A stretch of 64,000 nucleotides of DNA from Candidatus Sulfidibacterium hydrothermale (GTDB lineage: Bacteria; Bacteroidota; Bacteroidia; Bacteroidales; F082), in NCBI RefSeq assembly GCF_020149915.1, contig NZ_CP083760.1, forward strand, positions 992,001 to 1,056,000. The letters are read 5' to 3'. Shown piece by piece: positions 1-64,000 of the stretch. Positions within the stretch are counted from its first letter, which is position 1. Each line of letters begins with the position of its first letter. The notes beneath the pieces are model-generated. The model was not told where the DNA came from. It saw only the letters and a program-made list of their open reading frames with translations, and did no database searches. The position numbers and the translations under genes are program-made.

Positions 1-2
1 GG

Positions 3-764
3 TATCCTGTAAATACCAAAGCCGACGAAATTAATCTCTTTGTAAGTCTTGATGGCCGCCGGGCATGGTTGTCATCGGACCGGGATACAACGCATACCGG
101 ATATGATATTTATACTTTTCCGGTTTATAAAAAGATGGCGCCTCGTAAAGTGCTTTTTGTGAAAGGGGTGGTCAAAGATTCCCTTTCCGGGAAAAAACTG
201 TCGGCAGCAGTGGTACTTACCGATTTGTCTTCCGGAAAAACGGTGGATTCTTTGATGTCTGATCCGGTTAACGGTACGTTTTTGGTTGTGTTACAGGATA
301 GTGCCGATTATGCTTTTCATATCCTGAAGAAAGGATATCTGATTTATTCGGAAAACATAAACCTTAAACAATTTCCTGCCGAAACATCGGTAAACCGGAC
401 TTTTTTCCTCCAACCGGTGAAGAAAGGAGCTGTTATGCGGCTTGAAAATATTCGTTTTGCTTTTGATCAGGCGGTATTGTCTGCCTCTGCCTATCCCGAG
501 TTGAACCGGTTGGTCCGGTTTTTAAAAGAGAATCCCCGGCTTGACGTGTTGATCGTCGGTTATACCGATAATGCCGGATCTCCGGCTTATAATCTGAAAC
601 TGTCGCAGGCCCGGGCCAAAGTGGTTTATGATTATCTCGTTTCGAAAGGAATTGACAGGGCGCGTTTAAAATACAAGGGATTGGGTAATCAGCATCCGGT
701 GGCCTCCAATGCCACAGCCCGCGGGCGTGCTGTCAACCGGAGAACAGAAATCATTATCCGGTAG
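3..764 (+). CDS. OmpA-family protein with PD40 propeller, 5' end cut off by the window
   Basis: The reading frame is open to the left edge, so the gene begins outside the window; a TTG at 69 is not a convincing start because homologous sequence continues upstream of it. The first ~30 visible residues (DGRRAWLSSDRD region, ending GYDIYTF) look like the last PD40/WD40-like blade. A carboxypeptidase-regulatory-like beta-sandwich (VKGVVKDSLSGKKL) follows, and then a C-terminal OmpA domain with the peptidoglycan-binding signatures VGYTDNAG and NRRTEI close to the stop. This PD40-CarboxypepD-OmpA order is common in Bacteroidota outer-membrane proteins that tether the outer membrane to peptidoglycan. 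The gene converges on the transporter gene at 768-1988, with 3 bases between the stops and no visible terminator. Confidence 0.9.
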   Translation, partial: YPVNTKADEINLFVSLDGRRAWLSSDRDTTHTGYDIYTFPVYKKMAPRKVLFVKGVVKDSLSGKKLSAAVVLTDLSSGKTVDSLMSDPVNGTFLVVLQDSADYAFHILKKGYLIYSENINLKQFPAETSVNRTFFLQPVKKGAVMRLENIRFAFDQAVLSASAYPELNRLVRFLKENPRLDVLIVGYTDNAGSPAYNLKLSQARAKVVYDYLVSKGIDRARLKYKGLGNQHPVASNATARGRAVNRRTEIIIR

Positions 765-767
765 CCG

Positions 768-1988
768 TTAATTTTTACAGTTAAGCTTGTAAATAAAGAA
801 AAGAGAAGAAAGCACCAGGATCATAAAAAGTCCGAAAAAAGGAAGAAATCCCAGGTGTTTGATAATCCATCCGCCGGCCAGTGGAAAAATAGCCGGTAAG
901 ATACTGCCTGCACCGGCAATGCCGGTATATAGTGTACGGTTTTCCGTACCGGAAATTTCCAGTAAAACGCCATTCATTGAAATGCTGTACGAAGTATACA
1001 CGATTCCTCCAATGAAGAAAATGACGGCCAGTGCCGGAATGTGAAAAGGCAAAAGCATCAGAAGCGGTAAAAGAAAAGCCAGTACAGCACCTCCGTACAA
1101 AAGCGAACGGTATTTGTATTTCCCGGCCAGGAAAAACAAGGTGAGCGCCGTAATAACGCTGCCGGTGATCTTTACCAGTAAAAACCATCCGGTAGAACCT
1201 CCCTGGGTGTGATAAACTTCTTTCCCGTAAAGGATAATGAATGGCAACAGGGTAATGCTAACGCCCATGGTGTTGATAAAACCGAGAAAATATTTTAACC
1301 GCGGGTTGTCTTTTAACTCGGTACGGACAAGCCGGATAAAATGTTTGGGCCCTTTTACTGTCAGTTTGGACGGAATAATCTCTTTCAGGTTCCAGAATCC
1401 CAGCGAAGCGGTAAGCAGCGCTCCGAAGGCGATAAAATACATGATGGCATAATTTCGCGGATAGTCGTAGGCCGAAAGAACCTGCTTGGCAGCCAGTGCT
1501 GCTAAAAATAAAACCACACCGTTGATGGCTTGTCGTAAAGAGAAAAAAGGTTTCCGTGACTCCGGCAAAACCGATTTGCCAAAAATATCCATGTAGCTGA
1601 CATTGGCAAATGCCCCGCTGAAAGAAAAAATGGTGATCAGTACAAAAATGAGCCAAATGATCATTTGCGGTTGCAGTAAGGAAGAAAAATAGAGCATCAG
1701 CCCCATGCCAAGCAGGGCCATAACCCGCAAATTAATCCCTAATAGCAGAAATCCTTTTTTGTAATGGAAATTACTGACAAACGGCGCAAAAAACAACTGG
1801 GTCAGGCTGGCACCACCTACCATGATGGCCGTCATAATACCAATTTGCACGGCTGTTCCGCCGGCATCCACCAGCATGGAAGGAATGACGGTGTCGGTAT
1901 CCATAAAGGGTCTCGACAAAGCAAGAAAAGCCGAATGCCAAACCAGCGAATAAAAGTTCCGTTTGGATATTTTGGGCGTTAAAGTCAT
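768..1988 (-). CDS. MFS-type transporter
   Basis: A 406-residue, almost entirely hydrophobic protein with about twelve predicted membrane segments, consistent with the major facilitator superfamily; it could export or import a small molecule across the inner membrane. I placed the start at the ATG at 1988 (MTLTPKISKRNFYSL). The longer frame starting at 2069 adds a polar, non-conserved-looking leader and overlaps the upstream regulatory space of sfsA. Early residues such as RPFMDTDTVIPSMLV and the cytoplasmic loop FHYKKG fit the first half of an MFS bundle. No substrate can be inferred. It is divergent from sfsA, with about 100 bases between the two starts. Confidence 0.8.
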   Translation of the reverse strand: MTLTPKISKRNFYSLVWHSAFLALSRPFMDTDTVIPSMLVDAGGTAVQIGIMTAIMVGGASLTQLFFAPFVSNFHYKKGFLLLGINLRVMALLGMGLMLYFSSLLQPQMIIWLIFVLITIFSFSGAFANVSYMDIFGKSVLPESRKPFFSLRQAINGVVLFLAALAAKQVLSAYDYPRNYAIMYFIAFGALLTASLGFWNLKEIIPSKLTVKGPKHFIRLVRTELKDNPRLKYFLGFINTMGVSITLLPFIILYGKEVYHTQGGSTGWFLLVKITGSVITALTLFFLAGKYKYRSLLYGGAVLAFLLPLLMLLPFHIPALAVIFFIGGIVYTSYSISMNGVLLEISGTENRTLYTGIAGAGSILPAIFPLAGGWIIKHLGFLPFFGLFMILVLSSLFFIYKLNCKN

Positions 1989-2092
1989 TGATGCTAAATT
2001 GGGGTGCAAAGATATTGAAGTTTCAGAATTGCACGGTTTGCCCCTGGCGTTTTTCCGTACTTTTGTCAAAAACAGAAAAATACAGTTTAAAA

Positions 2093-2788
2093 ATGCAGTT
2101 TAAAGAAAAGCTGGTTCACGGGAAATTGATCAAACGGTATAAACGTTTTTTGGCCGATGTGGAACTGGAAGACGGAACCGTGGTAACGGCGCATTGTACC
2201 AATTCGGGTTCCATGAAAACCTGTTTGGAAACGGGGGCTCCTGTGTGTCTTACGCCGGTAAACGATCCGAAACGTAAAACCAAATTTACCTGGGAGATGA
2301 TATTTATCAATGGCGGCTGGATAGGCATTAATACCTCCATTCCTAACTTGTTGGCTTACGAAGCCATCCGCGACGGGAAAATCAAAAAACTGCGGGGGTA
2401 TACTTCGGTGAAGAGGGAAGTAACTTTTGGCGACAGCCGTTTTGATATTTTTGCCGAGAACGACCGGGAAAAATGTTTTGTGGAAGTAAAAAATGTAACC
2501 ATGAAATCCGGTGATTTTGCTCTTTTTCCGGATGCCGTAACTACCCGTGGGAAAAAACATCTTGAAACCCTTATGGAAGTAAAAAAAGCCGGAATGCGTG
2601 CCGTGATGCTGTATGTGATTCAGCGAACGGGTGTTCACCGGTTTGGCCCGGCACGGGAAATTGATCCGGCTTATGCCGATGCTTTGGAAAAAGCCGTGAC
2701 TGCCGGGGTGGAAGTGATACCGGTACAGGCTGAGGTTTCTCCGGAAAAGATTGAGATTGTGCGCGAATTACCTTTTGTTCTCCGGTAA
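2093..2788 (+). CDS. sfsA: SfsA family protein (sugar fermentation stimulation)
   Basis: A 231-residue protein whose length and motifs match SfsA. The N-terminal part is an OB-like domain (LVHGKLIKRYKRFLADVEL, CTNSGSM). The C-terminal part carries the family signature GDSRFDIFAEN followed by CFVEVKNVT, which has the layout of a PD-(D/E)xK nuclease-like active site (D ... ExK). The start at 2093 (MQFKEKL) is preferred over an in-frame upstream ATG at 1988, because family members begin close to this point. SfsA was named for a maltose-metabolism phenotype in E. coli and its biochemical role is unclear; nucleic-acid binding is the usual suggestion. It is divergent from the MFS gene and upstream of the sigma factor gene. 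Confidence 0.92.
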   Translation: MQFKEKLVHGKLIKRYKRFLADVELEDGTVVTAHCTNSGSMKTCLETGAPVCLTPVNDPKRKTKFTWEMIFINGGWIGINTSIPNLLAYEAIRDGKIKKLRGYTSVKREVTFGDSRFDIFAENDREKCFVEVKNVTMKSGDFALFPDAVTTRGKKHLETLMEVKKAGMRAVMLYVIQRTGVHRFGPAREIDPAYADALEKAVTAGVEVIPVQAEVSPEKIEIVRELPFVLR

Positions 2789-2860
2789 AAAAAAGACCGG
2801 ATTGTAACAAATGGTATCTGTTTTTCGTTTCATCAATAATGACAGCAATTTTACCCTTGA

Positions 2861-3343
2861 ATGAACATACGTGAATACAACCGTTGTGTGGATGAAGTAG
2901 CCGACGGGCTTTACCGGTTCCTGTTGAAGAATACGAAAGAACATGAACTGGCTCAGGATTTGGTGCAGGAAGCTTTTATGCGGTTGTGGGAACATCATGA
3001 AGAGGTAAAAAGGGAAAAAGGAAAATCGTGGTTGTTTACAACAGCTTACCGGGCGATGGTGGATCATTTCAGAAAATACAACCGGATGGAAACATTGGAA
3101 CCGGAAAAAAGTGCCGGAACGGTTTCTTCGGGTTATTCCGATTTAAAGGAAATTCTGAATAAAGCCGTGGAGCTGTTGCCGGAAATACAACGGTCGGTGA
3201 TTCTGCTGCGTGATTATGAAGGTTATTCATACCGTGAAATAGGCGAAATTACTGGCCTGAATGAGAGTCAGGTAAAGGTGTATATCTTCAGGGCAAGAAT
3301 GTTTTTGAAGAAGTTCATCGGTAAACCGGAAGTAGTAATATGA
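2861..3343 (+). CDS. ECF-type RNA polymerase sigma factor
   Basis: A 160-residue sigma-70 family protein of the extracytoplasmic-function size class. Region 2 is visible at about residues 10-75 (LAQDLVQEAFMRLW, the core-binding/-10 helix, then WLFTTAYRAMVDHFRK). Region 4 covers about residues 100-155 (LPEIQRSVILLRDYEGYSYREIGEITGL, followed by the recognition helix ESQVKVYIFRAR), with no region 1 or 3. The stop overlaps the start of the next gene by four bases (ATGA at 3340-3343), so the two are probably translationally coupled. That arrangement is typical of an ECF sigma factor and its regulator. The target regulon cannot be read from the window. Confidence 0.93.
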   Translation: MNIREYNRCVDEVADGLYRFLLKNTKEHELAQDLVQEAFMRLWEHHEEVKREKGKSWLFTTAYRAMVDHFRKYNRMETLEPEKSAGTVSSGYSDLKEILNKAVELLPEIQRSVILLRDYEGYSYREIGEITGLNESQVKVYIFRARMFLKKFIGKPEVVI

Positions 3344-4452
3344 CAATTGACAAGGAAAATTACGGACAATACATCATTGATTATTATGATGGGAACCTTT
3401 CTCCGGAAGAGAAAGCGGAACTGTTATTGTTCCTTGAACAGCATCCTGATTTGCAGGAAGAATTCAATGCATTTGCTTCCGCACCTTTGCTAAAAAAAGA
3501 AACCATTCGTTTCCCGCTTAAGGCAAGCCTGAAACAGCCCGAAGTGGTTGCCACAGAACGTATTCACGAACAAAACTATCCGGCGTATTTTGTATGGGCA
3601 CACGATGGAGAACTTTCGTCGGAAGAACAGCAGGATTTAACCGCTTTTTTAACGGCTAATCCGCAGCTGAAAGAGGAATATCTTGTTACCGGAAAAGCAA
3701 AAGTGATTCCCGACAAAAAGGTTTTGTATCCGGATAAAGAACAGTTAAAAAAACGGACGGTTTTGTTTTGGTGGCCTTATGCTGCATCGGCAGTGGCTGC
3801 TTTGTTACTGCTTTTTTGGGGGCTGTCGTTGTTGATTCCGCATAAGCCGGTTCGGCAAATTCATTTGGCTTCTGTTTCTGAAACCGTTAAAAAGTTGCCA
3901 TCTAAATCAGCACCGGTTGTTTTTGCAGAGAAAAAAGTAGACATCAAAAAGAAAAAAATAACGTCGCCAAAAGAGGAGAAACAAAAAAAACATCCGGTTT
4001 CCAGACATTCTCTGTTGCCGATCCGGCGTTACAAACCGGTGAACATGCTGGCTTCTGCTGATATAACTCCGTTTTTTGAGCAGGAACGGGATTATGCACC
4101 ACTGCGTTTTCCTACAACGACCTTACACACGGAGACTTTAATCTTGTCGGAGCCTGTGGTTGTTGAGAATGTCCGGAAGGATAATTTACTTCGCAAGACC
4201 CTTGGTAAACCTTTCTCAGAGCTGGCTACCGTTTTTGCACTGCAAAAAAAGAAAAGAAAGGCAGAAGAAGTCCACGACAAAGGTTTTGTGAAAATACTTG
4301 AAAAAGGAGTGGATGCCGTAAATGCATTGACCGATCATGATATGGTAATGGTGAAGACTTACGATGCCAAAGGGAATCTGATTGATTATCATCTGCTTTC
4401 TGATAATTTTAGCATCAACCGGTCGGTAAAAACAGCTTCGTTAAACCGGTAA
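3340..4452 (+). CDS. Putative membrane-anchored anti-sigma factor
   Basis: A 370-residue protein coupled to the ECF sigma gene by a 4-base ATGA overlap. A single membrane segment lies at about residues 146-165 (AASAVAALLLLFWGLSLLI), which puts an N-terminal cytoplasmic part in reach of the sigma factor and a basic, low-complexity C-terminal part in the periplasm. The cytoplasmic part holds two copies of a short module: a tyrosine/aspartate start, then DGxLSxEE and a helix ending in hPxLxEE(F/Y), at about residues 8-45 and 80-117. There is no HxxxCxxC zinc site, so it is not a ZAS-type anti-sigma. The anti-sigma role is inferred from position and topology. Confidence 0.75.
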   Translation: MTIDKENYGQYIIDYYDGNLSPEEKAELLLFLEQHPDLQEEFNAFASAPLLKKETIRFPLKASLKQPEVVATERIHEQNYPAYFVWAHDGELSSEEQQDLTAFLTANPQLKEEYLVTGKAKVIPDKKVLYPDKEQLKKRTVLFWWPYAASAVAALLLLFWGLSLLIPHKPVRQIHLASVSETVKKLPSKSAPVVFAEKKVDIKKKKITSPKEEKQKKHPVSRHSLLPIRRYKPVNMLASADITPFFEQERDYAPLRFPTTTLHTETLILSEPVVVENVRKDNLLRKTLGKPFSELATVFALQKKKRKAEEVHDKGFVKILEKGVDAVNALTDHDMVMVKTYDAKGNLIDYHLLSDNFSINRSVKTASLNR

Positions 4453-4470
4453 GCCGGAAGGAATTCCAAT

Positions 4471-7400
4471 TTATCCCCATACATTTTTCTTTTCAAACTT
4501 CTGTGCAAACAGGCTATAAAACATGGGAATTACATTCAGCGAAAAAATGATTCCTGTGATCATTCCTCCGATAACGGTGACGGCAAAAGGCTGATGAATG
4601 GCCGATCCCAGGCCGGCAGCTGCCGGCAGCAGGGCAATGATGGTGGTTAATCCGGTCATTAAAATGGGGCGGGTTCGTAAATGAACGGCTGCTTTCAGGG
4701 CCTCCGGCAGGCTGTAATTTTCTTCCTTTCGTAAACGGTTTATTTTATCGATTAAAAGAATGGCATTGTTCACCGAAACACCGGTTAAAGTCAGCAGCCC
4801 AAGGGCAACAGAAATGTTTAGTTGTTGCCGGGTGATGAGCAGAATGATGAAAACGCCGATAAAGTCCAGCGGAATTTTTAAGAGGATAACAAAAGGCTGC
4901 CAGAAAGAGTTGAATTGTAAATATAGAATGATGTAAATCAGGATAATTGCGATTAGAATCACAAAAATAAACGACCGGAATGTCTCCATGAGGGTTTGAT
5001 ACTGACCCCGTATTTGCAGATGATAGCCGGTAGGCAAAGCATGAATTTCCAACGCAGTTTTTAACTTTTTTACCGTATTAAAAAGATTTCCCTCAGGATC
5101 AGCCACGATGGTGATTTCCCGTTCGCCGTTTAAGTGGTTGATGAAAGGCAAAACGTTAATCATTTTTACAGAAGCTACGTGGTTCAGCGGAATATATTTC
5201 CCGGTCTGCGTACGAATGGCCAGGTGTTCCAGTTTTTCAGGGTTGTTCCGGTCAGTTGGTGGTAAACGCAAAAAAACAGAAACCGGAATTTGTTCTTTAA
5301 TAAAACGGGTAACGGTTTCTCCGCGGAAAGCCAGTGCCAGTTCCCGGAATAAATCAATGCCGGAAATGCCGTACCGGGCCATTGCAGCACGATGGGGCAA
5401 AACTTCTATCTGTGGAACAAGGTATTTTGAACGGTTGATGATTTCGCTGAAATCCCCTGTTTCTTTGAGCGTTTTTTCAACAGAAGCCGCAAGGCGGGTA
5501 AGCGTGTCCAAATCCGGACCGGTTACGGTGACGCCGAAAAAAGCAGGCAGTCCGCTGAAACTTTCGTCGATGTTTTCCTGTGTTGGCTGATGATAAAGGA
5601 TTACTATCCCATCGAAAGCTGTCAGTTGTTTCTTGAGTCTGCTGATCAGCTGGGATGCGGTTTCTGTGCGATGTTTTTTATCAACCAGTTTGATAAACAT
5701 TTCTCCGCGGTTGACGCCTTCTACATAGAAAGTGTTCGATGGGGAACCCGTACGCAGATAAATATTATCTACGTTGGGATTTTTTTGAATGATCTGCATC
5801 AGTTCTCCGGCTACTTTTTCAGATTCTTTTAAAGAAACCCCAGGCCGCATCACGTATTCGAACAACAGGGCGCCTTCGTCCACAGGCGGGAGTATGTCGG
5901 CTTTGTTGGTAACGGGCAGCAGGCTGGCTCCTGCAACGAATAAAATAAACAGCAAGAGAATAATTGTTTTTTTGTGGGATAGAGAAAAGGTCAGCAGTTT
6001 GTCGTTGTAAAAGTGAAATCTTTGTAAAAAGACCGGTTCTTTCAGCTTTTTGTTTTTCAGTCCGTTGGCTCCTGCACGATAAACCAGAGCTGGAATAACC
6101 GTGACAGAAATCAAAAAAGAACCGGTTAGTGTTAGGGCGATGGTTGTCCCGAAAGGAGTGATTAGATCTTTCAGATATCCTGAAATAAACAGTAATGGGA
6201 GAAAAACAATGATCGTAGTCAGTGTGCCGTTCAGGTCGGCAGCAAAAATTTCACGAATTCCATTTCGAATGGCTTCAACAAGAGATTCTCCTTTTTCCAG
6301 GAATTTTTCGATGATCTCCAGCACGATAACCGAATCATCCACCACCATTCCCAGCGAGAGGGTCAGCGCAGCCAGGGTGATCATGTTCAGCGTGTAGCCC
6401 ATGGCATACATGATGGTTACGGCAAACATTAAAGCCAGTGGGATGGTTACGGAAACAATCAGGGTAGGAGTGAGGCGTTGAAGAAATAAAAATAAAATCA
6501 GCATAGCCAGGATGGCACCGATGTAAATTTCTTCGCGAACACCCGACATGGATGAACGGAGTATCTCCGACTGATCATAAAATTTATGAATCTGTGTGCC
6601 CGGTGGCAATAGTTTTTTTAATGTTTTCATCGATTTCTGAACCGATGAAGCCACCCGAATGGTGCCTGAACCGGCTGTTTTTTGTACCAGCAGGGCAATG
6701 GCCGGATATTTTCCGGCGCGGACGATGTAATGTTTGGGTAATCCGCCCTTTTTTATGTTGGCGATATCCTTTAGTAACACCGGTAAGCCGTTGGGCCGGG
6801 AAGCTACTTTCAGCTGTTGTAAATCGGAAAGCGATTGATACTGGCCATTTCCCTGAATCGGTACATCATAATAATTCAGAGCAAGGTATCGTCCTGAAAC
6901 GATGATGTTATTGTCTTTCAGTACCTTTTCAATATCGGCGAAGCTTAAATGTAACAAACGCAGTTTTTGTGCATCGGGTTCTACGATAAAAGCGGGGCGT
7001 TCCCCTCCAATGACTTCTATGCGGGAAATATTCCCAAGACTCAGCAATGCGGGTTTTATACGGTATTGAACAAGATTACGAAGTTTCCAGGATGGGATTT
7101 TTGGGTTGGTAAAAGTGAATCCGATGATTTCCTGCATGCGGCTGCCAAGGTTGTCAATTACCGGCACTACTCCTGCCGGCAACTGACCCGATAACCGAGA
7201 AAGAGCGGCTGCAGTAAGCTGGCGGGCTTCGGTAATCGTATAATTGCTGCTGAATTCTACGGTAACTTCGGAATGTCCCATGGTGGTAACCGATGAAGTA
7301 CGTTTTATCCCGCGGATACTTTGCAATGCCTCTTCCACAGGACGGGTGACTAAAATTTCCATGTTGTTTGGCGAAACCCCGGAATATTCTGTCACAACGT

Positions 7401-7539
7401 TGATTAAAGGATAGTTTAATCCCGGAAAATAGTCCACGGGCATTTTGTACAAACTCCAGGCTCCGAAAAGGATCAGAATAACCATCCCGGCCAAAGTGTA
7501 AAACGGATGTTTAATGAAATTTTCAATAAACCTTTTCAT
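4471..7539 (-). CDS. RND efflux pump, inner-membrane permease (AcrB/CzcA type)
   Basis: A 1022-residue protein with the internal duplication of RND pumps: one N-terminal membrane helix, a large periplasmic loop, six helices, then the same again. The fourth-helix motif GMVVDDSVIVLE supplies the paired aspartates that carry protons in the HAE/HME branches. The second half ends with the matching segment GVSVNNAILLIDKINRLR. Together with the adaptor encoded just upstream (7570-8625, 30 bases away on the same strand), it would form the inner part of a tripartite pump. No TolC-type outer-membrane channel is encoded here, so that partner must come from elsewhere. Substrate class (metal or organic) is not certain from sequence alone. 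Confidence 0.92.
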   Translation of the reverse strand: MKRFIENFIKHPFYTLAGMVILILFGAWSLYKMPVDYFPGLNYPLINVVTEYSGVSPNNMEILVTRPVEEALQSIRGIKRTSSVTTMGHSEVTVEFSSNYTITEARQLTAAALSRLSGQLPAGVVPVIDNLGSRMQEIIGFTFTNPKIPSWKLRNLVQYRIKPALLSLGNISRIEVIGGERPAFIVEPDAQKLRLLHLSFADIEKVLKDNNIIVSGRYLALNYYDVPIQGNGQYQSLSDLQQLKVASRPNGLPVLLKDIANIKKGGLPKHYIVRAGKYPAIALLVQKTAGSGTIRVASSVQKSMKTLKKLLPPGTQIHKFYDQSEILRSSMSGVREEIYIGAILAMLILFLFLQRLTPTLIVSVTIPLALMFAVTIMYAMGYTLNMITLAALTLSLGMVVDDSVIVLEIIEKFLEKGESLVEAIRNGIREIFAADLNGTLTTIIVFLPLLFISGYLKDLITPFGTTIALTLTGSFLISVTVIPALVYRAGANGLKNKKLKEPVFLQRFHFYNDKLLTFSLSHKKTIILLLFILFVAGASLLPVTNKADILPPVDEGALLFEYVMRPGVSLKESEKVAGELMQIIQKNPNVDNIYLRTGSPSNTFYVEGVNRGEMFIKLVDKKHRTETASQLISRLKKQLTAFDGIVILYHQPTQENIDESFSGLPAFFGVTVTGPDLDTLTRLAASVEKTLKETGDFSEIINRSKYLVPQIEVLPHRAAMARYGISGIDLFRELALAFRGETVTRFIKEQIPVSVFLRLPPTDRNNPEKLEHLAIRTQTGKYIPLNHVASVKMINVLPFINHLNGEREITIVADPEGNLFNTVKKLKTALEIHALPTGYHLQIRGQYQTLMETFRSFIFVILIAIILIYIILYLQFNSFWQPFVILLKIPLDFIGVFIILLITRQQLNISVALGLLTLTGVSVNNAILLIDKINRLRKEENYSLPEALKAAVHLRTRPILMTGLTTIIALLPAAAGLGSAIHQPFAVTVIGGMITGIIFSLNVIPMFYSLFAQKFEKKNVWG

Positions 7540-7569
7540 CGGCTTGAACTTTTTTAATTGGGCCTTTGG

Positions 7570-8625
7570 TTAGTCGTCCACTTTCATCGTCCGGGAAAGG
7601 TTTCCGTAAAACACTTCAAAAGCCCCTTCCGTTAACACGACCATGCCGTTTTTTAGCCCTTTTTTGATTTCTGTTTGTCCGTTTTGGGTTGGTCCGGGGA
7701 TGACCGAGATTTTTTGGTAGTGATGATCAACCAGTCCCATCACATAAAAATGATTATTCTGCCGGATAACAGCTGTTTGTGGAACGGATACGGCCTTGTG
7801 CCGGTTAACAAGAAAAGAAAACGAAACGTAATTTCCGCATTTCAGCAGGTGGAGCGAATCTTGCAGCGTGATCCAGAGTGTGTGTCCGCCAGTGGATGGA
7901 TTTACCGCTTTTTCTTTGTAAATGATTTTTCCTTCAAAAGTGTTTTGACCAATCTGTAGTTTTATTTTGTTGTGGGGTAAACGGTTGATATTTCCATAGA
8001 ACGGTGCAACAAGTTTTACATGGTCGTCGTCCTGAAAAGTTCCGAGAAGCTGGCCGACAGCGGCGTCTTCTCCCTGGGGTACCTGCAAATTGTCGAGATA
8101 ACCACTGAACGGAGCTTTATAGCGGGTCATGGTAAGAAAATAATTCAGTTCGTATTGCGCGTTGTTCAGGTTGTTTTGCGCTTTTTGTAAGTCGCTGGTA
8201 ACTTTTTCAAATTCAATTCTTGACAGAAAAGATTTCTCCGCCAGCTTTTTTTTGGCTTCATAAAACTGTTTGTAATACAGGTATTGTGTCTGGGCAGTGG
8301 TGAGCGCTTTTTCCAGCTTTTCTCGTTTTAAGTCGATTTCCGGACCATTGATCGTATAAATAACCATTCCTTTTTTAATGTGACCTTGCATGTTTTTGAA
8401 GTGTACAATACCCCCAAATTTGGCTTCCAGGTCCAGCGTTTTAACGGCTTGGATGGTTCCAAAACCATTGATTCTTTCGTAAAAAGTTTTTACAGTAGCT
8501 GTGGCGGTTTCGGTTTTAACATGAACTTTTTCGTGGACTTTTGATTCCTTGTGTCCACAGCTTACAAGAAAAAGCAAAAGAATAAAACCTATTGGTAATA
8601 TCTTGATGAAAAAACGTTTTGTCAT
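7570..8625 (-). CDS. RND efflux periplasmic adaptor (HlyD/MFP family) lipoprotein
   Basis: A 351-residue membrane fusion protein. The start at 8625 (MTKRFFIKILPIGF) is preferred over an upstream ATG at 8670, because it gives a clean lipoprotein signal ending in the lipobox LVSC at about residue 24. The mature part shows a barrel/lipoyl half (LDLEAKFGGIVHF), a coiled-coil hairpin (residues ~95-150, rich in LEKAL/QKAQNNL), the second lipoyl half (YKAPFSGYLDNLQVPQGE), and a C-terminal membrane-proximal domain ending in GLKNGMVVLTEG. It is the first gene of a two-gene operon with the RND permease. A two-component system lies further upstream on the same strand, but an AT-rich gene on the other strand now sits between them. 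Confidence 0.9.
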   Translation of the reverse strand: MTKRFFIKILPIGFILLLFLVSCGHKESKVHEKVHVKTETATATVKTFYERINGFGTIQAVKTLDLEAKFGGIVHFKNMQGHIKKGMVIYTINGPEIDLKREKLEKALTTAQTQYLYYKQFYEAKKKLAEKSFLSRIEFEKVTSDLQKAQNNLNNAQYELNYFLTMTRYKAPFSGYLDNLQVPQGEDAAVGQLLGTFQDDDHVKLVAPFYGNINRLPHNKIKLQIGQNTFEGKIIYKEKAVNPSTGGHTLWITLQDSLHLLKCGNYVSFSFLVNRHKAVSVPQTAVIRQNNHFYVMGLVDHHYQKISVIPGPTQNGQTEIKKGLKNGMVVLTEGAFEVFYGNLSRTMKVDD

Positions 8626-8782
8626 GAGTTTTTGAATTATTCTAAAACAATTTGGTTCAACAAAAAACAAGAATAGAAAAAGAATCTAAAGGAAATTTAA
8701 AGAGCAGGCTTCCTTAAATGCAGATAAATTCCAAAAAGTTTGTTAATTTTTTGGAGTAATACTCCTAATAATTCAATTATTT

Positions 8783-8814
8783 TTTGGAATCTACGTATAA
8801 ATAATCTACTTTTG
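8783..8814 (+). promoter_or_regulatory. Bacteroidota-type promoter for the AAA/DUF4143 gene
   Basis: TTTG at 8783-8786 and TACTTTTG at 8807-8814 match the Bacteroidota -33 (TTTG) and -7 (TAnnTTTG) elements, with a 20-base spacer. The start codon is only 12 bases past the -7 element, so the leader would be very short. Confidence 0.75.
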
Positions 8815-8825
8815 TATTAAAAAAG

Positions 8826-9956
8826 ATGAAGCTGTACCGCAAATACGGAAATCTTGCTCCCTATTTAAAACCAAACAAAGCACTCATTATATTGGGGCCT
8901 CGTCAGGTGGGAAAGACCACTCTGATGGAAGATTTCCTTTCAACAACCAGCCTGAAAATTAAAAAAGTAACCGGAGATAACATTACTATTCATCAGGCAC
9001 TTGGTTCACAGTCGCTAAAAGAAATAACGTCTTTTTGTGAAGGTTACGATTTAATCGCCATCGACGAAGCACAAAAAATTCCTCATATTGGAATGGGGAT
9101 GAAATTAATGGTTGATCATATTCCTAATATCCGGATTATTGCAACCGGCTCTTCTTCTTTTGAGCTTACAGGTCAGACTGGTGAACCGTTAACAGGGCGA
9201 AAAACCACTTTGATGCTCTATCCTGTTGCACAAATGGAAATGCTTCATCATTTTAACCGTTATGAATTAAAAGAAAAAATAGATGAATTTTTAATCTATG
9301 GTAGTTACCCTGCCGTGATAACGGCAGAAACTGTTACGGAAAAAAAGAATATTTTGGAGGAACTGACAGGTTCCTATCTGTTTAAAGATATTCTTGAATT
9401 TGAGAGAATTAAAAGTCCGCAAATTTTGATCGATCTCCTCCGATTATTGGCATTTCAGGTGGGTAGCGAAGTGTCCATCAATGAATTAGCTCAAAACCTG
9501 AAAATTGATAACAAGACAGTAAAACGTTATATCGAATTACTCGAAAAATCTTTCATTATTTTTACGTTAAGAGGATACAGCAGCAACCTACGAAAGGAAA
9601 TCTCAAAAAAAGCAAAATATTATTTTTACGATAATGGTATCAGAAATACTGTTATTGCCAATCTCAATCCTTTAAACATGCGAAACGACAAAGGACAGTT
9701 GTGGGAAAATTTCCTTGTGCTGGAACGCTTAAAAAAACAAGCTTATACATCCCTTTATGCCAATAATTTTTTCTGGAGAACATGGTCGGGTAAAGAAGTT
9801 GACTTTGTAGAAGAACGTGATGGAAGACTTTTCGGATTTGAATTTAAATGGAAAGCCAAAAACAGTAAGCCTCCCCAACTATGGTACGACATTTATCCGG
9901 AAGCTTCGTGGCAGGTAATTGACAGATCAAATTATTTGGATTTTGTAACCGGTTAA
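8826..9956 (+). CDS. AAA-type ATPase with DUF4143 nuclease-like C-terminus
   Basis: A 376-residue protein of the AAA_14/DUF4143 family, which is very common in Bacteroidota and archaea and has no settled function. The Walker A motif is GPRQVGKTT (about residues 24-32) and Walker B is LIAIDEAQK. A sensor-like stretch IIATGSSSFEL follows. A small winged-helix segment (INELAQNLKIDNKTVKRYIELLE) precedes the C-terminal domain, whose EVDFVEE ... FEFKWK spacing resembles a PD-(D/E)xK nuclease core. The gene is noticeably AT-richer than its neighbours and stands alone on the plus strand between two minus-strand blocks, which suggests later insertion. Its stop lies two bases from the convergent histidine kinase stop. 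Confidence 0.88.
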   Translation: MKLYRKYGNLAPYLKPNKALIILGPRQVGKTTLMEDFLSTTSLKIKKVTGDNITIHQALGSQSLKEITSFCEGYDLIAIDEAQKIPHIGMGMKLMVDHIPNIRIIATGSSSFELTGQTGEPLTGRKTTLMLYPVAQMEMLHHFNRYELKEKIDEFLIYGSYPAVITAETVTEKKNILEELTGSYLFKDILEFERIKSPQILIDLLRLLAFQVGSEVSINELAQNLKIDNKTVKRYIELLEKSFIIFTLRGYSSNLRKEISKKAKYYFYDNGIRNTVIANLNPLNMRNDKGQLWENFLVLERLKKQAYTSLYANNFFWRTWSGKEVDFVEERDGRLFGFEFKWKAKNSKPPQLWYDIYPEASWQVIDRSNYLDFVTG

Positions 9957-9958
9957 AA

Positions 9959-11188
9959 CTATCTTTTTATCGTAAAGCAATGTATCCCTTTCGAAAAGGT
10001 GTATTTGATTTCTAACTGATGGGTTTCGCAGATACGTTTCACGATGGCTAATCCAAGTCCCAGTCCCTGAGAATCTTTTTTTACAAACCGTTGAAAAATA
10101 GTTTCTTGTGGTAGCGGGTTTTCATTTCCTGTATTACAGATTTTCAATGTCTTGTCAGTAAGGATCAGGTGAATAACGCCTTCTTTTTTATTGTGTTTTA
10201 TGGCGTTGGAAAGCAGGTTGTTGATGAGTGTTTCTGCCAGTGTTTCATGCATTCTTACCCGGAAACATCCCTTTTCTTCTGTTTTCACCTGGAGCTTTGC
10301 GCTTTCAATGAGTGGCAGGAGCACGGTATATCGGCTTTGGATGGTTTGATTCAGACAAAGGCTTTTGGGAGTAAATTGTTTGTTCTCTATTTTGGTGAGC
10401 AGAAGCAGATGCCGGTTGAGGGCAGAGAGCCGTTTGGCGGCCTCGTAAGTGTGGTAAATGCGGGTTAATTCTTTTTCCGGAAGGTCTTGCTGTAAAACTT
10501 CCTCCAGATTCATCAAAATAACCGACAGTGGTGTCTGAATCTCGTGTGATGCATTTTCGGTAAACTCTTTCAGACTTTGGTAGTCGTTTTGTACTTTTTG
10601 TGTAAGCTCAGAAACCACGTGGTTTAGTTCGTCAAATTCGGCAATGCCGGTTTTTTGCAAAATGACTTTTTGATTTTCTTTCAGGGAAAAAGCTTTGAGT
10701 GCCGACAGGTTCTGGTAAAAAGGTTGCCATATTGCAGATGCTGCCTTTTTGTTGATGAAATACAGGGTAATAATGAGCAATAAAAAAATAGCGGTAATGC
10801 TGAGAAAGATGCTGGAAACAATATCTCTTTTTTCGACAGCCAGTGCCCGGATGACGATATGATAATTTTCGCCGTTAATTCTCCGGAAAGTATTGAGTTC
10901 TTTAAATACTTCGTTTTCGTTTTCTACCGGATCAAAAATGGTGGTGTCTTTTACATATTCCGGGCCGGTTTTGGACGTTCGCGTTACTTCGATCAACGGA
11001 TAAAGCCGGGGTACGGCTTTGTGATTTTTTAATTCATGAACAATGCGGGTTTCACTGGCATGCAGCCCCTCCAGGATTTCGTGTGAAGCAATACGGTTGA
11101 TCAGGAAATAAAAAATAAGCAATCCGACCAATAACACAATGGCAGAGCTGATAAGATAACTCCGGTTTATTTTTTTTAATAGTTTCAA
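9959..11188 (-). CDS. Sensor histidine kinase (two-component system)
   Basis: A 409-residue membrane kinase. Helices lie at about residues 11-31 and 124-146 and enclose a ~90-residue periplasmic sensor. A HAMP-like linker leads to the dimerisation/phosphoacceptor helix with His215 (NASHEIQTPLS). The ATP-binding domain has the N box (NLLSNAIKHN) and a G box (GLGLGLAIVKRI). The start overlaps the stop of the response regulator by four bases, so the pair is co-transcribed and coupled. The architecture resembles CusS/QseC-type kinases that control envelope or efflux functions. The RND pump genes downstream on the same strand are a plausible target, but this is an inference from proximity. Confidence 0.92.
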   Translation of the reverse strand: MKLLKKINRSYLISSAIVLLVGLLIFYFLINRIASHEILEGLHASETRIVHELKNHKAVPRLYPLIEVTRTSKTGPEYVKDTTIFDPVENENEVFKELNTFRRINGENYHIVIRALAVEKRDIVSSIFLSITAIFLLLIITLYFINKKAASAIWQPFYQNLSALKAFSLKENQKVILQKTGIAEFDELNHVVSELTQKVQNDYQSLKEFTENASHEIQTPLSVILMNLEEVLQQDLPEKELTRIYHTYEAAKRLSALNRHLLLLTKIENKQFTPKSLCLNQTIQSRYTVLLPLIESAKLQVKTEEKGCFRVRMHETLAETLINNLLSNAIKHNKKEGVIHLILTDKTLKICNTGNENPLPQETIFQRFVKKDSQGLGLGLAIVKRICETHQLEIKYTFSKGIHCFTIKR

Positions 11189-11862
11189 TGGGCTTCCATT
11201 TTATAACCAATGCCGTAGATGGTTTTGATGTAGTCGTTTCCTCCGGCATTTTTTATTTTTTTACGCAAGTTGTTCAGGTGGGTATAAACAAAATCAAACC
11301 GGTCGGCCATATCCATATAGTCGCCCCACAAATGTTCGGCAATGGATTGCCGGGTGAGTACCCGGTTTTTGTTAATCACAAAATAGAGCAACATTTCGTA
11401 CTCTTTTGGGGTAAGTTGTAGTTTTTTTTGATGGATAAAAACCTCCCGTTGTTCAGGAAATAATTGAAATTCGTTGAAAACGAGTTTACGCGTTCCGTCA
11501 AATTTTCTTCTGCGCAGTACGGCCCGGATACGTGCATTTAGCTCAGAAAGGTGGAACGGTTTGGTAATGTAATCGTCGGCTCCCAGGTCAAGACCGTGGA
11601 GTTTGTCGTCTAGTGCATCACGGGCCGAAACGATGATAATACCGGTGTTGTTGTTTTTTGTTTTGATTTTCTGAAGTAAATCCAGACCGTTGCCATCCGG
11701 CAGGGTAATATCCAGGATAATGACATCATAATCAAAAGCTGCCAGCTTATCTTCTGCCGTGAAATAAGAATCTGCCTTTTCGCAGACAAAACCTTCCTGT
11801 TGCAGGAAAAAAGTGATTCTTTCCCGCAATTCTTTTTCATCTTCTACAACCAGTATTTTCAT
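11185..11862 (-). CDS. OmpR/PhoB-family response regulator
   Basis: A 225-residue regulator. I took the ATG at 11862 (MKILVVEDEKELRER) as the start, since receiver domains begin at this point; the ATG at 11883 adds seven residues of no family character. The phosphoacceptor is Asp51 (IILDITLPDGNG), with the acidic pocket at EDE (residues 7-9) and the conserved lysine in TKPFHLSEL. The C-terminal winged helix (LTPKEYEMLLYFV ... YTHLNNLRKKI ... YGIGYKME) is of the OmpR type and binds DNA as a dimer. It is first in an operon with the kinase gene at 9959-11188. Confidence 0.94.
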   Translation of the reverse strand: MKILVVEDEKELRERITFFLQQEGFVCEKADSYFTAEDKLAAFDYDVIILDITLPDGNGLDLLQKIKTKNNNTGIIIVSARDALDDKLHGLDLGADDYITKPFHLSELNARIRAVLRRRKFDGTRKLVFNEFQLFPEQREVFIHQKKLQLTPKEYEMLLYFVINKNRVLTRQSIAEHLWGDYMDMADRFDFVYTHLNNLRKKIKNAGGNDYIKTIYGIGYKMEAH

Positions 11863-11930
11863 TTCCGTCAGGCTTGCATACAAAGATAACAGATAAAATC
11901 TAAAGAAAATTTGAAGGATTGATTTTTGAG

Positions 11931-12998
11931 CTAACGGATAATTTTACCGGATGCGGTTCTTTCAAATTTCGTTTTGAAAACAATGTTGTCAGGTATTTCA
12001 ATCTTTTTCAGAATTTCCTGCATCTGCTTTTTCAGTTGAAGAATTGAATTTTCCGGCCAGGGTTCCGATTCGATAAACAACACCGGACGTTCGCCAAGCA
12101 GACGGTCCGGTTGTTTCCCGATATAAAACGGTTTTTGAATCCGGGTTGACAGCTTTTGTTCAATTTGTTCCGGAAACAGTTTTACTCCGCCGCTGTTGAT
12201 GACGTTGTCGGTTCTGCCGAGCATCCGGAAGCTGCCGTCCGGCAGAAATTCGACCACATCGTGGGTTTCCAAATCGAAAACGCCAATATGCGGAGCGGTA
12301 ATTTGCAGGCAGCCGTTGGGAGTTTGGCTGAGCGAAACACCCGGCAGCGGCTGAAAGCCGGTGGTTTTATCCGGCCCGTTTACTTTGCGCAATGCCACGT
12401 GCGTCAGTGTTTCCGTCATGCCGTAACTGTGCCACACTTTTGTTTGCAATGTTTGTAATTTTTCTTCCAGCAGAAGAGAAAGTCCTGAGCCACCCAGTAA
12501 CAGTTTTTCAATGCGGTTTAAGAAAGCAGTTCCCTCTTCTGTTTCCAGCAGCTTTTCCGCCTGGGCGGGAGTCATGGCGGCAAAATGCAATTCCGGAGTC
12601 CATTCGCTGTAAGGATACAGTTTCGGCTCAATGCAGTACAAATCCAGTTGCCCGGTAAAAGCCCGCACGACCATCATTTTGGCAGCAATGTACCGGACAG
12701 GAAGGCAAAGCAGTATTTTATCGCCGGGTTTTAAATCAAAAAAATCCAGCGTCATTCGGGCACTGGCTTTCATGGCTTTTTTGTCCACCCTGATTTTCTT
12801 CGGTGTTCCGGTGCTGCCCGAAGTTTGCACCGTTATGGTTTCTGTATCCGACAGCCAGTCGATAATAAAATACATTAGTTCCTTTTTCCAGGGCGCCGGT
12901 GACCAGTTCTCTTTCAAGTGCGTGTAAGCGTACTGTAAATGCCAGGCTTCATCAAAAGCCCGGGTGTTCAGGCGGAGTATTTTTTTTTCTCTGGTCAA
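11931..12998 (-). CDS. menE: O-succinylbenzoate-CoA ligase (menaquinone synthesis)
   Basis: A 355-residue acyl-adenylating enzyme, short as is usual for MenE in Bacteroidota. The P-loop-like A3 motif is TSGSTGTPKK (about residues 59-68). A5 is WHSYGMTETLTH, A7/A8 is GRTDNVINSGGVKLFPEQIE, and the catalytic C-terminal lysine is in FERTASGKIIR at the very end. It activates o-succinylbenzoate to its CoA thioester, the substrate of MenB. menC lies upstream on the same strand at 14062-15117, which supports the assignment. The two men genes are separated by an AT-rich ORF6N gene, so transcription may no longer run straight through. The rest of the men pathway is outside the window. Confidence 0.88.
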   Translation of the reverse strand: MTREKKILRLNTRAFDEAWHLQYAYTHLKENWSPAPWKKELMYFIIDWLSDTETITVQTSGSTGTPKKIRVDKKAMKASARMTLDFFDLKPGDKILLCLPVRYIAAKMMVVRAFTGQLDLYCIEPKLYPYSEWTPELHFAAMTPAQAEKLLETEEGTAFLNRIEKLLLGGSGLSLLLEEKLQTLQTKVWHSYGMTETLTHVALRKVNGPDKTTGFQPLPGVSLSQTPNGCLQITAPHIGVFDLETHDVVEFLPDGSFRMLGRTDNVINSGGVKLFPEQIEQKLSTRIQKPFYIGKQPDRLLGERPVLFIESEPWPENSILQLKKQMQEILKKIEIPDNIVFKTKFERTASGKIIR

Positions 12999-13064
12999 AA
13001 TATGAAGTTGTTTTAAATTCAGTTTTTTATTGATGTATACGATAATATTATCGGGTGGATTTAT

Positions 13065-13937
13065 TCATTCTAATTTTGTTAATAGCTCTATTGCTTCCAT
13101 GTCGAATTTTGAAAACCCAAACCATTTTTTCCCTAAATCTTTTAAACTTGCCCCAAAATGATAAACTTCTTTGTTGTCTATTATCAAAAATCTGTCGTGA
13201 GCCTGGTTGAATTTTTTTATTTCTATTGATTTATATTGGGCATTGTATTTTTCTAAATCCAGTTTGAGTTGTTTAGTAACATTTTTCGTGTAAATCTTTA
13301 CATCTACTTTTTGATTCTTACTAAACAATGTCAATACAGTTTCATCAATATAATTATCAATTAACACGATTGATTTTTTTGCTCCTTTAATCAATTCGGT
13401 TATAAATTTATATGCATCAAATATTTGCCCGTTATAAAATATTCCTTGTTTTGGCTTTAGGTTGTTGTTCTCAAGAGCTTTAAATATTCTTTCTATTTTT
13501 TCGTCCGTTGCTATTTGTTTCATTTCAACATTTTCAAGCCTTTGGAATATTGCGGCATTCGTAGAAATAAATTTTTTCAATTCGACAAAAGCTCTCATTA
13601 TTTGGATGCTGGCCCTTATTGCTGTTTCACTTCTTAAAACAGTAGATAACATGGCAACCCCTTGTTCGGTAAAAGCATATGGATTTACGGATGAATGTTT
13701 TAATTTTCTAAACCGGTCACAATTTGTGACCAGTTTATGTTTTTCATAATCTGTAAGTTGAAATCGAAAATCATTAGGAAATCGTTCAATGTTTCTTTTT
13801 ACAGCCTGATTTAGCACTTTCGTTCCCACACCATAAAGTTCGGCCAAATCTCTGTCAATCATCACCTGAAGTCCGCGGAATGAAAATATCATACTTTTGA
13901 TATTTTCAACGGGAACTATTTTATTTTTATCTTTCAT
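13065..13937 (-). CDS. ORF6N-domain DNA-binding protein with phospholipase-D-like C-terminus
   Basis: A 290-residue protein. The N-terminal ~120 residues are an ORF6N domain (IFSFRGLQVMIDRDLAELYG, NERFPNDFRFQL-like spacing, AFTEQGVAMLSTVL), a DNA-binding module frequent in phage and mobile-element proteins. The C-terminal part (about 165-285) looks like half of a phospholipase-D fold: KSIVLIDNYI, then His247-x-Arg249-x4-Asp254 (HDRFLIID) and a following GAS. The usual HxK motif is thus HxR here. The gene is AT-rich (a hand-counted 60-base sample at 13201-13260 has 16 G/C, against 37 in a sample from menE at 12301-12360) and splits the men genes. It may be an immigrant with a nuclease or regulatory role; I cannot say which. 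Confidence 0.85.
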   Translation of the reverse strand: MKDKNKIVPVENIKSMIFSFRGLQVMIDRDLAELYGVGTKVLNQAVKRNIERFPNDFRFQLTDYEKHKLVTNCDRFRKLKHSSVNPYAFTEQGVAMLSTVLRSETAIRASIQIMRAFVELKKFISTNAAIFQRLENVEMKQIATDEKIERIFKALENNNLKPKQGIFYNGQIFDAYKFITELIKGAKKSIVLIDNYIDETVLTLFSKNQKVDVKIYTKNVTKQLKLDLEKYNAQYKSIEIKKFNQAHDRFLIIDNKEVYHFGASLKDLGKKWFGFSKFDMEAIELLTKLE

Positions 13938-14061
13938 TTCTGCATCAGGTTAACTCTTAACAGAACTGTTTTTGAATTATTTACAAAGATACTTCTTGTA
14001 AGCAAAAAATAAAACAATTTCTCTTTATGTTTTCCTCTTTTAAATTTATAAATGCCATCCG

Positions 14062-15117
14062 TTATGGTTCAAGGAAATCTAAGTCCCATCGGTTTTCCGG
14101 GGCAAATTTTAACTGGTCGCCTTCGATAAACAGTGGTGAAGAGATGTTATTGGTAAAAAGTTGTCCGGTGCCGAGTCCCTGTGGCAGCGGGTTTTCCAGC
14201 AGGAAAGTCCACTGCGCAATGGCATTCAGCCCAATATTGCCTTCCAGTGCCGAGGTTACCCACCAGCCTGTGCCGCTTTGTTCCGCCATTGCTATCCACT
14301 GCCGGCTTTTTGCAAAACCACCCAACAGCGAAGGTTTTAAAACCAGATACTGTGGCCGAACGGTTTGCATCATCTTTTGCATCTCTTCTGTGGTTTTCAG
14401 CCCGATGAGTTCTTCGTCCAGCGCCACGGGAACGGGTGATGTTTCGCACAACCGCGCCATCATTTCCCATTGTCCCTGCCGGATGGGTTGCTCAATGGAA
14501 TGAAGGGCAAAATCCGACAGCCTTTTTAATTTTTCCAATGCTTCATCCGGTGCAAAAGCGCCGTTGGCGTCCACACGCAGCTCCAGCTCTTTTTCATCAT
14601 GTTCGAGACGAATCATTTTCAACAGCTCCAGCTCTTTTTCAAAGTCAATGGCCCCAATTTTCAGCTTAACACACCGGAAACCGGCATCCAGCTTTTTGCG
14701 GATTTGTTGTTTCATAAAACCGGCATCGCCCATCCAAATCAGTCCGTTGATGGTTATTCCTTTGCGGCCCTGTGTGAATTCAGAAGGGAATAAGATGCGC
14801 CGGCCTCCTTTTTGACGGTCGAGCAAAGCCGTTTCCAGTCCGAAACGGATGGAAGGGAAATCTTCTAATCCCGCCTGCAGCCAGTATTCCGGTGGTTCCG
14901 GACCGTGGCAAACAGCATCCAGTGTTTCTTCGTAACGGTTCCACGGGTCGGGACTCAGTCCTTTTATTGTGCTGCACTCGCCAATGCCGGTAATCTCCGG
15001 ATTTTCTGTGTCGCGAACCAACAGATAATAAGAGGTTTTTTGTGTAAGTACTCCCCGTGAAGTGCCGGCCGGACGCTTAAATTGTAAAACATGCTTTTTA
15101 TAGGATAGCTGAAGCAT
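14062..15117 (-). CDS. menC: O-succinylbenzoate synthase (menaquinone synthesis)
   Basis: A 351-residue enolase-superfamily enzyme. The catalytic KxK is in RCVKLKIGA. The metal-binding acidic residues are in LRVDANGAF, SIEQPI and ALDEELIG, and the second-side lysine is in YLVLKPSLLGG. It dehydrates SHCHC to o-succinylbenzoate in menaquinone synthesis, which feeds MenE. The N-terminal capping domain (LQLSYKKHVLQFKRPAGTSRG) and length fit MenC better than a dipeptide epimerase, and the nearby menE on the same strand supports this. About 120 bases separate its stop from the start of the ORF6N gene, and 167 bases without any recognisable gene separate it from the hydrogenase-like operon upstream. 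Confidence 0.88.
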   Translation of the reverse strand: MLQLSYKKHVLQFKRPAGTSRGVLTQKTSYYLLVRDTENPEITGIGECSTIKGLSPDPWNRYEETLDAVCHGPEPPEYWLQAGLEDFPSIRFGLETALLDRQKGGRRILFPSEFTQGRKGITINGLIWMGDAGFMKQQIRKKLDAGFRCVKLKIGAIDFEKELELLKMIRLEHDEKELELRVDANGAFAPDEALEKLKRLSDFALHSIEQPIRQGQWEMMARLCETSPVPVALDEELIGLKTTEEMQKMMQTVRPQYLVLKPSLLGGFAKSRQWIAMAEQSGTGWWVTSALEGNIGLNAIAQWTFLLENPLPQGLGTGQLFTNNISSPLFIEGDQLKFAPENRWDLDFLEP

Positions 15118-15284
15118 AAAAATGTTTTGGTAAAAATAAAAAATATGGCGGTTGTGAAAACCGTTTTACACCATCATATGGCAAATTATCGTAACCTCAG
15201 TTCGGTAGTTAATTTTTTTTACAGGGAAGCCTGTTTTGAAAACCGGATTAGCAATTAAAAGTCCCGAATAAGTACAGTCGAGCA

Positions 15285-17183
15285 TTATTTTACCATCATT
15301 CCGATGATAAAAACCGTTATGAAAATAAGCAGGATGTAAGCCACGTAAGCACTGATTTTGCCGTTCATCAAAACCGACGCTGTTTTTTCGCCCACTTTTC
15401 TGACCAGTCGGGTAATGGCTTCTGTGGGACGTATTAAAAGATCTTCCACCTGAATACTGCTGCGTGTTTTTGATTTTGTTTCGTGGGTACGGTAAAATCC
15501 GCGCAGGATATGTTCCAAAATTTGTGAATAGGCGGGAGCACTGAAAAATTCGCTTTCCTGCAGCTCAATTCCGCCATTCCAGGAGGGAACTTTCCGTGTT
15601 TTTTTCTTGTTTTTCATAAACAACCACAACGGAATTATCATCAAAACCAGCATGATAATACCAATAAAAGTCGGTGAAATGACCCCGAAAGCAGGCATCC
15701 CCGAAGCCAGCACCAAAGGAGCCGGAACAGCGAGAAGCCCGATTAATAGGTGCGGAAAACCAATAAACAGGATAAGCAAAGGCAACCCGATTCCTCCCAG
15801 CACAATAAGTGATTCCAGTGCTACTTCGGCAATATGCATCAACCGATTGGGAATGGGCCGGCTTTTGCGACCATGATCATATCCCAGGGCGGTATAACCG
15901 ATGAGTTTTATCATGGCAAAGCCAATCAATCCGATGGCCAGTGCAATGAGTATGCCGGCCAGTGCCGAAAAAAATGCCACGGCAATACCGGGAAAACGAT
16001 ACGACTGAAACAACGTTTCCAGGATCATCCATTCGCCGGCATAACCAATCAATGGCGGAAAGGCACTAAAAGAAAGTGCCGAAATAACAATGCCCAAAGC
16101 CGGAATTCGGCCCACACCGCTCCAAACGCCCCTGGCCTCATCAATGGTGTGTACATTGTAAGCTTCTTTGGCATGCCCTACCGACATAAACATCAGTGTT
16201 TTGGATAAAGTATGCGATATCACAAGAATAAGCGAAGCTGCCAGGGCAAAAGTGGCCAGATAATGTAAGTTTGGCAAACCGGAACCCTCCGCCAGTGCAT
16301 AAAAACCGATGGCTGTCAATATCATTCCGTTATTTTCAACCGTTGAATAAGCGGGAAGTAACCGTATTTTGTCGGCCGCCGCTGCTTGCAAACCGCCCCA
16401 AAAGGCAGAAAAAGCTCCCAGCAGAATAATAATCATATCCCATAGCTGGTTGTGCGGCAGCAGAGGCATAATTCTCTCCAGCCCATACACACCCATGAGT
16501 GTTACCGGAGCACTGAGCAGGGCTGCCGTGTTATCCGGAATATCCCCGTAAATACCCCGCATCCAGCTGTGGAAAGGCACAATATCCATTTTTATGATAA
16601 AACCGAGTGAAAGCAGTATCAGCACAAAGAAACTTCCTTTATGCAAAGCATCAAACGACAGACTTCCCGTAAAAGCATATAATGCGGCAAACCCCATCAC
16701 CAGGCAAATGGTGGACAATTCGCCAAAAGCCAGAAAACGGTACGAACGTTCGAAATGTTTTCCGGTTCCCTGCATCATTAAAAAAGCAAAGATTGTCATG
16801 ATTTCCCAGCCAATCAGCAGGGTGATGCCATCGTGTGCCGTCAAAATCAATAACATGCCGGCCAGCGACAAATTAAACCCTGTCGAGAGCCTTTTTTTTG
16901 AGTAAAGTCTGGAATAATCAACAGAATATAAAGCCAGCGCCATCCACGATACAGCAGCGATGATGATAAAAATACCCGACAAATGATCGATATACAAAGA
17001 AAGTTCAACAGAGGGCAACAGGTGAAAATTCCACAATACCTGTGTGCGAACCAGCGCAAAACAACCGATTAAAAACGCACTTACAGCCCCGAGAAATCCC
17101 AGAATATAGCTTAGTTTGGTTTTCGGGGAAAAGATGGCTCCGAGAGCAAACAGAAATAATGTGATGACAAATAAAAATTTCAT
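15285..17183 (-). CDS. Antiporter-like proton channel subunit (HyfB/HycC/NuoL-like) of hydrogenase-like complex
   Basis: A 632-residue membrane protein of the Mrp/NuoL/HyfB family, the largest channel subunit of the complex and the last gene of the operon. The central proton-transmission domain is recognisable: the helix-5 glutamate in LLIGWEIMTIFAF, and the helix-7 lysine and loop in KMDIVPFHSWMRGIYG. It ends with the long amphipathic region and terminal helix typical of HyfB/HycC (AYVAYILLIFITVF). The segment after the HSW loop reads LLSAPVTLMGVYGL, where many relatives have a lysine before the YGL; this substitution may be natural in the branch. Its start overlaps the stop of the small-subunit gene by four bases. 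Without redox partners its energy source is unknown. Confidence 0.85.
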   Translation of the reverse strand: MKFLFVITLFLFALGAIFSPKTKLSYILGFLGAVSAFLIGCFALVRTQVLWNFHLLPSVELSLYIDHLSGIFIIIAAVSWMALALYSVDYSRLYSKKRLSTGFNLSLAGMLLILTAHDGITLLIGWEIMTIFAFLMMQGTGKHFERSYRFLAFGELSTICLVMGFAALYAFTGSLSFDALHKGSFFVLILLSLGFIIKMDIVPFHSWMRGIYGDIPDNTAALLSAPVTLMGVYGLERIMPLLPHNQLWDMIIILLGAFSAFWGGLQAAAADKIRLLPAYSTVENNGMILTAIGFYALAEGSGLPNLHYLATFALAASLILVISHTLSKTLMFMSVGHAKEAYNVHTIDEARGVWSGVGRIPALGIVISALSFSAFPPLIGYAGEWMILETLFQSYRFPGIAVAFFSALAGILIALAIGLIGFAMIKLIGYTALGYDHGRKSRPIPNRLMHIAEVALESLIVLGGIGLPLLILFIGFPHLLIGLLAVPAPLVLASGMPAFGVISPTFIGIIMLVLMIIPLWLFMKNKKKTRKVPSWNGGIELQESEFFSAPAYSQILEHILRGFYRTHETKSKTRSSIQVEDLLIRPTEAITRLVRKVGEKTASVLMNGKISAYVAYILLIFITVFIIGMMVK

Positions 17184-17656
17184 GACTGTTTTCTTTTTGT
17201 TTTGGCTATATCCAGGAATAATCCTAAAATTTGTGATGGGGAAGGCACTCCGGTTATGGCGGCTATGTGATTCGGCAATGCCGGATAGTCAACACCGCCC
17301 GGACGTTGAGGGTTGTCGTCTATGGTAATGGTGTAAAAAGGTTGCGGAAGTTGCGACAGTGTTTCTTTTAAAGGATTTATCATGGCTTTTACGGGATGTC
17401 CCAGTATTAAAAGCACATCCGCATGCCGGGGCGAATCGGTCCAGTAAATACCGAAACGATGCATGTTGTACTGCGGCGCTTCCAAAGCACTGATTTCAAA
17501 ATTCAAGGCATTGCTGCTGCCCACATCAATAATGTACACAAATAACGAACGTTTAAAAACAGTTGTTGTCGGAAGACGTAATTTTACGGAAGAGAGATAC
17601 TCCCTTTGTTCTGTCAGTTTCTTTTTGAGTCCGTATAAAGGCCACCACCGTATCAT
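17180..17656 (-). CDS. Cysteine-free small subunit homologue (NuoB/HycG/HyfI-like)
   Basis: A 158-residue protein clearly homologous to the 20-kDa subunit of group 4 hydrogenases and complex I: SLFVYIIDVGSSN matches the IDxGSCNGC strand, and DSPRHADVLLILGHPV matches the SPRHADILLVTGPV signature. Every ligand of the proximal [4Fe-4S] cluster is replaced: the two N-terminal cysteines are Ser48 and Leu51, the mid-protein cysteine aligns with Asn115, and the one in the usual GCPP is Val137 (GVPSPSQIL). The sequence contains no cysteine at all. It therefore cannot hold the N2-type cluster, and presumably keeps only a structural role linking the large subunit to the membrane arm. The gene lies 40 bases after the large-subunit gene. 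Confidence 0.85.
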   Translation of the reverse strand: MIRWWPLYGLKKKLTEQREYLSSVKLRLPTTTVFKRSLFVYIIDVGSSNALNFEISALEAPQYNMHRFGIYWTDSPRHADVLLILGHPVKAMINPLKETLSQLPQPFYTITIDDNPQRPGGVDYPALPNHIAAITGVPSPSQILGLFLDIAKTKRKQS

Positions 17657-17696
17657 ATCACTAAAATTATTATCTGCTTAATCATATAATTTGTTT

Positions 17697-18947
17697 TCAA
17701 CATGCTGCATCGGCAAAGTGCACGCCAAAAGAGTCAAATACAAAAGGAAAATCGGTGAAGATTAATCCTTCCAACACATGCGAAACCGCATGCATCCCCG
17801 GGTAAGACGGGGTAAAAATGTCAACTTTTTTCATTTCCCCCTTTTCCACTTCCACATAATAGCCCAAAGCTCCGCTGGGCGAATTGGCCACAGCATAACC
17901 TGTTCCTTCAGTATTTGTCTCCTGGTTCTTGTTTTCTTCAGTATCATACCACGAATCGCTGGCACGCAAATGGTCCACAAGATACAGACATGAGTTTACC
18001 AGTTCTTCGGCTCTGACTTCCATTCTGGCTAGTGCATCTCCCTGATTTTGAGTGATTACAGGAAGGCTTACCAGATGTTCTGTTGTTTTGTTTAAACAGT
18101 CTTTTATTCCGCAGGCCCGCAGAGAAGGTCCGGTTAAGCCCCAGGCTTCGGCCAAAGCGGGGGTGACAATTCCTGCCGAATGCAAACGGTCTAAATAATT
18201 GTAATTAGACAGACTGTGTTTGTATAATTTGGTAAAACGATCGGCCAGCTGTTGATAACCGTTGGCAATTTCCTGAATGCCGGATAGGTCAGGCGTATGA
18301 TTTAACCGGCCGATGTTGTTAATTCCCATCAGATAACGCGAACCGGTTAAGCGCTCATTCAGCCGAAGTGCTTCTTCGAAAAGAGCACTTACATGAGCAG
18401 CCAGCACTTTTTGTGCAGCCGCCGAAGCCAGTTTATAAATCAGATGTAAATGATTATAAATGCGTTCGGATTCGATAAAAAGGGTACGCCAGTTTTTGGT
18501 AAGAAGAGAAGGGGTTATGCCCAGCGACATTTCCACCGCCCGGCTAAAAGCAACGGAATGGGATAGGGCAAAATTGCTACACACATTCTCGGCCATGCGC
18601 AGGGCATTTTCGGGCAATTGCTGTTCCATGGCTTTTTCCATTCCTCTTTGTTTCCAGCTAATATCAATGGTTGCACGTAAAATCTTTTCGCCGTAAGTGT
18701 ATAAATGAAAACTGCCGGCTTCCCGAATACCTGAAGTAACCGGACCATAACGAAATTTGAATACCCCGGGTCCGTGTACAGGCTCATCATTAATTTTAAC
18801 CGGATGCTGCTTTAAAAGGGCATAGTTACGATAGGTTTCTTCCGGATTGTCGCCTTTTTCCACATTGACCAGCGCTGGCTGTCCGTTGTCCAGAATAAAA
18901 AGCTTTTCGCCTTCGTGCGTGGCTATAATCCCGATCAATAATTTCAT
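17697..18947 (-). CDS. Large-subunit homologue (NuoD/HycE/HyfG-like) lacking most Ni-Fe ligands
   Basis: A 416-residue protein related to group 4 [NiFe]-hydrogenase large subunits and NuoD. Homology begins near residue 68 (YGPVTSGIREAGSFHLY) and runs through WKQRGMEKAM to the C-terminus; the first ~65 residues may be a shrunken NuoC-like part. In the L1 motif, normally VCGIC, it has NVCSNFALSH: Cys123 remains but the second cysteine is Phe126. In the L2 motif, normally DPCxxCTxR at the C-terminus, it has DSFGVHFADAAC, so the two cysteines become His410 and Asp413. Three of four Ni-Fe ligands are gone, so a hydrogenase activity is very unlikely. Energy-converting-hydrogenase-related (Ehr) complexes with lost Ni-Fe ligands are a known precedent. 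Confidence 0.85.
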   Translation of the reverse strand: MKLLIGIIATHEGEKLFILDNGQPALVNVEKGDNPEETYRNYALLKQHPVKINDEPVHGPGVFKFRYGPVTSGIREAGSFHLYTYGEKILRATIDISWKQRGMEKAMEQQLPENALRMAENVCSNFALSHSVAFSRAVEMSLGITPSLLTKNWRTLFIESERIYNHLHLIYKLASAAAQKVLAAHVSALFEEALRLNERLTGSRYLMGINNIGRLNHTPDLSGIQEIANGYQQLADRFTKLYKHSLSNYNYLDRLHSAGIVTPALAEAWGLTGPSLRACGIKDCLNKTTEHLVSLPVITQNQGDALARMEVRAEELVNSCLYLVDHLRASDSWYDTEENKNQETNTEGTGYAVANSPSGALGYYVEVEKGEMKKVDIFTPSYPGMHAVSHVLEGLIFTDFPFVFDSFGVHFADAAC

Positions 18948-18949
18948 GG

Positions 18950-20338
18950 TTACAACAGATTTTTTAACAACAGTTCGAAATAAGGAATAAACAGTATCAC
19001 CAGGAAAGACAAAATCAGATTAACAATGGCAATCCATGATTCCAAATGTGGTTTTTCCCGCTTAATTTTTTCGTTTTCCGAAAAAATCATTTTGCCGGTT
19101 TTAAAATTGACAGCAATAAAAGCAATGGCCAAAAATAAAATGATCACCAGGGCCATCAGCCATCCGTATTGTGCAATGAGTGCCGAAAAAATAAACAGTT
19201 CGCCAACGAAGATGGCAAAAGGCGGAGCGCCGGTAACAGCCATGGATCCGATAAACAGGGAAGAAGCTGCACGGGGCAGTCGTTGCATCAGGCTGTTTAC
19301 ATCCCGCATTTCAGTGGTATGATAACGCGACAACACATCTCCGGTAAGGAAAAAGACACCCGATTTTGCCAGTCCGTGCGAAACAATGATAATGACGGCT
19401 CCGAGAAGCCCGTAGCCTCCTAATGAAAATCCAATCAGAATCATTCCCATATTTTCCATGCTGGAATAGGCAAACATCCGTTTGTAATTCGTCTGTACCG
19501 TCATCATCAGCGAGGCTGTTATAACCGTAAGTGTGCCGAGGATGAATGTAAACAAACGAACGGTGCCAACAGGATAAATTTGTATGAGCCTTGCCATGGC
19601 ATACAGGGCTACCGGCAGCAGTACACCCGAAAAAATAGCACTTACTGGAGCGGGTGCTTTTCCGTGTACGTCAGGCAGCCAGGTGTGCATGGGAAATATT
19701 CCGGCTTTGGTTCCAAATCCCACAATGCCCAGCAAAATACCAATCAGGAAAACCCGGTTGTCCGGATGCGTCAGCAGTAACTTGTGCAGGCTGAGTGTGC
19801 CGGCCGAACCGTAAATAAAAGTGATGGCAATAAGCGAAATAACCAGTCCGGTGGATACAATGATAACATATCGCCATGCAGATTCTACGGTTACCTGATT
19901 GTTTTGTGTGGCAATCAGCAAAGCGCTGCTCACGGTGGTGGCTTCTATGCCAACCCAAATAAGTCCCAGATTATCCATGATAACGGAAAAAAACATGGTG
20001 GCCACAAAAACATTCAACAAAAAATAATACAAACGATGCTGAAACAGAAGGTTCCCGAGATGCTTGATATACGGTAACGAATACAGGACGGTGCTGATAT
20101 ACACCATGGCAATCGTCAGTATTAACAGTTTGGATAGGCCGTCGATATAAAAATAACCGTTGATATAAGAAGGCTGAAACAGAAGATATATGGCCGAAGA
20201 CAAAGTCAGTACCGAAGCAATAACCGACAGGGTGCGGTCCATATAACGAAAGGGCAAAATACACAATAAAGCTCCGAAAAGGCTGAAAAATATCGGAAGT
20301 AAATAAATAATATGTTGATTCATAACCATAACCTGCAT
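18950..20338 (-). CDS. Antiporter-like membrane subunit (HyfF/NuoN-like)
   Basis: A 462-residue polytopic protein of the NuoL/M/N-Mrp family, nearest in character to HyfF. The conserved helix-5 glutamate sits in LGLIWVGIEATTVSSALLI. The helix-7/8 loop reads GTKAGIFPMHTWLPDVHGK and is followed by APAPVSAIFSGVLL, so the proton-channel lysine and histidine are kept. The start could be at 20338 or at the second or third ATG nearby (20323 would give MNQHIIYLLPIFFSLF); I cannot choose between them. The gene ends two bases before the large-subunit gene and follows the HyfE-like gene by seven bases. It would be one of two antiporter-type subunits in the membrane arm. Confidence 0.85.
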   Translation of the reverse strand: MQVMVMNQHIIYLLPIFFSLFGALLCILPFRYMDRTLSVIASVLTLSSAIYLLFQPSYINGYFYIDGLSKLLILTIAMVYISTVLYSLPYIKHLGNLLFQHRLYYFLLNVFVATMFFSVIMDNLGLIWVGIEATTVSSALLIATQNNQVTVESAWRYVIIVSTGLVISLIAITFIYGSAGTLSLHKLLLTHPDNRVFLIGILLGIVGFGTKAGIFPMHTWLPDVHGKAPAPVSAIFSGVLLPVALYAMARLIQIYPVGTVRLFTFILGTLTVITASLMMTVQTNYKRMFAYSSMENMGMILIGFSLGGYGLLGAVIIIVSHGLAKSGVFFLTGDVLSRYHTTEMRDVNSLMQRLPRAASSLFIGSMAVTGAPPFAIFVGELFIFSALIAQYGWLMALVIILFLAIAFIAVNFKTGKMIFSENEKIKREKPHLESWIAIVNLILSFLVILFIPYFELLLKNLL

Positions 20339-20345
20339 GTTTAAC

Positions 20346-21002
20346 TTATCCGCGTAATTCTGCTTCGGAAGAGATGCCTTCCTGAAGAATGGTACGCTCT
20401 CTTACCCGTATAATAAGACTGGAAACCACTACCAGTCCCAAAAGATCTAATATCACTCCGGCTTCCACAATAAAAGGTAATCCGCCAAAAACCCAGCCCG
20501 AAAGCATCACCACGGCATTTTCCATCACCAAAAAGCCAATCATTTGTATGTAAGCATGCTTATGTGTAATGATGAGCAGCGAAGCCTGTAAAAACAGAGC
20601 AAAAGGCACCGAGCCCGACCGGACTTTTAATATGGAATACAAACTGTTTTGATAAATAAAATATCCAATGGCAATCAATACAAGCGACAACAGAATAGAA
20701 CCGCCCACGCCCAGCATAGGTTTGTCTTCACGTACTCGCCATGGTTTTTCGTACAGCCGGTGTAATGCTTTGTTCATAACCACGGGAATTGTAATTCCCC
20801 GAACCGCTATGGTAAGTCCCGCCAGAATAAACAACATGTATTCTTCCTGTGGCCGGCTCAGGCCCAGCAATACCAAAAACAGGGCGATGATGAAAGACGA
20901 AGCCGCAAATAAAAAGATAATTCGCTGCACATTGATCTCCCATTGCATGATAAGCGTAAGTACGATGAGCAGAAATCCTAATATTTCAAATACCTGATTC
21001 AT
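20346..21002 (-). CDS. HyfE-like membrane subunit
   Basis: A 218-residue, highly hydrophobic protein of the hydrogenase-4 E (HyfE) family, which combines features of NuoK with extra helices. A NuoK-like region with an embedded glutamate is visible in QMIGFLVMENAVVMLSGWVF and is followed by PFIVEAGVILDLLG; the paired glutamates in these helices are the residues that connect proton channels in related complexes. It has about six membrane segments. The gene lies between the HyfC-like gene (6 bases upstream) and the HyfF-like gene (7 bases downstream). The tight spacing argues for a single transcript and stoichiometric assembly. It contains no redox motif, as expected for this subunit. Confidence 0.85.
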   Translation of the reverse strand: MNQVFEILGFLLIVLTLIMQWEINVQRIIFLFAASSFIIALFLVLLGLSRPQEEYMLFILAGLTIAVRGITIPVVMNKALHRLYEKPWRVREDKPMLGVGGSILLSLVLIAIGYFIYQNSLYSILKVRSGSVPFALFLQASLLIITHKHAYIQMIGFLVMENAVVMLSGWVFGGLPFIVEAGVILDLLGLVVVSSLIIRVRERTILQEGISSEAELRG

Positions 21003-21008
21003 AAACGA

Positions 21009-21953
21009 CTATTTTATAATGTAATAAGCCAGGCTTGCAAGAAAAGCCAATGCGAAAGCCACAGCGAGAAAATCAAAATTCTTATATAACCGGAATTTGG
21101 AAACCGTTGTGTTCAGCAGTGCAAAAACAACAATCATTCCCAGCAGTTTCAGTAAATGAATGCCCATATACACCACAATGGCCAAAAAACCACTATGGGC
21201 AGTAGGAACGCCAAAAGGAATGAAGTAAACATTCAAAAACACACTGAGCAAAATAAACGTTTTCATGTAAGAACCTAACTTATACATAGCCAGATCCATT
21301 CCGGTATATTCAAAAGGCATCGCCTGGTCAATCATGCCCAATTCACCATTGGTATGTGATTCAACGGGTAACTGACCCGTTTCAATAATCAAAATCATAA
21401 AAAATGCCGCCAGCACAAATCCGTGTACCAACGAGTAATACCATTGCGGCGAAGTTCTGAGTACATGGTTGATAACAAACGGATTGTTGGTGTTGGAGAT
21501 GACCCCGAGCATGATGAATATAAGCACCATGATGGGTTCGGTAAATACAGCTAGACTGGCCGAACGCGATGTTCCTAAGTGCGCATAATTGCTTCGGCTG
21601 TCGATAGCCGAAAACTTCTTGATAGCTGCAGCAGCGCCAAAGAACAGTCCGCCCCCGATAAAGTCGGCACTCGGAGCAAACGGTAAAGGAAAGGCTGTGA
21701 TAATGGGTAAAATCATTGCCAGAAAAGCATAAAACATGACAATGACATAAGGCCCTAACCGGAAAACCGGCGAAGAAATCTGCGGCACCAGACTTTCTTT
21801 ACGGAAGAGTTTAATCAGGTCGTAATAAGGCTGAAAAATTGAAGGACCTTGTTTGGATTCTATGCGTTCCTCGAGCGATAACTGAATCCCTGCAATCAGC
21901 GGAGCGGCAACAATTACGTAAACTATTTCCAGAAAACTATACAAATACACCAT
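21009..21953 (-). CDS. HyfC/NuoH-like membrane anchor subunit
   Basis: A 314-residue protein with about eight helices, homologous to HyfC/HycD/NuoH, the subunit that docks the peripheral arm onto the membrane arm. The first cytoplasmic loop keeps the family pattern (EERIESKQGPSIFQPYYDLIKL; shown in pieces: SKQGPSIFQ then YDLIKLF). A second loop is ETGQLPVESHTNGELGMIDQ, with the acidic residues that line the E-channel in complex I. It is the first gene of the operon; a candidate promoter lies about 110 bases upstream. The intact docking loops suggest that the peripheral subunits still bind even though they have lost their metal sites. Confidence 0.87.
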   Translation of the reverse strand: MVYLYSFLEIVYVIVAAPLIAGIQLSLEERIESKQGPSIFQPYYDLIKLFRKESLVPQISSPVFRLGPYVIVMFYAFLAMILPIITAFPLPFAPSADFIGGGLFFGAAAAIKKFSAIDSRSNYAHLGTSRSASLAVFTEPIMVLIFIMLGVISNTNNPFVINHVLRTSPQWYYSLVHGFVLAAFFMILIIETGQLPVESHTNGELGMIDQAMPFEYTGMDLAMYKLGSYMKTFILLSVFLNVYFIPFGVPTAHSGFLAIVVYMGIHLLKLLGMIVVFALLNTTVSKFRLYKNFDFLAVAFALAFLASLAYYIIK

Positions 21954-22059
21954 GGCACATCTACCTTCAATAAATTAATAATTCTCATTACTAAGTAGGT
22001 AGGAGCCATTGGTTGTAAAGTACAACGATAAAGCGAGTTCCTCCGCTATTTTAAGGCGG

Positions 22060-22067
22060 CAAAATTA
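22060..22067 (-). promoter_or_regulatory. Candidate -7 element for the hydrogenase-like operon
   Basis: Read on the minus strand this is TAATTTTG, a match to TAnnTTTG. A weak -33 candidate (GTTG) sits 18 bases further upstream. The predicted leader to the HyfC-like start at 21953 is about 100 bases and includes a CCGC/GCGG short inverted repeat. Confidence 0.45.
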
Positions 22068-22096
22068 AATAAAAATTTTATTATGCAACAATGAAT

Positions 22097-22699
22097 TTAT
22101 TTTTTTGGCTTCTTTTTTGCCCGGCGCTTCTTTTTCTTTTTCCGCACCGAAAACCCGAATTTCCCCACAAAATCGCCCAGCACATAATATTTCCCGTGCG
22201 CATAGGCAATGGGTTCGGCTTTAGCCAGGTTGAAAGCCCCGGTTTCGGTATCCAGATATTTTTTATCGCCGTGCACCGCCACAATTTCGGCCAAAAACAT
22301 GTCGTGTGTTCCCAGTTCCACAATCTCTTTCACCACGCATTCCAGGTTTACCGGCGACTCGGCAATCATCGGCGCTTTCACTTTGTCGGCCGGAACCGGA
22401 TGCAGTTTCATCTCCTTGAATTTATCAAAATCACGACCCGATTTCACCCCGCACCAGTCCGTGGCAAAAGCCAGCGCACGCGTTGTCAGGTTAATAACGA
22501 ACTCCCTGTTTTTGCTGATAATCGCATGCGAATGCCTGCTCTTGCGCAGCGAAATGTAACACATGGGCGGGTCGGTGTTCACAATACCCGTCCACGCCAC
22601 GGTAACAATGTTGTATTCATCCGCTTCCGCTCCACAGCTCACCATCACTGTCGGCAACGGATAAAGCATGGTGCCTGGTTTCCAGGTTGTTTTTTCCAT
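22097..22699 (-). CDS. Flavin reductase-like domain protein
   Basis: A 200-residue protein of the flavin-reductase-like (FMN-binding split barrel) family. Characteristic stretches are TMLYPLPTVMVSCG, NIVTVAWTGIVNTDPPMCYI, SLRKSRHSHAII and EFVINLTT, which form the FMN-binding barrel. The region LGTHDMFLAEIVAVH near residue 140 is the usual late signature of the family. The extreme C-terminus is a run of lysines and arginines (about 15 of the last 17 residues), which is odd and may be a disordered nucleic-acid or membrane-surface contact. It stands 143 bases upstream of the hydrogenase-like operon on the same strand, but the candidate promoter between them suggests separate transcription. Substrate is unknown. 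Confidence 0.88.
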   Translation of the reverse strand: MEKTTWKPGTMLYPLPTVMVSCGAEADEYNIVTVAWTGIVNTDPPMCYISLRKSRHSHAIISKNREFVINLTTRALAFATDWCGVKSGRDFDKFKEMKLHPVPADKVKAPMIAESPVNLECVVKEIVELGTHDMFLAEIVAVHGDKKYLDTETGAFNLAKAEPIAYAHGKYYVLGDFVGKFGFSVRKKKKKRRAKKKPKK

Positions 22700-22765
22700 A
22701 GAACAATATTTCTAAACGAAAAGGGAAGATACAATTTTTTTTGTTTACGGAATTTATGGGGTGGC

Positions 22766-22902
22766 CCCGCCTGAACCCGGTTCAGGCGGGCGCGCTGTCC
22801 GCTTTATTCCCGGTGGCAAAAGCCGTGTTTCGCCACGCCGGCTCACGAGCTTCCTGTGGTCGCTGTCTGCCGGCTGTCTCTGCATCGGCTTTCGCCACCG
22901 GG
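22766..22902. repeat. GC-rich palindromic element in a gene-free stretch
   Basis: The stretch 22700-23102 holds no convincing gene. It contains a perfect 12-bp inverted repeat around one base (22766-22777 and 22779-22790). It also contains a second pair of 17-base arms with one mismatch (22809-22825 and 22886-22902) enclosing a 60-base loop. The segment is far richer in G and C than its surroundings and looks like a dispersed structured repeat. Short open frames across it (for example 22741-22998) have no protein character. Confidence 0.6.
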
Positions 22903-23102
22903 CGATGCCGCTTCCATCGCTGCCACGGACAAATGGGTTCTGAATATTTTACAGAACTTCTAATTCATAACATTTTTCGATTACACCGGAAAATATAGAA
23001 ACCTTCCTGCTTTAACCTGTTTTTGCTATGGTTTCCGGAGAAAAGCATCACTTTGGTATAGTTTTGGTATTTTGAAAGGTATAACCGGAAAAAATAGTCG
23101 TC

Positions 23103-23522
23103 ATGAAAAAGATAGTGTTTTGGCTCGGAATTTTGCTATTGGCTGCTTCCTGTTCGTCGCAAAAGAAAGTGACGGCAAAAAAAACGAAACCTGTTGTTGA
23201 AATAGCAAAAAAAGACAGTGTACAGTACAAACTGGAAACATTTGATCAAAAATTTGAAAGCTGGTATGCTATGCACAATAATCCGTCGCAATACCGTACC
23301 TTGTCGTATTACGAATATTGGAACAAGCAATATGTTGCTGCATGGAATGCCAAAGCATCGGATCCGATAAGAAATCCGTTTTTTGAAACCATCATTGGTT
23401 ATGATCCCAGTGTTAATTACGGATTGAAGTTAAACCATAAACTGTTCTACTATTTTCAATATGTAGAACATGTTTTAAAAATCCCGATTCTTCCCAACGG
23501 CGGGCCGCACGTGGCTTTGTGA
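23103..23522 (+). CDS. DUF6146 family lipoprotein
   Basis: A 139-residue protein with a lipoprotein signal: MKKIVFWLGILLLAASC places the lipidated cysteine at residue 17. The mature part matches DUF6146, a Bacteroidota family of unknown function, through the pattern FDQKFESWYAMHNNPSQY, then YYEYWNKQYVAAWN, and a C-terminal half DPSVNYGLKLNHKLFYYFQY ending in a Gly-Gly-Pro. Its conserved aromatic-rich tail suggests a small folded domain anchored to the outer or inner membrane. A -7-like element TAGTTTTG lies at 23059-23066, 37 bases before the start, without a well-placed -33 partner. It is not obviously linked to the neighbouring regulator gene, which has its own promoter-like region. Confidence 0.85.
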   Translation: MKKIVFWLGILLLAASCSSQKKVTAKKTKPVVEIAKKDSVQYKLETFDQKFESWYAMHNNPSQYRTLSYYEYWNKQYVAAWNAKASDPIRNPFFETIIGYDPSVNYGLKLNHKLFYYFQYVEHVLKIPILPNGGPHVAL

Positions 23523-23700
23523 TGGATTTTTTAAGCGTTCGTGCTGAATAAAAATTTTTTCTTTTTGTCCGTGTGTCAATTTAAGCGGTTTGTACGAAGC
23601 TAACCGTGCTTTTCAACCGTTTCGGGTGTCTTTCGCCCGAAACAACTTCCTGCCTTCCAAAAAGTTTCCCTCTTTTTTCCTTTTGTGTTTTTATATTTTT

Positions 23701-23722
23701 TACTTTTGAACTGGTAATACCA
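23701..23722 (+). promoter_or_regulatory. -7 element and FadR-type operator of the GntR gene
   Basis: TACTTTTG at 23701-23708 fits TAnnTTTG. It is followed at 23712-23722 by TGGTAATACCA, a perfect palindrome of the TGGT-N3-ACCA type recognised by FadR-subfamily regulators such as PdhR and FadR. The operator overlaps the expected transcription start, so binding should repress the gene and the operon behind it. Confidence 0.65.
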
Positions 23723-23737
23723 CCAACCGATTGAATT

Positions 23738-24481
23738 ATGACAGAAAAAATATTAGAACCCATTACAACGGAAAGTCTGAAAGACGTTTTCGTATCCCGT
23801 TTTGAAGAGTTGATCCTTTCCGGAAAGATTTCCATCGGCGAAACACTTCCTTCCGAAAGAGAACTGGCCGCCCGCCTGAAAGTAAGTCGGCCCGTGGTGC
23901 ACGAAGGACTGATTGAACTTTCGCTGCGCGGACTGGTGAGCATCCGCCCGCGTTCGGGAACCGTGGTGAACGATTTCAGAAAAGAAGGAGCCATTCCTCT
24001 GTTGCTTTCGCTGCTGAACTATCATGGCACCCTGGATCCCAAAATCCAGCAGGATATTCTCGAAATGCGTCTGCTTTTTGAAAATGAAATGGTACGGCTG
24101 AGTGCCCAAAACCGGAATGATGACCATCTTCGCCAGTTAAACGAGATCATCCGGCAGGAAGAAAATGCCGATACAAGCCAATATGCCGAAGTCGCCCGGA
24201 TGGATTATAAGTTTCATCAAATCATTGCGGTAGCTTCCGGTAATTTTATCTATTCACTGCTATTGAATTCCTTCCGTGAAATTTATCTGCATCTTTCCTC
24301 CCTGTTTTTTTCCGATCCGGCTGTCTGTCCGATGGTTTTCGTCACGCATAAAAAAATAGTGGAAGCTGTCCGGCAGCAAAACGAAGATGAAGCCGTCCGG
24401 TTGATGACCCGGCTGCTGAACCACGGTGCCGAGCATCTCGAAATGGCCATCCGTAAAAATAATCTGAGAAACAAAAAGTAA
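23738..24481 (+). CDS. FadR-subfamily GntR transcriptional regulator
   Basis: A 247-residue regulator. The N-terminal winged helix (about residues 10-80) shows ISIGETLPSERELAARLKVS and the wing RPRSGTVV. The C-terminal FCD domain (about 95-235) carries the helix MDYKFHQIIAVASGN and later THKKIVEAVRQ and NHGAEHL, which supply the Asp and three His residues that bind a metal in many FCD proteins and sense an organic acid. It lies 10 bases before the glycyl radical enzyme gene and is most likely its local regulator. A palindrome TGGT-N3-ACCA just upstream of its own start suggests autorepression lifted by the substrate or product of the pathway. The ligand is not known. Confidence 0.9.
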   Translation: MTEKILEPITTESLKDVFVSRFEELILSGKISIGETLPSERELAARLKVSRPVVHEGLIELSLRGLVSIRPRSGTVVNDFRKEGAIPLLLSLLNYHGTLDPKIQQDILEMRLLFENEMVRLSAQNRNDDHLRQLNEIIRQEENADTSQYAEVARMDYKFHQIIAVASGNFIYSLLLNSFREIYLHLSSLFFSDPAVCPMVFVTHKKIVEAVRQQNEDEAVRLMTRLLNHGAEHLEMAIRKNNLRNKK

Positions 24482-24491
24482 ATATACTGCC

Positions 24492-26996
24492 ATGGAAACA
24501 ATCCTGCAGGTTCCCAAAATCAAAGAACCTAAAAAACTGAGTAAACGCATCCAATGGCTGCGCGACTATTATTTTTCGGGCGTGAACCGGAAATGGAACA
24601 ACGAATTTACAGCCTGGACCACCGGTACGCCGTGGGATGTCCAGTACGATGAGCTGACGTATTACATTGTCCCTGAAACCTATCCGTTTCTCGAAACTTT
24701 TAAGTCTTCCATGAAACAGGCGGCCAGGAAAGTGAAAACCCCGGACGATTTTTTCCGGTGGAGCCTTCCCGAACGCAAAGCCTGGTTTGTAAAAGAAACC
24801 ATCGTGAATTACGTGCCGCAGGAACTGTTGCCCGGCGATCTGATTGCCGGTGCCCGTTTTAACCTGATGACGTCCATGTGCTGGACTGAGCAGGAAGCCA
24901 AAGCCGTCAACAAGCGGATTTACGGCAAAAACGGTTCCCGTGCCCAAATGAAATGGTTTCACGACCACGGTTACGGCAATGCCGGCGCCACTTCGGGACA
25001 CATCATCCCCGGTTACGACAAAGCCCTGCGCATCGGATGGAAAGGGATTTATGCCGAACTCAACGACTTCTATAACAATCTGTCCGACATGGAAAAAGGC
25101 GGAGCCAAAGGTGCGCAGCTTCGTGCCATGATGACCGCCGCTACCATGCCGCGCGACCTTGCGGTAAAATACAGCGCTCTTTGTCGCCGTAAAGCGGAAA
25201 ACGAACAGGATGCCAGTCGTAAAAACGAGCTGTTGCAGATGGCTGCCAATCTGGAAAAAGTTCCCTGGGAACCGGCCGAAACTTTTTGGGAAGCGGTTCA
25301 GGCACTCTGGCTGACCCACATGCTCGTGATGAGCGACGAAAACTATCCCGGTCCCGGTGTTTCTTTTGGCCGCATCGACCAATACCTGTTGCCTTACTGG
25401 CAGAAATCACTGTCCGAGGGCATGGACAGGGAGCTTGGCAAAGAAATCCTGAAAACTTTTTGGATTCATGCCAACACCGCTTACGATGCACTCATCCGTG
25501 TGGGGGCCAATCAGGGTATCACCGCCGGTTACGGCCAGTTGATTACGTTGTCGGGATTGGGTGCCGACGGTAAAGATGCCACCAACGACCTGACCTATGC
25601 CATCCTCGAAGTAATTGATGAAATGTCGCCGATACTGGAACCCAAACCCAACGTCAGGCTGCACCGCCATTCGCCCGAAAAGTTGCTGGACAAGCTGATC
25701 GATATGATTTCGGGAAGCCAGGGTTCGCCATTTTTACTGAATTTCGATGAGCGTTCCATGGCCGGCCTCATGCGGGAAGCCAAAAAAGGGAATTACGAAA
25801 AACTGATTACACTGAAGAATGTTTACGATTACGCCCCCGTGGGTTGCCTGGAGAACACCATGACCGGCAACGACCGTTCGGGAACGGTGGACAATAACCT
25901 GAACCTGTTGAAAGCGGTGGAACTGGCACTCACCGGCGGAAAGGATATGAACCGGTTTGTGGATCCCATCACCGGGAAAAAAGAAAAAATCAGACAGGAT
26001 GGCCCTAAAACCGGCGATGCCACTCAATTTAAAACCTGGGAAGAATTTAAAAAAGCCTACATCCGGCAAACGGAATACATCGTCAAAAAGATTGTTGACT
26101 TGTACGAAACTTCCGAATCCATTCGTGCCGAATACATTCCTACCCCTTATTTGTCGTGTTTGGTGAAAGGCTGTGCCGAAAAAGGAGTGGATGTTACGCA
26201 GGGAGGGGCCGAAATCAGTTTTACGACCATCGAAGCCGTTACTTACGCCACCACCGTTGACTCGCTGCTGGCCATTAAACATCTGGTTTTTGATAAAAAA
26301 CTGGTGAGCATGGAAGAACTTATTAAAGCTTTAAAAGCCAACTGGAAAGGTTTTGAAGTGCTGCAGGCCAGAGCCAAATATAAAACCCCGAAATATGGCC
26401 GCGACGATGATGAAGCCGATGCCATGGGGCGGTTTGTGATGGAAACCTGGACGGATGAAGTGTGGAAATATAAAACCCGTTCCACAAACCGGCAGTTTCG
26501 GCCCGGCATGTTGAGCTGGAACTATTGGGTAGGCGACGGCTATGTGCTGGCGGCCAGTGCCGACGGACGCGAAAAAGGACAGTTTTTGTCCAATGCCATT
26601 TGTCCGGTGAACGGTACCGATGTCAACGGGCCGACTTCCAACACCAATTCGGTGGGAAAAGTCCTTGGCGGCCGGACGGAAAACGGGGATTACGAAGATT
26701 TTGTCAATCTTGTTTCCAATGGCACCAGTCACACCATTACGTTTAACCCGTCGTTTATCAAAGATGCCGAACACAAAGAGAAATTCAAGGCTTTCCTGAA
26801 AGGCTACGTCGAAAACGGCGGAACGGCTTTGCAAATCAACATCCTTGATCCGGACATGCTGCGCGATGCCCAGAAACATCCGCAAAACTACCGCCATTTG
26901 TTGGTACGCGTTACCGGATACAATGCTTATTTTACAGCCATCGGAAGAGAGTTGCAGGACGAAATTATTGCCCGTATCAGTCACGAAAAATTTTAG
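24492..26996 (+). CDS. Glycyl radical enzyme of the PFL/glycerol-dehydratase family, substrate unassigned
   Basis: An 834-residue glycyl radical enzyme. The radical site is Gly809 in RVTGYNAYF, with the usual tail ELQDEIIARISHE. The active-site loop is VGCLENTMTG: the thiyl cysteine is Cys452 and a glutamate two residues on (Glu454) is the expected base. This Cys-x-Glu pair is found in eliminases and decarboxylases (glycerol, propanediol and hydroxyproline dehydratases, choline lyase, arylacetate decarboxylases). The Cys-Cys pair of pyruvate formate-lyase is absent. The loop GCLEN is not one I can match to a characterised member with certainty, so the substrate stays open. It works only under anoxia and needs the activase encoded 6 bases downstream. 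Confidence 0.9.
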   Translation: METILQVPKIKEPKKLSKRIQWLRDYYFSGVNRKWNNEFTAWTTGTPWDVQYDELTYYIVPETYPFLETFKSSMKQAARKVKTPDDFFRWSLPERKAWFVKETIVNYVPQELLPGDLIAGARFNLMTSMCWTEQEAKAVNKRIYGKNGSRAQMKWFHDHGYGNAGATSGHIIPGYDKALRIGWKGIYAELNDFYNNLSDMEKGGAKGAQLRAMMTAATMPRDLAVKYSALCRRKAENEQDASRKNELLQMAANLEKVPWEPAETFWEAVQALWLTHMLVMSDENYPGPGVSFGRIDQYLLPYWQKSLSEGMDRELGKEILKTFWIHANTAYDALIRVGANQGITAGYGQLITLSGLGADGKDATNDLTYAILEVIDEMSPILEPKPNVRLHRHSPEKLLDKLIDMISGSQGSPFLLNFDERSMAGLMREAKKGNYEKLITLKNVYDYAPVGCLENTMTGNDRSGTVDNNLNLLKAVELALTGGKDMNRFVDPITGKKEKIRQDGPKTGDATQFKTWEEFKKAYIRQTEYIVKKIVDLYETSESIRAEYIPTPYLSCLVKGCAEKGVDVTQGGAEISFTTIEAVTYATTVDSLLAIKHLVFDKKLVSMEELIKALKANWKGFEVLQARAKYKTPKYGRDDDEADAMGRFVMETWTDEVWKYKTRSTNRQFRPGMLSWNYWVGDGYVLAASADGREKGQFLSNAICPVNGTDVNGPTSNTNSVGKVLGGRTENGDYEDFVNLVSNGTSHTITFNPSFIKDAEHKEKFKAFLKGYVENGGTALQINILDPDMLRDAQKHPQNYRHLLVRVTGYNAYFTAIGRELQDEIIARISHEKF

Positions 26997-27002
26997 TCCC
27001 GT

Positions 27003-28046
27003 ATGACGGAAACAAATGCCATCAATGCCCGTTTGCTGGAAATCCAGCGCATGTCCACCGAAGACGGTCCCGGTATTCGTACGACTGTTTTTCTGAAAGG
27101 ATGTTCGTTGCATTGCTCGTGGTGTCACAATCCGGAAAGTATTTCCCCCGCGTCGCAATTGTATTGGATACGAACCAACTGTATGGGATGTCAGCTTTGT
27201 GTGGAAGCCTGTCCGAACAAAGCTTTGTCATACACAGATAATCAAATTGTTATTGACCGGACACTTTGCGAAGCCTGTGGAATTTGTGTGGAAGAATGCC
27301 CCACCGGTGCACTGGAAATTTGGGGGGATGAGGTTACCGTGGACGAGCTGGCGGAAGAAGTGCTGAAAGACAAAATATATTTTGAAAAATCCGGCGGCGG
27401 GGTGACCGTTTCGGGCGGTGAACCGGCACTTCAGGCCGGTTTTGTGGCAGCTTTTCTGAAAAAGATGAAAGAAAACGGCATTCATACGGCTGTGGATACC
27501 TGTGGACAGGCATCGCCGGCAGCCTACGAAAAAATGCTGCCTTATACCGATTTGCTGCTTTTCGATATCAAAGAAATCGACAGCCGTAAACATCAGGAAT
27601 TTACCGGAAGCCATAACGAAAAAATACTCAACAACCTGCTTACCATTTCCGAGTGGATGAAAGTTCATGGTTTGCCGAAAGCACTCTGGATACGTACCCC
27701 GGTTATTCCTGATGCCACCGACACGGAAGAAAACATTGCCGGCATCGGCCGGTTTCTGGCCGAAAACGGATTACATCCCGATCGTTGGGAACTGTGTGCT
27801 TTTAACAACCTGTGCAACGACAAATACCAGCGGCTTGGAATATCCTGGAAATTTGAAAAATACGGCCTTCTCGAAGAAGAAAAGCTGAACCGGCTCACCA
27901 CCGTTGCAAAAAGTTCGGGTGTAAACAGCGAAGTTGTTTTGTGGACGGGCTCGGCAAAAACGAAAGAAAAAATCATAAAAAATACCGGCAACCGGTCGCA
28001 ACCGGTGGACTATTGCCGCATTACCGGCCTGCCGGATGAAGAATAA
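27003..28046 (+). CDS. Glycyl radical enzyme activase (radical SAM)
   Basis: A 347-residue radical SAM enzyme that makes the glycyl radical on the partner encoded just upstream. The SAM cluster motif is Cys34-x3-Cys38-x2-Cys41 (GCSLHCSWCHNPE). A dicluster ferredoxin insertion follows, with cysteines 60, 63, 66, 70 and 89, 92, 95, 99 (CMGCQLCVEACP and CEACGICVEECP). Such an insertion is typical of activases for eliminase- and decarboxylase-type glycyl radical enzymes and is missing from PflA. The conserved GGE-type glycine-rich stretch is VTVSGGEPALQ. The last ~30 residues are basic and look like an extra tail. It is co-transcribed with the enzyme gene. Confidence 0.93.
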   Translation: MTETNAINARLLEIQRMSTEDGPGIRTTVFLKGCSLHCSWCHNPESISPASQLYWIRTNCMGCQLCVEACPNKALSYTDNQIVIDRTLCEACGICVEECPTGALEIWGDEVTVDELAEEVLKDKIYFEKSGGGVTVSGGEPALQAGFVAAFLKKMKENGIHTAVDTCGQASPAAYEKMLPYTDLLLFDIKEIDSRKHQEFTGSHNEKILNNLLTISEWMKVHGLPKALWIRTPVIPDATDTEENIAGIGRFLAENGLHPDRWELCAFNNLCNDKYQRLGISWKFEKYGLLEEEKLNRLTTVAKSSGVNSEVVLWTGSAKTKEKIIKNTGNRSQPVDYCRITGLPDEE

Positions 28047-28117
28047 CAGGTAAAACAAAACGGATATCATGAGAAAACAAGAATTACAGTGGAAAAGAAG
28101 AGATACCCAAAGAAAAT

Positions 28118-28160
28118 TCTTTGTGCGCCTTTGTGATATCCTTTGTGTTCCTTCGTGGTG
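28118..28160. repeat. Degenerate TTTGTG-type repeat tract
   Basis: Between the activase and the split-barrel gene there are four imperfect copies of a CTTTGTG/CTTCGTG unit at 8-16 base spacing. Similar tracts turn up as apparent remnants of larger dispersed repeats in many Bacteroidota genomes (recollection, not searched). No coding potential was seen in 28047-28187. Confidence 0.4.
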
Positions 28161-28187
28161 AAAATTCTAACTCAGAAAACAAAAAAG

Positions 28188-29039
28188 ATGAAAACAAAAA
28201 CCCAATTCAGTCCTGAAGATATTGAAGCGTTTAAACCCGAAAACAAAATCGGTTTACTGGCTACTGTCAACAAATCCGGACTTCCGCATCTCACGCTGAT
28301 TACCACCCTGCAGGCCAACGGTCCGAAAGAAGTGGTGTGGGGACAGTTTACCGAAGGCGAAAGCAAGAAAAATGTGCTGACAAACCCCAAAACAGGTTTC
28401 CTGATCATGACGCTCGACAAAAACCTGTGGCGCGGGAAAGCCGTTTGGCGGGAATCGAAAAAAGAAGGCCCCGAATATGTTTATTTTAACAAATTGCCCA
28501 TGTGGCGCTACAATTCTTATTTCGGACTGCACACCATCCATTACATGGATTTGGTGGAAACCACCGAAAAAGCTTCTTTATCGCTGGCGGGCATTGTGTT
28601 GTCGGCATTGCTGACCAAATTTTCCAAAGGGGCTGCCAAAACCCAAAAAGCAGAAAATGTAATGAACGAATGGACAGTAAGTTTATTGAATAAACTCGAT
28701 TCGTTGAAATTTTTGTCGTACGTGGCGGAAGGCGGTTTTCCGGTGATCATTCCCTTGTTACAATGCCAGGCGGCCGACAGCCGGCAAATTGTCTTTCATC
28801 CCGGAGCTTATGCTGATGAGTTGTTGAAGCTGAGAGAAGGCACGGATGTGGCTGTTTTTGGGCTTACCCTGCAAATGCAGGACGTGTTGGTACGCGGAAA
28901 GTTCAAAGGCTATAAAAAATATCAGGCGGTTAAACTCGGTAGTGTGGAGGTTAACTGGGTTTACAATTCCATGCCGCCGTTGGTAGGACAGATTTATCCG
29001 CCGGTGGAAATGAAAACAGTGGAAGATTTTAACGTTTAA
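28188..29039 (+). CDS. Pyridoxamine 5'-phosphate oxidase-like split-barrel protein
   Basis: A 283-residue protein. I placed the start at the ATG at 28188 (MKTKTQFSPEDIEAF); the frame open from 28143 adds a stretch rich in non-family residues. The N-terminal half shows the FMN-binding split-barrel pattern KIGLLATVNKSGLPHLTLIT, then VVWGQFTEGESKKNVLTNPK. The second half, with GGFPVIIPLLQCQAADSRQI, looks like a divergent second barrel. It probably binds flavin or a related cofactor and reduces or oxidises a small molecule, though no substrate can be read. It follows the glycyl radical activase by 141 bases, on the same strand and possibly as part of its cluster. Confidence 0.78.
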   Translation: MKTKTQFSPEDIEAFKPENKIGLLATVNKSGLPHLTLITTLQANGPKEVVWGQFTEGESKKNVLTNPKTGFLIMTLDKNLWRGKAVWRESKKEGPEYVYFNKLPMWRYNSYFGLHTIHYMDLVETTEKASLSLAGIVLSALLTKFSKGAAKTQKAENVMNEWTVSLLNKLDSLKFLSYVAEGGFPVIIPLLQCQAADSRQIVFHPGAYADELLKLREGTDVAVFGLTLQMQDVLVRGKFKGYKKYQAVKLGSVEVNWVYNSMPPLVGQIYPPVEMKTVEDFNV

Positions 29040-29107
29040 ACAAAAAAGGTTGTCCTCATTCAGGCGTATCTGCTGATATTTTCGTTGAGAGAAATTTGTA
29101 GGGAAAC

Positions 29108-29138
29108 AAAAAAAGCTGTCCTTTTCAGAACAGCTTTT
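29108..29138 (-). terminator. Rho-independent terminator after tRNA-Lys
   Basis: Two 9-base arms (29111-29119 and 29130-29138) form an AAAAGCTGT/ACAGCTTTT hairpin. On the minus strand it ends in a run of seven T (29108-29114), just beyond the tRNA 3' end. A shorter T run on the plus side could also serve the split-barrel gene. Confidence 0.8.
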
Positions 29139-29143
29139 AAGGA

Positions 29144-29219
29144 TGGTGATTCGTCCGAGGCTCGAACTCGGGACCCTCTGCTTAAAAGGCAGATGCTCTA
29201 CCTGCTGAGCTAACGAATC
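29144..29219 (-). tRNA. tRNA-Lys (anticodon UUU)
   Basis: On the minus strand the sequence begins GATTCGTTAGCTCAG and folds into a full cloverleaf. The 7-bp acceptor stem (29213-29219 with 29148-29154) is perfect. The anticodon stem CTGCC/GGCAG-type arm encloses CTTTTAA, giving anticodon TTT. The T loop is GTTCGAGCC. The discriminator base is A and CCA is encoded (29144-29146). Total length with CCA is 76 bases. Confidence 0.97.
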
Positions 29220-29238
29220 ATCCGTCGTATTGAGGGCG

Positions 29239-29268
29239 CAAAAATACTACTTTTTTTAATTTTACAAA
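29239..29268 (-). promoter_or_regulatory. Bacteroidota-type promoter for tRNA-Lys
   Basis: On the minus strand TTTG (29265-29268) is followed after 18 bases by TATTTTTG (29239-29246), matching TTTG / TAnnTTTG. The tRNA 5' end at 29219 is 20 bases downstream of the -7 element. Confidence 0.7.
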
Positions 29269-29328
29269 CCTTTTTTGAAAATTTCATGAAATTTTTTTGT
29301 CCTCCGAAAAACAGACCTTACCGGTTTA

Positions 29329-29943
29329 TTATTCAATCAGGATTCCTTTGCCCTGTCGGATGATCTCCGGTTCGCCTGAAGTGCAGTCCACTACTGTGGA
29401 TGCTTCATTATCGCCATAGCCGCCATCAATGACCATATCTACCAGATGGCCATATTTCTCATGAATCAGTTCCGGATCGGTGGTGTATTCTACAATTTCA
29501 TCTTCATCGTGGATGGAAGTGGTGACCAACGGATGTCCTAACTCTTCGACAATATCTATCAGAATCTGGCAATCAGGAATACGAACGCCCAACGTTCGTT
29601 TCTTGCTTTGAAAAAGTTTGGGAACCTGGCTGTTTGCATTCAGGATAAACGTAAAAGGACCGGGAAGATTTTTCTTCATTAGCCTGAAAAGAGAGTTGTC
29701 GATAGGGAGTGTATATTGCGATAGCATGGAAAGATCCTTGACAATGATTGAAAAATTGTTCTTGGCTTTTGACTGGCCTTTTATTTTTTCAATTCTCTGA
29801 AAAGCCTTATGGTAATACAGATCGCAGCCCATAGCATAAACCGTATCGGTAGGGAAAATAACGACTCCGCCTTTTTTCAGGATATTTACTGCTGCACGAA
29901 TATGTCGTGGGGCAGGATTCTCAGGATAAACTTTGATCAACAT
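29329..29943 (-). CDS. Sua5/YciO/YrdC-family protein (threonylcarbamoyl-AMP synthase-like)
   Basis: A 204-residue YrdC-domain protein. The family signatures KKGGVVIFPTDTVYAMGCDL, KAKNNFSIIVKD and LPGPFTFIL are all present, and TLGVRIPDC and PLVTTSIHDEDE complete the ATP/threonine-binding fold. True TsaC/Sua5 enzymes make threonylcarbamoyl-AMP for t6A37 of ANN-decoding tRNAs; the YciO branch shares the fold, and its activity is weaker or different. With DE in the late loop and 204 residues, this copy could be either. A tRNA-Lys gene, whose product is a t6A substrate, is coincidentally adjacent on the same strand downstream. An upstream region of ~145 bases separates it from the divergent DUF1573 gene. 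Confidence 0.87.
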   Translation of the reverse strand: MLIKVYPENPAPRHIRAAVNILKKGGVVIFPTDTVYAMGCDLYYHKAFQRIEKIKGQSKAKNNFSIIVKDLSMLSQYTLPIDNSLFRLMKKNLPGPFTFILNANSQVPKLFQSKKRTLGVRIPDCQILIDIVEELGHPLVTTSIHDEDEIVEYTTDPELIHEKYGHLVDMVIDGGYGDNEASTVVDCTSGEPEIIRQGKGILIE

Positions 29944-30057
29944 GGTAAGCTGTTTTTCATTTCTTTGGCGAAGATAAGAAAAATGAACATGGAAAATCTG
30001 CGATGATAATAGGCGTTTTTTCTGTTAGTATTTCATAACTGGCATGGTTTTTATTGC

Positions 30058-30065
30058 TAATTTTG
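30058..30065 (+). promoter_or_regulatory. Candidate -7 element for the DUF1573 gene
   Basis: TAATTTTG fits TAnnTTTG and lies 23 bases upstream of the ATG at 30089. No well-spaced TTTG -33 element was found, only TTTC at 30031. Confidence 0.45.
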
Positions 30066-30088
30066 TAACAAAATTAAAACGCTTAGTC

Positions 30089-30535
30089 ATGAATAAGATA
30101 ATGATATCTGTCTTTTTCTTGTTTTTGACCGTGCAGGTTTCAGCACAGCAAAAAACAAATAAATCCCAAGGGGCAATTATTAAATTTGAAAAAACCAATC
30201 ATGATTTTGGTAAAATTCTTTACCGTTCTGACGGATCGTATCGTTTTAAATTTGTGAATAAAGGGAAAGAGCCTTTGTTGTTGTCAAAACCCCGCTCTTC
30301 CTGCGGTTGTACGGTTCCTACCTGGCCCAAGGCCCCGATTATGCCGGGAGATACAGGAACCATTAAGGTTACTTACAATACGCATATTATTGGAAGATTT
30401 AATAAAACGGTTACGGTGTATTCCAATGCATCCAAACCGGTGGTGTTGCATATTCACGGGGAAGTTATTCCGCAACCTAAGCCGATGGTTCCGGTGAAAC
30501 AGACAGAAAAAAATGCAACTCCGGTAAAAAAGTGA
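30089..30535 (+). CDS. DUF1573 exported protein
   Basis: A 148-residue protein with a signal peptide (MNKIMISVFFLFLTVQVSAQ; cleavage likely after SAQ at residue 20). I took the ATG at 30089 as the start, because the longer frame from 30044 would bury the signal peptide. The rest is one DUF1573 immunoglobulin-like domain: FEKTNHDFGKILYRSDGSYR, then FKFVNKGKEPLLLSKPRSSC, the hallmark SSCGCTVP, and PGDTGTIKVTYNTH. These domains are abundant in Bacteroidota envelopes; their role is unknown, though a periplasmic binding or structural function is likely. It is followed after 26 bases by the aminotransferase gene and may share its transcript. Confidence 0.9.
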   Translation: MNKIMISVFFLFLTVQVSAQQKTNKSQGAIIKFEKTNHDFGKILYRSDGSYRFKFVNKGKEPLLLSKPRSSCGCTVPTWPKAPIMPGDTGTIKVTYNTHIIGRFNKTVTVYSNASKPVVLHIHGEVIPQPKPMVPVKQTEKNATPVKK

Positions 30536-30561
30536 GCAAGTAAGATTAAAAAAGATTCATT

Positions 30562-31761
30562 ATGCCAAAAATATCTGTAAAAGGGCAAAAAATGCCCGAA
30601 TCACCCATTCGCAAACTGGTTCCGTTTGCTGAAGAAGCCAAGAAAAAAGGCCGGAAAGTATATCATCTGAACATTGGTCAGCCGGATATCGAAACTCCCG
30701 AAGTGGCGCTGAATGCTGTCAGAAATTACGACCATAAAGTGATTGAATACAGCCATTCGGCCGGAATGCTCTCGTTAAGAAAAAAGCTGACGGATTATTA
30801 CAAAACGGTGAATATTGAGGTGTCGCCCGATGAAATTATTGTAGGAGCCGGTGCTTCCGAGGCGCTGTTGTTTGCTTTTCAGAGTATTATGGATCCGGAT
30901 GATGAGGTCATTATTCCCGAACCATTTTATGCCAATTACAACGGTTTTGCTACCAATGCTGGCATAAAGGTAACGCCCATCATGTCGGATATCGAATCCG
31001 GTTTTGCGCTGCCGCCCATGGAGGCTTTTGAAAAAGCTGTTACGGAAAAAACCAAAGCCATTCTGGTTTGTAATCCCAACAATCCTACGGGATATCTCTA
31101 TTCAAAAGAGGAAATGGAAACGCTGCGCGATCTGGTGAAGAAATATGATTTGTACCTGATTGCCGATGAAGTATATCGCGAGTTTACCTACGACGGGAAA
31201 ACCCATTATTCGGCTATGTATCTGGATGGGGTAGATGATCATGTTATCCTGATCGACTCGGTGTCGAAACGTTACAGTGCCTGCGGTGTGCGTATCGGCT
31301 GGATGATTTCCAAAAACAAAGAAGTGATTTCCACTGCTTTAAAATTTGCCCAGGCACGATTGAGCCCGCCGACCTTCGGACAGGTGGCAGCCGAAGCAGC
31401 TGTGGATACACCGGACGAATATTTTGATGCCGTGTTAAAAGAATATATCGCACGCCGGGATACCGTCGTGGAAGGAATTAACCGGATCGAAGGTGCTTTT
31501 TGTCCCAATCCTTCCGGTGCGTTTTATGTGGTAGCCCGGTTGCCTATTGACGATTCGGACAAATTTTGTCGCTGGCTGCTCGAAGATTTTGAATATGAAA
31601 ACCAAACGGTGATGCTGGCACCGGCTTCTGGATTTTACTCTACGCCCGGCAAAGGAAAAGATGAAGTCCGTATCAGCTATGTGCTGAATGTGGACGACCT
31701 GAAAAGTTCCGTTAAAGTGCTGGATGAGGCGTTGAAAGTGTATCCGGGCAGAACAAAATAA
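30562..31761 (+). CDS. Class I/II PLP-dependent aminotransferase (aspartate aminotransferase-like)
   Basis: A 399-residue fold-type I aminotransferase. The PLP Schiff-base lysine is Lys236 in [16 protein letters not shown]. The cofactor-binding motifs [11 protein letters not shown] and IADEVYREF and the N-terminal [10 protein letters not shown] (substrate side) match the aspartate/aromatic branch of class I. It probably transfers an amino group between an amino acid and a 2-oxo acid in the cytoplasm, but the exact acceptor cannot be read. It lies between the DUF1573 gene and nfo, 11 bases before nfo, all on the plus strand, so the three may be one transcript even though the functions are unrelated. 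Confidence 0.92.
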
Positions 31762-31772
31762 AACGGGAAAAC

Positions 31773-32618
31773 ATGAAATATGTAGGAGCTCATGTGAGCG
31801 CTTCTGGGGGCGTGGAAAACGCCCCCGTCAATGCGCATGCCATCGGAGCAAAGGCTTTTGCTCTTTTTACCAAAAATCAGCGTCAGTGGTTTTCAAAACC
31901 TTTGACCGATAAGAGCATTGCGCTTTTTCGTGAAAATTGTGAAAAGTATGGCTATCAGCCGCATCAGATTCTGCCCCACGACAGTTATCTGATTAATCTG
32001 GGCCATCCGGAAAAAGAAGCCCTTGAGAAATCAAGGATGGCCTTTTTGGACGAAATGCAACGCTGCGAACAACTCGGACTCGACCGGTTGAATTTTCATC
32101 CCGGATCACACCTGAAAAAAGTAACGGAAGCGGTTTGTTTGCAAACCATTGCCGATTCGGTAAATTGGGCGCTGGATAAAACCAAAGGGGTAATTGCAGT
32201 GCTGGAAAATACAGCCGGACAGGGTACCAATCTCGGTTTCCGGTTTGAACAACTGGCAGCAATTATTGACCGGGTGGAAGATAAAAGCCGGGTAGGCGTT
32301 TGCATCGATACCTGCCATGCTTACACTTCGGGATATGATATTAAAACGGAAGCCGGATTTAAAAAAACTTTTGAAGATTTCGACCGCATTGTGGGGTTTC
32401 AATACCTGAAAGGCATGCATCTGAACGACTCAAAAAAAGAGCTGGCTTCGCGCGTGGACCGTCACGACAACATCGGGAAAGGATTCATCGGACTGGAAGC
32501 TTTTCGCCGGATTATGAACGACCCGCGGTTTGACGACATCCCACTTATCCTTGAAACCCCAGACACTACACTCTGGCCGCAGGAAATCAGGTTGCTTTAC
32601 GAATTGATGGAAGCGTAA
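31773..32618 (+). CDS. nfo: Deoxyribonuclease IV (apurinic/apyrimidinic endonuclease)
   Basis: A 281-residue TIM-barrel endonuclease. The family signatures are visible in order: [15 protein letters not shown] at the start, [13 protein letters not shown] in the second strand, [38 protein letters not shown], and near the end [20 protein letters not shown] and ILETPDT. These supply the His, Glu and Asp ligands of the three zinc ions. The enzyme cleaves 5' to abasic sites in base-excision repair. It lies directly after the aminotransferase gene. The following ~480 bases carry no credible gene. Confidence 0.95.
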
Positions 32619-33100
32619 GGCTAATTCCTGTTTGATGTGTTGATAATATCTTTGTTTTATTGCTTGGTTTCTGTTGCGTTCATAATGTGTGTAATTCCTT
32701 TGTGAAGTAAAAAAGATAATGTTCGGACAAGAACCCCATTATGGGTGGGGCATTGCGGGAAAGTGGCACGCGAGAGGAGAACGGGCGAAGTTGCAATGGA
32801 GCAAAATCACAAAAGACAAAAAACCAAATGACAAACGAAATCCCAAAACCAAAAAAATTTCAAGCACAAAACATCAAGCACAGATGAGATGTAGTGTATT
32901 GGAGTCCCGGAGGGACGACTTATTACTATTGACTCTGAATTTATTCAGATGCGCCAGTATTCAACCCCTTCGGGATTCGTAAAACCATTTTTGGGGAAAA
33001 ACCAATGATGGGTATTATGGCAAAAGTCTTTTTCTTCATCAAAACCGGATGGTATCGCATCAAAATAGGAATGAGCCAAGCGTAATTTCTTGTTTTAGAC
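32619..33100. other. Gene-free stretch with short hairpin-forming repeat motifs
   Basis: No convincing gene. A frame at 32719-32982 has low-complexity, lysine-rich sequence without family features. The stretch includes the short palindrome GTCCCGGAGGGAC (32904-32916) and, ~50 bases on, a second hairpin motif AACCCCTTCGGGATT (near 32963-32977). Similar pairs occur as dispersed repeats in Bacteroidota genomes (recollection, not searched). Confidence 0.5.
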
Positions 33101-34297
33101 TTATTTGTAAAGCAGGTATTTTTTCCTGATTTTTTCGAATTTTTTCAGGTCTTTTTTCCAGCTTTCGCGAATCTGTTTTTCGGTATAACCTTTTTCTATT
33201 TGCCATCGCAAACTGTCAGTCCCGGCCAACAAGTCGAACGATTTTCTGAAAAATGGATGTACATTCATGGCCGAAAGCTGATGATAAGCATCCAGCAGCC
33301 ATTTGAGTTCGATATGGCGCGGATTGTGGCGGTAGTTTTCGGCATAGGCTGTTAAATCTTTTCCGGTGCAGGTTTTTCCCTGCCATTTAGGATGCAGGCT
33401 TGCCCCCGGAATACTTCGCGGGGTGAAAGTGTAATTTCCCTTCATGCCCGGATATCCGTATATCTGGAACGGTTTATCGGTGCCCCGGCCTACGCTGACC
33501 ACTGTTCCTTCCAGAAAACAAAGCGAAGGATAAAGATATACGGCCTTCCAGTTTGGTAAATTGGGCGAAGGCTTTACGGGAAGTTTAACAATCAGATTAT
33601 GGGTGTATTTTTTCAAAGGGATAACAGTCAGCTGGCAGGTTTCGCCGTTTTTGAGCCAGTGCTCGCCGTTGACCATCCGGGCATATTCGCCAATGGTCAT
33701 TCCGTAAACCACCGGAATGGGATGCATGCCCACAAAAGATTTGTATTTGGGTTTCAATACCGGTCCGTCCACATAAAAACCGTTGGGGTTGGGCCGGTCG
33801 AGTACGATAATCGGAACGTGGTTTTCGGCACAGGCTTCCATCACCAGCGACAACGTGGAAATGTAAGTGTAAAACCGTGTTCCGACATCCTGTAAATCAA
33901 ACAACACGACATCAACACCTTTTAAATCTTCTACGGTGGGCTTCCGGTGTTTTCCGTAAAGCGAAACAATGGGAAGTCCGGTTTTTGCATCCCTGCCGTT
34001 GCCGATGTGCGCTCCGGCGCTTTTGTTTCCGCGAAAACCGTGTTCAGGACTAAAAATCTTTACGACCTCTATGCCTGACGACAGTAAGGTGTCCACAAGG
34101 TGGGTTTTTCCGATAATGGCACTTTGGTTGGCCACAACAGCCACTTTTTTCCCTTGTAACATCGGAAAATAAACACTGGTTTGTTCATCGCCGGTAACAA
34201 TGGAATGAAAATCGGTTAAAACCGGAAGGTGTTTTTGGGCAAATCCTGTGCTGGTAATCCAAAGCAACAGAACCAGGAATGCAGCAAATCGTTTCAT
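33101..34297 (-). CDS. DUF1343 (NamZ-type exo-beta-N-acetylmuramidase) exported protein
   Basis: A 398-residue protein with a signal peptide (MKRFAAFLVLLLWITSTGFA, cleavage after about residue 20). The DUF1343 domain is recognised by KVAVVANQSAIIGKTHLVDT, IFSPEHGFRG, VDVVLFDLQDVGTRFYTYIS, LDRPNPNGF and IPVVYGMTIGEYA. Members such as NamZ remove N-acetylmuramic acid from peptidoglycan fragments, so this protein probably takes part in cell-wall recycling or muropeptide scavenging in the periplasm. The conserved Glu in SPEHG and Asp in LFDLQDV fall where the family's active-site residues are. It is monocistronic, divergent from the permease gene at 34381. Confidence 0.9.
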   Translation of the reverse strand: MKRFAAFLVLLLWITSTGFAQKHLPVLTDFHSIVTGDEQTSVYFPMLQGKKVAVVANQSAIIGKTHLVDTLLSSGIEVVKIFSPEHGFRGNKSAGAHIGNGRDAKTGLPIVSLYGKHRKPTVEDLKGVDVVLFDLQDVGTRFYTYISTLSLVMEACAENHVPIIVLDRPNPNGFYVDGPVLKPKYKSFVGMHPIPVVYGMTIGEYARMVNGEHWLKNGETCQLTVIPLKKYTHNLIVKLPVKPSPNLPNWKAVYLYPSLCFLEGTVVSVGRGTDKPFQIYGYPGMKGNYTFTPRSIPGASLHPKWQGKTCTGKDLTAYAENYRHNPRHIELKWLLDAYHQLSAMNVHPFFRKSFDLLAGTDSLRWQIEKGYTEKQIRESWKKDLKKFEKIRKKYLLYK

Positions 34298-34380
34298 AAA
34301 AACAGGCTTTTCTTTCGGACAAATGTAATAAACTCTGTTATGGAAAAGCAGGAAATGATAATTTTGTAAAAAATTCTGTT

Positions 34381-35607
34381 TTGAACGTCGCTTATTTCAT
34401 TGCCAAACGTATTGCCCCCGGACGCACCGAAGCTTATGCGCGTCCTGTGGTGCGTATTGCGGTGGTGAGCGTGGCGCTCGGCCTGATGTTAATGATTATT
34501 TCCGTAGCTATTGTCACCGGATTTAAACATTCGGTCAGCCGAAAAGTAACAGGTTTTGCTGCTCCGCTGCAAATTGTTGCTTTTACCCGCAACGAATCGT
34601 TGGAACAAAGTCCTGTTACGTTGGATAACAAATTTTTAAAAAGGCTGCGGAATAATCCGGAAATTACGCATATCCAGTTTACGGCCCAAAAAGGTGGTGT
34701 TTTAAAAACCAAAGACCAGATTCAGGGGGTTGTGCTCAAAGGAGTTGGCCCGCATTATGACTGGAGTTTCTTTAAAAAAAACCTGATTTCCGGGAAACTG
34801 CCTGATGTCCGGGGAAATAAGCCGGGAAAACAGATCCTGATTTCCGGGAAACTGGCCAGACGACTCCGCCTTCACACCGGCGATGGGGTGAGAATATGGT
34901 TTATCGGCAAAAATGCCACGGAAGCTCTCGGCCGGAAATTGGTTATCAGTGGAATTTATGCTACGGGAATTGAAGATTTCGATAACCGTTTTTTGATTGG
35001 CGATCTGCGGCAAATTCAGCATCTTAACGGATGGAAACCCAATCAGGTGGGGAGTATTGAATTGGAAGTCAATGATTTTAAAAAGCTTAAAGCCATCGCT
35101 CAAAATATTTATAGTAGTATCCCGTATAATTTAAACATCAATACGATATACGATCAGTACCCGGAAATTTTTAACTGGCTCGATTTATTGGATACGAATG
35201 TGGCTGTCATTCTTATTTTGATGATTTTGGTTGCGGGTGTAACCATGATCTCCACCCTGTTTATTTTAATTATTGAACGGACGGCCATGGTCGGATTGCT
35301 GAAAACGCTTGGTGCGGGAAATCGTACGATTCAAAAGATCTTTCTGTATAAAGCAGCTTATATTATCAGCTGGGGAATGTTTTGGGGAAATGTGCTGGGG
35401 CTGACTTTCTATTTTATTCAGTTTTATTTCCGGATTTTCAAATTAGACCCGGTAAATTATTATGTGTCTTATGTTCCGGTAGAATTGTCGTTATCTAATT
35501 TTTTGCTGCTGAATGCCGGAACTTTTCTGCTTTGTCTTCTTATTCTTGTTTTTCCGTCATTTTACATTGTGCGCATACAACCGGCACGAGCTTTGCGATA
35601 TGAGTAA
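34381..35607 (+). CDS. FtsX/LolC-type ABC permease
   Basis: A 408-residue permease of the MacB/LolCE superfamily. One helix at about residues 27-47 is followed by a periplasmic MacB_PCD-like domain (about 50-265) and three C-terminal helices (about 275-400) with the typical ERTAMVGLLKTLGAGNRTIQ coupling segment. It ends in PARALRYE, the usual C-terminal tail. The start is TTG at 34381; no ATG suits the family alignment (FIAKRIAPG). In LolCDE it would extract lipoproteins from the inner membrane. No partner ATPase gene is adjacent, so LolD must be encoded elsewhere. It is divergent from the NamZ-type gene. Confidence 0.87.
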   Translation: MNVAYFIAKRIAPGRTEAYARPVVRIAVVSVALGLMLMIISVAIVTGFKHSVSRKVTGFAAPLQIVAFTRNESLEQSPVTLDNKFLKRLRNNPEITHIQFTAQKGGVLKTKDQIQGVVLKGVGPHYDWSFFKKNLISGKLPDVRGNKPGKQILISGKLARRLRLHTGDGVRIWFIGKNATEALGRKLVISGIYATGIEDFDNRFLIGDLRQIQHLNGWKPNQVGSIELEVNDFKKLKAIAQNIYSSIPYNLNINTIYDQYPEIFNWLDLLDTNVAVILILMILVAGVTMISTLFILIIERTAMVGLLKTLGAGNRTIQKIFLYKAAYIISWGMFWGNVLGLTFYFIQFYFRIFKLDPVNYYVSYVPVELSLSNFLLLNAGTFLLCLLILVFPSFYIVRIQPARALRYE

Positions 35608-35643
35608 AAGCTAAAAAAGGTAAGTTTACCTCCTAATAATCCT

Positions 35644-35651
35644 TATTTTTG
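35644..35651 (+). promoter_or_regulatory. Candidate -7 element for the TolB-like lipoprotein gene
   Basis: TATTTTTG fits TAnnTTTG and lies 31 bases upstream of the ATG at 35683. The sequence at the expected -33 position is not a good TTTG match. Confidence 0.45.
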
Positions 35652-35682
35652 CCTGTAGGAATCGTACTAACCCCTTTGACAA

Positions 35683-36798
35683 ATGAAAAACCTTTTTTAC
35701 GCTTTTGCAGGAACGATTATGGCTTTATTGTCTTTTACGGCCTGTAATCAAGTTCAGCATTCGCATCATCAGGATTCTGCTGCACTTACTCCGGATACCA
35801 TAATTCACTATCCTCAGGAAAAACATCTGGCCCATGTAAAACAGCTTACTTTTGGCGGTGACAATGCCGAAGCTTATTTTAGTTTTGATGATAAAATGAT
35901 TTCGTTTCAGGCAAAAAATAAGGCCTGGGGCTCCCTTTGCGATCAGATTTATTATTTCCGTTTTGCCGATGGTGATATGAAAGATACCATCCCGACGTTA
36001 CTCAGTAACGGATTAGGGCGGACGACCTGTTCGTTTTTTATGCCGGGCGACACGTCGGTGCTATATGCTTCTACCCGGTCGGGTGGCGATGCCTGTCCGC
36101 CCGAACCCAAAAAACGAAAAGACGGAAAATATGTCTGGCCGATTTACGAAGATTTTGATATTTATGTGGCTAACCTGAAAGGACAGTTGATCGATACGCT
36201 TATCAAACATCCGGGCTACGATGCCGAAGCCACTGTTTCCCCTCAGGGCGACAAAATTGTGTTTACTTCCGACCGGTCGGGTGATTTAGAACTTTACACC
36301 TGCGATATCGACGGCAGTCATGTGCATCAGGTTACTCATCAGCTTGGTTATGATGGCGGTGCCTTTTTTTCGCCGGATGGCAAAATGCTTGTATTCCGTG
36401 CTTCGCGTCCCAAAACGCCGGAAGAGATTAAAACGTACAAACAACTGCTGAAGCAACATTTGGTGATGCCTACCCAAATGGAAATTTACACCTGCAATGT
36501 GGACGGCAGCAACCTGAAACAGGTTACCCATCTTGGAAAAGCCAACTGGGCGCCTTATTTTACACCGGACGGCAAACATATTATTTTTAGTTCCAATTTT
36601 GCCGGAACCCGTGGTTTTGATTTCAATTTGTACATGTGCGACCTTGACGGGAAACATCTTGAACGGATTACTTACGACAACACTTTTGATGCTTTTCCGA
36701 TGTTTTCGTATGATGGAAAAAAACTCATATTTTCATCCAGCCGGAACAATCGTAATCAACATGGAATTAACCTTTTTATTGCTGACTGGAAGCCCTGA
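35683..36798 (+). CDS. TolB-like PD40 beta-propeller lipoprotein
   Basis: A 371-residue exported protein with a lipoprotein-type signal (MKNLFYAFAGTIMALLSFTAC, lipidated Cys21). The rest is a series of PD40/WD40-like blades, with repeats such as YDAEATVSPQGDKIVFTSDR, YDGGAFFSPDGKMLVFRAS, NWAPYFTPDGKHIIFSSN and DAFPMFSYDGKKLIFSSS, each ending in a strand that starts the next blade (DLELYTCDIDGS). The propeller resembles TolB but stands alone, outside a tol-pal cluster. It may bind peptidoglycan-associated partners or oligosaccharides; the ligand cannot be read. It is followed by the ProX gene 38 bases later. Confidence 0.88.
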   Translation: MKNLFYAFAGTIMALLSFTACNQVQHSHHQDSAALTPDTIIHYPQEKHLAHVKQLTFGGDNAEAYFSFDDKMISFQAKNKAWGSLCDQIYYFRFADGDMKDTIPTLLSNGLGRTTCSFFMPGDTSVLYASTRSGGDACPPEPKKRKDGKYVWPIYEDFDIYVANLKGQLIDTLIKHPGYDAEATVSPQGDKIVFTSDRSGDLELYTCDIDGSHVHQVTHQLGYDGGAFFSPDGKMLVFRASRPKTPEEIKTYKQLLKQHLVMPTQMEIYTCNVDGSNLKQVTHLGKANWAPYFTPDGKHIIFSSNFAGTRGFDFNLYMCDLDGKHLERITYDNTFDAFPMFSYDGKKLIFSSSRNNRNQHGINLFIADWKP

Positions 36799-36836
36799 AA
36801 GAAAATTTTTTCAAAGAATAATAGTTGAATAAAAAA

Positions 36837-37349
36837 ATGAATCGAGAAGAAAACAGAAAAAAAGTATTGGATTATCTTGAAAAACTGAATATTCCGTACG
36901 AAATATATGAACATCCTCCGTTGGATACCATCGAAATTGCCCTGCAATACTGGAAAGATATTGATGCCACACATTGTAAGAATTTGTTCTTCAGAAATCA
37001 TAAAGGAAACCGGCATTATCTGGTAATTATTAAAGATACCACGCCGTTTGATATTCATAGTCTCGAAAAGCAATTGCATCAGGGAAAATTGAGCTTTGCT
37101 TCTGAAAAACGGCTGGTGAAATATCTTGGGGTAAAACCCGGCTCGGTTTCGTTATTTGGGTTGATTAATGATGAAGAGCATCATGTATATGTATTTTTGG
37201 ATGAGCAATTGCAACAGGCCGATAAAATCAGTTTTCATCCGAATGATAATACGGCCAGTGTGGTAATTGCTTTTTCGGATGCCATGAAATTTTTAAAAGA
37301 ACGACAAAACGGGTATGAATTTATTAATCCCATGCCTGTAAAATCATAA
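36837..37349 (+). CDS. ProX-type prolyl-tRNA editing domain protein (YbaK/EbsC family)
   Basis: A 170-residue stand-alone editing domain, with the start at the ATG at 36837 (an in-frame TTG at 36825 is the alternative). It matches the Ala-tRNA(Pro) deacylase branch: IPYEIYEHPPLDTIE, CKNLFFRNHKGNRHYLVII, then KLSFASEKRLVKYLGVKPGS and VSLFGLINDEEH. These proteins hydrolyse alanine mischarged on tRNA-Pro in trans. It lies between the TolB-like gene and arcA, 14 bases before arcA, and may be co-transcribed with it. No metabolic link to arginine deiminase is obvious. Confidence 0.9.
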   Translation: MNREENRKKVLDYLEKLNIPYEIYEHPPLDTIEIALQYWKDIDATHCKNLFFRNHKGNRHYLVIIKDTTPFDIHSLEKQLHQGKLSFASEKRLVKYLGVKPGSVSLFGLINDEEHHVYVFLDEQLQQADKISFHPNDNTASVVIAFSDAMKFLKERQNGYEFINPMPVKS

Positions 37350-37363
37350 AAACAAAAAAACAG

Positions 37364-38635
37364 ATGGACAAAATAACAGTAAGCGTAAACTCAGAGATTG
37401 GAAAAATCAAAGGTGTTATTGTGCATACGCCGGGTGCCGAAGTGGAAAATATGACCCCGGAAAATGCAGAAAGAGCCTTGTATAGCGACATTCTTAATTT
37501 GAGTGTGGCCATTCCTGAATACAATGAATTTTTAGGCGTTCTCCAGAAACAAACATCGGTTTTTGAAGTAACCGATTTGTTGCAGACCGTGCTTGAAAAT
37601 GATACGGTAAGAAAAGATCTTATTGGCAAGGTTTGTGAACATGAACGCCATTCGCAAAAGCGGTTTCAGTTGTGCGATACATTACAGGAAATGCCGGCAC
37701 GTGTGTTGGCCCGTAAACTGATTACCGGGGTGGAAATGCAAAAAAACAATCTGACCAGTTTTTTGGATGACGAACGGTTCTCGTTAAGTCCGTTGCCCAA
37801 TTTCTTCTTTACCCGCGATGCCAGTTTTTCTGTGGGTAATGGCGTAATGATCAGTAAAATGGCTAATGCTGTCCGTGACCGGGAAGCTTTAATTATGGAA
37901 ACCATTTTTTCTACTCATCCGTTGTTCGAGACAGCGGTGGTCAATCCGGTAGAGCAATTTGACAACAGCGGCAGGGCAACCATTGAAGGGGGCGATGTCC
38001 AGGTGGCTCGCGATGACGTATTGGTGATTGGTACAGGCGATCGTACTACCACGCAGGGAATCGATAGCATGATTGAGTACCTGAAAACAAAACCGGGAAC
38101 AAAACATATTTTGGCTCAGGAACTGCCTTATAAACCAGAGTCGTTCATTCATCTGGATATGACCTTTACTTTTCTTGACAAAGATCAGTGTATGGTTTTT
38201 GAACCGTTGATATTGAATTCTTCGCGTTATCTGACTATTCATATTGTGATTGACGGCGATAAAGTTTCAAAAATTAAGGAAGAACGCAGCTTGCTGCATG
38301 CCTTGCGCAAACTGGGTATTGATATGGAGCCGGTAAGCTGTGGCGGTAACAAAGACCTTTATTTTCAGGAACGTGAACAATGGCAGAGCGGGGCAAACTT
38401 TTTTGCAATGGAACCCGGAAAAGTGATTGGATATGAGCGGAATGTACATACCATTGAAAATATGAACCGTCATGGCTTTGAAATTATAAAAGCGGCTGAC
38501 GTAATCAGCGGAAAAGTAAACCTGGATGATTATAAAAAAGTAGTCGTTACCATCAAGGGCAATGAGCTTTCGCGGGGCGGCGGTGGTGCCCGGTGTATGA
38601 CCATGCCGGTGGCCAGAGAAAAAGTCAACTGGTAG
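37364..38635 (+). CDS. arcA: Arginine deiminase
   Basis: A 423-residue enzyme of the guanidino-group-modifying family that converts arginine to citrulline and ammonia, the first step of the fermentative ADI pathway. The active-site motifs are in place: MTPENAERALYSDIL, FFTRDASFSVGN (Asp of the pair), AEGGDV-like IEGGDVQVA, HLDMTFTF, and the nucleophile Cys411 in the C-terminal GGGGARCMTMP. Its partners arcB and arcC are not in the window, so the ATP-forming step must be encoded elsewhere, or the product is used otherwise. It is followed after ~50 bases by ligA. Confidence 0.95.
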   Translation: MDKITVSVNSEIGKIKGVIVHTPGAEVENMTPENAERALYSDILNLSVAIPEYNEFLGVLQKQTSVFEVTDLLQTVLENDTVRKDLIGKVCEHERHSQKRFQLCDTLQEMPARVLARKLITGVEMQKNNLTSFLDDERFSLSPLPNFFFTRDASFSVGNGVMISKMANAVRDREALIMETIFSTHPLFETAVVNPVEQFDNSGRATIEGGDVQVARDDVLVIGTGDRTTTQGIDSMIEYLKTKPGTKHILAQELPYKPESFIHLDMTFTFLDKDQCMVFEPLILNSSRYLTIHIVIDGDKVSKIKEERSLLHALRKLGIDMEPVSCGGNKDLYFQEREQWQSGANFFAMEPGKVIGYERNVHTIENMNRHGFEIIKAADVISGKVNLDDYKKVVVTIKGNELSRGGGGARCMTMPVAREKVNW

Positions 38636-38647
38636 ATTTTTCATTGA

Positions 38648-42038
<3,391 letters not shown>

Positions 42039-42059
42039 AAATTCAAGAAATGGCCGTTT

Positions 42060-42091
42060 CACTTTTCAGGTCGGCCTAGACCTGAAAAGTG
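42060..42091. repeat. Palindromic stem-loop, copy 1 of 3
   Basis: Perfect 13-bp arms (42060-42072 and 42079-42091) around a 6-base loop, CACTTTTCAGGTC-ggccta- then its complement. Pairing extends by six more bases past a 2-base bulge. It lies 22 bases after the exonuclease stop and could act as a terminator for both converging genes. Related stem-loops occur at 49819-49850 and 49891-49922. Confidence 0.7.
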
Positions 42092-42208
42092 GGAAACGTA
42101 AAAGTTACCGGTTTTTTAAAAGTTTTGAAGATACAGCGCGTTTTCAGCCTTACGGCACAAATGCAGACGAATGGGGAAGATAAAGTTTATTGTTTAGTCG
42201 GGGATATC

Positions 42209-43159
42209 TTATCGCTTGATTTTTCCGGGTAGAGTAAATTCATATCGTTTTCCCAACATTTTTGTATTGACAAACCGGTTAGCCCGGCGAACGCTCAGGA
42301 ACAATTCCCAGATAAATTTATCTTCTTTATAGAATTTTTTTACTTCTTTTTCTGTTATGGGCTGGCTTTGAAGTAAATCATCGTTTTCTTTATTGATAAC
42401 TTCTATCCACAACGGAATTAATTCCGGTTTTTGCTCTTTATACAGATTGGCCGTCAGGTCAATAGCGGTTAACCGGAAATTGTAAAAGCGATCCATCACA
42501 TCCTGCAGGAAAAATTTGCGCAAAACCGGACGTATAAAGGGTGGGGCACTTTGTAAAAACAAAAGAGGATTCATCTGTTCTATTCCGTTTTTCCGGATAA
42601 AAGGAGTACTGGTGTCAAGATACAATAATTTGGATGTAGCCTGAAAGGGAGCTCCCGGACGATAACCGGTAAGCGACCAGTTGGATATTTGCGAATCCAT
42701 TCCAAGTCGCAGCGTATCGGTGTTGTGCTCCCAGAGTTCGCGCATCCTGGTCAGCACCATTCGCAACAGCAGCAGACTTTCTTCCGGACGACATGTTTGA
42801 ATAACTTTATTTCCCACAGTTTCTGCAGGTAATTGTTTCTGACTAAGATAAGCCACAAACCGGTTTTTTCCTTTCACAACAAACCCATCGCTTTCCGGTG
42901 TTTCAACTCCTGCCGCACGTAGCAAACGGTTGTATTCCAAATATAAGTCGCAATAATCAGCAGCTTCTTTTTTGGAAGAAAACAGCGGCAGACGCTTGAA
43001 AGCCTTTCCTGCAACTGCCGATTCCGGAAAAGCCACCACCGTGCTGATTTCGCCATATCCCAGTACAGTTACCGGAACCGGTGAGTTTTCAATATGTGCC
43101 GGATCAAAACGATCTTCGAATACCTGTAAAAATTTTATTGTTTCTTCCTGGCTCGCCAT
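42209..43159 (-). CDS. Kinase-like protein of unknown function (DUF6206-like)
   Basis: A 316-residue protein I can place only approximately; it may belong to DUF6206. It reads like a degenerate phosphotransferase/protein-kinase fold: a glycine-rich turn VLGYGEISTVVAF, a lysine strand AGKAFKRLPLF, a catalytic-loop-like stretch GMDSQISNWSL, and a DFG-like strand KLLYLDTSTPF. The usual HxDxxxxN histidine is absent, so catalysis is uncertain. It follows the class III aminotransferase gene on the same strand by 12 bases, which suggests that the two act together, perhaps with the kinase-like protein recognising the amine substrate or product. Confidence 0.6.
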   Translation of the reverse strand: MASQEETIKFLQVFEDRFDPAHIENSPVPVTVLGYGEISTVVAFPESAVAGKAFKRLPLFSSKKEAADYCDLYLEYNRLLRAAGVETPESDGFVVKGKNRFVAYLSQKQLPAETVGNKVIQTCRPEESLLLLRMVLTRMRELWEHNTDTLRLGMDSQISNWSLTGYRPGAPFQATSKLLYLDTSTPFIRKNGIEQMNPLLFLQSAPPFIRPVLRKFFLQDVMDRFYNFRLTAIDLTANLYKEQKPELIPLWIEVINKENDDLLQSQPITEKEVKKFYKEDKFIWELFLSVRRANRFVNTKMLGKRYEFTLPGKIKR

Positions 43160-43171
43160 GATGTGTATGAT

Positions 43172-44449
43172 TTAAAAAAGGTGATCAATAAATTCTTTAA
43201 TTCCGAAAGCCACACTGTAAAACTTTAATTTGGAAACAGCCTTGTCGATTTTTGCCAGTATTTCGTCGGCCTGTTCTTTTGTTATGATTAAGGGAGGCAG
43301 CAATTGACAAACGTGCATGTCGTTATTGGAATAAAGAGAAAACATCCCTGATTCGTAAGCTGCTTTGGTAAATAAAAGCCCATGTTTTTCTTTGTAAAAT
43401 TCAATGCCAGCCATCAATCCAAGTTGTCGAAAGTTTTTGATGGTTTTGGGGTGTTTCTTTTTGAGCTTTTCAAAGCCGGTGTGTAAGTAGTCTGCTATTT
43501 TATTGACATGTTCCAGAAAGGATGGGGCGGCACTGATTTCAAGGACTTTCATAGCAACTTCTGCTCCGATTTCCGAACCGCCAAAGGTGCTGACGTGGAT
43601 AAAAGGATGTTGGTTGAAGAAAGACTCCAACGGTTCACGAAAAACGGTTGCCGTAATGGGATAGATTCCTCCGGACAATCCTTTTCCGAGTACTACAATA
43701 TCCGGTAGAATATCATAATGTTCAAAAGCCCAGAGTTTTCCGGTTCTTCCTAACCCGGTCTGAACTTCGTCGATAATCATGAGCGTGTGGGTTTGAGAAC
43801 AGCGTTTTCGCAGGGCCTGCATGTATTTTTTGTCGGGAATAGCAATGCCCAGTGTGGCGGGAATGGTTTCCATGATGAATGCGGCAGTATCCTCAGTAAT
43901 TTCTTTGTAAGCCGCTTCAAGGTTTCCAAAAGGAATTTGAACAAAATCCGGGCTGTTTTTCCCGAAAGGAGCGCGGTATTGTTCGTCACCGGTAGCAAGA
44001 GCAAGACCGGTGTGCCCGTGATACCCGCCTTTTAAACTGACAATTTTTTGTTTTCCGGTATAACCGCGGGCCAGTTTGATGGCCAGGTCAACAGCTTCGC
44101 CGCCTCCTACACCAAATACTGTATAGTTTAAGTCTCCGGGCATCAGTGAAGCAATTTTTTTAGCCAATTTTGCCCGCTGACTGCTGATAAAATGATGATT
44201 GCCGATATCGAATTTTTCTGTGGCCCGGATAAGTGTTTCAATGATTTGCGGATTACGATGACCGAGATTAAAAACTCCCCCGTTGCAGTGACAGTTCAAC
44301 AGCCTTTTTTTGCCATCCACATCGGTCATATATATTCCCTGCCGTTCGCCCATGACAAAAGGCATGCGGTACTTTTTGTACAGGGCTACTTTGCCTGAAG
44401 AAACATGGTTTTTGAAATCTTCGATAATTTGCTTTTTTCTCGGTTTCAT
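43172..44449 (-). CDS. Class III PLP-dependent aminotransferase
   Basis: A 425-residue class III aminotransferase (ornithine/acetylornithine/4-aminobutyrate superfamily). The PLP lysine is Lys256 in VVLGKGLSGGIYPIT and the cofactor aspartate is Asp227 in MIIDEVQTGLGRTGK. The phosphate-binding pattern FGVGGGEAVDLAIKLAR and the GGYHGHTGLAL loop are also in place. Substrate specificity cannot be read; the absence of other arginine genes nearby argues against a simple ArgD. It is co-directional with, and 12 bases before, the kinase-like gene. The 283 bases upstream (44450-44732) hold no recognisable gene. Confidence 0.9.
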   Translation of the reverse strand: MKPRKKQIIEDFKNHVSSGKVALYKKYRMPFVMGERQGIYMTDVDGKKRLLNCHCNGGVFNLGHRNPQIIETLIRATEKFDIGNHHFISSQRAKLAKKIASLMPGDLNYTVFGVGGGEAVDLAIKLARGYTGKQKIVSLKGGYHGHTGLALATGDEQYRAPFGKNSPDFVQIPFGNLEAAYKEITEDTAAFIMETIPATLGIAIPDKKYMQALRKRCSQTHTLMIIDEVQTGLGRTGKLWAFEHYDILPDIVVLGKGLSGGIYPITATVFREPLESFFNQHPFIHVSTFGGSEIGAEVAMKVLEISAAPSFLEHVNKIADYLHTGFEKLKKKHPKTIKNFRQLGLMAGIEFYKEKHGLLFTKAAYESGMFSLYSNNDMHVCQLLPPLIITKEQADEILAKIDKAVSKLKFYSVAFGIKEFIDHLF

Positions 44450-44732
44450 GACATTAATTTTTTAAGGTCTGTTCATATGGGCAAACTGCAGGAAACAGTG
44501 CTTTGTTTCGGAAAGGAGATGGGGCCGCGAAAAGTACATTTCGCAATTTTGTCCGGTAAGAATAAGAAAATCGATTACTCATAACCTGGTTTTGTTGGCT
44601 AATTTATAATACTTTACCATGAAAACCAAGTAATTTGCCGGTTTTTACCGAAAATCTTTCTTCTGTTTTAAACAAGGGGAAAACAGCCGTTTTGTTTTGG
44701 ATGGTCGCTTTGTACACAAAATAGTGAAACGG

Positions 44733-45536
44733 TTATTTCTCTACTTTCTCCAATTGTTTTTGTTTATCGCCGGAAAGATTCGTTTTGTTGAAATCCCGGC
44801 TTTCGGATAGGACCATATAAAAACCGGTGAGTTTTTCCATCTTCAGCGTAACATTTTGCATGCGACAGGCCAAAACATGTCCGCCGGCTTTGCGGTCGGC
44901 CGTAATAAAATGGAAATGAAACTCCGGAACATTGATGCCTTTGATATAATCAGGGCACCAAAAACCAATCATTGTCCCTTTTACCTGATGAAATTCAAAT
45001 ACTTTTTGATGTTTTACCACTTCTGTTAACGGCGGATAAGGTTTGTGTTGTCCGGGCACGCTTCGGGTTTTGATGTAGGTAAAAGTTCCGTCAATACGAA
45101 AAGCATAAAAAATGTTTTTTGCCGGCATCTGTTTTTCAAGAACACTTTTCAGCTGCTCATAGTTTTTAATCGAATCGGTTATTTTAAAAGCAGTATCCGG
45201 TTTGAAAAATACCACTTCGGCAAAGGGGGTTCTCATGGTATCAGGAATCCGGTAAGCTTTCCCATCGGTTTTTATCTGATAAAACTTTCCGTCCAGTCCA
45301 ATCATTTCACCGTCCAAACGGTTGACTGTTCCTAATCCCATGTTGCCGTGTTGCGACAATGTTTTAAATGTGGTGTTTCCGTTGTACACGCCCGCAAGAA
45401 GCGCATTGATGGTAGAGGTTTGGAAAAAAACTTTTTGTGGATGAGCTGTTCTTTGTTGGGGAGAAACGCATCCTGAAAACGGAAGAATAGCCAATCCCAG
45501 TAAAAAAATGAGTGTAGCAGGTGTAAATTTTTTCAT
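44733..45536 (-). CDS. Acetolactate decarboxylase with lipoprotein signal
   Basis: A 267-residue protein whose core is alpha-acetolactate decarboxylase, which converts acetolactate to acetoin. The family motifs are GLGTVNRLDGEMIGLDGKFY and the zinc site in PEFHFHFITADRKAGGH, where the three histidines have the 2- and 11-residue spacing of the Brevibacillus enzyme. Unlike the classical cytoplasmic enzymes it begins with a lipoprotein signal, MKKFTPATLIFLLGLAILPF followed by SGC, so the protein should be lipidated at about Cys23 and sit outside the cytoplasm. No acetolactate synthase is encoded nearby. It stands alone on the minus strand. Confidence 0.9.
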   Translation of the reverse strand: MKKFTPATLIFLLGLAILPFSGCVSPQQRTAHPQKVFFQTSTINALLAGVYNGNTTFKTLSQHGNMGLGTVNRLDGEMIGLDGKFYQIKTDGKAYRIPDTMRTPFAEVVFFKPDTAFKITDSIKNYEQLKSVLEKQMPAKNIFYAFRIDGTFTYIKTRSVPGQHKPYPPLTEVVKHQKVFEFHQVKGTMIGFWCPDYIKGINVPEFHFHFITADRKAGGHVLACRMQNVTLKMEKLTGFYMVLSESRDFNKTNLSGDKQKQLEKVEK

Positions 45537-45649
45537 GATGAACGATTTTACAGGAACCAGACTTAGTTTTTGATTTTATGGTGTAAAAGTAAAAAATTAT
45601 ACTTGTTTTTCCATTTGTTAGAAAATTGAATGCGAAAGGTTTCGGTAAC

Positions 45650-46300
45650 TTATGGCGTTTTTATATTCCACAGGGCAATGGTAGATGCCGTAAAAAAGAG
45701 GACCAAAATCAAATTCAGAAATCCGCCGGAAACAATAATCCACATTCCTCCTGAAAACATTCCGGTGATGATGCTTCTGAGTAAAAACGGGACAAGCGGA
45801 AAGAAGAACAGTATCCATCGGGGGTAATGTGTTTTTTTCTTCCACACTTCAGTAATAAAGAAATAGGAAAAAATGGCAAAAGCAGGATAGACAAATAACC
45901 GTAATAAGTTATTGGCAGCCGTGGCCAGTTCGGTGGCTGCTTTTAAATCCAGATGATGTTGAACAGCAAGTTTTGCCGAAACAGCGATGGCTACGTAAGC
46001 TCCGTGAACGACTCCGTATGCCGACAGGATTGCCGCAAAACTTAGAACAACCACATTTCTTTTCCAGGCTTTGACGGGTTTAAAAGCGTAATAAACCGGT
46101 ACAAGTCCTGCTAAATATAACCATGAAGCGATTAATGCAGTAGTTGCACTGGCCATTATCCTGAAATCGGAAGCATGTCCCATGTTCAGTTTTAAGTTCG
46201 TGCTGTCCGGGTTGTAATAAAACAACATATCCCCTGCAAAAAGGATTAATCCTCCCAGGATACCGGCAATTCCTAAAAGTCTGATCCCGCGTTGTGTCAT
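45650..46300 (-). CDS. Polytopic membrane protein (possibly DUF6796)
   Basis: A 216-residue protein with about six to seven hydrophobic helices. The first helix region GIAGILGGLILFAGDMLFYY, the loop GHASDFRIMASATTALIASW and a late helix FLLRSIITGMFSGGMWIIVS resemble DUF6796 membrane proteins, a family of unknown function; I recall the family but could not check the match. No catalytic motif is visible. The start follows a putative signal-like methionine (MTQRGIRLLG). It lies between the acetolactate decarboxylase gene (113 bases downstream) and a 17-bp inverted repeat upstream. Its role is unknown. Confidence 0.6.
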   Translation of the reverse strand: MTQRGIRLLGIAGILGGLILFAGDMLFYYNPDSTNLKLNMGHASDFRIMASATTALIASWLYLAGLVPVYYAFKPVKAWKRNVVVLSFAAILSAYGVVHGAYVAIAVSAKLAVQHHLDLKAATELATAANNLLRLFVYPAFAIFSYFFITEVWKKKTHYPRWILFFFPLVPFLLRSIITGMFSGGMWIIVSGGFLNLILVLFFTASTIALWNIKTP

Positions 46301-46326
46301 GCTTGTTGTTTTGTTGACAAATTCAT

Positions 46327-46399
46327 AATACCGATATTAAATCGAAATACACTTTTGGCGCATCTTATCCGAAAAGTCCTTTGATTTAATATCGGTATT
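46327..46399. repeat. Long perfect inverted repeat (17-bp arms)
   Basis: The arms at 46327-46343 and 46383-46399 are perfect complements of 17 bases (AATACCGATATTAAATC and its reverse complement). They enclose 39 bases that can form an inner stem from ACTTTT and AAAAGT. The element lies in the 212-base gap between two minus-strand genes, 113 bases beyond the stop at 46513. It has no run of T and so is not a classical terminator. Confidence 0.7.
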
Positions 46400-46512
46400 T
46401 ACCATTGTAGATTTTAAAATACAATTGGTTTAACCTGCTTTTTATCAGAAACAAACATACTATAAAAATCGGATTTTAACTTTTTATTGTCCCCGTTTTT
46501 TACAAACAAAAA

Positions 46513-47181
46513 TTATTGCCCGTAAAACAGCATTTCCTGGTTGGCGGCATAATCCTGCATCACGTGCCATCCGTCGTAATAAATTTTCACGTGGGCTACC
46601 ACCGTATTGCCGAGAGCTACCGGAAACGACCAGCAGGTTTCGGGGGCCATAAATTCGGCAGCAGGCAGAATTTTCAGGTGCGGTAAAATATTGCCAAGAT
46701 TTGCCTTCACCGTTTGCAGGGAAACATTGTTTTGATAAACCTGTGGATTTATGCCAAGGGGCAGTACCTTGCCATTCAACGGGTTAAACTGCAATACGGC
46801 TACCGCTACGCCTTGGTACAACAAGCCGGCTTTAAGCTGAATGTCGCCGGCAGGACCGCGCATCATCCACACTTTTCCGGCTGTAAACAGCTTGTTGAGT
46901 TTTTGTGCTGTTTGCACGGCCTGTGCTAAATGGCTCAGCAACGTAGGTACCGGAATGGTTTGGACTACCTGAACTCCCTGTGGGGCGGGACCGGGTGGCG
47001 GTCCGGGCTGACCGGGAAGCATACCGGGCTGCGGCGGTAAAGCGGCAGGCGGCGCCTGTGCCGGTGTTTGTTGCATTAACAACGGAACTTTGTTGTTTTG
47101 CTGGGCCGTAACACGCGGCGTAAAACCTGTAACGAGAAATACGGTGGTTAGGATGCTGAGAATAATAGTTAACTTTTTCAT
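46513..47181 (-). CDS. Exported proline-rich protein of unknown function
   Basis: A 222-residue protein with a signal peptide (MKKLTIILSILTTVFLVTGF, cleavage probably after VTAQ near residue 27). Residues ~38-72 form a proline/glycine/glutamine-rich linker (APPAALPPQPGMLPGQPGPP is part of it). A folded C-terminal half contains LSHLAQAVQTAQKLNKLF, GLLYQGVAVAVLQFNPLNGK and ends in WSFPVALGNTVVAHVKIYYD. I do not recognise the family. It lies 21 bases after a small proline-rich lipoprotein gene on the same strand, and both lie downstream of the kinase gene of a two-component system. The two may be that system's output. Confidence 0.7.
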   Translation of the reverse strand: MKKLTIILSILTTVFLVTGFTPRVTAQQNNKVPLLMQQTPAQAPPAALPPQPGMLPGQPGPPPGPAPQGVQVVQTIPVPTLLSHLAQAVQTAQKLNKLFTAGKVWMMRGPAGDIQLKAGLLYQGVAVAVLQFNPLNGKVLPLGINPQVYQNNVSLQTVKANLGNILPHLKILPAAEFMAPETCWSFPVALGNTVVAHVKIYYDGWHVMQDYAANQEMLFYGQ

Positions 47182-47202
47182 AATGAATACCTTTCTGTTT
47201 AT

Positions 47203-47523
47203 TTAGTGTGTGTCTTGTGCGTTGCTTTTATCTTCTTTTTTGTTCTGTTTTTCCAGTTGGTCTATTTTCTTTTCCAGATTTTTTAACTGACGATAAATGT
47301 CGTTAAGTACCTCGGTAAGATGGTCTTCTTTTTTCGGTTGCGACACATCCAGTTTCCGCCACAAAAGAATCCCTGCCGCAATAATCAATATGGCTACAAT
47401 GATCCATTCAAAACCGGGAAAAAGAGGCGGCGGTGGCGGTCCGGGGGCACATCCGGTTGCCAGCAAAGCCAACAGAGGCAACGCCAGCCATTTTTTATTT
47501 TTTGTCAAAAACTGTTTCATCAT
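47203..47523 (-). CDS. Small lipoprotein with membrane helix and coiled coil
   Basis: A 106-residue protein. It starts with a lipoprotein-type signal (LALPLLALLATGC, Cys25), then a short proline run (GPPPPPLFPG), a membrane helix (FEWIIVAILIIAAGILLW) and a charged C-terminal coiled coil (LNDIYRQLKNLEKKIDQLEK). A lipidated N-terminus immediately before a membrane span is unusual, so the first hydrophobic segment could instead be a plain membrane anchor. Family unknown. It lies between a histidine kinase gene (97 bases upstream) and the proline-rich exported protein gene, all on the minus strand. The proline runs in both small genes suggest a shared role at the envelope. Confidence 0.65.
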   Translation of the reverse strand: MMKQFLTKNKKWLALPLLALLATGCAPGPPPPPLFPGFEWIIVAILIIAAGILLWRKLDVSQPKKEDHLTEVLNDIYRQLKNLEKKIDQLEKQNKKEDKSNAQDTH

Positions 47524-47619
47524 TTATGGATTTATTGTTTTTGTCAAAAGTAACTCCGGACCATGAAGAAGTCCTGAGGAAAAGATGAAGAAAAGATGAA
47601 GATTCAAGCCACAAGAAAA

Positions 47620-49056
47620 TTACAATGGCAAGGTGAAAAACACTGTTGTCCCTTTGCCCGGGCTGCTTTCAATACGGATTTTACCGCCCTGTGCTTCCAC
47701 CATTGAGCGGGTCAGCGTAAGGCCGAGGCCGGTACCTTTGTCTGCTGATTTTGGCTGTACACCCGAGAAAAAAGGTTCAAAAACATGCGATATCGTCTGT
47801 GCATCCATTCCTTCTCCTTCGTCGGAAACGGCGATTTCCACAAATCCGGGAATCAGTTTCCAGCTGAGGGTGATTTTTGTGCCTTCTGTGCTGTGACGTA
47901 CGGCATTGGAAAGTAAATTCAGCAGAATCTGTTCCAGAAAATCACGGTCGGCCATCACCGTAAGATACGGGCCTTCATCCACAACAAAATGATGACGGGT
48001 AACCCAATGCGTGGCTTTCCGGCTGAAATCCTTGAAAAAATCAGTTAAAACCACCCGTTGCTTGTCCACATGCGAAGTGTTTTCGAGTTGCGACAAACCC
48101 AGCAGCCGCTGGCATACCCGGACAAGATGACTTACTTCCTGATGCATGCCTTTCAAAAGCCGGTTTTGAGTTTCGGGGTCGTCGGCACCCCCGCGCAGCA
48201 ACACTTCGATGGAACCACGCAAACCTGTCAGCGGGGTTAACAGTTCGTGCGCTGCATGGGCTACGAAACGTTTCTGGGCATGAAAAAGTTTTTCCAGTTT
48301 ATTAACCATCTGGTTAAATGAGTTGGCGAGCTGACCGATTTCATCCTGCCTTTGGGTCATGGTGGCTCGTTGCGTAAGGTTTCCTTCGGCTATTTCGCGA
48401 CAGGTGGTCATCAACCGGTTTAAATCTTTCAGGCTCCAGCCGATGAAACGAAACCCGAACAGAATCCCTACAATCAAAATCAACACCACAACAGCCAACT
48501 GCATCAGCCCGTAATGAAAAAGGATTTTATGAATCCCGGGAAGGGAAGTGCTGATTTGCAACACGCCGAATATTTTTTTGCTTTCGGGTGTGGTACGTAA
48601 CGGGATAAGCAGTACCAAAACTGGTTTCCCGTTCATGCGGCTCCAATAAGTGATTTCGTTCTGGCCGGTAAGGGCTTTACGCACTTCCGAAAGATTCGGT
48701 TGGGGCGGTGAAGGTTCTTCAGGCAATTGTTTTCCTACAGCCAGTATTTTTCCGTGTTCGTCCAAAACCACGGCTACAGCCTGCCGCGAAGTCAGCCGGC
48801 GGGCCAGCACAAGTGCTTTTTGTGGTGAGAAACGAACCGGGACGGAATCTGTTTTGGTCAGGTTACCGGTTTTTAACCATTGTGCAATCATCGGCTTGGC
48901 CGTCGCCCGCAGATGGCTGGTTTCATTTTTGACAAAAAGCTGCCAGATATTCCAGTAAGAAAAGTAGCCCGTCAGTCCTACCGATAAAATCAGCAAAACA
49001 GCATAAAGCAGTCCCAGCTTTGTTTTTAACGAATATTTTATGTTCGGTTTACTCAT
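47620..49056 (-). CDS. Sensor histidine kinase with HAMP domain
   Basis: A 478-residue kinase counted from the ATG at 49056 (MSKPNIKYSLKTKLGLLYA); a further ATG at 49077 adds seven residues. The first helix is at about 13-33, a periplasmic sensor follows (about 35-185), and the second helix is LAVVVLILIVGILFGFRF. The HAMP domain comes next (SLKDLNRLMTTCREIAEGN). The phosphoacceptor His is in FVAHAAHELLTPLTGLRGS. The ATP-binding domain has NLLSNAVRHS, DEGEGMDA and GLGLTLTRSM. Its start overlaps the response regulator stop by eight bases. The signal is not known; the TonB receptor upstream of the regulator suggests nutrient or metal control. Confidence 0.9.
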   Translation of the reverse strand: MSKPNIKYSLKTKLGLLYAVLLILSVGLTGYFSYWNIWQLFVKNETSHLRATAKPMIAQWLKTGNLTKTDSVPVRFSPQKALVLARRLTSRQAVAVVLDEHGKILAVGKQLPEEPSPPQPNLSEVRKALTGQNEITYWSRMNGKPVLVLLIPLRTTPESKKIFGVLQISTSLPGIHKILFHYGLMQLAVVVLILIVGILFGFRFIGWSLKDLNRLMTTCREIAEGNLTQRATMTQRQDEIGQLANSFNQMVNKLEKLFHAQKRFVAHAAHELLTPLTGLRGSIEVLLRGGADDPETQNRLLKGMHQEVSHLVRVCQRLLGLSQLENTSHVDKQRVVLTDFFKDFSRKATHWVTRHHFVVDEGPYLTVMADRDFLEQILLNLLSNAVRHSTEGTKITLSWKLIPGFVEIAVSDEGEGMDAQTISHVFEPFFSGVQPKSADKGTGLGLTLTRSMVEAQGGKIRIESSPGKGTTVFFTLPL

Positions 49057-49741
49057 CTTCTGCCGGATAAAAAGCATATCCTACGCCGTACACGGTGCGG
49101 ATAAGCCGGGCGTTATTGTCTTTTAGCTTTTTGCGTAAATGATTGACATGTACGTCGATAATGTTTGTACCGCCATCATAGTCGTATCCTAAAACACGGT
49201 TTAGCAGGGTTTCGCGCGAAAACACTTTACGCGGAAATTGTAAAAAAAGTTCCAACAGGGCAAATTCGGTAGGTGTCAGGACAATTGGTGTTTCGCCTAC
49301 CCGTACTTCACGTGTTTCGGTATCCAGCATAATGTCACCGGCCTTTTTTTTGTTATCGCCGGTTACTTTCCCGCTGCGACGTAATAATGCCCGGATGCGA
49401 GCCAGTAACTCATTGAAATCGAATGGTTTTGTCAGGTAATCATCGGCGCCACTGTCAAGGCCTTTTACCCGGTCGGCAATTTCATTTTTCACTGTAAGCA
49501 TTAAAACGGGAATATCAAATCCCTGCTCACGAAGTCGTTGACAAAGCGAAAAGCCATCGGTATCGGGCAGCATAACATCCAGGATAAGCAGATGAAAAGT
49601 GTTCTGTTTCAGTGTGTTCATGCCGGTTTTCCCTTCCGCACAGGTCGTAACATTATATCCTTCGTATTGCAATCCGGTTTGCAGGAAAGAAGCAATGACC
49701 GTGTCATCCTCAATTACCAGTATATTAATCTTTTCATCCAT
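49049..49741 (-). CDS. OmpR/PhoB-family response regulator
   Basis: A 230-residue regulator beginning MDEKINILVIEDDTVI. The receiver domain has the acidic pocket EDD, the phosphoacceptor aspartate in LLILDVMLPDTDG (about residue 55), and the conserved lysine in YLTKPFDFNEL. The OmpR-type winged helix occupies the C-terminus (LTPTEFALLELFLQF, VHVNHLRKKL, YGVGYAFYP). It is first in the operon with the kinase gene. The 240 bases upstream, between this gene and the TonB receptor stop, hold two palindromic stem-loops (49819-49850, 49891-49922) that could mark the end of the receptor transcript. Confidence 0.93.
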   Translation of the reverse strand: MDEKINILVIEDDTVIASFLQTGLQYEGYNVTTCAEGKTGMNTLKQNTFHLLILDVMLPDTDGFSLCQRLREQGFDIPVLMLTVKNEIADRVKGLDSGADDYLTKPFDFNELLARIRALLRRSGKVTGDNKKKAGDIMLDTETREVRVGETPIVLTPTEFALLELFLQFPRKVFSRETLLNRVLGYDYDGGTNIIDVHVNHLRKKLKDNNARLIRTVYGVGYAFYPAEDE

Positions 49742-49818
49742 TGGAAGGAAATCTTCTGATTTGCTATTTCCTTCAAAGTTAAGTGTTTTTCATCTCTTGG
49801 CAAAGAATATTTCTTTTT

Positions 49819-49850
49819 CATCTTTCAGGTCGAACCAGACCTGAAAGATG
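49819..49850. repeat. Palindromic stem-loop, copy 2 of 3
   Basis: Perfect 13-bp arms (49819-49831 and 49838-49850), CATCTTTCAGGTC with its complement, around loop gaacca. Same arm length, loop length and TTTCAGGT core as the stem-loop at 42060-42091. Confidence 0.7.
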
Positions 49851-49890
49851 AAGGAAATAAATCTTTTATTCAACAACTTTTCATTATTTC

Positions 49891-49922
49891 CACATTTCAG
49901 GTTTGACTCAACCTGAAATGTG
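49891..49922. repeat. Palindromic stem-loop, copy 3 of 3
   Basis: Perfect 13-bp arms (49891-49903 and 49910-49922), CACATTTCAGGTT with its complement, around loop tgactc. It lies 60 bases beyond the TonB receptor stop and 40 bases from copy 2. Confidence 0.7.
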
Positions 49923-49981
49923 ACTGATTATCTATTCTAGAGATATTTGGTCAATTGAGCACAACGTTATCTAAATTGCTA

Positions 49982-52129
49982 TCAAAAGTGTACTCTCAGT
50001 GTACCAAAAAACTCTCTTCCGGGACCGGGCTGATAAGCATTACCGTCGGGGTCGGGTTCGGTAAAAGCCATGTATTCCGTATTCAGCAGGTTGCGAACGG
50101 TTAAGTTAAAATCGCCGTGTATTTTCCCGATGCGCCAAAAATAATCGGCTCCGAGATGTATCAGGGTAAAGCCTTTTTGCCAGTTTTGATAAATGGCCGG
50201 ATCCAGCTTGCCTGCATAAGCATTGGCATCGGTATAAATGGCCCATTTCGACTGCATTTCGGTAGCAAAATGAAGCGTCAGCTTTTTAACCGGACGATAA
50301 ACCAGTTCGGCATAAAGCTGATGCCGCGGCGAGTTGGGCAACCACTGACCCGAAGCCGGCGGTGTGGTCAGCACATAGTTGGTGTCGGTGTAAACCGGAT
50401 CGATGCTGGCCGAAGTATATTTGTAATCGGCATAAGTATAAGCCACCTGTAAATGAAGGTTCTGAAGAATGTGATACCGGAAAGAAACTTCTATACCTTT
50501 TCGGGTACTGTTGCCGGCATTGCCGTAAAATACTTCCTGATTACCGCGGTTTCGCTGCTTAAACCGGAAAAAATCATTTTTGGTTTTCATGATAAATCCG
50601 GTAATCGAATAATACAACTTGTTTCCGACAACTCCTCTGAACCCCAGCTCAACACTGTTTGCCGTAGCGGGCACCAGATGGGTATTAAAACCGTGGTAAG
50701 CTGTCGGGTTGGCTGCCAGCTCCTGCGTAGACGGCGGAATAAATCCCTGACTCCAGTCGCTGAAAACGGTTACCGCATTATTAAAACTGTAACTGATACC
50801 TATACGGCCCGAAGTCTGGCTGAAATCTTTAGACGTGGTAGCGGTGTCGGGTGCCATCATTTTATCCGTGAGTTCATTATCCATTTTGTCGTAACGAATG
50901 CTGCCCGAGAGATTAAATCTTCCGATTTGCATTTGATATAATCCGTAAACTCCAACACTGTTTTGCGAGATAATCTGATTGGCCAACAGGGTATCGGTTT
51001 CCAGATTGGTTTCGTCAAGGCTTTCTTTCCGGTTGGGATCGGCAGCACTTTTGAGTTTGTACATGGCGATATTTTGCCATTTCAGGTCCACACCGGCTCC
51101 GAAAGTGTGTTTAATCTTTTTTCCCGCATGTAGCGTATATTGCATATTGAGTCCCGGTGAGCTGTAATTACGGTATTCGGCAGCTTTGTTACTGGTTTCT
51201 TTATAACGCCAGGGACGCAGATAACCGGTAACCCGCAATTGTTGATTTTCCCGAATAAAATAGGTGCCGATAAGTCCCCAGGTGGTACGATTGGTTTTTT
51301 GGTATTCGTTGAAAGGACGGGCATCGGGATTGGCCTGATGCGGATTTTCGGCCAGTTGTTGCAAATTTAATCCCTCAGGATTTTGTTGAAAGTAATCGGC
51401 ATGCGAAAGAATCTGGGTAAATTTAAATTTCGGGGAAGGATAAAAATTGATTTTTTCATACAGGATGTTTCCCCAAAAGCCCTGATGATCGCGATAGCCC
51501 TGTCCTCCCGTGCGGGAAAAACTGATGCGGTAATCCATCTTGTGTTGTTTTCCGTTGAACTGCAACAGTGATTTGTAAAAACCGTGAGAACCAAATCCCT
51601 GGCTGAAAGATCCTCCGAAGGGTTTTTTGCCACCGTTCTGTGTGGTGATGTAAATTACGCCTGCTGCACCCCCTTCGCCGTAAAGACTGGCAAAAGGACC
51701 TCGCAGCACTTCGATATTTTTTACCGTACTCCAGTCCACGCTGTACAGGTCGGGTACAAATCCCGAAGGGTCGCTCAACGGAATGCCGTCAAGAATTACT
51801 CCGATACCGCGCAAGCCGTTTTCGGTTAGAATACCCTGTCCGCGGATAGAAATATGTACTTTTTCGCTGCCGTGTTGCTGGTCGATTCTTACGCCCGGAA
51901 CCAGCCGCAGGGCTTCATTTACGGCGATACCGCGGGGCATGAGCGATAAAACCGGTTTGCTGACAAGACTCACCGCTCCGGGATATTGTTTTAAACGGAC
52001 CGGTACGCGGCTGGCCTTAATGACCACCTCTTCAAGATTTTTAATCCGGGTGGTGTCGGATGTCTCTTTTTGGGCAAAAAGAGGGTATGCGACCATCAGA
52101 ATGGCCAAAATAATGATGATTTTTTTCAT
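49982..52129 (-). CDS. TonB-dependent outer-membrane receptor
   Basis: A 715-residue receptor counted from the ATG at 52129, which opens a signal peptide (MKKIIIILAILMVAYPLFAQ); the longer frame from 52159 is less likely. The plug domain runs to about residue 150, with LKQYPGAVSLVSKPVLSL, SIRGQG, GIGVILDGIPLSDPSG and VLRGPFASLYGEGGAAGVIY. A 22-stranded barrel follows and ends in a terminal phenylalanine (FGTLRVHF). It resembles the FecA/FepA branch without a SusD partner, so iron chelates, cobalamin or another metal complex are more likely than glycans. The membrane protein encoded at 52284 may belong with it. The downstream two-component system may control it. Confidence 0.92.
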   Translation of the reverse strand: MKKIIIILAILMVAYPLFAQKETSDTTRIKNLEEVVIKASRVPVRLKQYPGAVSLVSKPVLSLMPRGIAVNEALRLVPGVRIDQQHGSEKVHISIRGQGILTENGLRGIGVILDGIPLSDPSGFVPDLYSVDWSTVKNIEVLRGPFASLYGEGGAAGVIYITTQNGGKKPFGGSFSQGFGSHGFYKSLLQFNGKQHKMDYRISFSRTGGQGYRDHQGFWGNILYEKINFYPSPKFKFTQILSHADYFQQNPEGLNLQQLAENPHQANPDARPFNEYQKTNRTTWGLIGTYFIRENQQLRVTGYLRPWRYKETSNKAAEYRNYSSPGLNMQYTLHAGKKIKHTFGAGVDLKWQNIAMYKLKSAADPNRKESLDETNLETDTLLANQIISQNSVGVYGLYQMQIGRFNLSGSIRYDKMDNELTDKMMAPDTATTSKDFSQTSGRIGISYSFNNAVTVFSDWSQGFIPPSTQELAANPTAYHGFNTHLVPATANSVELGFRGVVGNKLYYSITGFIMKTKNDFFRFKQRNRGNQEVFYGNAGNSTRKGIEVSFRYHILQNLHLQVAYTYADYKYTSASIDPVYTDTNYVLTTPPASGQWLPNSPRHQLYAELVYRPVKKLTLHFATEMQSKWAIYTDANAYAGKLDPAIYQNWQKGFTLIHLGADYFWRIGKIHGDFNLTVRNLLNTEYMAFTEPDPDGNAYQPGPGREFFGTLRVHF

Positions 52130-52283
52130 TGTAAAATACTGATTAAATACCAAAAACACTGTATTGTAAAAACCTGTTAAGGCACAGAAGTTTTGTGTAA
52201 CAGGACTTTTAGTCAGAACACAACAACTTCATCCGGTTTAAAAACAGCTAAACCGGATATTTAAAAAATGTATTGCCAGAAAA

Positions 52284-52787
52284 TCAGCATTGGGGAGGAG
52301 GAAACTCGGGCAGATTTTCACTTTCCAAAGTGAAAAAATGATACGGTTTAAAGGAAAAGGCAAGAAAACCGGGATACGGCAAAGAAAAGGCCTGTATTCC
52401 GGAAATATATTTCAGCGACAGGATTTTTACGGCATGACGTACCGGGTTGTTTCTGTCGGAAGAAGGTGAAAAGAAATCTTCCAGCTCTTGTCGTAGTGCT
52501 GTTTCTTCCTTGTCGCAAAGGCAGGAAATCAGTACTTTTCCGTTTCCCGATTTTACCGAAATCACATCGTACATCTCTCCATGATAGCGAAATTCTTTAT
52601 TTTTTCGGGTCCAGTTTATTTTTTTAAAGGCTTCGCGGCTAAAAACAAGTTCCGTCCGATTGGTATTGTTTTCCAATTGTTTTTGCATGTTTTCCCGGAT
52701 GGATTCCAACTCGGGAAAATAAAAAAGAGTGGTTCCCAATGAAGCCAGAAAAAGAGCAACAACAAGTATGTAGGCGATGAATTTCAC
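52284..52787 (-). CDS. Small membrane-anchored protein of unknown function
   Basis: A 167-residue protein with an N-terminal helix (MKFIAYILVVALFLASLGTT) that could be a signal anchor, followed by an extracytoplasmic domain. The sequence has two cysteines in ISCLCDKEE and ends in PEFPPPQC; a proline run just before a terminal cysteine is reminiscent of small proteins found next to metal-related TonB receptors (recollection only). The family is not recognised. It lies 155 bases upstream of the receptor gene on the same strand, after the NtrB/NtrC operon, and could be transcribed with either. A role in handling the receptor's ligand is a guess. Confidence 0.6.
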   Translation of the reverse strand: MKFIAYILVVALFLASLGTTLFYFPELESIRENMQKQLENNTNRTELVFSREAFKKINWTRKNKEFRYHGEMYDVISVKSGNGKVLISCLCDKEETALRQELEDFFSPSSDRNNPVRHAVKILSLKYISGIQAFSLPYPGFLAFSFKPYHFFTLESENLPEFPPPQC

Positions 52788-52819
52788 AAAAACAAAGTTA
52801 TAATTTATCCCGAAAGAAA

Positions 52820-54190
52820 TTAACGGGTTTTGTTCAGAACCAGGATAAAAGAAGTTTGTCCTTTCTTTTTGGTGTTTAATAAAATATCGCCACCAAGCGA
52901 AAGCATGATTTGCTTGCTCAGGCTTAAGCCGATTCCGGAACCGTTTTCTTTGGTGGTGAAGAACGGAACAAAAATTTGCTCTCTGATTTCGGGCGGTATT
53001 TCCGGACCGTTATTGGCAATTTCAATTTTTACGGGACCGTCATCTGCCGGCTGCCAAAGTTTAATTTCCAAAACGGGCTGTCCGGTTTTCCCTGCGTTAA
53101 GTGCTTCCACCGCATTTTTTAACAAATTGGTCAGCACCTGCGATAATAATTCCGCATCCGTAGGAAAGAGAATGTCATCCGGAACAGATTTTCTTATCCG
53201 AACCGCATCGAACCCGGGACAGGCGCCGGCGGCCAGCAGGTTGCGTTCAATCAGTTCGGACAAATTTACGATGGCAAACCGGGGTTCGGGTAATTTGGTG
53301 AATTTCCGGTAGTTATCAACAAAATTCATTAATCCGCGACTGCGTTCTTCAATCACTTTAAGCCCTTTTACCGTGCGGGCAATCATTGCCGGAGTGACCT
53401 CTTCAACGGCAATAGTCCGGTTGTTTTTGGAATAATAGCCCAATATCACGTTCGACAATGTGGTGATGGGAGCAATGTTATTCATCATTTCGTGCGACAG
53501 TGTCCGGGACAGTTTTATCCAGGCATCCACCTCCCGGTTATCCAGTTCTTTGGTAATATCACTTACCGCAATCAACTTGATTTTTTCGTTTTTGATGGTG
53601 ATTTCCGACAGTTTAAACAACAGTTTTTGTCCGTACCGGTTTTCAAAAATAGCAGACGAGGGACGGGAATTTCGGGTGTATTGCAGGATAAATTCCGGTA
53701 AAGCCTTGTCGATGTTTTTGAGGATATTCATGTGATGATATTCATGAAGTCCGACCAGCTTTTCCGCTTCCGGGTTGATATGGATGACCCTGCCTTTTTC
53801 GTTGACAGAAAAAAGGCCGGTGGAAGACTGGCTGATTACCGAACGGAAATATTGTTCCTGGGTAACAATTTCGGTTTTGGTTTGTCTGAAAAGTTCGTTG
53901 AGCCGCTGCATGCCGCGGTAAACATTGTCAATGGCCCGGTTTCCGGATGATGACGGAATTTTAAGCGAAGTATCCTCATTTTCAATCCCCATCAAAAAAT
54001 AGGAAATCCACCGGTTCATCCGGTTGAAATAGCGTACAAGAAGAATAGCCACAACAAGCAACAACAAAGCAGCAACAATACCCAACGGAATATTTTGTTT
54101 TACAAAAAACAGCCAGGTAGTCAGCCCGGCAAGCAGGATAAGCAGACTTATTCTGAAAAATACGGCACAATAGAAATGTTTATATACCAT
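52820..54190 (-). CDS. NtrB-type sensor histidine kinase with PAS domain
   Basis: A 456-residue kinase. Two N-terminal helices (about 10-31 and 34-50) have almost no periplasmic loop between them, so the signal is probably sensed in the membrane or the cytoplasm. A HAMP-like helix follows, then a PAS domain (about 112-215, QSSTGLFSVNEKGRVIHINP). The phosphoacceptor helix is TLSHEMMNNIAPITTLSNV; its shift from HELRNPL-type to HEMMNN is the NtrY/NtrB variant. The ATP domain carries NLLKNAVEALNAG, IANNGPEI and GSGIGLSLSKQI. Its start overlaps the response regulator stop by 11 bases. It should phosphorylate that sigma-54 activator. Confidence 0.92.
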   Translation of the reverse strand: MVYKHFYCAVFFRISLLILLAGLTTWLFFVKQNIPLGIVAALLLLVVAILLVRYFNRMNRWISYFLMGIENEDTSLKIPSSSGNRAIDNVYRGMQRLNELFRQTKTEIVTQEQYFRSVISQSSTGLFSVNEKGRVIHINPEAEKLVGLHEYHHMNILKNIDKALPEFILQYTRNSRPSSAIFENRYGQKLLFKLSEITIKNEKIKLIAVSDITKELDNREVDAWIKLSRTLSHEMMNNIAPITTLSNVILGYYSKNNRTIAVEEVTPAMIARTVKGLKVIEERSRGLMNFVDNYRKFTKLPEPRFAIVNLSELIERNLLAAGACPGFDAVRIRKSVPDDILFPTDAELLSQVLTNLLKNAVEALNAGKTGQPVLEIKLWQPADDGPVKIEIANNGPEIPPEIREQIFVPFFTTKENGSGIGLSLSKQIMLSLGGDILLNTKKKGQTSFILVLNKTR

Positions 54191-55544
54191 ATCTTTTCAT
54201 TTTATTGTACAGCGTTTGTCGTGTAATGCCCAGCTTTTTGGCTACAGCACTCATATTCCCTTTTTCATTTCGAAGACAGGCTTTGATCATCTCTTTTTCC
54301 ATTTCATCAAGGGGTTTAACCGGATAACTTCCTTTTGAAAATTTTGTATTTCTTTCAAGCGAAAAACTATCTTCGTCCAAAATGGTTTTGTCGGCTAAGA
54401 TAACTGCTTTTTCAACAGCGTGTTGCAGTTCCCTGACGTTTCCCGGCCACGAATAATTCAAAAGGGCGTTTTTTGCTCCCCGGCCAATTTTAAGTCCGTA
54501 TTTCTCATATTTTATCTTGTATTTATCCAGATAAAATTCGGCCAAAAGTAAAATGTCGTTGCCCCGTTCACGAAGCGGCGGCAGTTCGATGGTAATGGTA
54601 TTGATGCGATACAGTAAATCCTGCCGGAACAACCCTTCGGCTACCAGTTTTTCCAAGTTTCGGTTAGTGGCCGAAATCAACCGGATGTCCACCGGTATCG
54701 GCGTATTGCTTCCCAGCCGGGTAACGGTTCTGTTTTGCAAAGCCGAAAGCACTTTCGGCTGTAATGACAAAGGCAGATTTCCGATTTCATCCAAAAAAAG
54801 GGTGCCTTTGTTTGCCAGCTCAAATTTTCCGGTACGATTTTCACGGGCATCGGTAAAAGCTCCTTTTGCATGCCCGAAGAGCTCGCTCTCAAACAGTGTT
54901 TCACTAATGGCTCCCATATCCACCGTAACCATCAGCTCATTGTTTCTTTTTGAACGGTGATGTATTTCGGCAGCGATAAGTTCTTTCCCCGTGCCGTTTT
55001 CGCCCGTAATTAAAACGTTGGCATCGGTAACCGCTACTTTTTTTACCATTTCCATCACCCGTTGCATGGCTTCCGACTGTCCGATAAGTTTTCGCGAAAC
55101 AGGATGCAGTACTTGTTTCAGTTGGTCGTTGCTCCGGCGAAGCGAAATGGTTTCCAGCCTGCTTTTTCGCAGTTTTGAAGCCGCATGAATAGTGCCGATC
55201 AGCTTATTGTTGTCCCAGGGTTTTAATATGAAATCGAAAGCGCCTTCTTTTACGGCTTTTACCGCCAGCTCCACATCGCCATAAGCGGTAATCATCACCA
55301 CACTGATGGCCGGATCGTATTCCAAAATCCGGCGAAGCCAGTACAATCCTTCGTTTCCGGTATTCATTCCGGCTGTAAAATTCATGTCCAGCAAAACAAC
55401 ATCCACCCGGTTTTTTTGTAAAGCCGAAAGCAGACTGTTGGGATTTTTCAGGGCAATTACTTTGTCAAATTCTGATTGCAACAGCATTTCAAGTGCCGTC
55501 AGCACATTTTCATTGTCATCAATAATCAGGATTTCGGGTTTCAT
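54180..55544 (-). CDS. NtrC-family sigma-54-dependent response regulator
   Basis: A 454-residue activator with three domains. The receiver has Asp53 (VVLLDMNFTAG) and Lys in LKPWDNNK. The AAA+ domain shows Walker A GENGTGKE, the sigma-54-contact loop GAFTDA (a common variant of GAFTGA), Walker B GTLFLDEIGN, and the arginine finger region FRQDLLYRIN. A Fis-type HTH closes the protein (GNMSAVAKKLGITRQTLYNK). It is divergent from the export operon beginning at 55785, and is its most likely regulator: a perfect palindrome (55645-55661) and a sigma-54-like site (55726-55742) lie between them. It is co-transcribed with the kinase gene. Confidence 0.94.
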   Translation of the reverse strand: MKPEILIIDDNENVLTALEMLLQSEFDKVIALKNPNSLLSALQKNRVDVVLLDMNFTAGMNTGNEGLYWLRRILEYDPAISVVMITAYGDVELAVKAVKEGAFDFILKPWDNNKLIGTIHAASKLRKSRLETISLRRSNDQLKQVLHPVSRKLIGQSEAMQRVMEMVKKVAVTDANVLITGENGTGKELIAAEIHHRSKRNNELMVTVDMGAISETLFESELFGHAKGAFTDARENRTGKFELANKGTLFLDEIGNLPLSLQPKVLSALQNRTVTRLGSNTPIPVDIRLISATNRNLEKLVAEGLFRQDLLYRINTITIELPPLRERGNDILLLAEFYLDKYKIKYEKYGLKIGRGAKNALLNYSWPGNVRELQHAVEKAVILADKTILDEDSFSLERNTKFSKGSYPVKPLDEMEKEMIKACLRNEKGNMSAVAKKLGITRQTLYNKMKRYGI

Positions 55545-55644
55545 TTTTGAATGTGTTGAAACAGTTTTTTGTCAGAAAATAAGTCATTTCTCACCGGTTT
55601 CTGGTTTGCTAAAGTACTCAACTGTAAATATAACAAACAACCGG

Positions 55645-55661
55645 TGTAAAAATATTTTACA
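55645..55661. promoter_or_regulatory. Palindrome, candidate enhancer site for the NtrC-type regulator
   Basis: TGTAAAA-ATA-TTTTACA is a perfect 7-3-7 palindrome midway between the divergent regulator and adaptor genes, about 65 bases upstream of the candidate sigma-54 promoter. That is a normal place for an activator site. A half-site-like TGTAAAT lies about 20 bases further left. Confidence 0.5.
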
Positions 55662-55725
55662 TCTTTTTTGCTTTAAACTTATCGGTATCTATTGTATTGT
55701 GCTGATTTTAAATTTATTACGCTTT

Positions 55726-55742
55726 TCGGCACAACCATTGAA
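55726..55742 (+). promoter_or_regulatory. Candidate sigma-54 promoter of the export operon
   Basis: TCGGCACAACCATTGAA resembles TGGCAC-N5-TTGCA: the GG of the -24 element (55728-55729) is followed after 10 bases by GA rather than the expected GC. The start codon of the adaptor gene is 43 bases downstream. Confidence 0.4.
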
Positions 55743-55784
55743 CAGTTTATTGTGAAAAACAAAGCGGACAACAAAATTTTAATT

Positions 55785-57035
55785 ATGGACAGACCGATAG
55801 CAAAGAAGAAAGGCATAAAAAAGAAACATGTTTACATCGGCTTGGGGGTAATCCTGTTTTTACTGTTGATTTACAAAGCATTTTTTGCTACAAATTTGTC
55901 CACCTACCGGGTAGATGCCAACACACTAACCATTGACACGGTCAGAGAAGGTGTTTTTTATGATTACATTTCAGTGATGGGCACCGTAGAACCCATTGCC
56001 ACTATTTATCTTGATGCACAGGAAGGCGGACGGGTGGAAAAGAAACTGGTGGAAGAAGGAGCCATGGTGAAAAAAGGCGAAGTAATTTTACGGCTGAGTA
56101 ATCCGGATTTACGGCTGAGTATTTTAAACAGCGAAGCACAACTGGCCAAAAACAGCAACTTTCTGCGTGATACACGGGTAACCATGGAACAGGAAAAACT
56201 AAGCGTTAAACGTGAAATTTTGAATTTGAAATTCGACTTGATACGCAAAAAACGAATTTACGAACAAAACAAAGTGTTTTATCGGGATACGCTGATATCG
56301 CGAAATGATTATTTAAAATCGAAAGAAGACTACGAATATGCTCAACAGAGCTATCAGCTTTACCTGGAACGCCAAAAGCAGGATTCTATCTATCGCACTA
56401 TCCAAATTCAGCAGATGAAAGAAAATTTGCGCAACATGGCACTGAACCTGAAGCTGGTACGCCAGCGCCAGCAAAGTCTTAATGTGAAAGCACCGGTGGA
56501 CGGACAGCTCACCACCTTAGATGTAGAAGTAGGGCAATCGGTGCCGAAAGGCGGCAGGATCGGGCAAATTGACATCCTCACCTCGTACAAAGTAACCGCT
56601 CAAATCGACGAACATTATATTGACAAAGTGCGTGTGGGATTAATTGCTGTTTTAGACCGGAACGGCAAAGAATATAAACTGCGTATCCGAAAAATATTGC
56701 CGGGGGTTCACAAAGGCCGTTTTGAAGTGCAAATGGTGTTTGTGGGTAAATCACCGGCAAACATGCGTACCGGACAAACGTATTACATTCGTCTGCAATT
56801 GGGAAATCCTTCGAAAGCTTTGCTGCTGCCGCGGGGAGGTTTCTTTCAAAATACCGGAGGACAATGGATTTTTGTGGTGTCGAAAGACGGAAAATCGGCT
56901 GAAAAACGCCGCATCACCATCGGCCGCCAAAACCCGAAGTATTATGAAGTACTCAGCGGGCTGAAACCGGGCGAAAGGGTGGTTGTATCAGATTATGATA
57001 ACTTTGGAGATAATGACAGGCTGGTGTTTAGGTAG
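55785..57035 (+). CDS. Periplasmic adaptor of a MacAB-type exporter (HlyD family)
   Basis: A 416-residue membrane fusion protein. I chose the ATG at 55785 (MDRPIAKKKGIKKKH), which puts a positive N-terminus before the single membrane anchor (VYIGLGVILFLLLIYKAFF, about 16-34); the frame open from 55692 lacks family character. The lipoyl halves are LDAQEGGRVEKKLVEEGAMV and NVKAPVDGQLTTLDVEVGQS. A long coiled-coil hairpin lies between them (about 105-250), followed by a beta-barrel and membrane-proximal domain ending GLKPGERVVVSDYD. It is first in the export operon and would connect the permeases to an outer-membrane channel not encoded here. Confidence 0.9.
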   Translation: MDRPIAKKKGIKKKHVYIGLGVILFLLLIYKAFFATNLSTYRVDANTLTIDTVREGVFYDYISVMGTVEPIATIYLDAQEGGRVEKKLVEEGAMVKKGEVILRLSNPDLRLSILNSEAQLAKNSNFLRDTRVTMEQEKLSVKREILNLKFDLIRKKRIYEQNKVFYRDTLISRNDYLKSKEDYEYAQQSYQLYLERQKQDSIYRTIQIQQMKENLRNMALNLKLVRQRQQSLNVKAPVDGQLTTLDVEVGQSVPKGGRIGQIDILTSYKVTAQIDEHYIDKVRVGLIAVLDRNGKEYKLRIRKILPGVHKGRFEVQMVFVGKSPANMRTGQTYYIRLQLGNPSKALLLPRGGFFQNTGGQWIFVVSKDGKSAEKRRITIGRQNPKYYEVLSGLKPGERVVVSDYDNFGDNDRLVFR

Positions 57036-57095
57036 GTGGGAAGGTAGAATGGGTAGAAGGGTGGAAAGATTAGAAGGTGGAAGAGTGAAAGGTTG
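57036..57095 (+). repeat. Polypurine tract 1 of the export operon
   Basis: Between the adaptor and the four-helix-bundle gene almost every base on the plus strand is A or G, arranged as degenerate GGTAGAAGG/GGTGGAAGG units with T only at regular places. It starts at the adaptor stop. Confidence 0.6.
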
Positions 57096-57137
57096 ATGAC
57101 CAAAAAAAGAATGGAAAACATTTTAAACAATACGATT

Positions 57138-57503
57138 ATGAACAACAAAGTTGAGAAATTTGAAGATTTACAAATTTGGCAGGACAGCGTAACCATTGCC
57201 GTGGATGTTTATGCTTTGTTTAGTAAGTCTAAAAATTTTGGATTCCGCGACCAAATTCAGCGCTCATCCGTTTCCATACCTTCTAATATTGCCGAAGGGT
57301 ACGACCGACAAACCAATAATGAATTTATCCGGTTCCTGCGCATTGCAAAAGCATCCTGTGCCGAACTCAGAACACAGTTAATTATAGCCCAACGTGTTGG
57401 AATGGTTAAAGACCCGGCCGATTTGATTGAAAGAACAAAATCATTATCCGCGATGATTCAAAAACTGATAACATACAGAGATGGATTAAGAAGGAAAAAA
57501 TGA
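57138..57503 (+). CDS. Four-helix-bundle protein (S23/23S rRNA intervening-sequence family)
   Basis: A small four-helix-bundle protein of the family first found in 23S rRNA intervening sequences. Signatures are KFEDLQIWQDSVTIAVDVYA, FRDQIQRSSVSIPSNIAEGY, FIRFLRIAKASCAELRTQL and LSAMIQKLITYRDG. The start at 57138 (MNNKVEKFEDLQIW) gives 121 residues, the family's usual length; the frame is open to 57093 with other ATG codons. Its function is unknown. It sits inside an export operon to which it has no evident functional link, and is flanked on both sides by polypurine repeat tracts, which suggests that it arrived with them. Confidence 0.88.
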   Translation: MNNKVEKFEDLQIWQDSVTIAVDVYALFSKSKNFGFRDQIQRSSVSIPSNIAEGYDRQTNNEFIRFLRIAKASCAELRTQLIIAQRVGMVKDPADLIERTKSLSAMIQKLITYRDGLRRKK

Positions 57504-57670
57504 GAGAGAAGTGAAAGGTAGGAAGGTTGGAAAGGTGGAAGGATAAAAAGGTAAAAGGATGGAGAGCTAGAAAGTAAAAGATAGAATGGGAAAAGAGTTA
57601 GAAGGTAAAAAAGCAAAAAGACGGCAAAGAATTACCCTCTCACCCTCCAACCTTTCTACCATCCAACCCA
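57504..57670 (+). repeat. Polypurine tract 2, followed by its pyrimidine counterpart
   Basis: A purine-rich stretch of GGTWGAAAGG-like units (57504-57628) is followed by a pyrimidine run (about 57633-57668, with CTCCAACCTTTCTACC) that is roughly complementary to it. The pair could fold back into a long imperfect hairpin between the four-helix-bundle gene and the ATPase gene. Confidence 0.6.
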
Positions 57671-57697
57671 TATATAAACTTGAAAAATTAAATAATT

Positions 57698-58387
57698 ATG
57701 ATCAAAATTAAAAATCTTGTAAAAGTATTCCGGACAGACGAAATCGAAACTTATGCGTTAAACGGAGTAAATCTGGAAGTAAAAAAAGGAGAGTTTGTCG
57801 CCATTATGGGGCCTTCGGGTTGCGGGAAATCTACTCTGCTCAGCATTATCGGACTGCTGGACAATCCTACCAAAGGCAGCTACTTGTTTAACGGAATTGA
57901 GGTGGCCAACATGAAAGAAAAAAATCGCACCCAACTCAGAAAAGGGCACATCGGTTTTGTCTTTCAAAGTTTTAACCTGATCGACGAACTGAATGCCTAC
58001 GACAATGTGGAATTGCCCTTGTTTTACCTGAAAATGAAAGTTTCTGAACGCCGCAAAAGAGTGGAAGAAGTATTGCAACGCATGAACATCGGGCATCGTA
58101 TGAAACATTTTCCGCAGCAACTCTCAGGCGGACAACAGCAGCGTGTAGCCATAGCAAGGGCTGTGGTGGCCAATCCCGACCTGATTCTGGCCGACGAGCC
58201 TACCGGAAACCTTGATTCAAAAAATGGTATCGAAGTGATGAACCTGCTTTCGGAACTCAATCAGGAAGACACCACCATTGTCATGGCCACCCACTCCGAG
58301 CGCGATGCTGCCTATGCCCACCGTACTATCCAGTTGCTGGATGGAGAAGTGATTATGGAGAAGGTGAACGAAACGGTACAAGTCTGA
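57698..58387 (+). CDS. ABC transporter ATPase (MacB/LolD type)
   Basis: A 229-residue ATPase of the MacB/LolD subfamily. Walker A is [15 protein letters not shown], the Q-loop is in [12 protein letters not shown], the signature is [14 protein letters not shown], Walker B is [14 protein letters not shown] and the switch histidine is in MATHSERDA. These proteins drive type VII (mechanotransmission) exporters, which push substrates through the periplasm and need no membrane transport path of their own. Its partners are the two FtsX-type permeases encoded just downstream. The AYAH and [10 protein letters not shown] tail is ordinary. The gene is in the normal base-composition range, unlike the permease gene after it. 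Confidence 0.95.
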
Positions 58388-58463
58388 TTTTTTTGAAGAA
58401 TATCAAAACGTGTCAGGTTTAAGTCAAGCTCTGGAAATCAACAAACTAACAAAACAAAATGAA

Positions 58464-60776
58464 ATGAAGATAGAAACTATTTTTAAAAGTCTTTTCAGGC
58501 ACAGGCTAAATTCTACAATTATCATTATTAGTCTTGCCATTGGAATTGCATGTATCAATTTAATCTTCATCTTTGTTGCCAGAGAATACAATGCGGATGG
58601 ATTTCAAAAAAATAAAAACCGCATTTATATTTTGCAAGCTGACAACCCGTTTAGGAAAGGGGAAAAGATGTATTATGTTAGCCCCGGTGCAGCGGAGTAT
58701 ATGAAAAAGAACTTTCCCGAAGTCAAAGATTTTTGCCGAATTTGGAATTATAATCCTCTAAAAAAAGTAATTGCCAATAACCAAAATTATTTTGATCAGC
58801 CCAAAGTCATCGCCGCATCCTCCAATTTCTTTAAATTCTTTTCATACAAGTTGGTTTCAAATTTGCCACAAAATGTATTGAAAACAAATCAGGATGTTGT
58901 CATTTCACAAAAGCTGGCCCATAAATATTTTGGAACTGCTGACCCTATCGGCCGGAAAATCATTTTGATAAATCGAAAGGGACAACGTCAAATGGTTGTG
59001 AGCGGAATTTTTAAAAAACCGCTTGAATGCTCGCAATTAAAATTCGATATGGTCACCCGGGTTAATGATAAAATTGGTACGCAATGTTATCTATTACTTG
59101 CAAAAAACACGAATATAAAACAACTTGAACAGAAATTTGCTCAATACAAGACTTCTATCCCCATTATGTATGACAGGAAGCCCGGCTCTTATTCTTTAAA
59201 AAATATGAAGTCTGTTTACTTTGATACTTCTCGGGGACAATATAGTCGCGATAAATCAGACTTAACAATTGCCCTTATAATCGCATTTATGATATTGGGG
59301 ATTGCACTTTTCAATTATATAGGATTAACCAACAACCGACTCATCGAAAAAACCAAAGAATATGCAATCCGCTGCATAAATGGAAGCTCAAAAGCAAATC
59401 TGGTGACACGATTTATGGTAGAAAGTTTCATTTTAATAGGAACAGCATTTGCAATAAGCCTTGTTTTAATTGGCTGGATTATTCCTTTCTTTAACCAATT
59501 GACTTCTTCAACTATTTCAATTTCCTATATTTTTGAAACGAAAAGAATTGGATTATTATTGGGAATTCCTGCCCTGATTCTCTTTGCAACGTACCTGTTT
59601 GCTTTAGTCCGAATTAAGAAAATTACGGTAGTCGAAGGGCTTAAACCTGTAAACTTCCGATTTGCTGGAAAAATGAACTTTCCGGCATTTAATATTTTTC
59701 AACTTTCTGTTTCTATTATATTGATTATAGCATCCCTCATTATTTTGAAGCAAATTCATTACATAATGAATAAAAATATTGGATTGAACAAACAAACTCT
59801 GATAGTCAAAATTCCGGTTCAACATAAAAACCTTGCTCCTGTTTTTAAAACAGAGCTTGAGAAACAACCGTTAATTGAAGTAGTTTCCTTAGCTTCGTCC
59901 TCACCAGTATCTTTGGCACATTGGGAGGTTTTATTACATTATGATGATCATGGAGAGAAAAAGCCATACACCCCTACTATTTTTTATGGCGATCAGAATT
60001 ATATAAAAGCCCTTGGAATTAAAATCATTAAAGGCAATAATTTTTCACAGGACGCAGAATCAAATAAAAATAAATGTATTATCAATGAATCGCTTGCAAG
60101 ATTTTTCTCCGGTCGTCACTTAATCGGGCATAAACTTCCCGGAGAAAACAATTTAATTGTAATTGGAATTGTAAAAGATTTCAATTTTGCAAGTGTAAAA
60201 AAACACATAAAGCCTTCCTGTATATCTTACAGAAGCAGTGGTCTTTACCTGATAGTGAAACCGGCAAAAGGTCAAGCTGCACATGTAAGAAAAATTATTT
60301 CAAAAACATGGGATAAGTTAATCCCCGATTTCCCTGTAAATATACAGTCAATTGGTGACCGATACGAATGGTTAAATCGTGAAAATAAGAATTATGCAAA
60401 CTTAATCGGAGCCTGTAGTTTGATTAGTGTATTTTTATCAATGATTGGATTATTTGCGATTGCATTTCATTCCAGCCGTCGTCGTACCAAAGAAATCGGT
60501 ATCCGCAAAGTAAACGGAGCTTCAACCTCCGAGATTATAAAATTGCTCACAAAAGACTTTGTAAAGTGGGTGGTAATAGCTTTCGTTATTGCCGTTCCCA
60601 TTGCCTGGTATGCCATGCACCGGTGGTTGCAAAACTTTGCTTATAAAACAACTTTAAGTTGGTGGATTTTTGTCCTTGCGGGGCTGATCGTTTTGTTCAT
60701 TGCAATGGTTACCGTAAGCTGGCAGACTTTTATTGCGGCACGCAGAAATCCGACGGAAGCATTGCGGTATGAGTAA
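58464..60776 (+). CDS. MacB-like FtsX-type permease 1, composition-mosaic
   Basis: A 770-residue permease counted from the ATG at 58464 (MKIETIFKSLFRHRLNSTII); the frame is open from 58410 but lacks a better start. The layout is that of the duplicated FtsX permeases of Bacteroidota: N-terminal helix, periplasmic MacB_PCD domain, membrane block, a second periplasmic domain and a final block ending ARRNPTEALRYE. From the start to about 60465 the gene is AT-rich (15 G/C in 59701-59760); the last ~300 bases are not (26 in 60481-60540) and read like the paralogue's end (RRRTKEIGIRKVNGAS). It is likely a recombinant. Partner of the ATPase at 57698. Confidence 0.88.
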   Translation: MKIETIFKSLFRHRLNSTIIIISLAIGIACINLIFIFVAREYNADGFQKNKNRIYILQADNPFRKGEKMYYVSPGAAEYMKKNFPEVKDFCRIWNYNPLKKVIANNQNYFDQPKVIAASSNFFKFFSYKLVSNLPQNVLKTNQDVVISQKLAHKYFGTADPIGRKIILINRKGQRQMVVSGIFKKPLECSQLKFDMVTRVNDKIGTQCYLLLAKNTNIKQLEQKFAQYKTSIPIMYDRKPGSYSLKNMKSVYFDTSRGQYSRDKSDLTIALIIAFMILGIALFNYIGLTNNRLIEKTKEYAIRCINGSSKANLVTRFMVESFILIGTAFAISLVLIGWIIPFFNQLTSSTISISYIFETKRIGLLLGIPALILFATYLFALVRIKKITVVEGLKPVNFRFAGKMNFPAFNIFQLSVSIILIIASLIILKQIHYIMNKNIGLNKQTLIVKIPVQHKNLAPVFKTELEKQPLIEVVSLASSSPVSLAHWEVLLHYDDHGEKKPYTPTIFYGDQNYIKALGIKIIKGNNFSQDAESNKNKCIINESLARFFSGRHLIGHKLPGENNLIVIGIVKDFNFASVKKHIKPSCISYRSSGLYLIVKPAKGQAAHVRKIISKTWDKLIPDFPVNIQSIGDRYEWLNRENKNYANLIGACSLISVFLSMIGLFAIAFHSSRRRTKEIGIRKVNGASTSEIIKLLTKDFVKWVVIAFVIAVPIAWYAMHRWLQNFAYKTTLSWWIFVLAGLIVLFIAMVTVSWQTFIAARRNPTEALRYE

Positions 60777-60905
60777 GAGGATGAAAGAATGAGAAAAAAG
60801 GCGGAAAGATGATGGGTGGAAGGGTGAGAAGGTGAAAAGATAAAAAAGTAAAAAACACCCATTCCCTCCAACCTTTCCACCCTTCTACCTTCCAACCCTT
60901 TTCGT
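60777..60905 (+). repeat. Polypurine tract 3, followed by its pyrimidine counterpart
   Basis: Directly after permease 1 there is a purine-rich block with GGTGGAAGGGTGAGAAGG (about 60814-60831). A pyrimidine block then follows (about 60855-60900, with CCTTTCCACCCTTCTACC) that is nearly its complement. Together they could form a stem of ~20 imperfect base pairs. Confidence 0.65.
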
Positions 60906-60931
60906 ACTAAATAACAATAAAAAAGACAACT

Positions 60932-63277
60932 ATGAATATGATCATCATTGTATTGAAAAGGTTAAAATCTCAAAAACTGACAGCCTGGCTGCGGATTATC
61001 AGCATGGGTGTGGGAATGGCCAGTGCACTGGTGCTTTTTTATGTGGCCTGGAATGAGTTGAATACAGATAATTTTTATCCTGAAAAGAACCGGATTTACG
61101 AAGTGTTTAATAACTTTAAGTCACCCAATTACAGCGGAATCAGTGGATCACTTGTACAACCGCTGGTGCCGGCTATGGTTACCGATTTCCCGCAGGTGAA
61201 ATACGGAACGGTACTTTTTCTCAACGGGAAAACCACTTACAAAGTTAAAGAGTCGCTGCTTGAAGCCAATACGATTTATGCCGATTCTTCCTTTTTCAAA
61301 GTTTTCTCCCGCTGGTTTGTCGCTGGAAAAGCAAACCGGGCATTGCAAACAATCAACACCGCTGTCGTTACCCGAAAATTTGCTAAAAAACTCTTTGGCA
61401 GCAGCCTTGCAGCACTGAATAAAGTCATTTATTTGAACGAAGTACGACCGATTGTCATCACCGGCGTTATTGAAAACTGGCCACCCAATGCCAGCTTTCA
61501 GGCAGACGTACTTATCTCGTTTGCCACTTTAAAAGACGAACATCGTTTATACATGGGCTGGGACGGCGGCGACAGCTTTCACGGCTACGTAAAACTTACA
61601 AAAAATGCCAATCCGCACGAAATTGAAAAAGAAATGCCCGCTTTTTTGCGCCGGCATTACAATGTGGCAGCCGACGAAGCCAACGGTTTTTACTCAAAAT
61701 ACGAGTTAATTCCCATCACAAAAGCGGCTTTTATCGAAAATCCGGAAAAGAAAATGACCTATTACATCATGATTTTTATTGGTATCCTGATTTTCGGACT
61801 GGTTTGTTTCAATTCGCTTTTGCTGGTGCTGGCAGGATACAATAAGTTTATGAAAGAAATCGCCATCCATCGCACCCTTGGGGCTTCCGTAGCAGATATC
61901 CAGCGATTTATCTTTAACGAAGCGTTGTTTTACATGCTGAGTTCAACAGGAATAGCGATACTCTTTTTGTTGTTGATGAATCCGTTTATCGAAGCTAATT
62001 TTCAGTTTGGACTGGCAGAAGCGTTCACCAACCGGACTTTTCTGCTTTTGTTCCTGCTGCTGTTTGTTCTTGCTTTTCTGGTGATTTATTTTGTGCCGGT
62101 TCGCTGGTCGATTCGCTTTTTTATGACGACACAAAAAACGGCATCCTTTTACAAACCGCCTCTTAACCGGAATCTGCAGCGGGCATTGCTTACCCTGCAA
62201 ATTGGTATTTCTGTTTTTCTGTTCATTTTTTTGTTTTTTATTTACAGCCAGTTTAATTTTATTCGTTACTTCAACAAAGGATATAACTCAGACCAACTGG
62301 TTTACATCGAATTGCAAAACAAACCGCTCTATTCTAAAGACAAGGTAATCAAAAGCGAAATTTTAAAGATTCCCAATGTGTTGTCGGCTTGTTTGTCTGA
62401 CGGCATACCGGTATGGGGGCTTCCCGGAAACGGTTTTTCCGCTACTCCCGACGGGCAAAAGACAATTATTGTACGTAATCTTTCGGTGGACAAAGATTTT
62501 TTTGCTACGCTGAAAATGAAACTGGAAGGACCCGGGTTTCAGCAAAATATCGAAAAAAACGGCGTGGTCATTTCACGCAAAGCCGCCCAACGGTTTGGAT
62601 TACAAAATCCTGTGGGGAAAACCATTTATTTCTGGAAATCGCCGATGATTATCCGGGGTGTCGTAAATGATTTTGTAACCGGGTCGCTGCATTCGGCTAT
62701 GCAGCCGGTAGTGTTTAACCAATACGACCAACATTCGGTTTATTCGGTACTTACGGTACGACTTGCACCACAGGGAATACGCAATACGGTCAGAAAAATA
62801 AAGTCCGCCATTCAGCATATTGTACCGGGACAAATTGTTCAGGTAAGGTTTTACAATGCTTCGCTGCAGGCGAATTACCAACTGGATCGTGCTGTAAAAA
62901 ATACGGTGGTTTTGTTCTCGATTTTGGCCGCGCTGATTACGCTGGCCGGGCTGGTGGGTTTTACCCTGAGTATGATTCACGAACGCACCAAAGAACTGGG
63001 TATCCGCAAAGTAAACGGTGCTTCCGAAAATGCGTTGTTACTGTTGCTCAACAAAGTTTTTATGTGGAACATCGCCATAGCTCTGGTTATTTTCATCCCG
63101 GTTTCTTATCAAATTTCCAAACTGTGGCTACAACAGTATGCTTATGCCGTTCCTATGAAATGGTGGGTTTTTGTGTTGGTTTCCGTTTTGATTACGGCGG
63201 CTGTTCTCGGGGTGGTGTCCATTTTTACGATAAAAGCAGCCCGAAAGAATCCGGTGGAAGCGTTAAGGTATGAATGA
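60932..63277 (+). CDS. MacB-like FtsX-type permease 2
   Basis: A 781-residue paralogue of permease 1 with the same two-domain layout. The first helix is LRIISMGVGMASALVLFYVA, a MacB_PCD-like periplasmic domain follows, a central membrane block spans about 280-410, the second periplasmic domain about 440-640, and the final block carries ERTKELGIRKVNGASENALL and ends ARKNPVEALRYE. Base composition is in the usual range of the window. Whether permeases 1 and 2 form a heterodimer with one ATPase or act as two separate systems cannot be told, but two unequal permeases behind a single ATPase gene fit a heterodimer. It is the last gene of the operon. Confidence 0.9.
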   Translation: MNMIIIVLKRLKSQKLTAWLRIISMGVGMASALVLFYVAWNELNTDNFYPEKNRIYEVFNNFKSPNYSGISGSLVQPLVPAMVTDFPQVKYGTVLFLNGKTTYKVKESLLEANTIYADSSFFKVFSRWFVAGKANRALQTINTAVVTRKFAKKLFGSSLAALNKVIYLNEVRPIVITGVIENWPPNASFQADVLISFATLKDEHRLYMGWDGGDSFHGYVKLTKNANPHEIEKEMPAFLRRHYNVAADEANGFYSKYELIPITKAAFIENPEKKMTYYIMIFIGILIFGLVCFNSLLLVLAGYNKFMKEIAIHRTLGASVADIQRFIFNEALFYMLSSTGIAILFLLLMNPFIEANFQFGLAEAFTNRTFLLLFLLLFVLAFLVIYFVPVRWSIRFFMTTQKTASFYKPPLNRNLQRALLTLQIGISVFLFIFLFFIYSQFNFIRYFNKGYNSDQLVYIELQNKPLYSKDKVIKSEILKIPNVLSACLSDGIPVWGLPGNGFSATPDGQKTIIVRNLSVDKDFFATLKMKLEGPGFQQNIEKNGVVISRKAAQRFGLQNPVGKTIYFWKSPMIIRGVVNDFVTGSLHSAMQPVVFNQYDQHSVYSVLTVRLAPQGIRNTVRKIKSAIQHIVPGQIVQVRFYNASLQANYQLDRAVKNTVVLFSILAALITLAGLVGFTLSMIHERTKELGIRKVNGASENALLLLLNKVFMWNIAIALVIFIPVSYQISKLWLQQYAYAVPMKWWVFVLVSVLITAAVLGVVSIFTIKAARKNPVEALRYE

Positions 63278-63403
63278 GAAAGGTAGAAAGGTTGGAAGGT
63301 AGAGGGGTGAGATGGTGGAAGGGTGAGAGGGTAGTGGAGGTAGGAAGGGTTGATGGTAAGAAGGTGAGAGGGTTGATGATTTGGATGGTGGTAGGATAAC
63401 GAG
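63278..63403 (+). repeat. Polypurine tract 4
   Basis: After the second permease the plus strand again becomes a degenerate array of GGTAGAAAGG, GGTGGAAGGG and GGTGAGAGGG-like units for ~120 bases, without the pyrimidine counterpart seen in tracts 2 and 3. It lies between the operon end and the Nudix gene stop. Confidence 0.6.
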
Positions 63404-63410
63404 ATTGGAA

Positions 63411-63944
63411 TCACTCTTGAAAAAAGAGCCCCAATGCAGCTACTGTCAGGGCATGTTTGATTTTTCCGGTTTTTACGGCCTGCTTCAGCTCCTCCGGTTC
63501 TATTTCAAAAGTTTCGATGTCTTCGCCGGGGTCGAAATGGGTTTTCCCGGTCCGTTTTGCGTTTTGGGCCAGTACAAAATAGCAGGTATTCGACATAAAA
63601 GAAGGATTGGGATGTACTGCTCCGAGCAGCGTCAGTTCATCCGACACATAAGCGGTTTCCTCCTCCAATTCGCGGCGGGCGGCTGCCTCGGGCGAAACAT
63701 CTTCTTTGTCGATAACACCGCCTGGGATTTCTACAGTAATTTCATCGGTACCGGCACGGTATTGTCTGATCAAAACGATTTTTCCTTCCGGCGTTACCGG
63801 AACCACATTAATCCAGTCGGGTGTTTCCATCACATAAAAATGGTGTTCCGAGTTTTTGTGCGTATTCAGTAAATCGCGGCGGTAAAATTTAAACAGTTTA
63901 AAATCGCATACGGTTTCCTGTCCGAGAATTTTCCACTTTTTCAT
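63411..63944 (-). CDS. Nudix hydrolase (ADP-ribose pyrophosphatase-like)
   Basis: A 177-residue Nudix protein starting at the ATG at 63944 (MKKWKILGQETVCDFKLF); an upstream in-frame TTG at 63959 would give five more residues. The Nudix box lies near residues 78-100: IPGGVIDKEDVSPEAAARRE with LEEET following. Compared with the standard GX5EX7REUXEE pattern there is one extra residue between the glycine and RE, so the first glutamate is displaced, but the catalytic REL-EE core is kept. Homologues hydrolyse ADP-ribose or other nucleotide sugars to two monophosphates. The gene is convergent with the export operon; its promoter region runs into the window's right edge. Confidence 0.9.
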   Translation of the reverse strand: MKKWKILGQETVCDFKLFKFYRRDLLNTHKNSEHHFYVMETPDWINVVPVTPEGKIVLIRQYRAGTDEITVEIPGGVIDKEDVSPEAAARRELEEETAYVSDELTLLGAVHPNPSFMSNTCYFVLAQNAKRTGKTHFDPGEDIETFEIEPEELKQAVKTGKIKHALTVAALGLFFQE

Positions 63945-64000
63945 GCCTTTTTCTGACAAATGTACAGCTTTAGCCGTAAAATCCTTTTTTGTTAAGATGT

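Follow-up and report, generated by a model that had tools for sequence, protein, structure and literature searches.

An Ehr-type operon with a cysteine-free small subunit and a divergent fluoride-riboswitch-like leader in Candidatus Sulfidibacterium hydrothermale

We analysed a 64,000-nucleotide stretch of the Candidatus Sulfidibacterium hydrothermale genome (the window) and found in it a six-gene Ehr-type cassette, in the order C-E-F-L-S-B, whose small subunit S contains no cysteine and which is preceded by an RNA that resembles a divergent fluoride riboswitch. Ehr-type complexes are a kind already described in the accessible text of earlier work (PMC10284858, PMC4378227, PMC6349859); what is new here is the divergent fluoride-type leader on an Ehr operon with a cysteine-free S. 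In our preferred reading, to which we give a probability of roughly 60% from the sequence comparisons below, the cassette would encode a complex-I-like ion translocator that has no redox activity and is turned on by fluoride; its most likely form is an Mrp-like cation/proton antiporter.

Loss of the proximal cluster in the small subunit

The small subunit is encoded by a minus-strand ORF (17180..17656, read from 17656 to 17180) of 158 amino acids from ATG to stop, with no cysteine and with a stop that overlaps the HyfB start codon by 4 bases; a sequence-only reading of this DNA, which named no strand, had already remarked on the missing cysteines. The relationship to HycG/HyfI/NuoB proposed there was recovered by phmmer, in which S matched E. 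coli HycG (7z0s_G) with an E-value of 9.4e-12 and MbhJ (6cfw_J) with an E-value of 3.2e-11. NCBIfam NuoB models also matched S (best E-value 7.5e-11), yet under their curated cut-offs, and no Pfam family was found for S at an E-value of 0.1. The predicted structure of S was weak (mean pLDDT 55.4, pTM 0.58), and a Foldseek search with this weak model ranked MbhJ and HycG at the top (E-values of 1.1e-4 and 1.6e-4, TM 0.46 and 0.40 respectively).

We compared the proximal-cluster ligand positions across six species of the genus and found 0/4 cysteines in all of them against 4/4 in E. coli HyfI and HycG, so that S cannot hold a proximal [4Fe-4S] cluster. The earlier claim that all four ligands had been replaced stands for positions 1 and 2 (Ser48 and Leu51, invariant across the six species); the region of ligands 3 and 4 is partly deleted rather than cleanly substituted. 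Position 3 corresponds to residue 115, which is N, H or F among the six species, and position 4 falls on either Gly136 or Val137 in different alignments, since S has a deletion of about 14 residues that relatives carry ahead of this ligand. By our rough estimate, given without a calculation, a single cysteine-free protein of 158 residues is not very rare in itself; the noteworthy point is that all four ligand positions are lost within a still recognisable family.

Among 31 small subunits compared, only the six same-genus sequences were entirely free of cysteine. No ligand cysteine remained in nine of the 31, which also include those of Mycobacterium branderi, Allomeiothermus silvanus and genome G057, and one of four remained in five further Bacteroidota genomes. 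With these counts we rejected proximal-cluster loss as a unique trait; as judged from the alignments, it is recurrent among Ehr complexes.

Large subunit, membrane subunits and class of the complex

The HyfG/NuoD-like large subunit L (17697..18947, minus strand; PF00346 E-value 2.5e-21, PF00374 E-value 1.4e-11) reads RVCSNFALSH in the alignment where RxCxxC is expected, ends in VHFADAAC with the CxxC missing, and has Thr71 in place of the GPxH histidine; true hydrogenases (G326 and G048) keep RICGICSTSH and DPCYCC in the same alignment. Having neither CxxC motif, the large subunit is therefore of the Ehr kind and not that of a hydrogenase. The sequence-only reading had described a hydrogenase-type subunit that had lost its cluster; we rejected a hydrogenase from which the cluster alone is gone, because the large subunit lacks the NiFe motifs as well. 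The predicted structure of the large subunit (pLDDT 46.2) was set aside.

All four membrane subunits are also encoded on the minus strand. The cassette begins with a HyfC/NuoH-like subunit (21009..21953; PF00146 E-value 3.9e-27) that has the acidic residues D97, D118, E139, E191 and E204 in common with E. coli HyfC and HycD, followed by a HyfE-like subunit (20346..21002; E-value 1.2e-6 to the NCBIfam hydrogenase 4 membrane subunit model, below cut-off) that is conserved in six species. The HyfF-like antiporter-type subunit (18950..20338; PF00361 E-value 3e-56) has E132, K211, K286, K325 and E380, all present in the six species and in E. coli HyfF, and the HyfB-like antiporter-type subunit that closes the cassette (15285..17183; NCBIfam hydrogenase 4 subunit B E-value 2.6e-104, below cut-off) retains E127, K198, K328 and E384. 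The Mrp-type hallmark is thereby present in HyfF and HyfB together, both antiporter-type (PF00361) with transmembrane Lys and Glu residues conserved to E. coli Hyf. No ferredoxin-type subunit was found in the cassette.

The features that define a group 4 [NiFe] hydrogenase, CxxC pairs in the large subunit and four cysteines in S, are thus both absent, and the composition is that of an Ehr complex, with hydrogenase-like L and S subunits, complex I-like membrane subunits and no NiFe ligands. As in other Ehr complexes, the L and S subunits are group 4 hydrogenase-like, have no NiFe CxxC motifs and go with a complex I-like membrane arm; the cassette differs from those complexes in its C-E-F-L-S-B order, the absence of a ferredoxin domain, the cysteine-free S, the change of the GPxH histidine to threonine and the fluoride-type riboswitch leader. 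With E. coli hydrogenases 3 and 4 (HycG/HyfI, HycE/HyfG) it shares the S and L folds, the membrane subunits and the channel Lys and Glu residues, but it has no NiFe site, proximal cluster, HycF/HyfH ferredoxin or HyfA/HycB.

Conservation within the genus

We searched 12 same-genus genomes and found the S gene in six, free of cysteine in every one, which excludes a sequencing error; no relative of the clade with four cysteines, which the sequence-only reading had named as evidence against its view, was found in the genus. All six species have six full-length genes in the identical order C-E-F-L-S-B. In the only unsaturated pair, S had a dN/dS of 0.089, far from the value near 1 that was to indicate decay, and we rejected a pseudogene on this ground; the remaining five genes gave 0.037-0.135. 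The conserved cysteine-free clade under purifying selection that had been set beforehand as a check is therefore present. As that reading also supposed, S is retained for a role other than electron transfer, since it cannot hold the proximal cluster, is under purifying selection and belongs to an intact operon.

The flanking genes differ between operons except in the sister pair G004/G011, so there is no conserved adjacent electron donor, and no electron-transfer neighbour was conserved beside the genus operons compared. The window has, upstream, a flavin reductase-like ORF, which was rejected as a partner because it is missing next to the other operons. The CrcB exporter was found in nine of the 12 genus genomes and in 5/7 operon carriers, the two carriers without a CrcB match (G002 and G003) both being fragmented drafts; a role of the operon as a substitute for CrcB is unsupported by these counts.

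A divergent fluoride-riboswitch-like leader

The operon leader contains a putative crcB-type aptamer (21993..22056, minus strand) that aligned with Rfam RF01734 over its full length (1-64) at 14.9 bits, with P1 formed by 22047-22044 and 22035-22032, P2 by 22026-22022 and 22016-22012, and a pseudoknot by 22041-22036 and 22007-22002. The sequence-only reading had missed this element (22056-21993), which is the best clue to function. Every leader scored under the RF01734 gathering score of 34 bits, the best being G008 (21.0 bits, E-value 0.0059), followed by G002 (15.0 bits) and the window. RF01734 was the sole family listed for the six leaders at an E-value of 2, with three of the six not listed, and in the genus-wide search the window leader was not among the RF01734 matches listed (150 of 340 candidates scored).

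We built our own model (R1) from the six leaders, which matched 7/12 genus genomes and picked up a further, independent operon (the seventh, in G003, at 49.9 bits); the leader adjoins HyfC directly in all seven. Run on 194 kb from 19 loci, R1 gave four matches at an E-value of 5, all in one Alicyclobacillus fluoride island, two of them coinciding with Rfam-called fluoride riboswitches. It failed on 12 of the 14 Rfam fluoride riboswitches in loci L115, L116 and L118 and on all canonical ones in L126-L131.

Across the seven leaders, 93.3% of the cells of 15 base pairs were paired and six pairs had changes on both sides, four of these six double changes stemming from the single species G005. The covariation score was equalled by 0/500 shuffles, and slid versions of the alignment were 34-51% paired; matches of simple motifs to the leader each also occurred in 3-7% of shuffles. 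The P1, P2 and pseudoknot architecture of a fluoride riboswitch is thus present with compensatory changes, one pseudoknot pair being broken in 5/7 leaders. In the numbering of the B. cereus aptamer, whose tertiary contacts A37-U45 (the linchpin), U38 and A5-U35 we took from the accessible part of PMC8004769, the equivalents of A37, U38 and U45 are unchanged in 7/7 leaders, and G and C take the place of the A5-U35 pair in 7/7, a variant also found in an R1 match within the Alicyclobacillus fluoride island.

A putative expression platform (21951..22009, minus strand) would pair the aptamer 3' strand alternatively with the initiation region, AUGGC at 22009-22005 with GCCAU at 21956-21952, including the A and U of the HyfC start codon. 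When six leaders were folded to minimum energy, their z-scores ran from -2.3 to -5.2 against dinucleotide shuffles, and the alternative 3' helix was found in all six, enclosing the start codon in four and stopping just short of it in G004 and G011. The leader accordingly has the 5' location and the mutually exclusive expression platform of a fluoride riboswitch. We infer that it is a divergent fluoride-riboswitch aptamer that would bind fluoride.

Relatives behind fluoride riboswitches

The closest relatives that we found outside the phylum, in M. branderi, Burkholderia (B. cenocepacia and B. multivorans) and Caballeronia, have the same C-E-F-L-S-B order, and RF01734 above threshold heads the operon in all four; relatives beyond Bacteroidota were drawn solely from a plasmid collection. 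At loci with other gene orders, picked from match lists and not randomly, RF01734 was found in 0/15, three of which have fewer than 350 bases upstream (about 145, 241 and 339 bases scanned for G073, Ciceribacter and Rhizobium sp. WYJ-E13 respectively); upstream stretches were added later for R. johnstonii, Methylovirgula, Variovorax and G025. In a tree of HyfC plus large subunit (28 rows), the four same-order relatives and the six genus members formed one split with support 100/100, which was 100/98 in a HyfC-only tree with two of the four relatives and just 88/89 in a large-subunit tree without M. branderi and Alicyclobacillus; branches are long.

Genes annotated as 'formate hydrogen lyase' under crcB (fluoride) riboswitches have been reported since 2010 (Weinberg 2010, PMC2864571; review PMC11139923), and the accessible text of the review ranks Na+/H+ antiporters as next commonest after exporters among fluoride-riboswitch genes (PMC11139923). 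The NiFe motifs were absent from five fluoride-linked large subunits (L1 read in three, the C-terminal motif in five), and the name is a misnomer for the examples examined because the NiFe site is missing; in the open-licence PMC literature we found no prior statement that these fluoride-linked genes lack it. The window's operon resembles the four riboswitch-linked operons, which lie in plasmid-borne fluoride islands, in gene order, tree group and the riboswitch at its head, and its clade differs from them in the divergent, sub-threshold aptamer and the loss of all S cysteines. The Burkholderia/Caballeronia relatives retain a ferredoxin domain and all four S cysteines; a link to fluoride can therefore exist without cluster loss.

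Proposed function and alternatives

Because the cofactor sites are gone, the complex is kept in relatives and a fluoride-type switch precedes it, the complex probably moves ions under fluoride or acid stress rather than producing hydrogen. Its four membrane subunits (C, E, F and B), of the complex I/Hyf type, retain their ion-channel residues, whereas in the L and S subunits that would cap them the ferredoxin domain is gone along with the NiFe ligands and the proximal [4Fe-4S] cluster. Formation of the aptamer pseudoknot would leave the HyfC initiation region free; when no pseudoknot forms, the same RNA strand would mask that region. Fluoride would enter as HF and acidify the cell, and the complex would be made as fluoride rises because of this proposed unmasking; an existing gradient would then drive ion/proton translocation, antiport would restore pH and ion balance, and L and S may be retained as a structural cap or gate. 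Mrp multi-subunit Na+/H+ antiporters likewise have complex I-related antiporter-type subunits and work without redox cofactors. To our knowledge, Mrp has neither HyfC nor an L/S cap, both present in the cassette, whose antiport is putative. A broader proposal, which we regard as tentative, is that a complex I/hydrogenase peripheral arm stripped of all redox cofactors now serves, without any redox role, to cap or gate an ion antiporter that fluoride induces. This would be a stress transporter derived from complex I, possibly moving fluoride or HF, with the riboswitch-linked 'formate hydrogen lyases' as its redox-bearing or half-stripped cousins.

The complex might itself export fluoride (F-/H+ or HF coupled), as a new kind of exporter made from complex I parts, in keeping with the fluoride-type leader, the relatives within fluoride islands and the two of seven carriers with no CrcB match (G002 and G003). 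We consider this unlikely: CrcB occurs in the other five carriers and those two are fragmented drafts, the retained channel residues belong to cation/proton antiporter-like subunits, and we know of no anion site in the complex I/hydrogenase superfamily. Slightly less likely still is a leader related to the fluoride aptamer but sensing another ligand or condition, with an ion translocator unrelated to fluoride. The sub-threshold RF01734 scores and the G/C at A5-U35 in all seven leaders would fit it, but the A37, U38 and U45 equivalents are unchanged in the same seven, the G/C variant recurs in the R1 match inside the Alicyclobacillus fluoride island, and the same-order relatives have full-scoring fluoride riboswitches.

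The accessible text of PMC6349859 takes Ehr complexes generally as redox-active, coupling a cytoplasmic redox reaction to ion translocation, and Asp or Asn replace ligands in other Ehr small subunits, where metal binding is possible in principle. That the window's complex still transfers electrons, with a cluster or cofactor from another subunit or held by non-cysteine ligands, is nevertheless improbable, as ligand 3 is unconserved (N/H/F), ligands 1 and 2 are Ser and Leu, the cassette has no ferredoxin-type subunit and no neighbour is conserved; the sequences argue against a redox reaction in this clade. A decaying relic of a hydrogenase operon might be read from the lost cofactor ligands and from the absence of the operon in about half of the genus genomes, and is very hard to reconcile with compensatory changes in the leader, a dN/dS of 0.089 and a full-length copy of every one of the six genes in six species.

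The way in which the peripheral arm powers the membrane arm of complex I has long been in question. A natural complex that still has the arm, with intact channel residues and all redox cofactors gone, would allow the role of the arm to be studied in the absence of electrons, and the fluoride link may account, in a way that can be tested, for the 'formate hydrogen lyase' genes known under fluoride riboswitches since 2010.

The small subunit and its operon

The small-subunit gene S (17656-17180, minus strand) encodes 158 residues without a single cysteine, as the sequence-only reading had stated, and all six copies of the genus are likewise cysteine-free. A phmmer search against known structures matched E. 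coli HycG at E 9.4e-12, and also MbhJ and mitochondrial PSST; no Pfam family matched at E 0.1, and the NCBIfam NuoB models scored under their cut-offs. Among the ligand substitutions named in that reading, Ser48 and Leu51 are correct and invariant in the six species, position 115 proved variable, and the fourth, given as Val137, is Gly136 or Val137 according to how the sequences are aligned, with a deletion of about 14 residues adjoining.

S belongs to a six-gene minus-strand operon running from the start of C (HyfC/NuoH-like, 21953) through E (HyfE-like), F (HyfF-like), L (large subunit) and S to the end of B (HyfB-like, 15285), with no ferredoxin subunit in it. Gene order and spacing are identical in the six species, and the flanks vary, being common only to the sister genomes G004 and G011. 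A flavin reductase-like gene (PF01613; 22097-22699, minus strand) lies directly upstream of the leader and was not found beside the other operons. Downstream of B we noted an MR_MLE_C enolase-superfamily ORF and an acyl-AMP ligase-like ORF (14062-15117 and 11931-12998, minus strand), which we take to resemble MenC and MenE. Plus-strand ORFs at 23738-28046, named from the look of their sequence alone, encode in turn a GntR-type regulator, a glycyl radical enzyme-like protein (834 aa) and a protein resembling its activating enzyme (347 aa). A separate complex I-like 49-kDa gene lies at 465 kb of the same genome.

We found S in 6 of the 12 genomes of the genus (the window's own, G000, and G002, G004, G005, G008 and G011), at 73-77% identity to the window copy; a seventh carrier, G003, retains the leader followed by C, E and a partial F at a contig end. 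In samples spread evenly over the order (247 genomes) and the phylum (395 genomes), no further genome held a comparable match, the next-best scoring 62.8 bits (G047, order) and 73 bits (G156, phylum) versus 324 for the window gene itself. The purifying selection asked about earlier was borne out by a dN/dS of 0.089 for S between G004 and G011, the only unsaturated pair (dS > 1.3 in most others), in which the other genes gave 0.135 (L), 0.073 (B), 0.037 (F), 0.059 (E) and 0.054 (C).

Large subunit, phylogeny and loss of the proximal cluster

L carries RVCSNFALSH at the place of the hydrogenase RxCxxC motif and is devoid of the C-terminal CxxC; in the same alignment, the true group 4 hydrogenases of genomes G326 and G048 keep both CxxC motifs. 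Judged from its sequence, the window complex is of the Ehr (energy-converting hydrogenase-related) type, described in passages of PMC10284858, PMC4378227 and PMC6349859 as without these motifs and of unknown function. The GPxH histidine is replaced by Thr71 in L of all six species; this position is R in five fluoride-linked large subunits and H in seven other plasmid-borne ones among those listed. The equivalent loop in complex I lines the quinone site. F, B and C keep channel residues that E. coli Hyf also has.

Trees were evaluated by SH-aLRT/ultrafast bootstrap, with long branches flagged by treekit. In the concatenated C+L tree (28 rows), the six, M. branderi, B. cenocepacia, B. multivorans and Caballeronia formed one split (100/100), within which the six joined M. 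branderi at 85/89. The grouping recurred when HyfC alone was used (100/98; B. cenocepacia and M. branderi included) and in the large-subunit tree (96/99 with M. branderi and Alicyclobacillus, 88/89 without both). Because HyfC bears no cofactor ligands, shared cofactor loss does not explain it.

Across 31 small subunits compared, all four proximal ligand cysteines are present in 17, one in five (D/C/D/N in G025, G040, G053 and G068; D/C/D/D in G047) and none in nine (the six; G057, D/N/D/N; M. branderi, N/D/D/A; Allomeiothermus silvanus, T/D/E/S). Only the six contain no cysteine anywhere, and besides them only G047 is without both a full set of four ligands and any N-terminal ferredoxin cysteines. 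Since cluster losses sit at several places of the C+L tree, our informal reading is that the cluster was lost more than once among Ehr complexes, apparently independently in A. silvanus. The latter's small-subunit gene (locus L119, 9074-9946) had no fluoride riboswitch that we could find. An Ehr small-subunit type with D/C/D/N (or D/N/D/N) ligands and an N-terminal half-ferredoxin domain occurs in G025, G040, G053, G057, G058, G068, G015 and others (loci L008, L009, L013, L023, L012, L045, L011), within the order Bacteroidales plus once elsewhere in the phylum.

The leader RNA

The window contains no match to the Rfam fluoride riboswitch (RF01734, crcB motif) at its gathering score of 34 bits. 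A weak full-length match (22056-21993, minus strand; 14.9 bits) lies 40 bases upstream of the C start codon. The orthologous leaders scored 21.0 bits (G008, E 0.0059), 15.0 (G002) and 14.9 (G000), the remaining three of six were unlisted at E 2, and no other Rfam family was listed at E 2 for any of the six. Among the candidates scored genus-wide (150 of 340), the G008 leader was the best RF01734 match of its genome and the G000 leader was absent from the matches listed.

Pairs were counted on six, then on seven leaders; over seven, 93.3% of 105 cells in P1, P2 and the pseudoknot are paired, and both sides changed in 6 pairs, four of them supplied by G005 alone. AGAGUU is paired with AACUCU in G005 at the place where G008 has GGAGCC with GGCUCC, and one pseudoknot pair is broken in 5/7 leaders. 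The covariation score was reached by 0/500 shuffles, with the tool's caveat that related sequences may exceed shuffles, and slid controls were 34-51% paired. In B. cereus aptamer numbering (PMC8004769), equivalents of A37, U38 and U45 are unchanged in all seven, and those of A5-U35 are G and C in all seven, consistent with a retained tertiary pair. In the folds of all six leaders a stable 3' helix (z -2.3 to -5.2) takes up the pseudoknot 3' strand, reaching the start codon in four and stopping just short in two; this predicted arrangement has the layout of an ON switch.

A model of our own built from the six leaders only (R1) was run on 19 loci (194,245 bases). At E 5 it matched four sites, every one of them within the Alicyclobacillus fluoride island; the best had E 0.0091, two lay on Rfam-called riboswitches and one had the leader-type G/C variant. 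It did not find 12 of the 14 Rfam riboswitches of loci L115, L116 and L118, nor the canonical riboswitches of L126-L131. Across the 12 genomes of the genus it matched seven sites with E of 1e-11 or lower, each ahead of C; one is the G003 leader, absent from the building set. Two further window matches (E 0.15, 0.84) were weak and taken as chance. A Flavo-1 RNA match at 22784-22934 (minus strand) scored 25.4 bits (gathering 42).

Fluoride riboswitches of related operons

The plasmid-collection large subunits nearest to L led to fluoride islands, with 14 RF01734 calls in L115, L116 and L118 and 5 in L155 and L156. Every C-E-F-L-S-B operon of these relatives is headed by one RF01734, placed ahead of a NUDIX gene and then C in M. 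branderi and about 235-240 bases upstream of C in B. cenocepacia, B. multivorans and Caballeronia; in Alicyclobacillus it precedes a lone large-subunit gene. That gene (L116, 7764-9260) has no other subunits within about 8 kb, and an extra aptamer-like site (10708-10763) scores below gathering. HyfF of the B. cenocepacia plasmid operon (L118, 5533-8059) is spread over two frames and unannotated. None of 15 loci whose genes are ordered differently (Azospirillum, Allomeiothermus, Ciceribacter, R. johnstonii, Rhizobium WYJ-E13, Methylovirgula, Variovorax, G025, G047, G057, G068, G073, G137, G156, G381) had RF01734 at gathering, the upstream sequence scanned being under 350 bases for G073, Ciceribacter and Rhizobium WYJ-E13.

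RF01734 exceeds gathering at other loci in at least 6 of the 12 genus genomes (150 of 340 candidates scored), including one ahead of a Na_H_Exchanger gene in G009. A canonical G000 copy (45.1 bits; L126 1501-1564, G000:C1:1149906) precedes alpha/beta hydrolase and dynamin-like ORFs, so named by appearance; the Burkholderia island L118 likewise has an annotated dynamin family gene. The G008 operon is followed directly by two MutS domain V proteins, and mutS is one gene class behind the crcB motif in the relevant part of PMC2864571.

A proposed role

Formate hydrogen lyase appears among crcB-motif genes in a portion of Weinberg 2010 (PMC2864571), a link that a section of PMC11139923 repeats and reads as a fermentation shift. 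As the fluoride-linked large subunits here are without NiFe ligands, another role is needed. With channel residues kept but no redox chemistry, a complex would have to use an existing gradient. Fluoride enters as HF and brings internal pH down. Na+/H+ antiporters are the next commonest riboswitch-linked class after exporters, according to the same section of PMC11139923. That the leader binds fluoride and acts as a switch, that the complex is a transporter, and which ion it moves are all inferences. From HF acidification together with Na+/H+ antiporters under riboswitches, we propose that the complex may be an Mrp-like antiporter capped by redox-dead L and S, which would run on the existing gradient.
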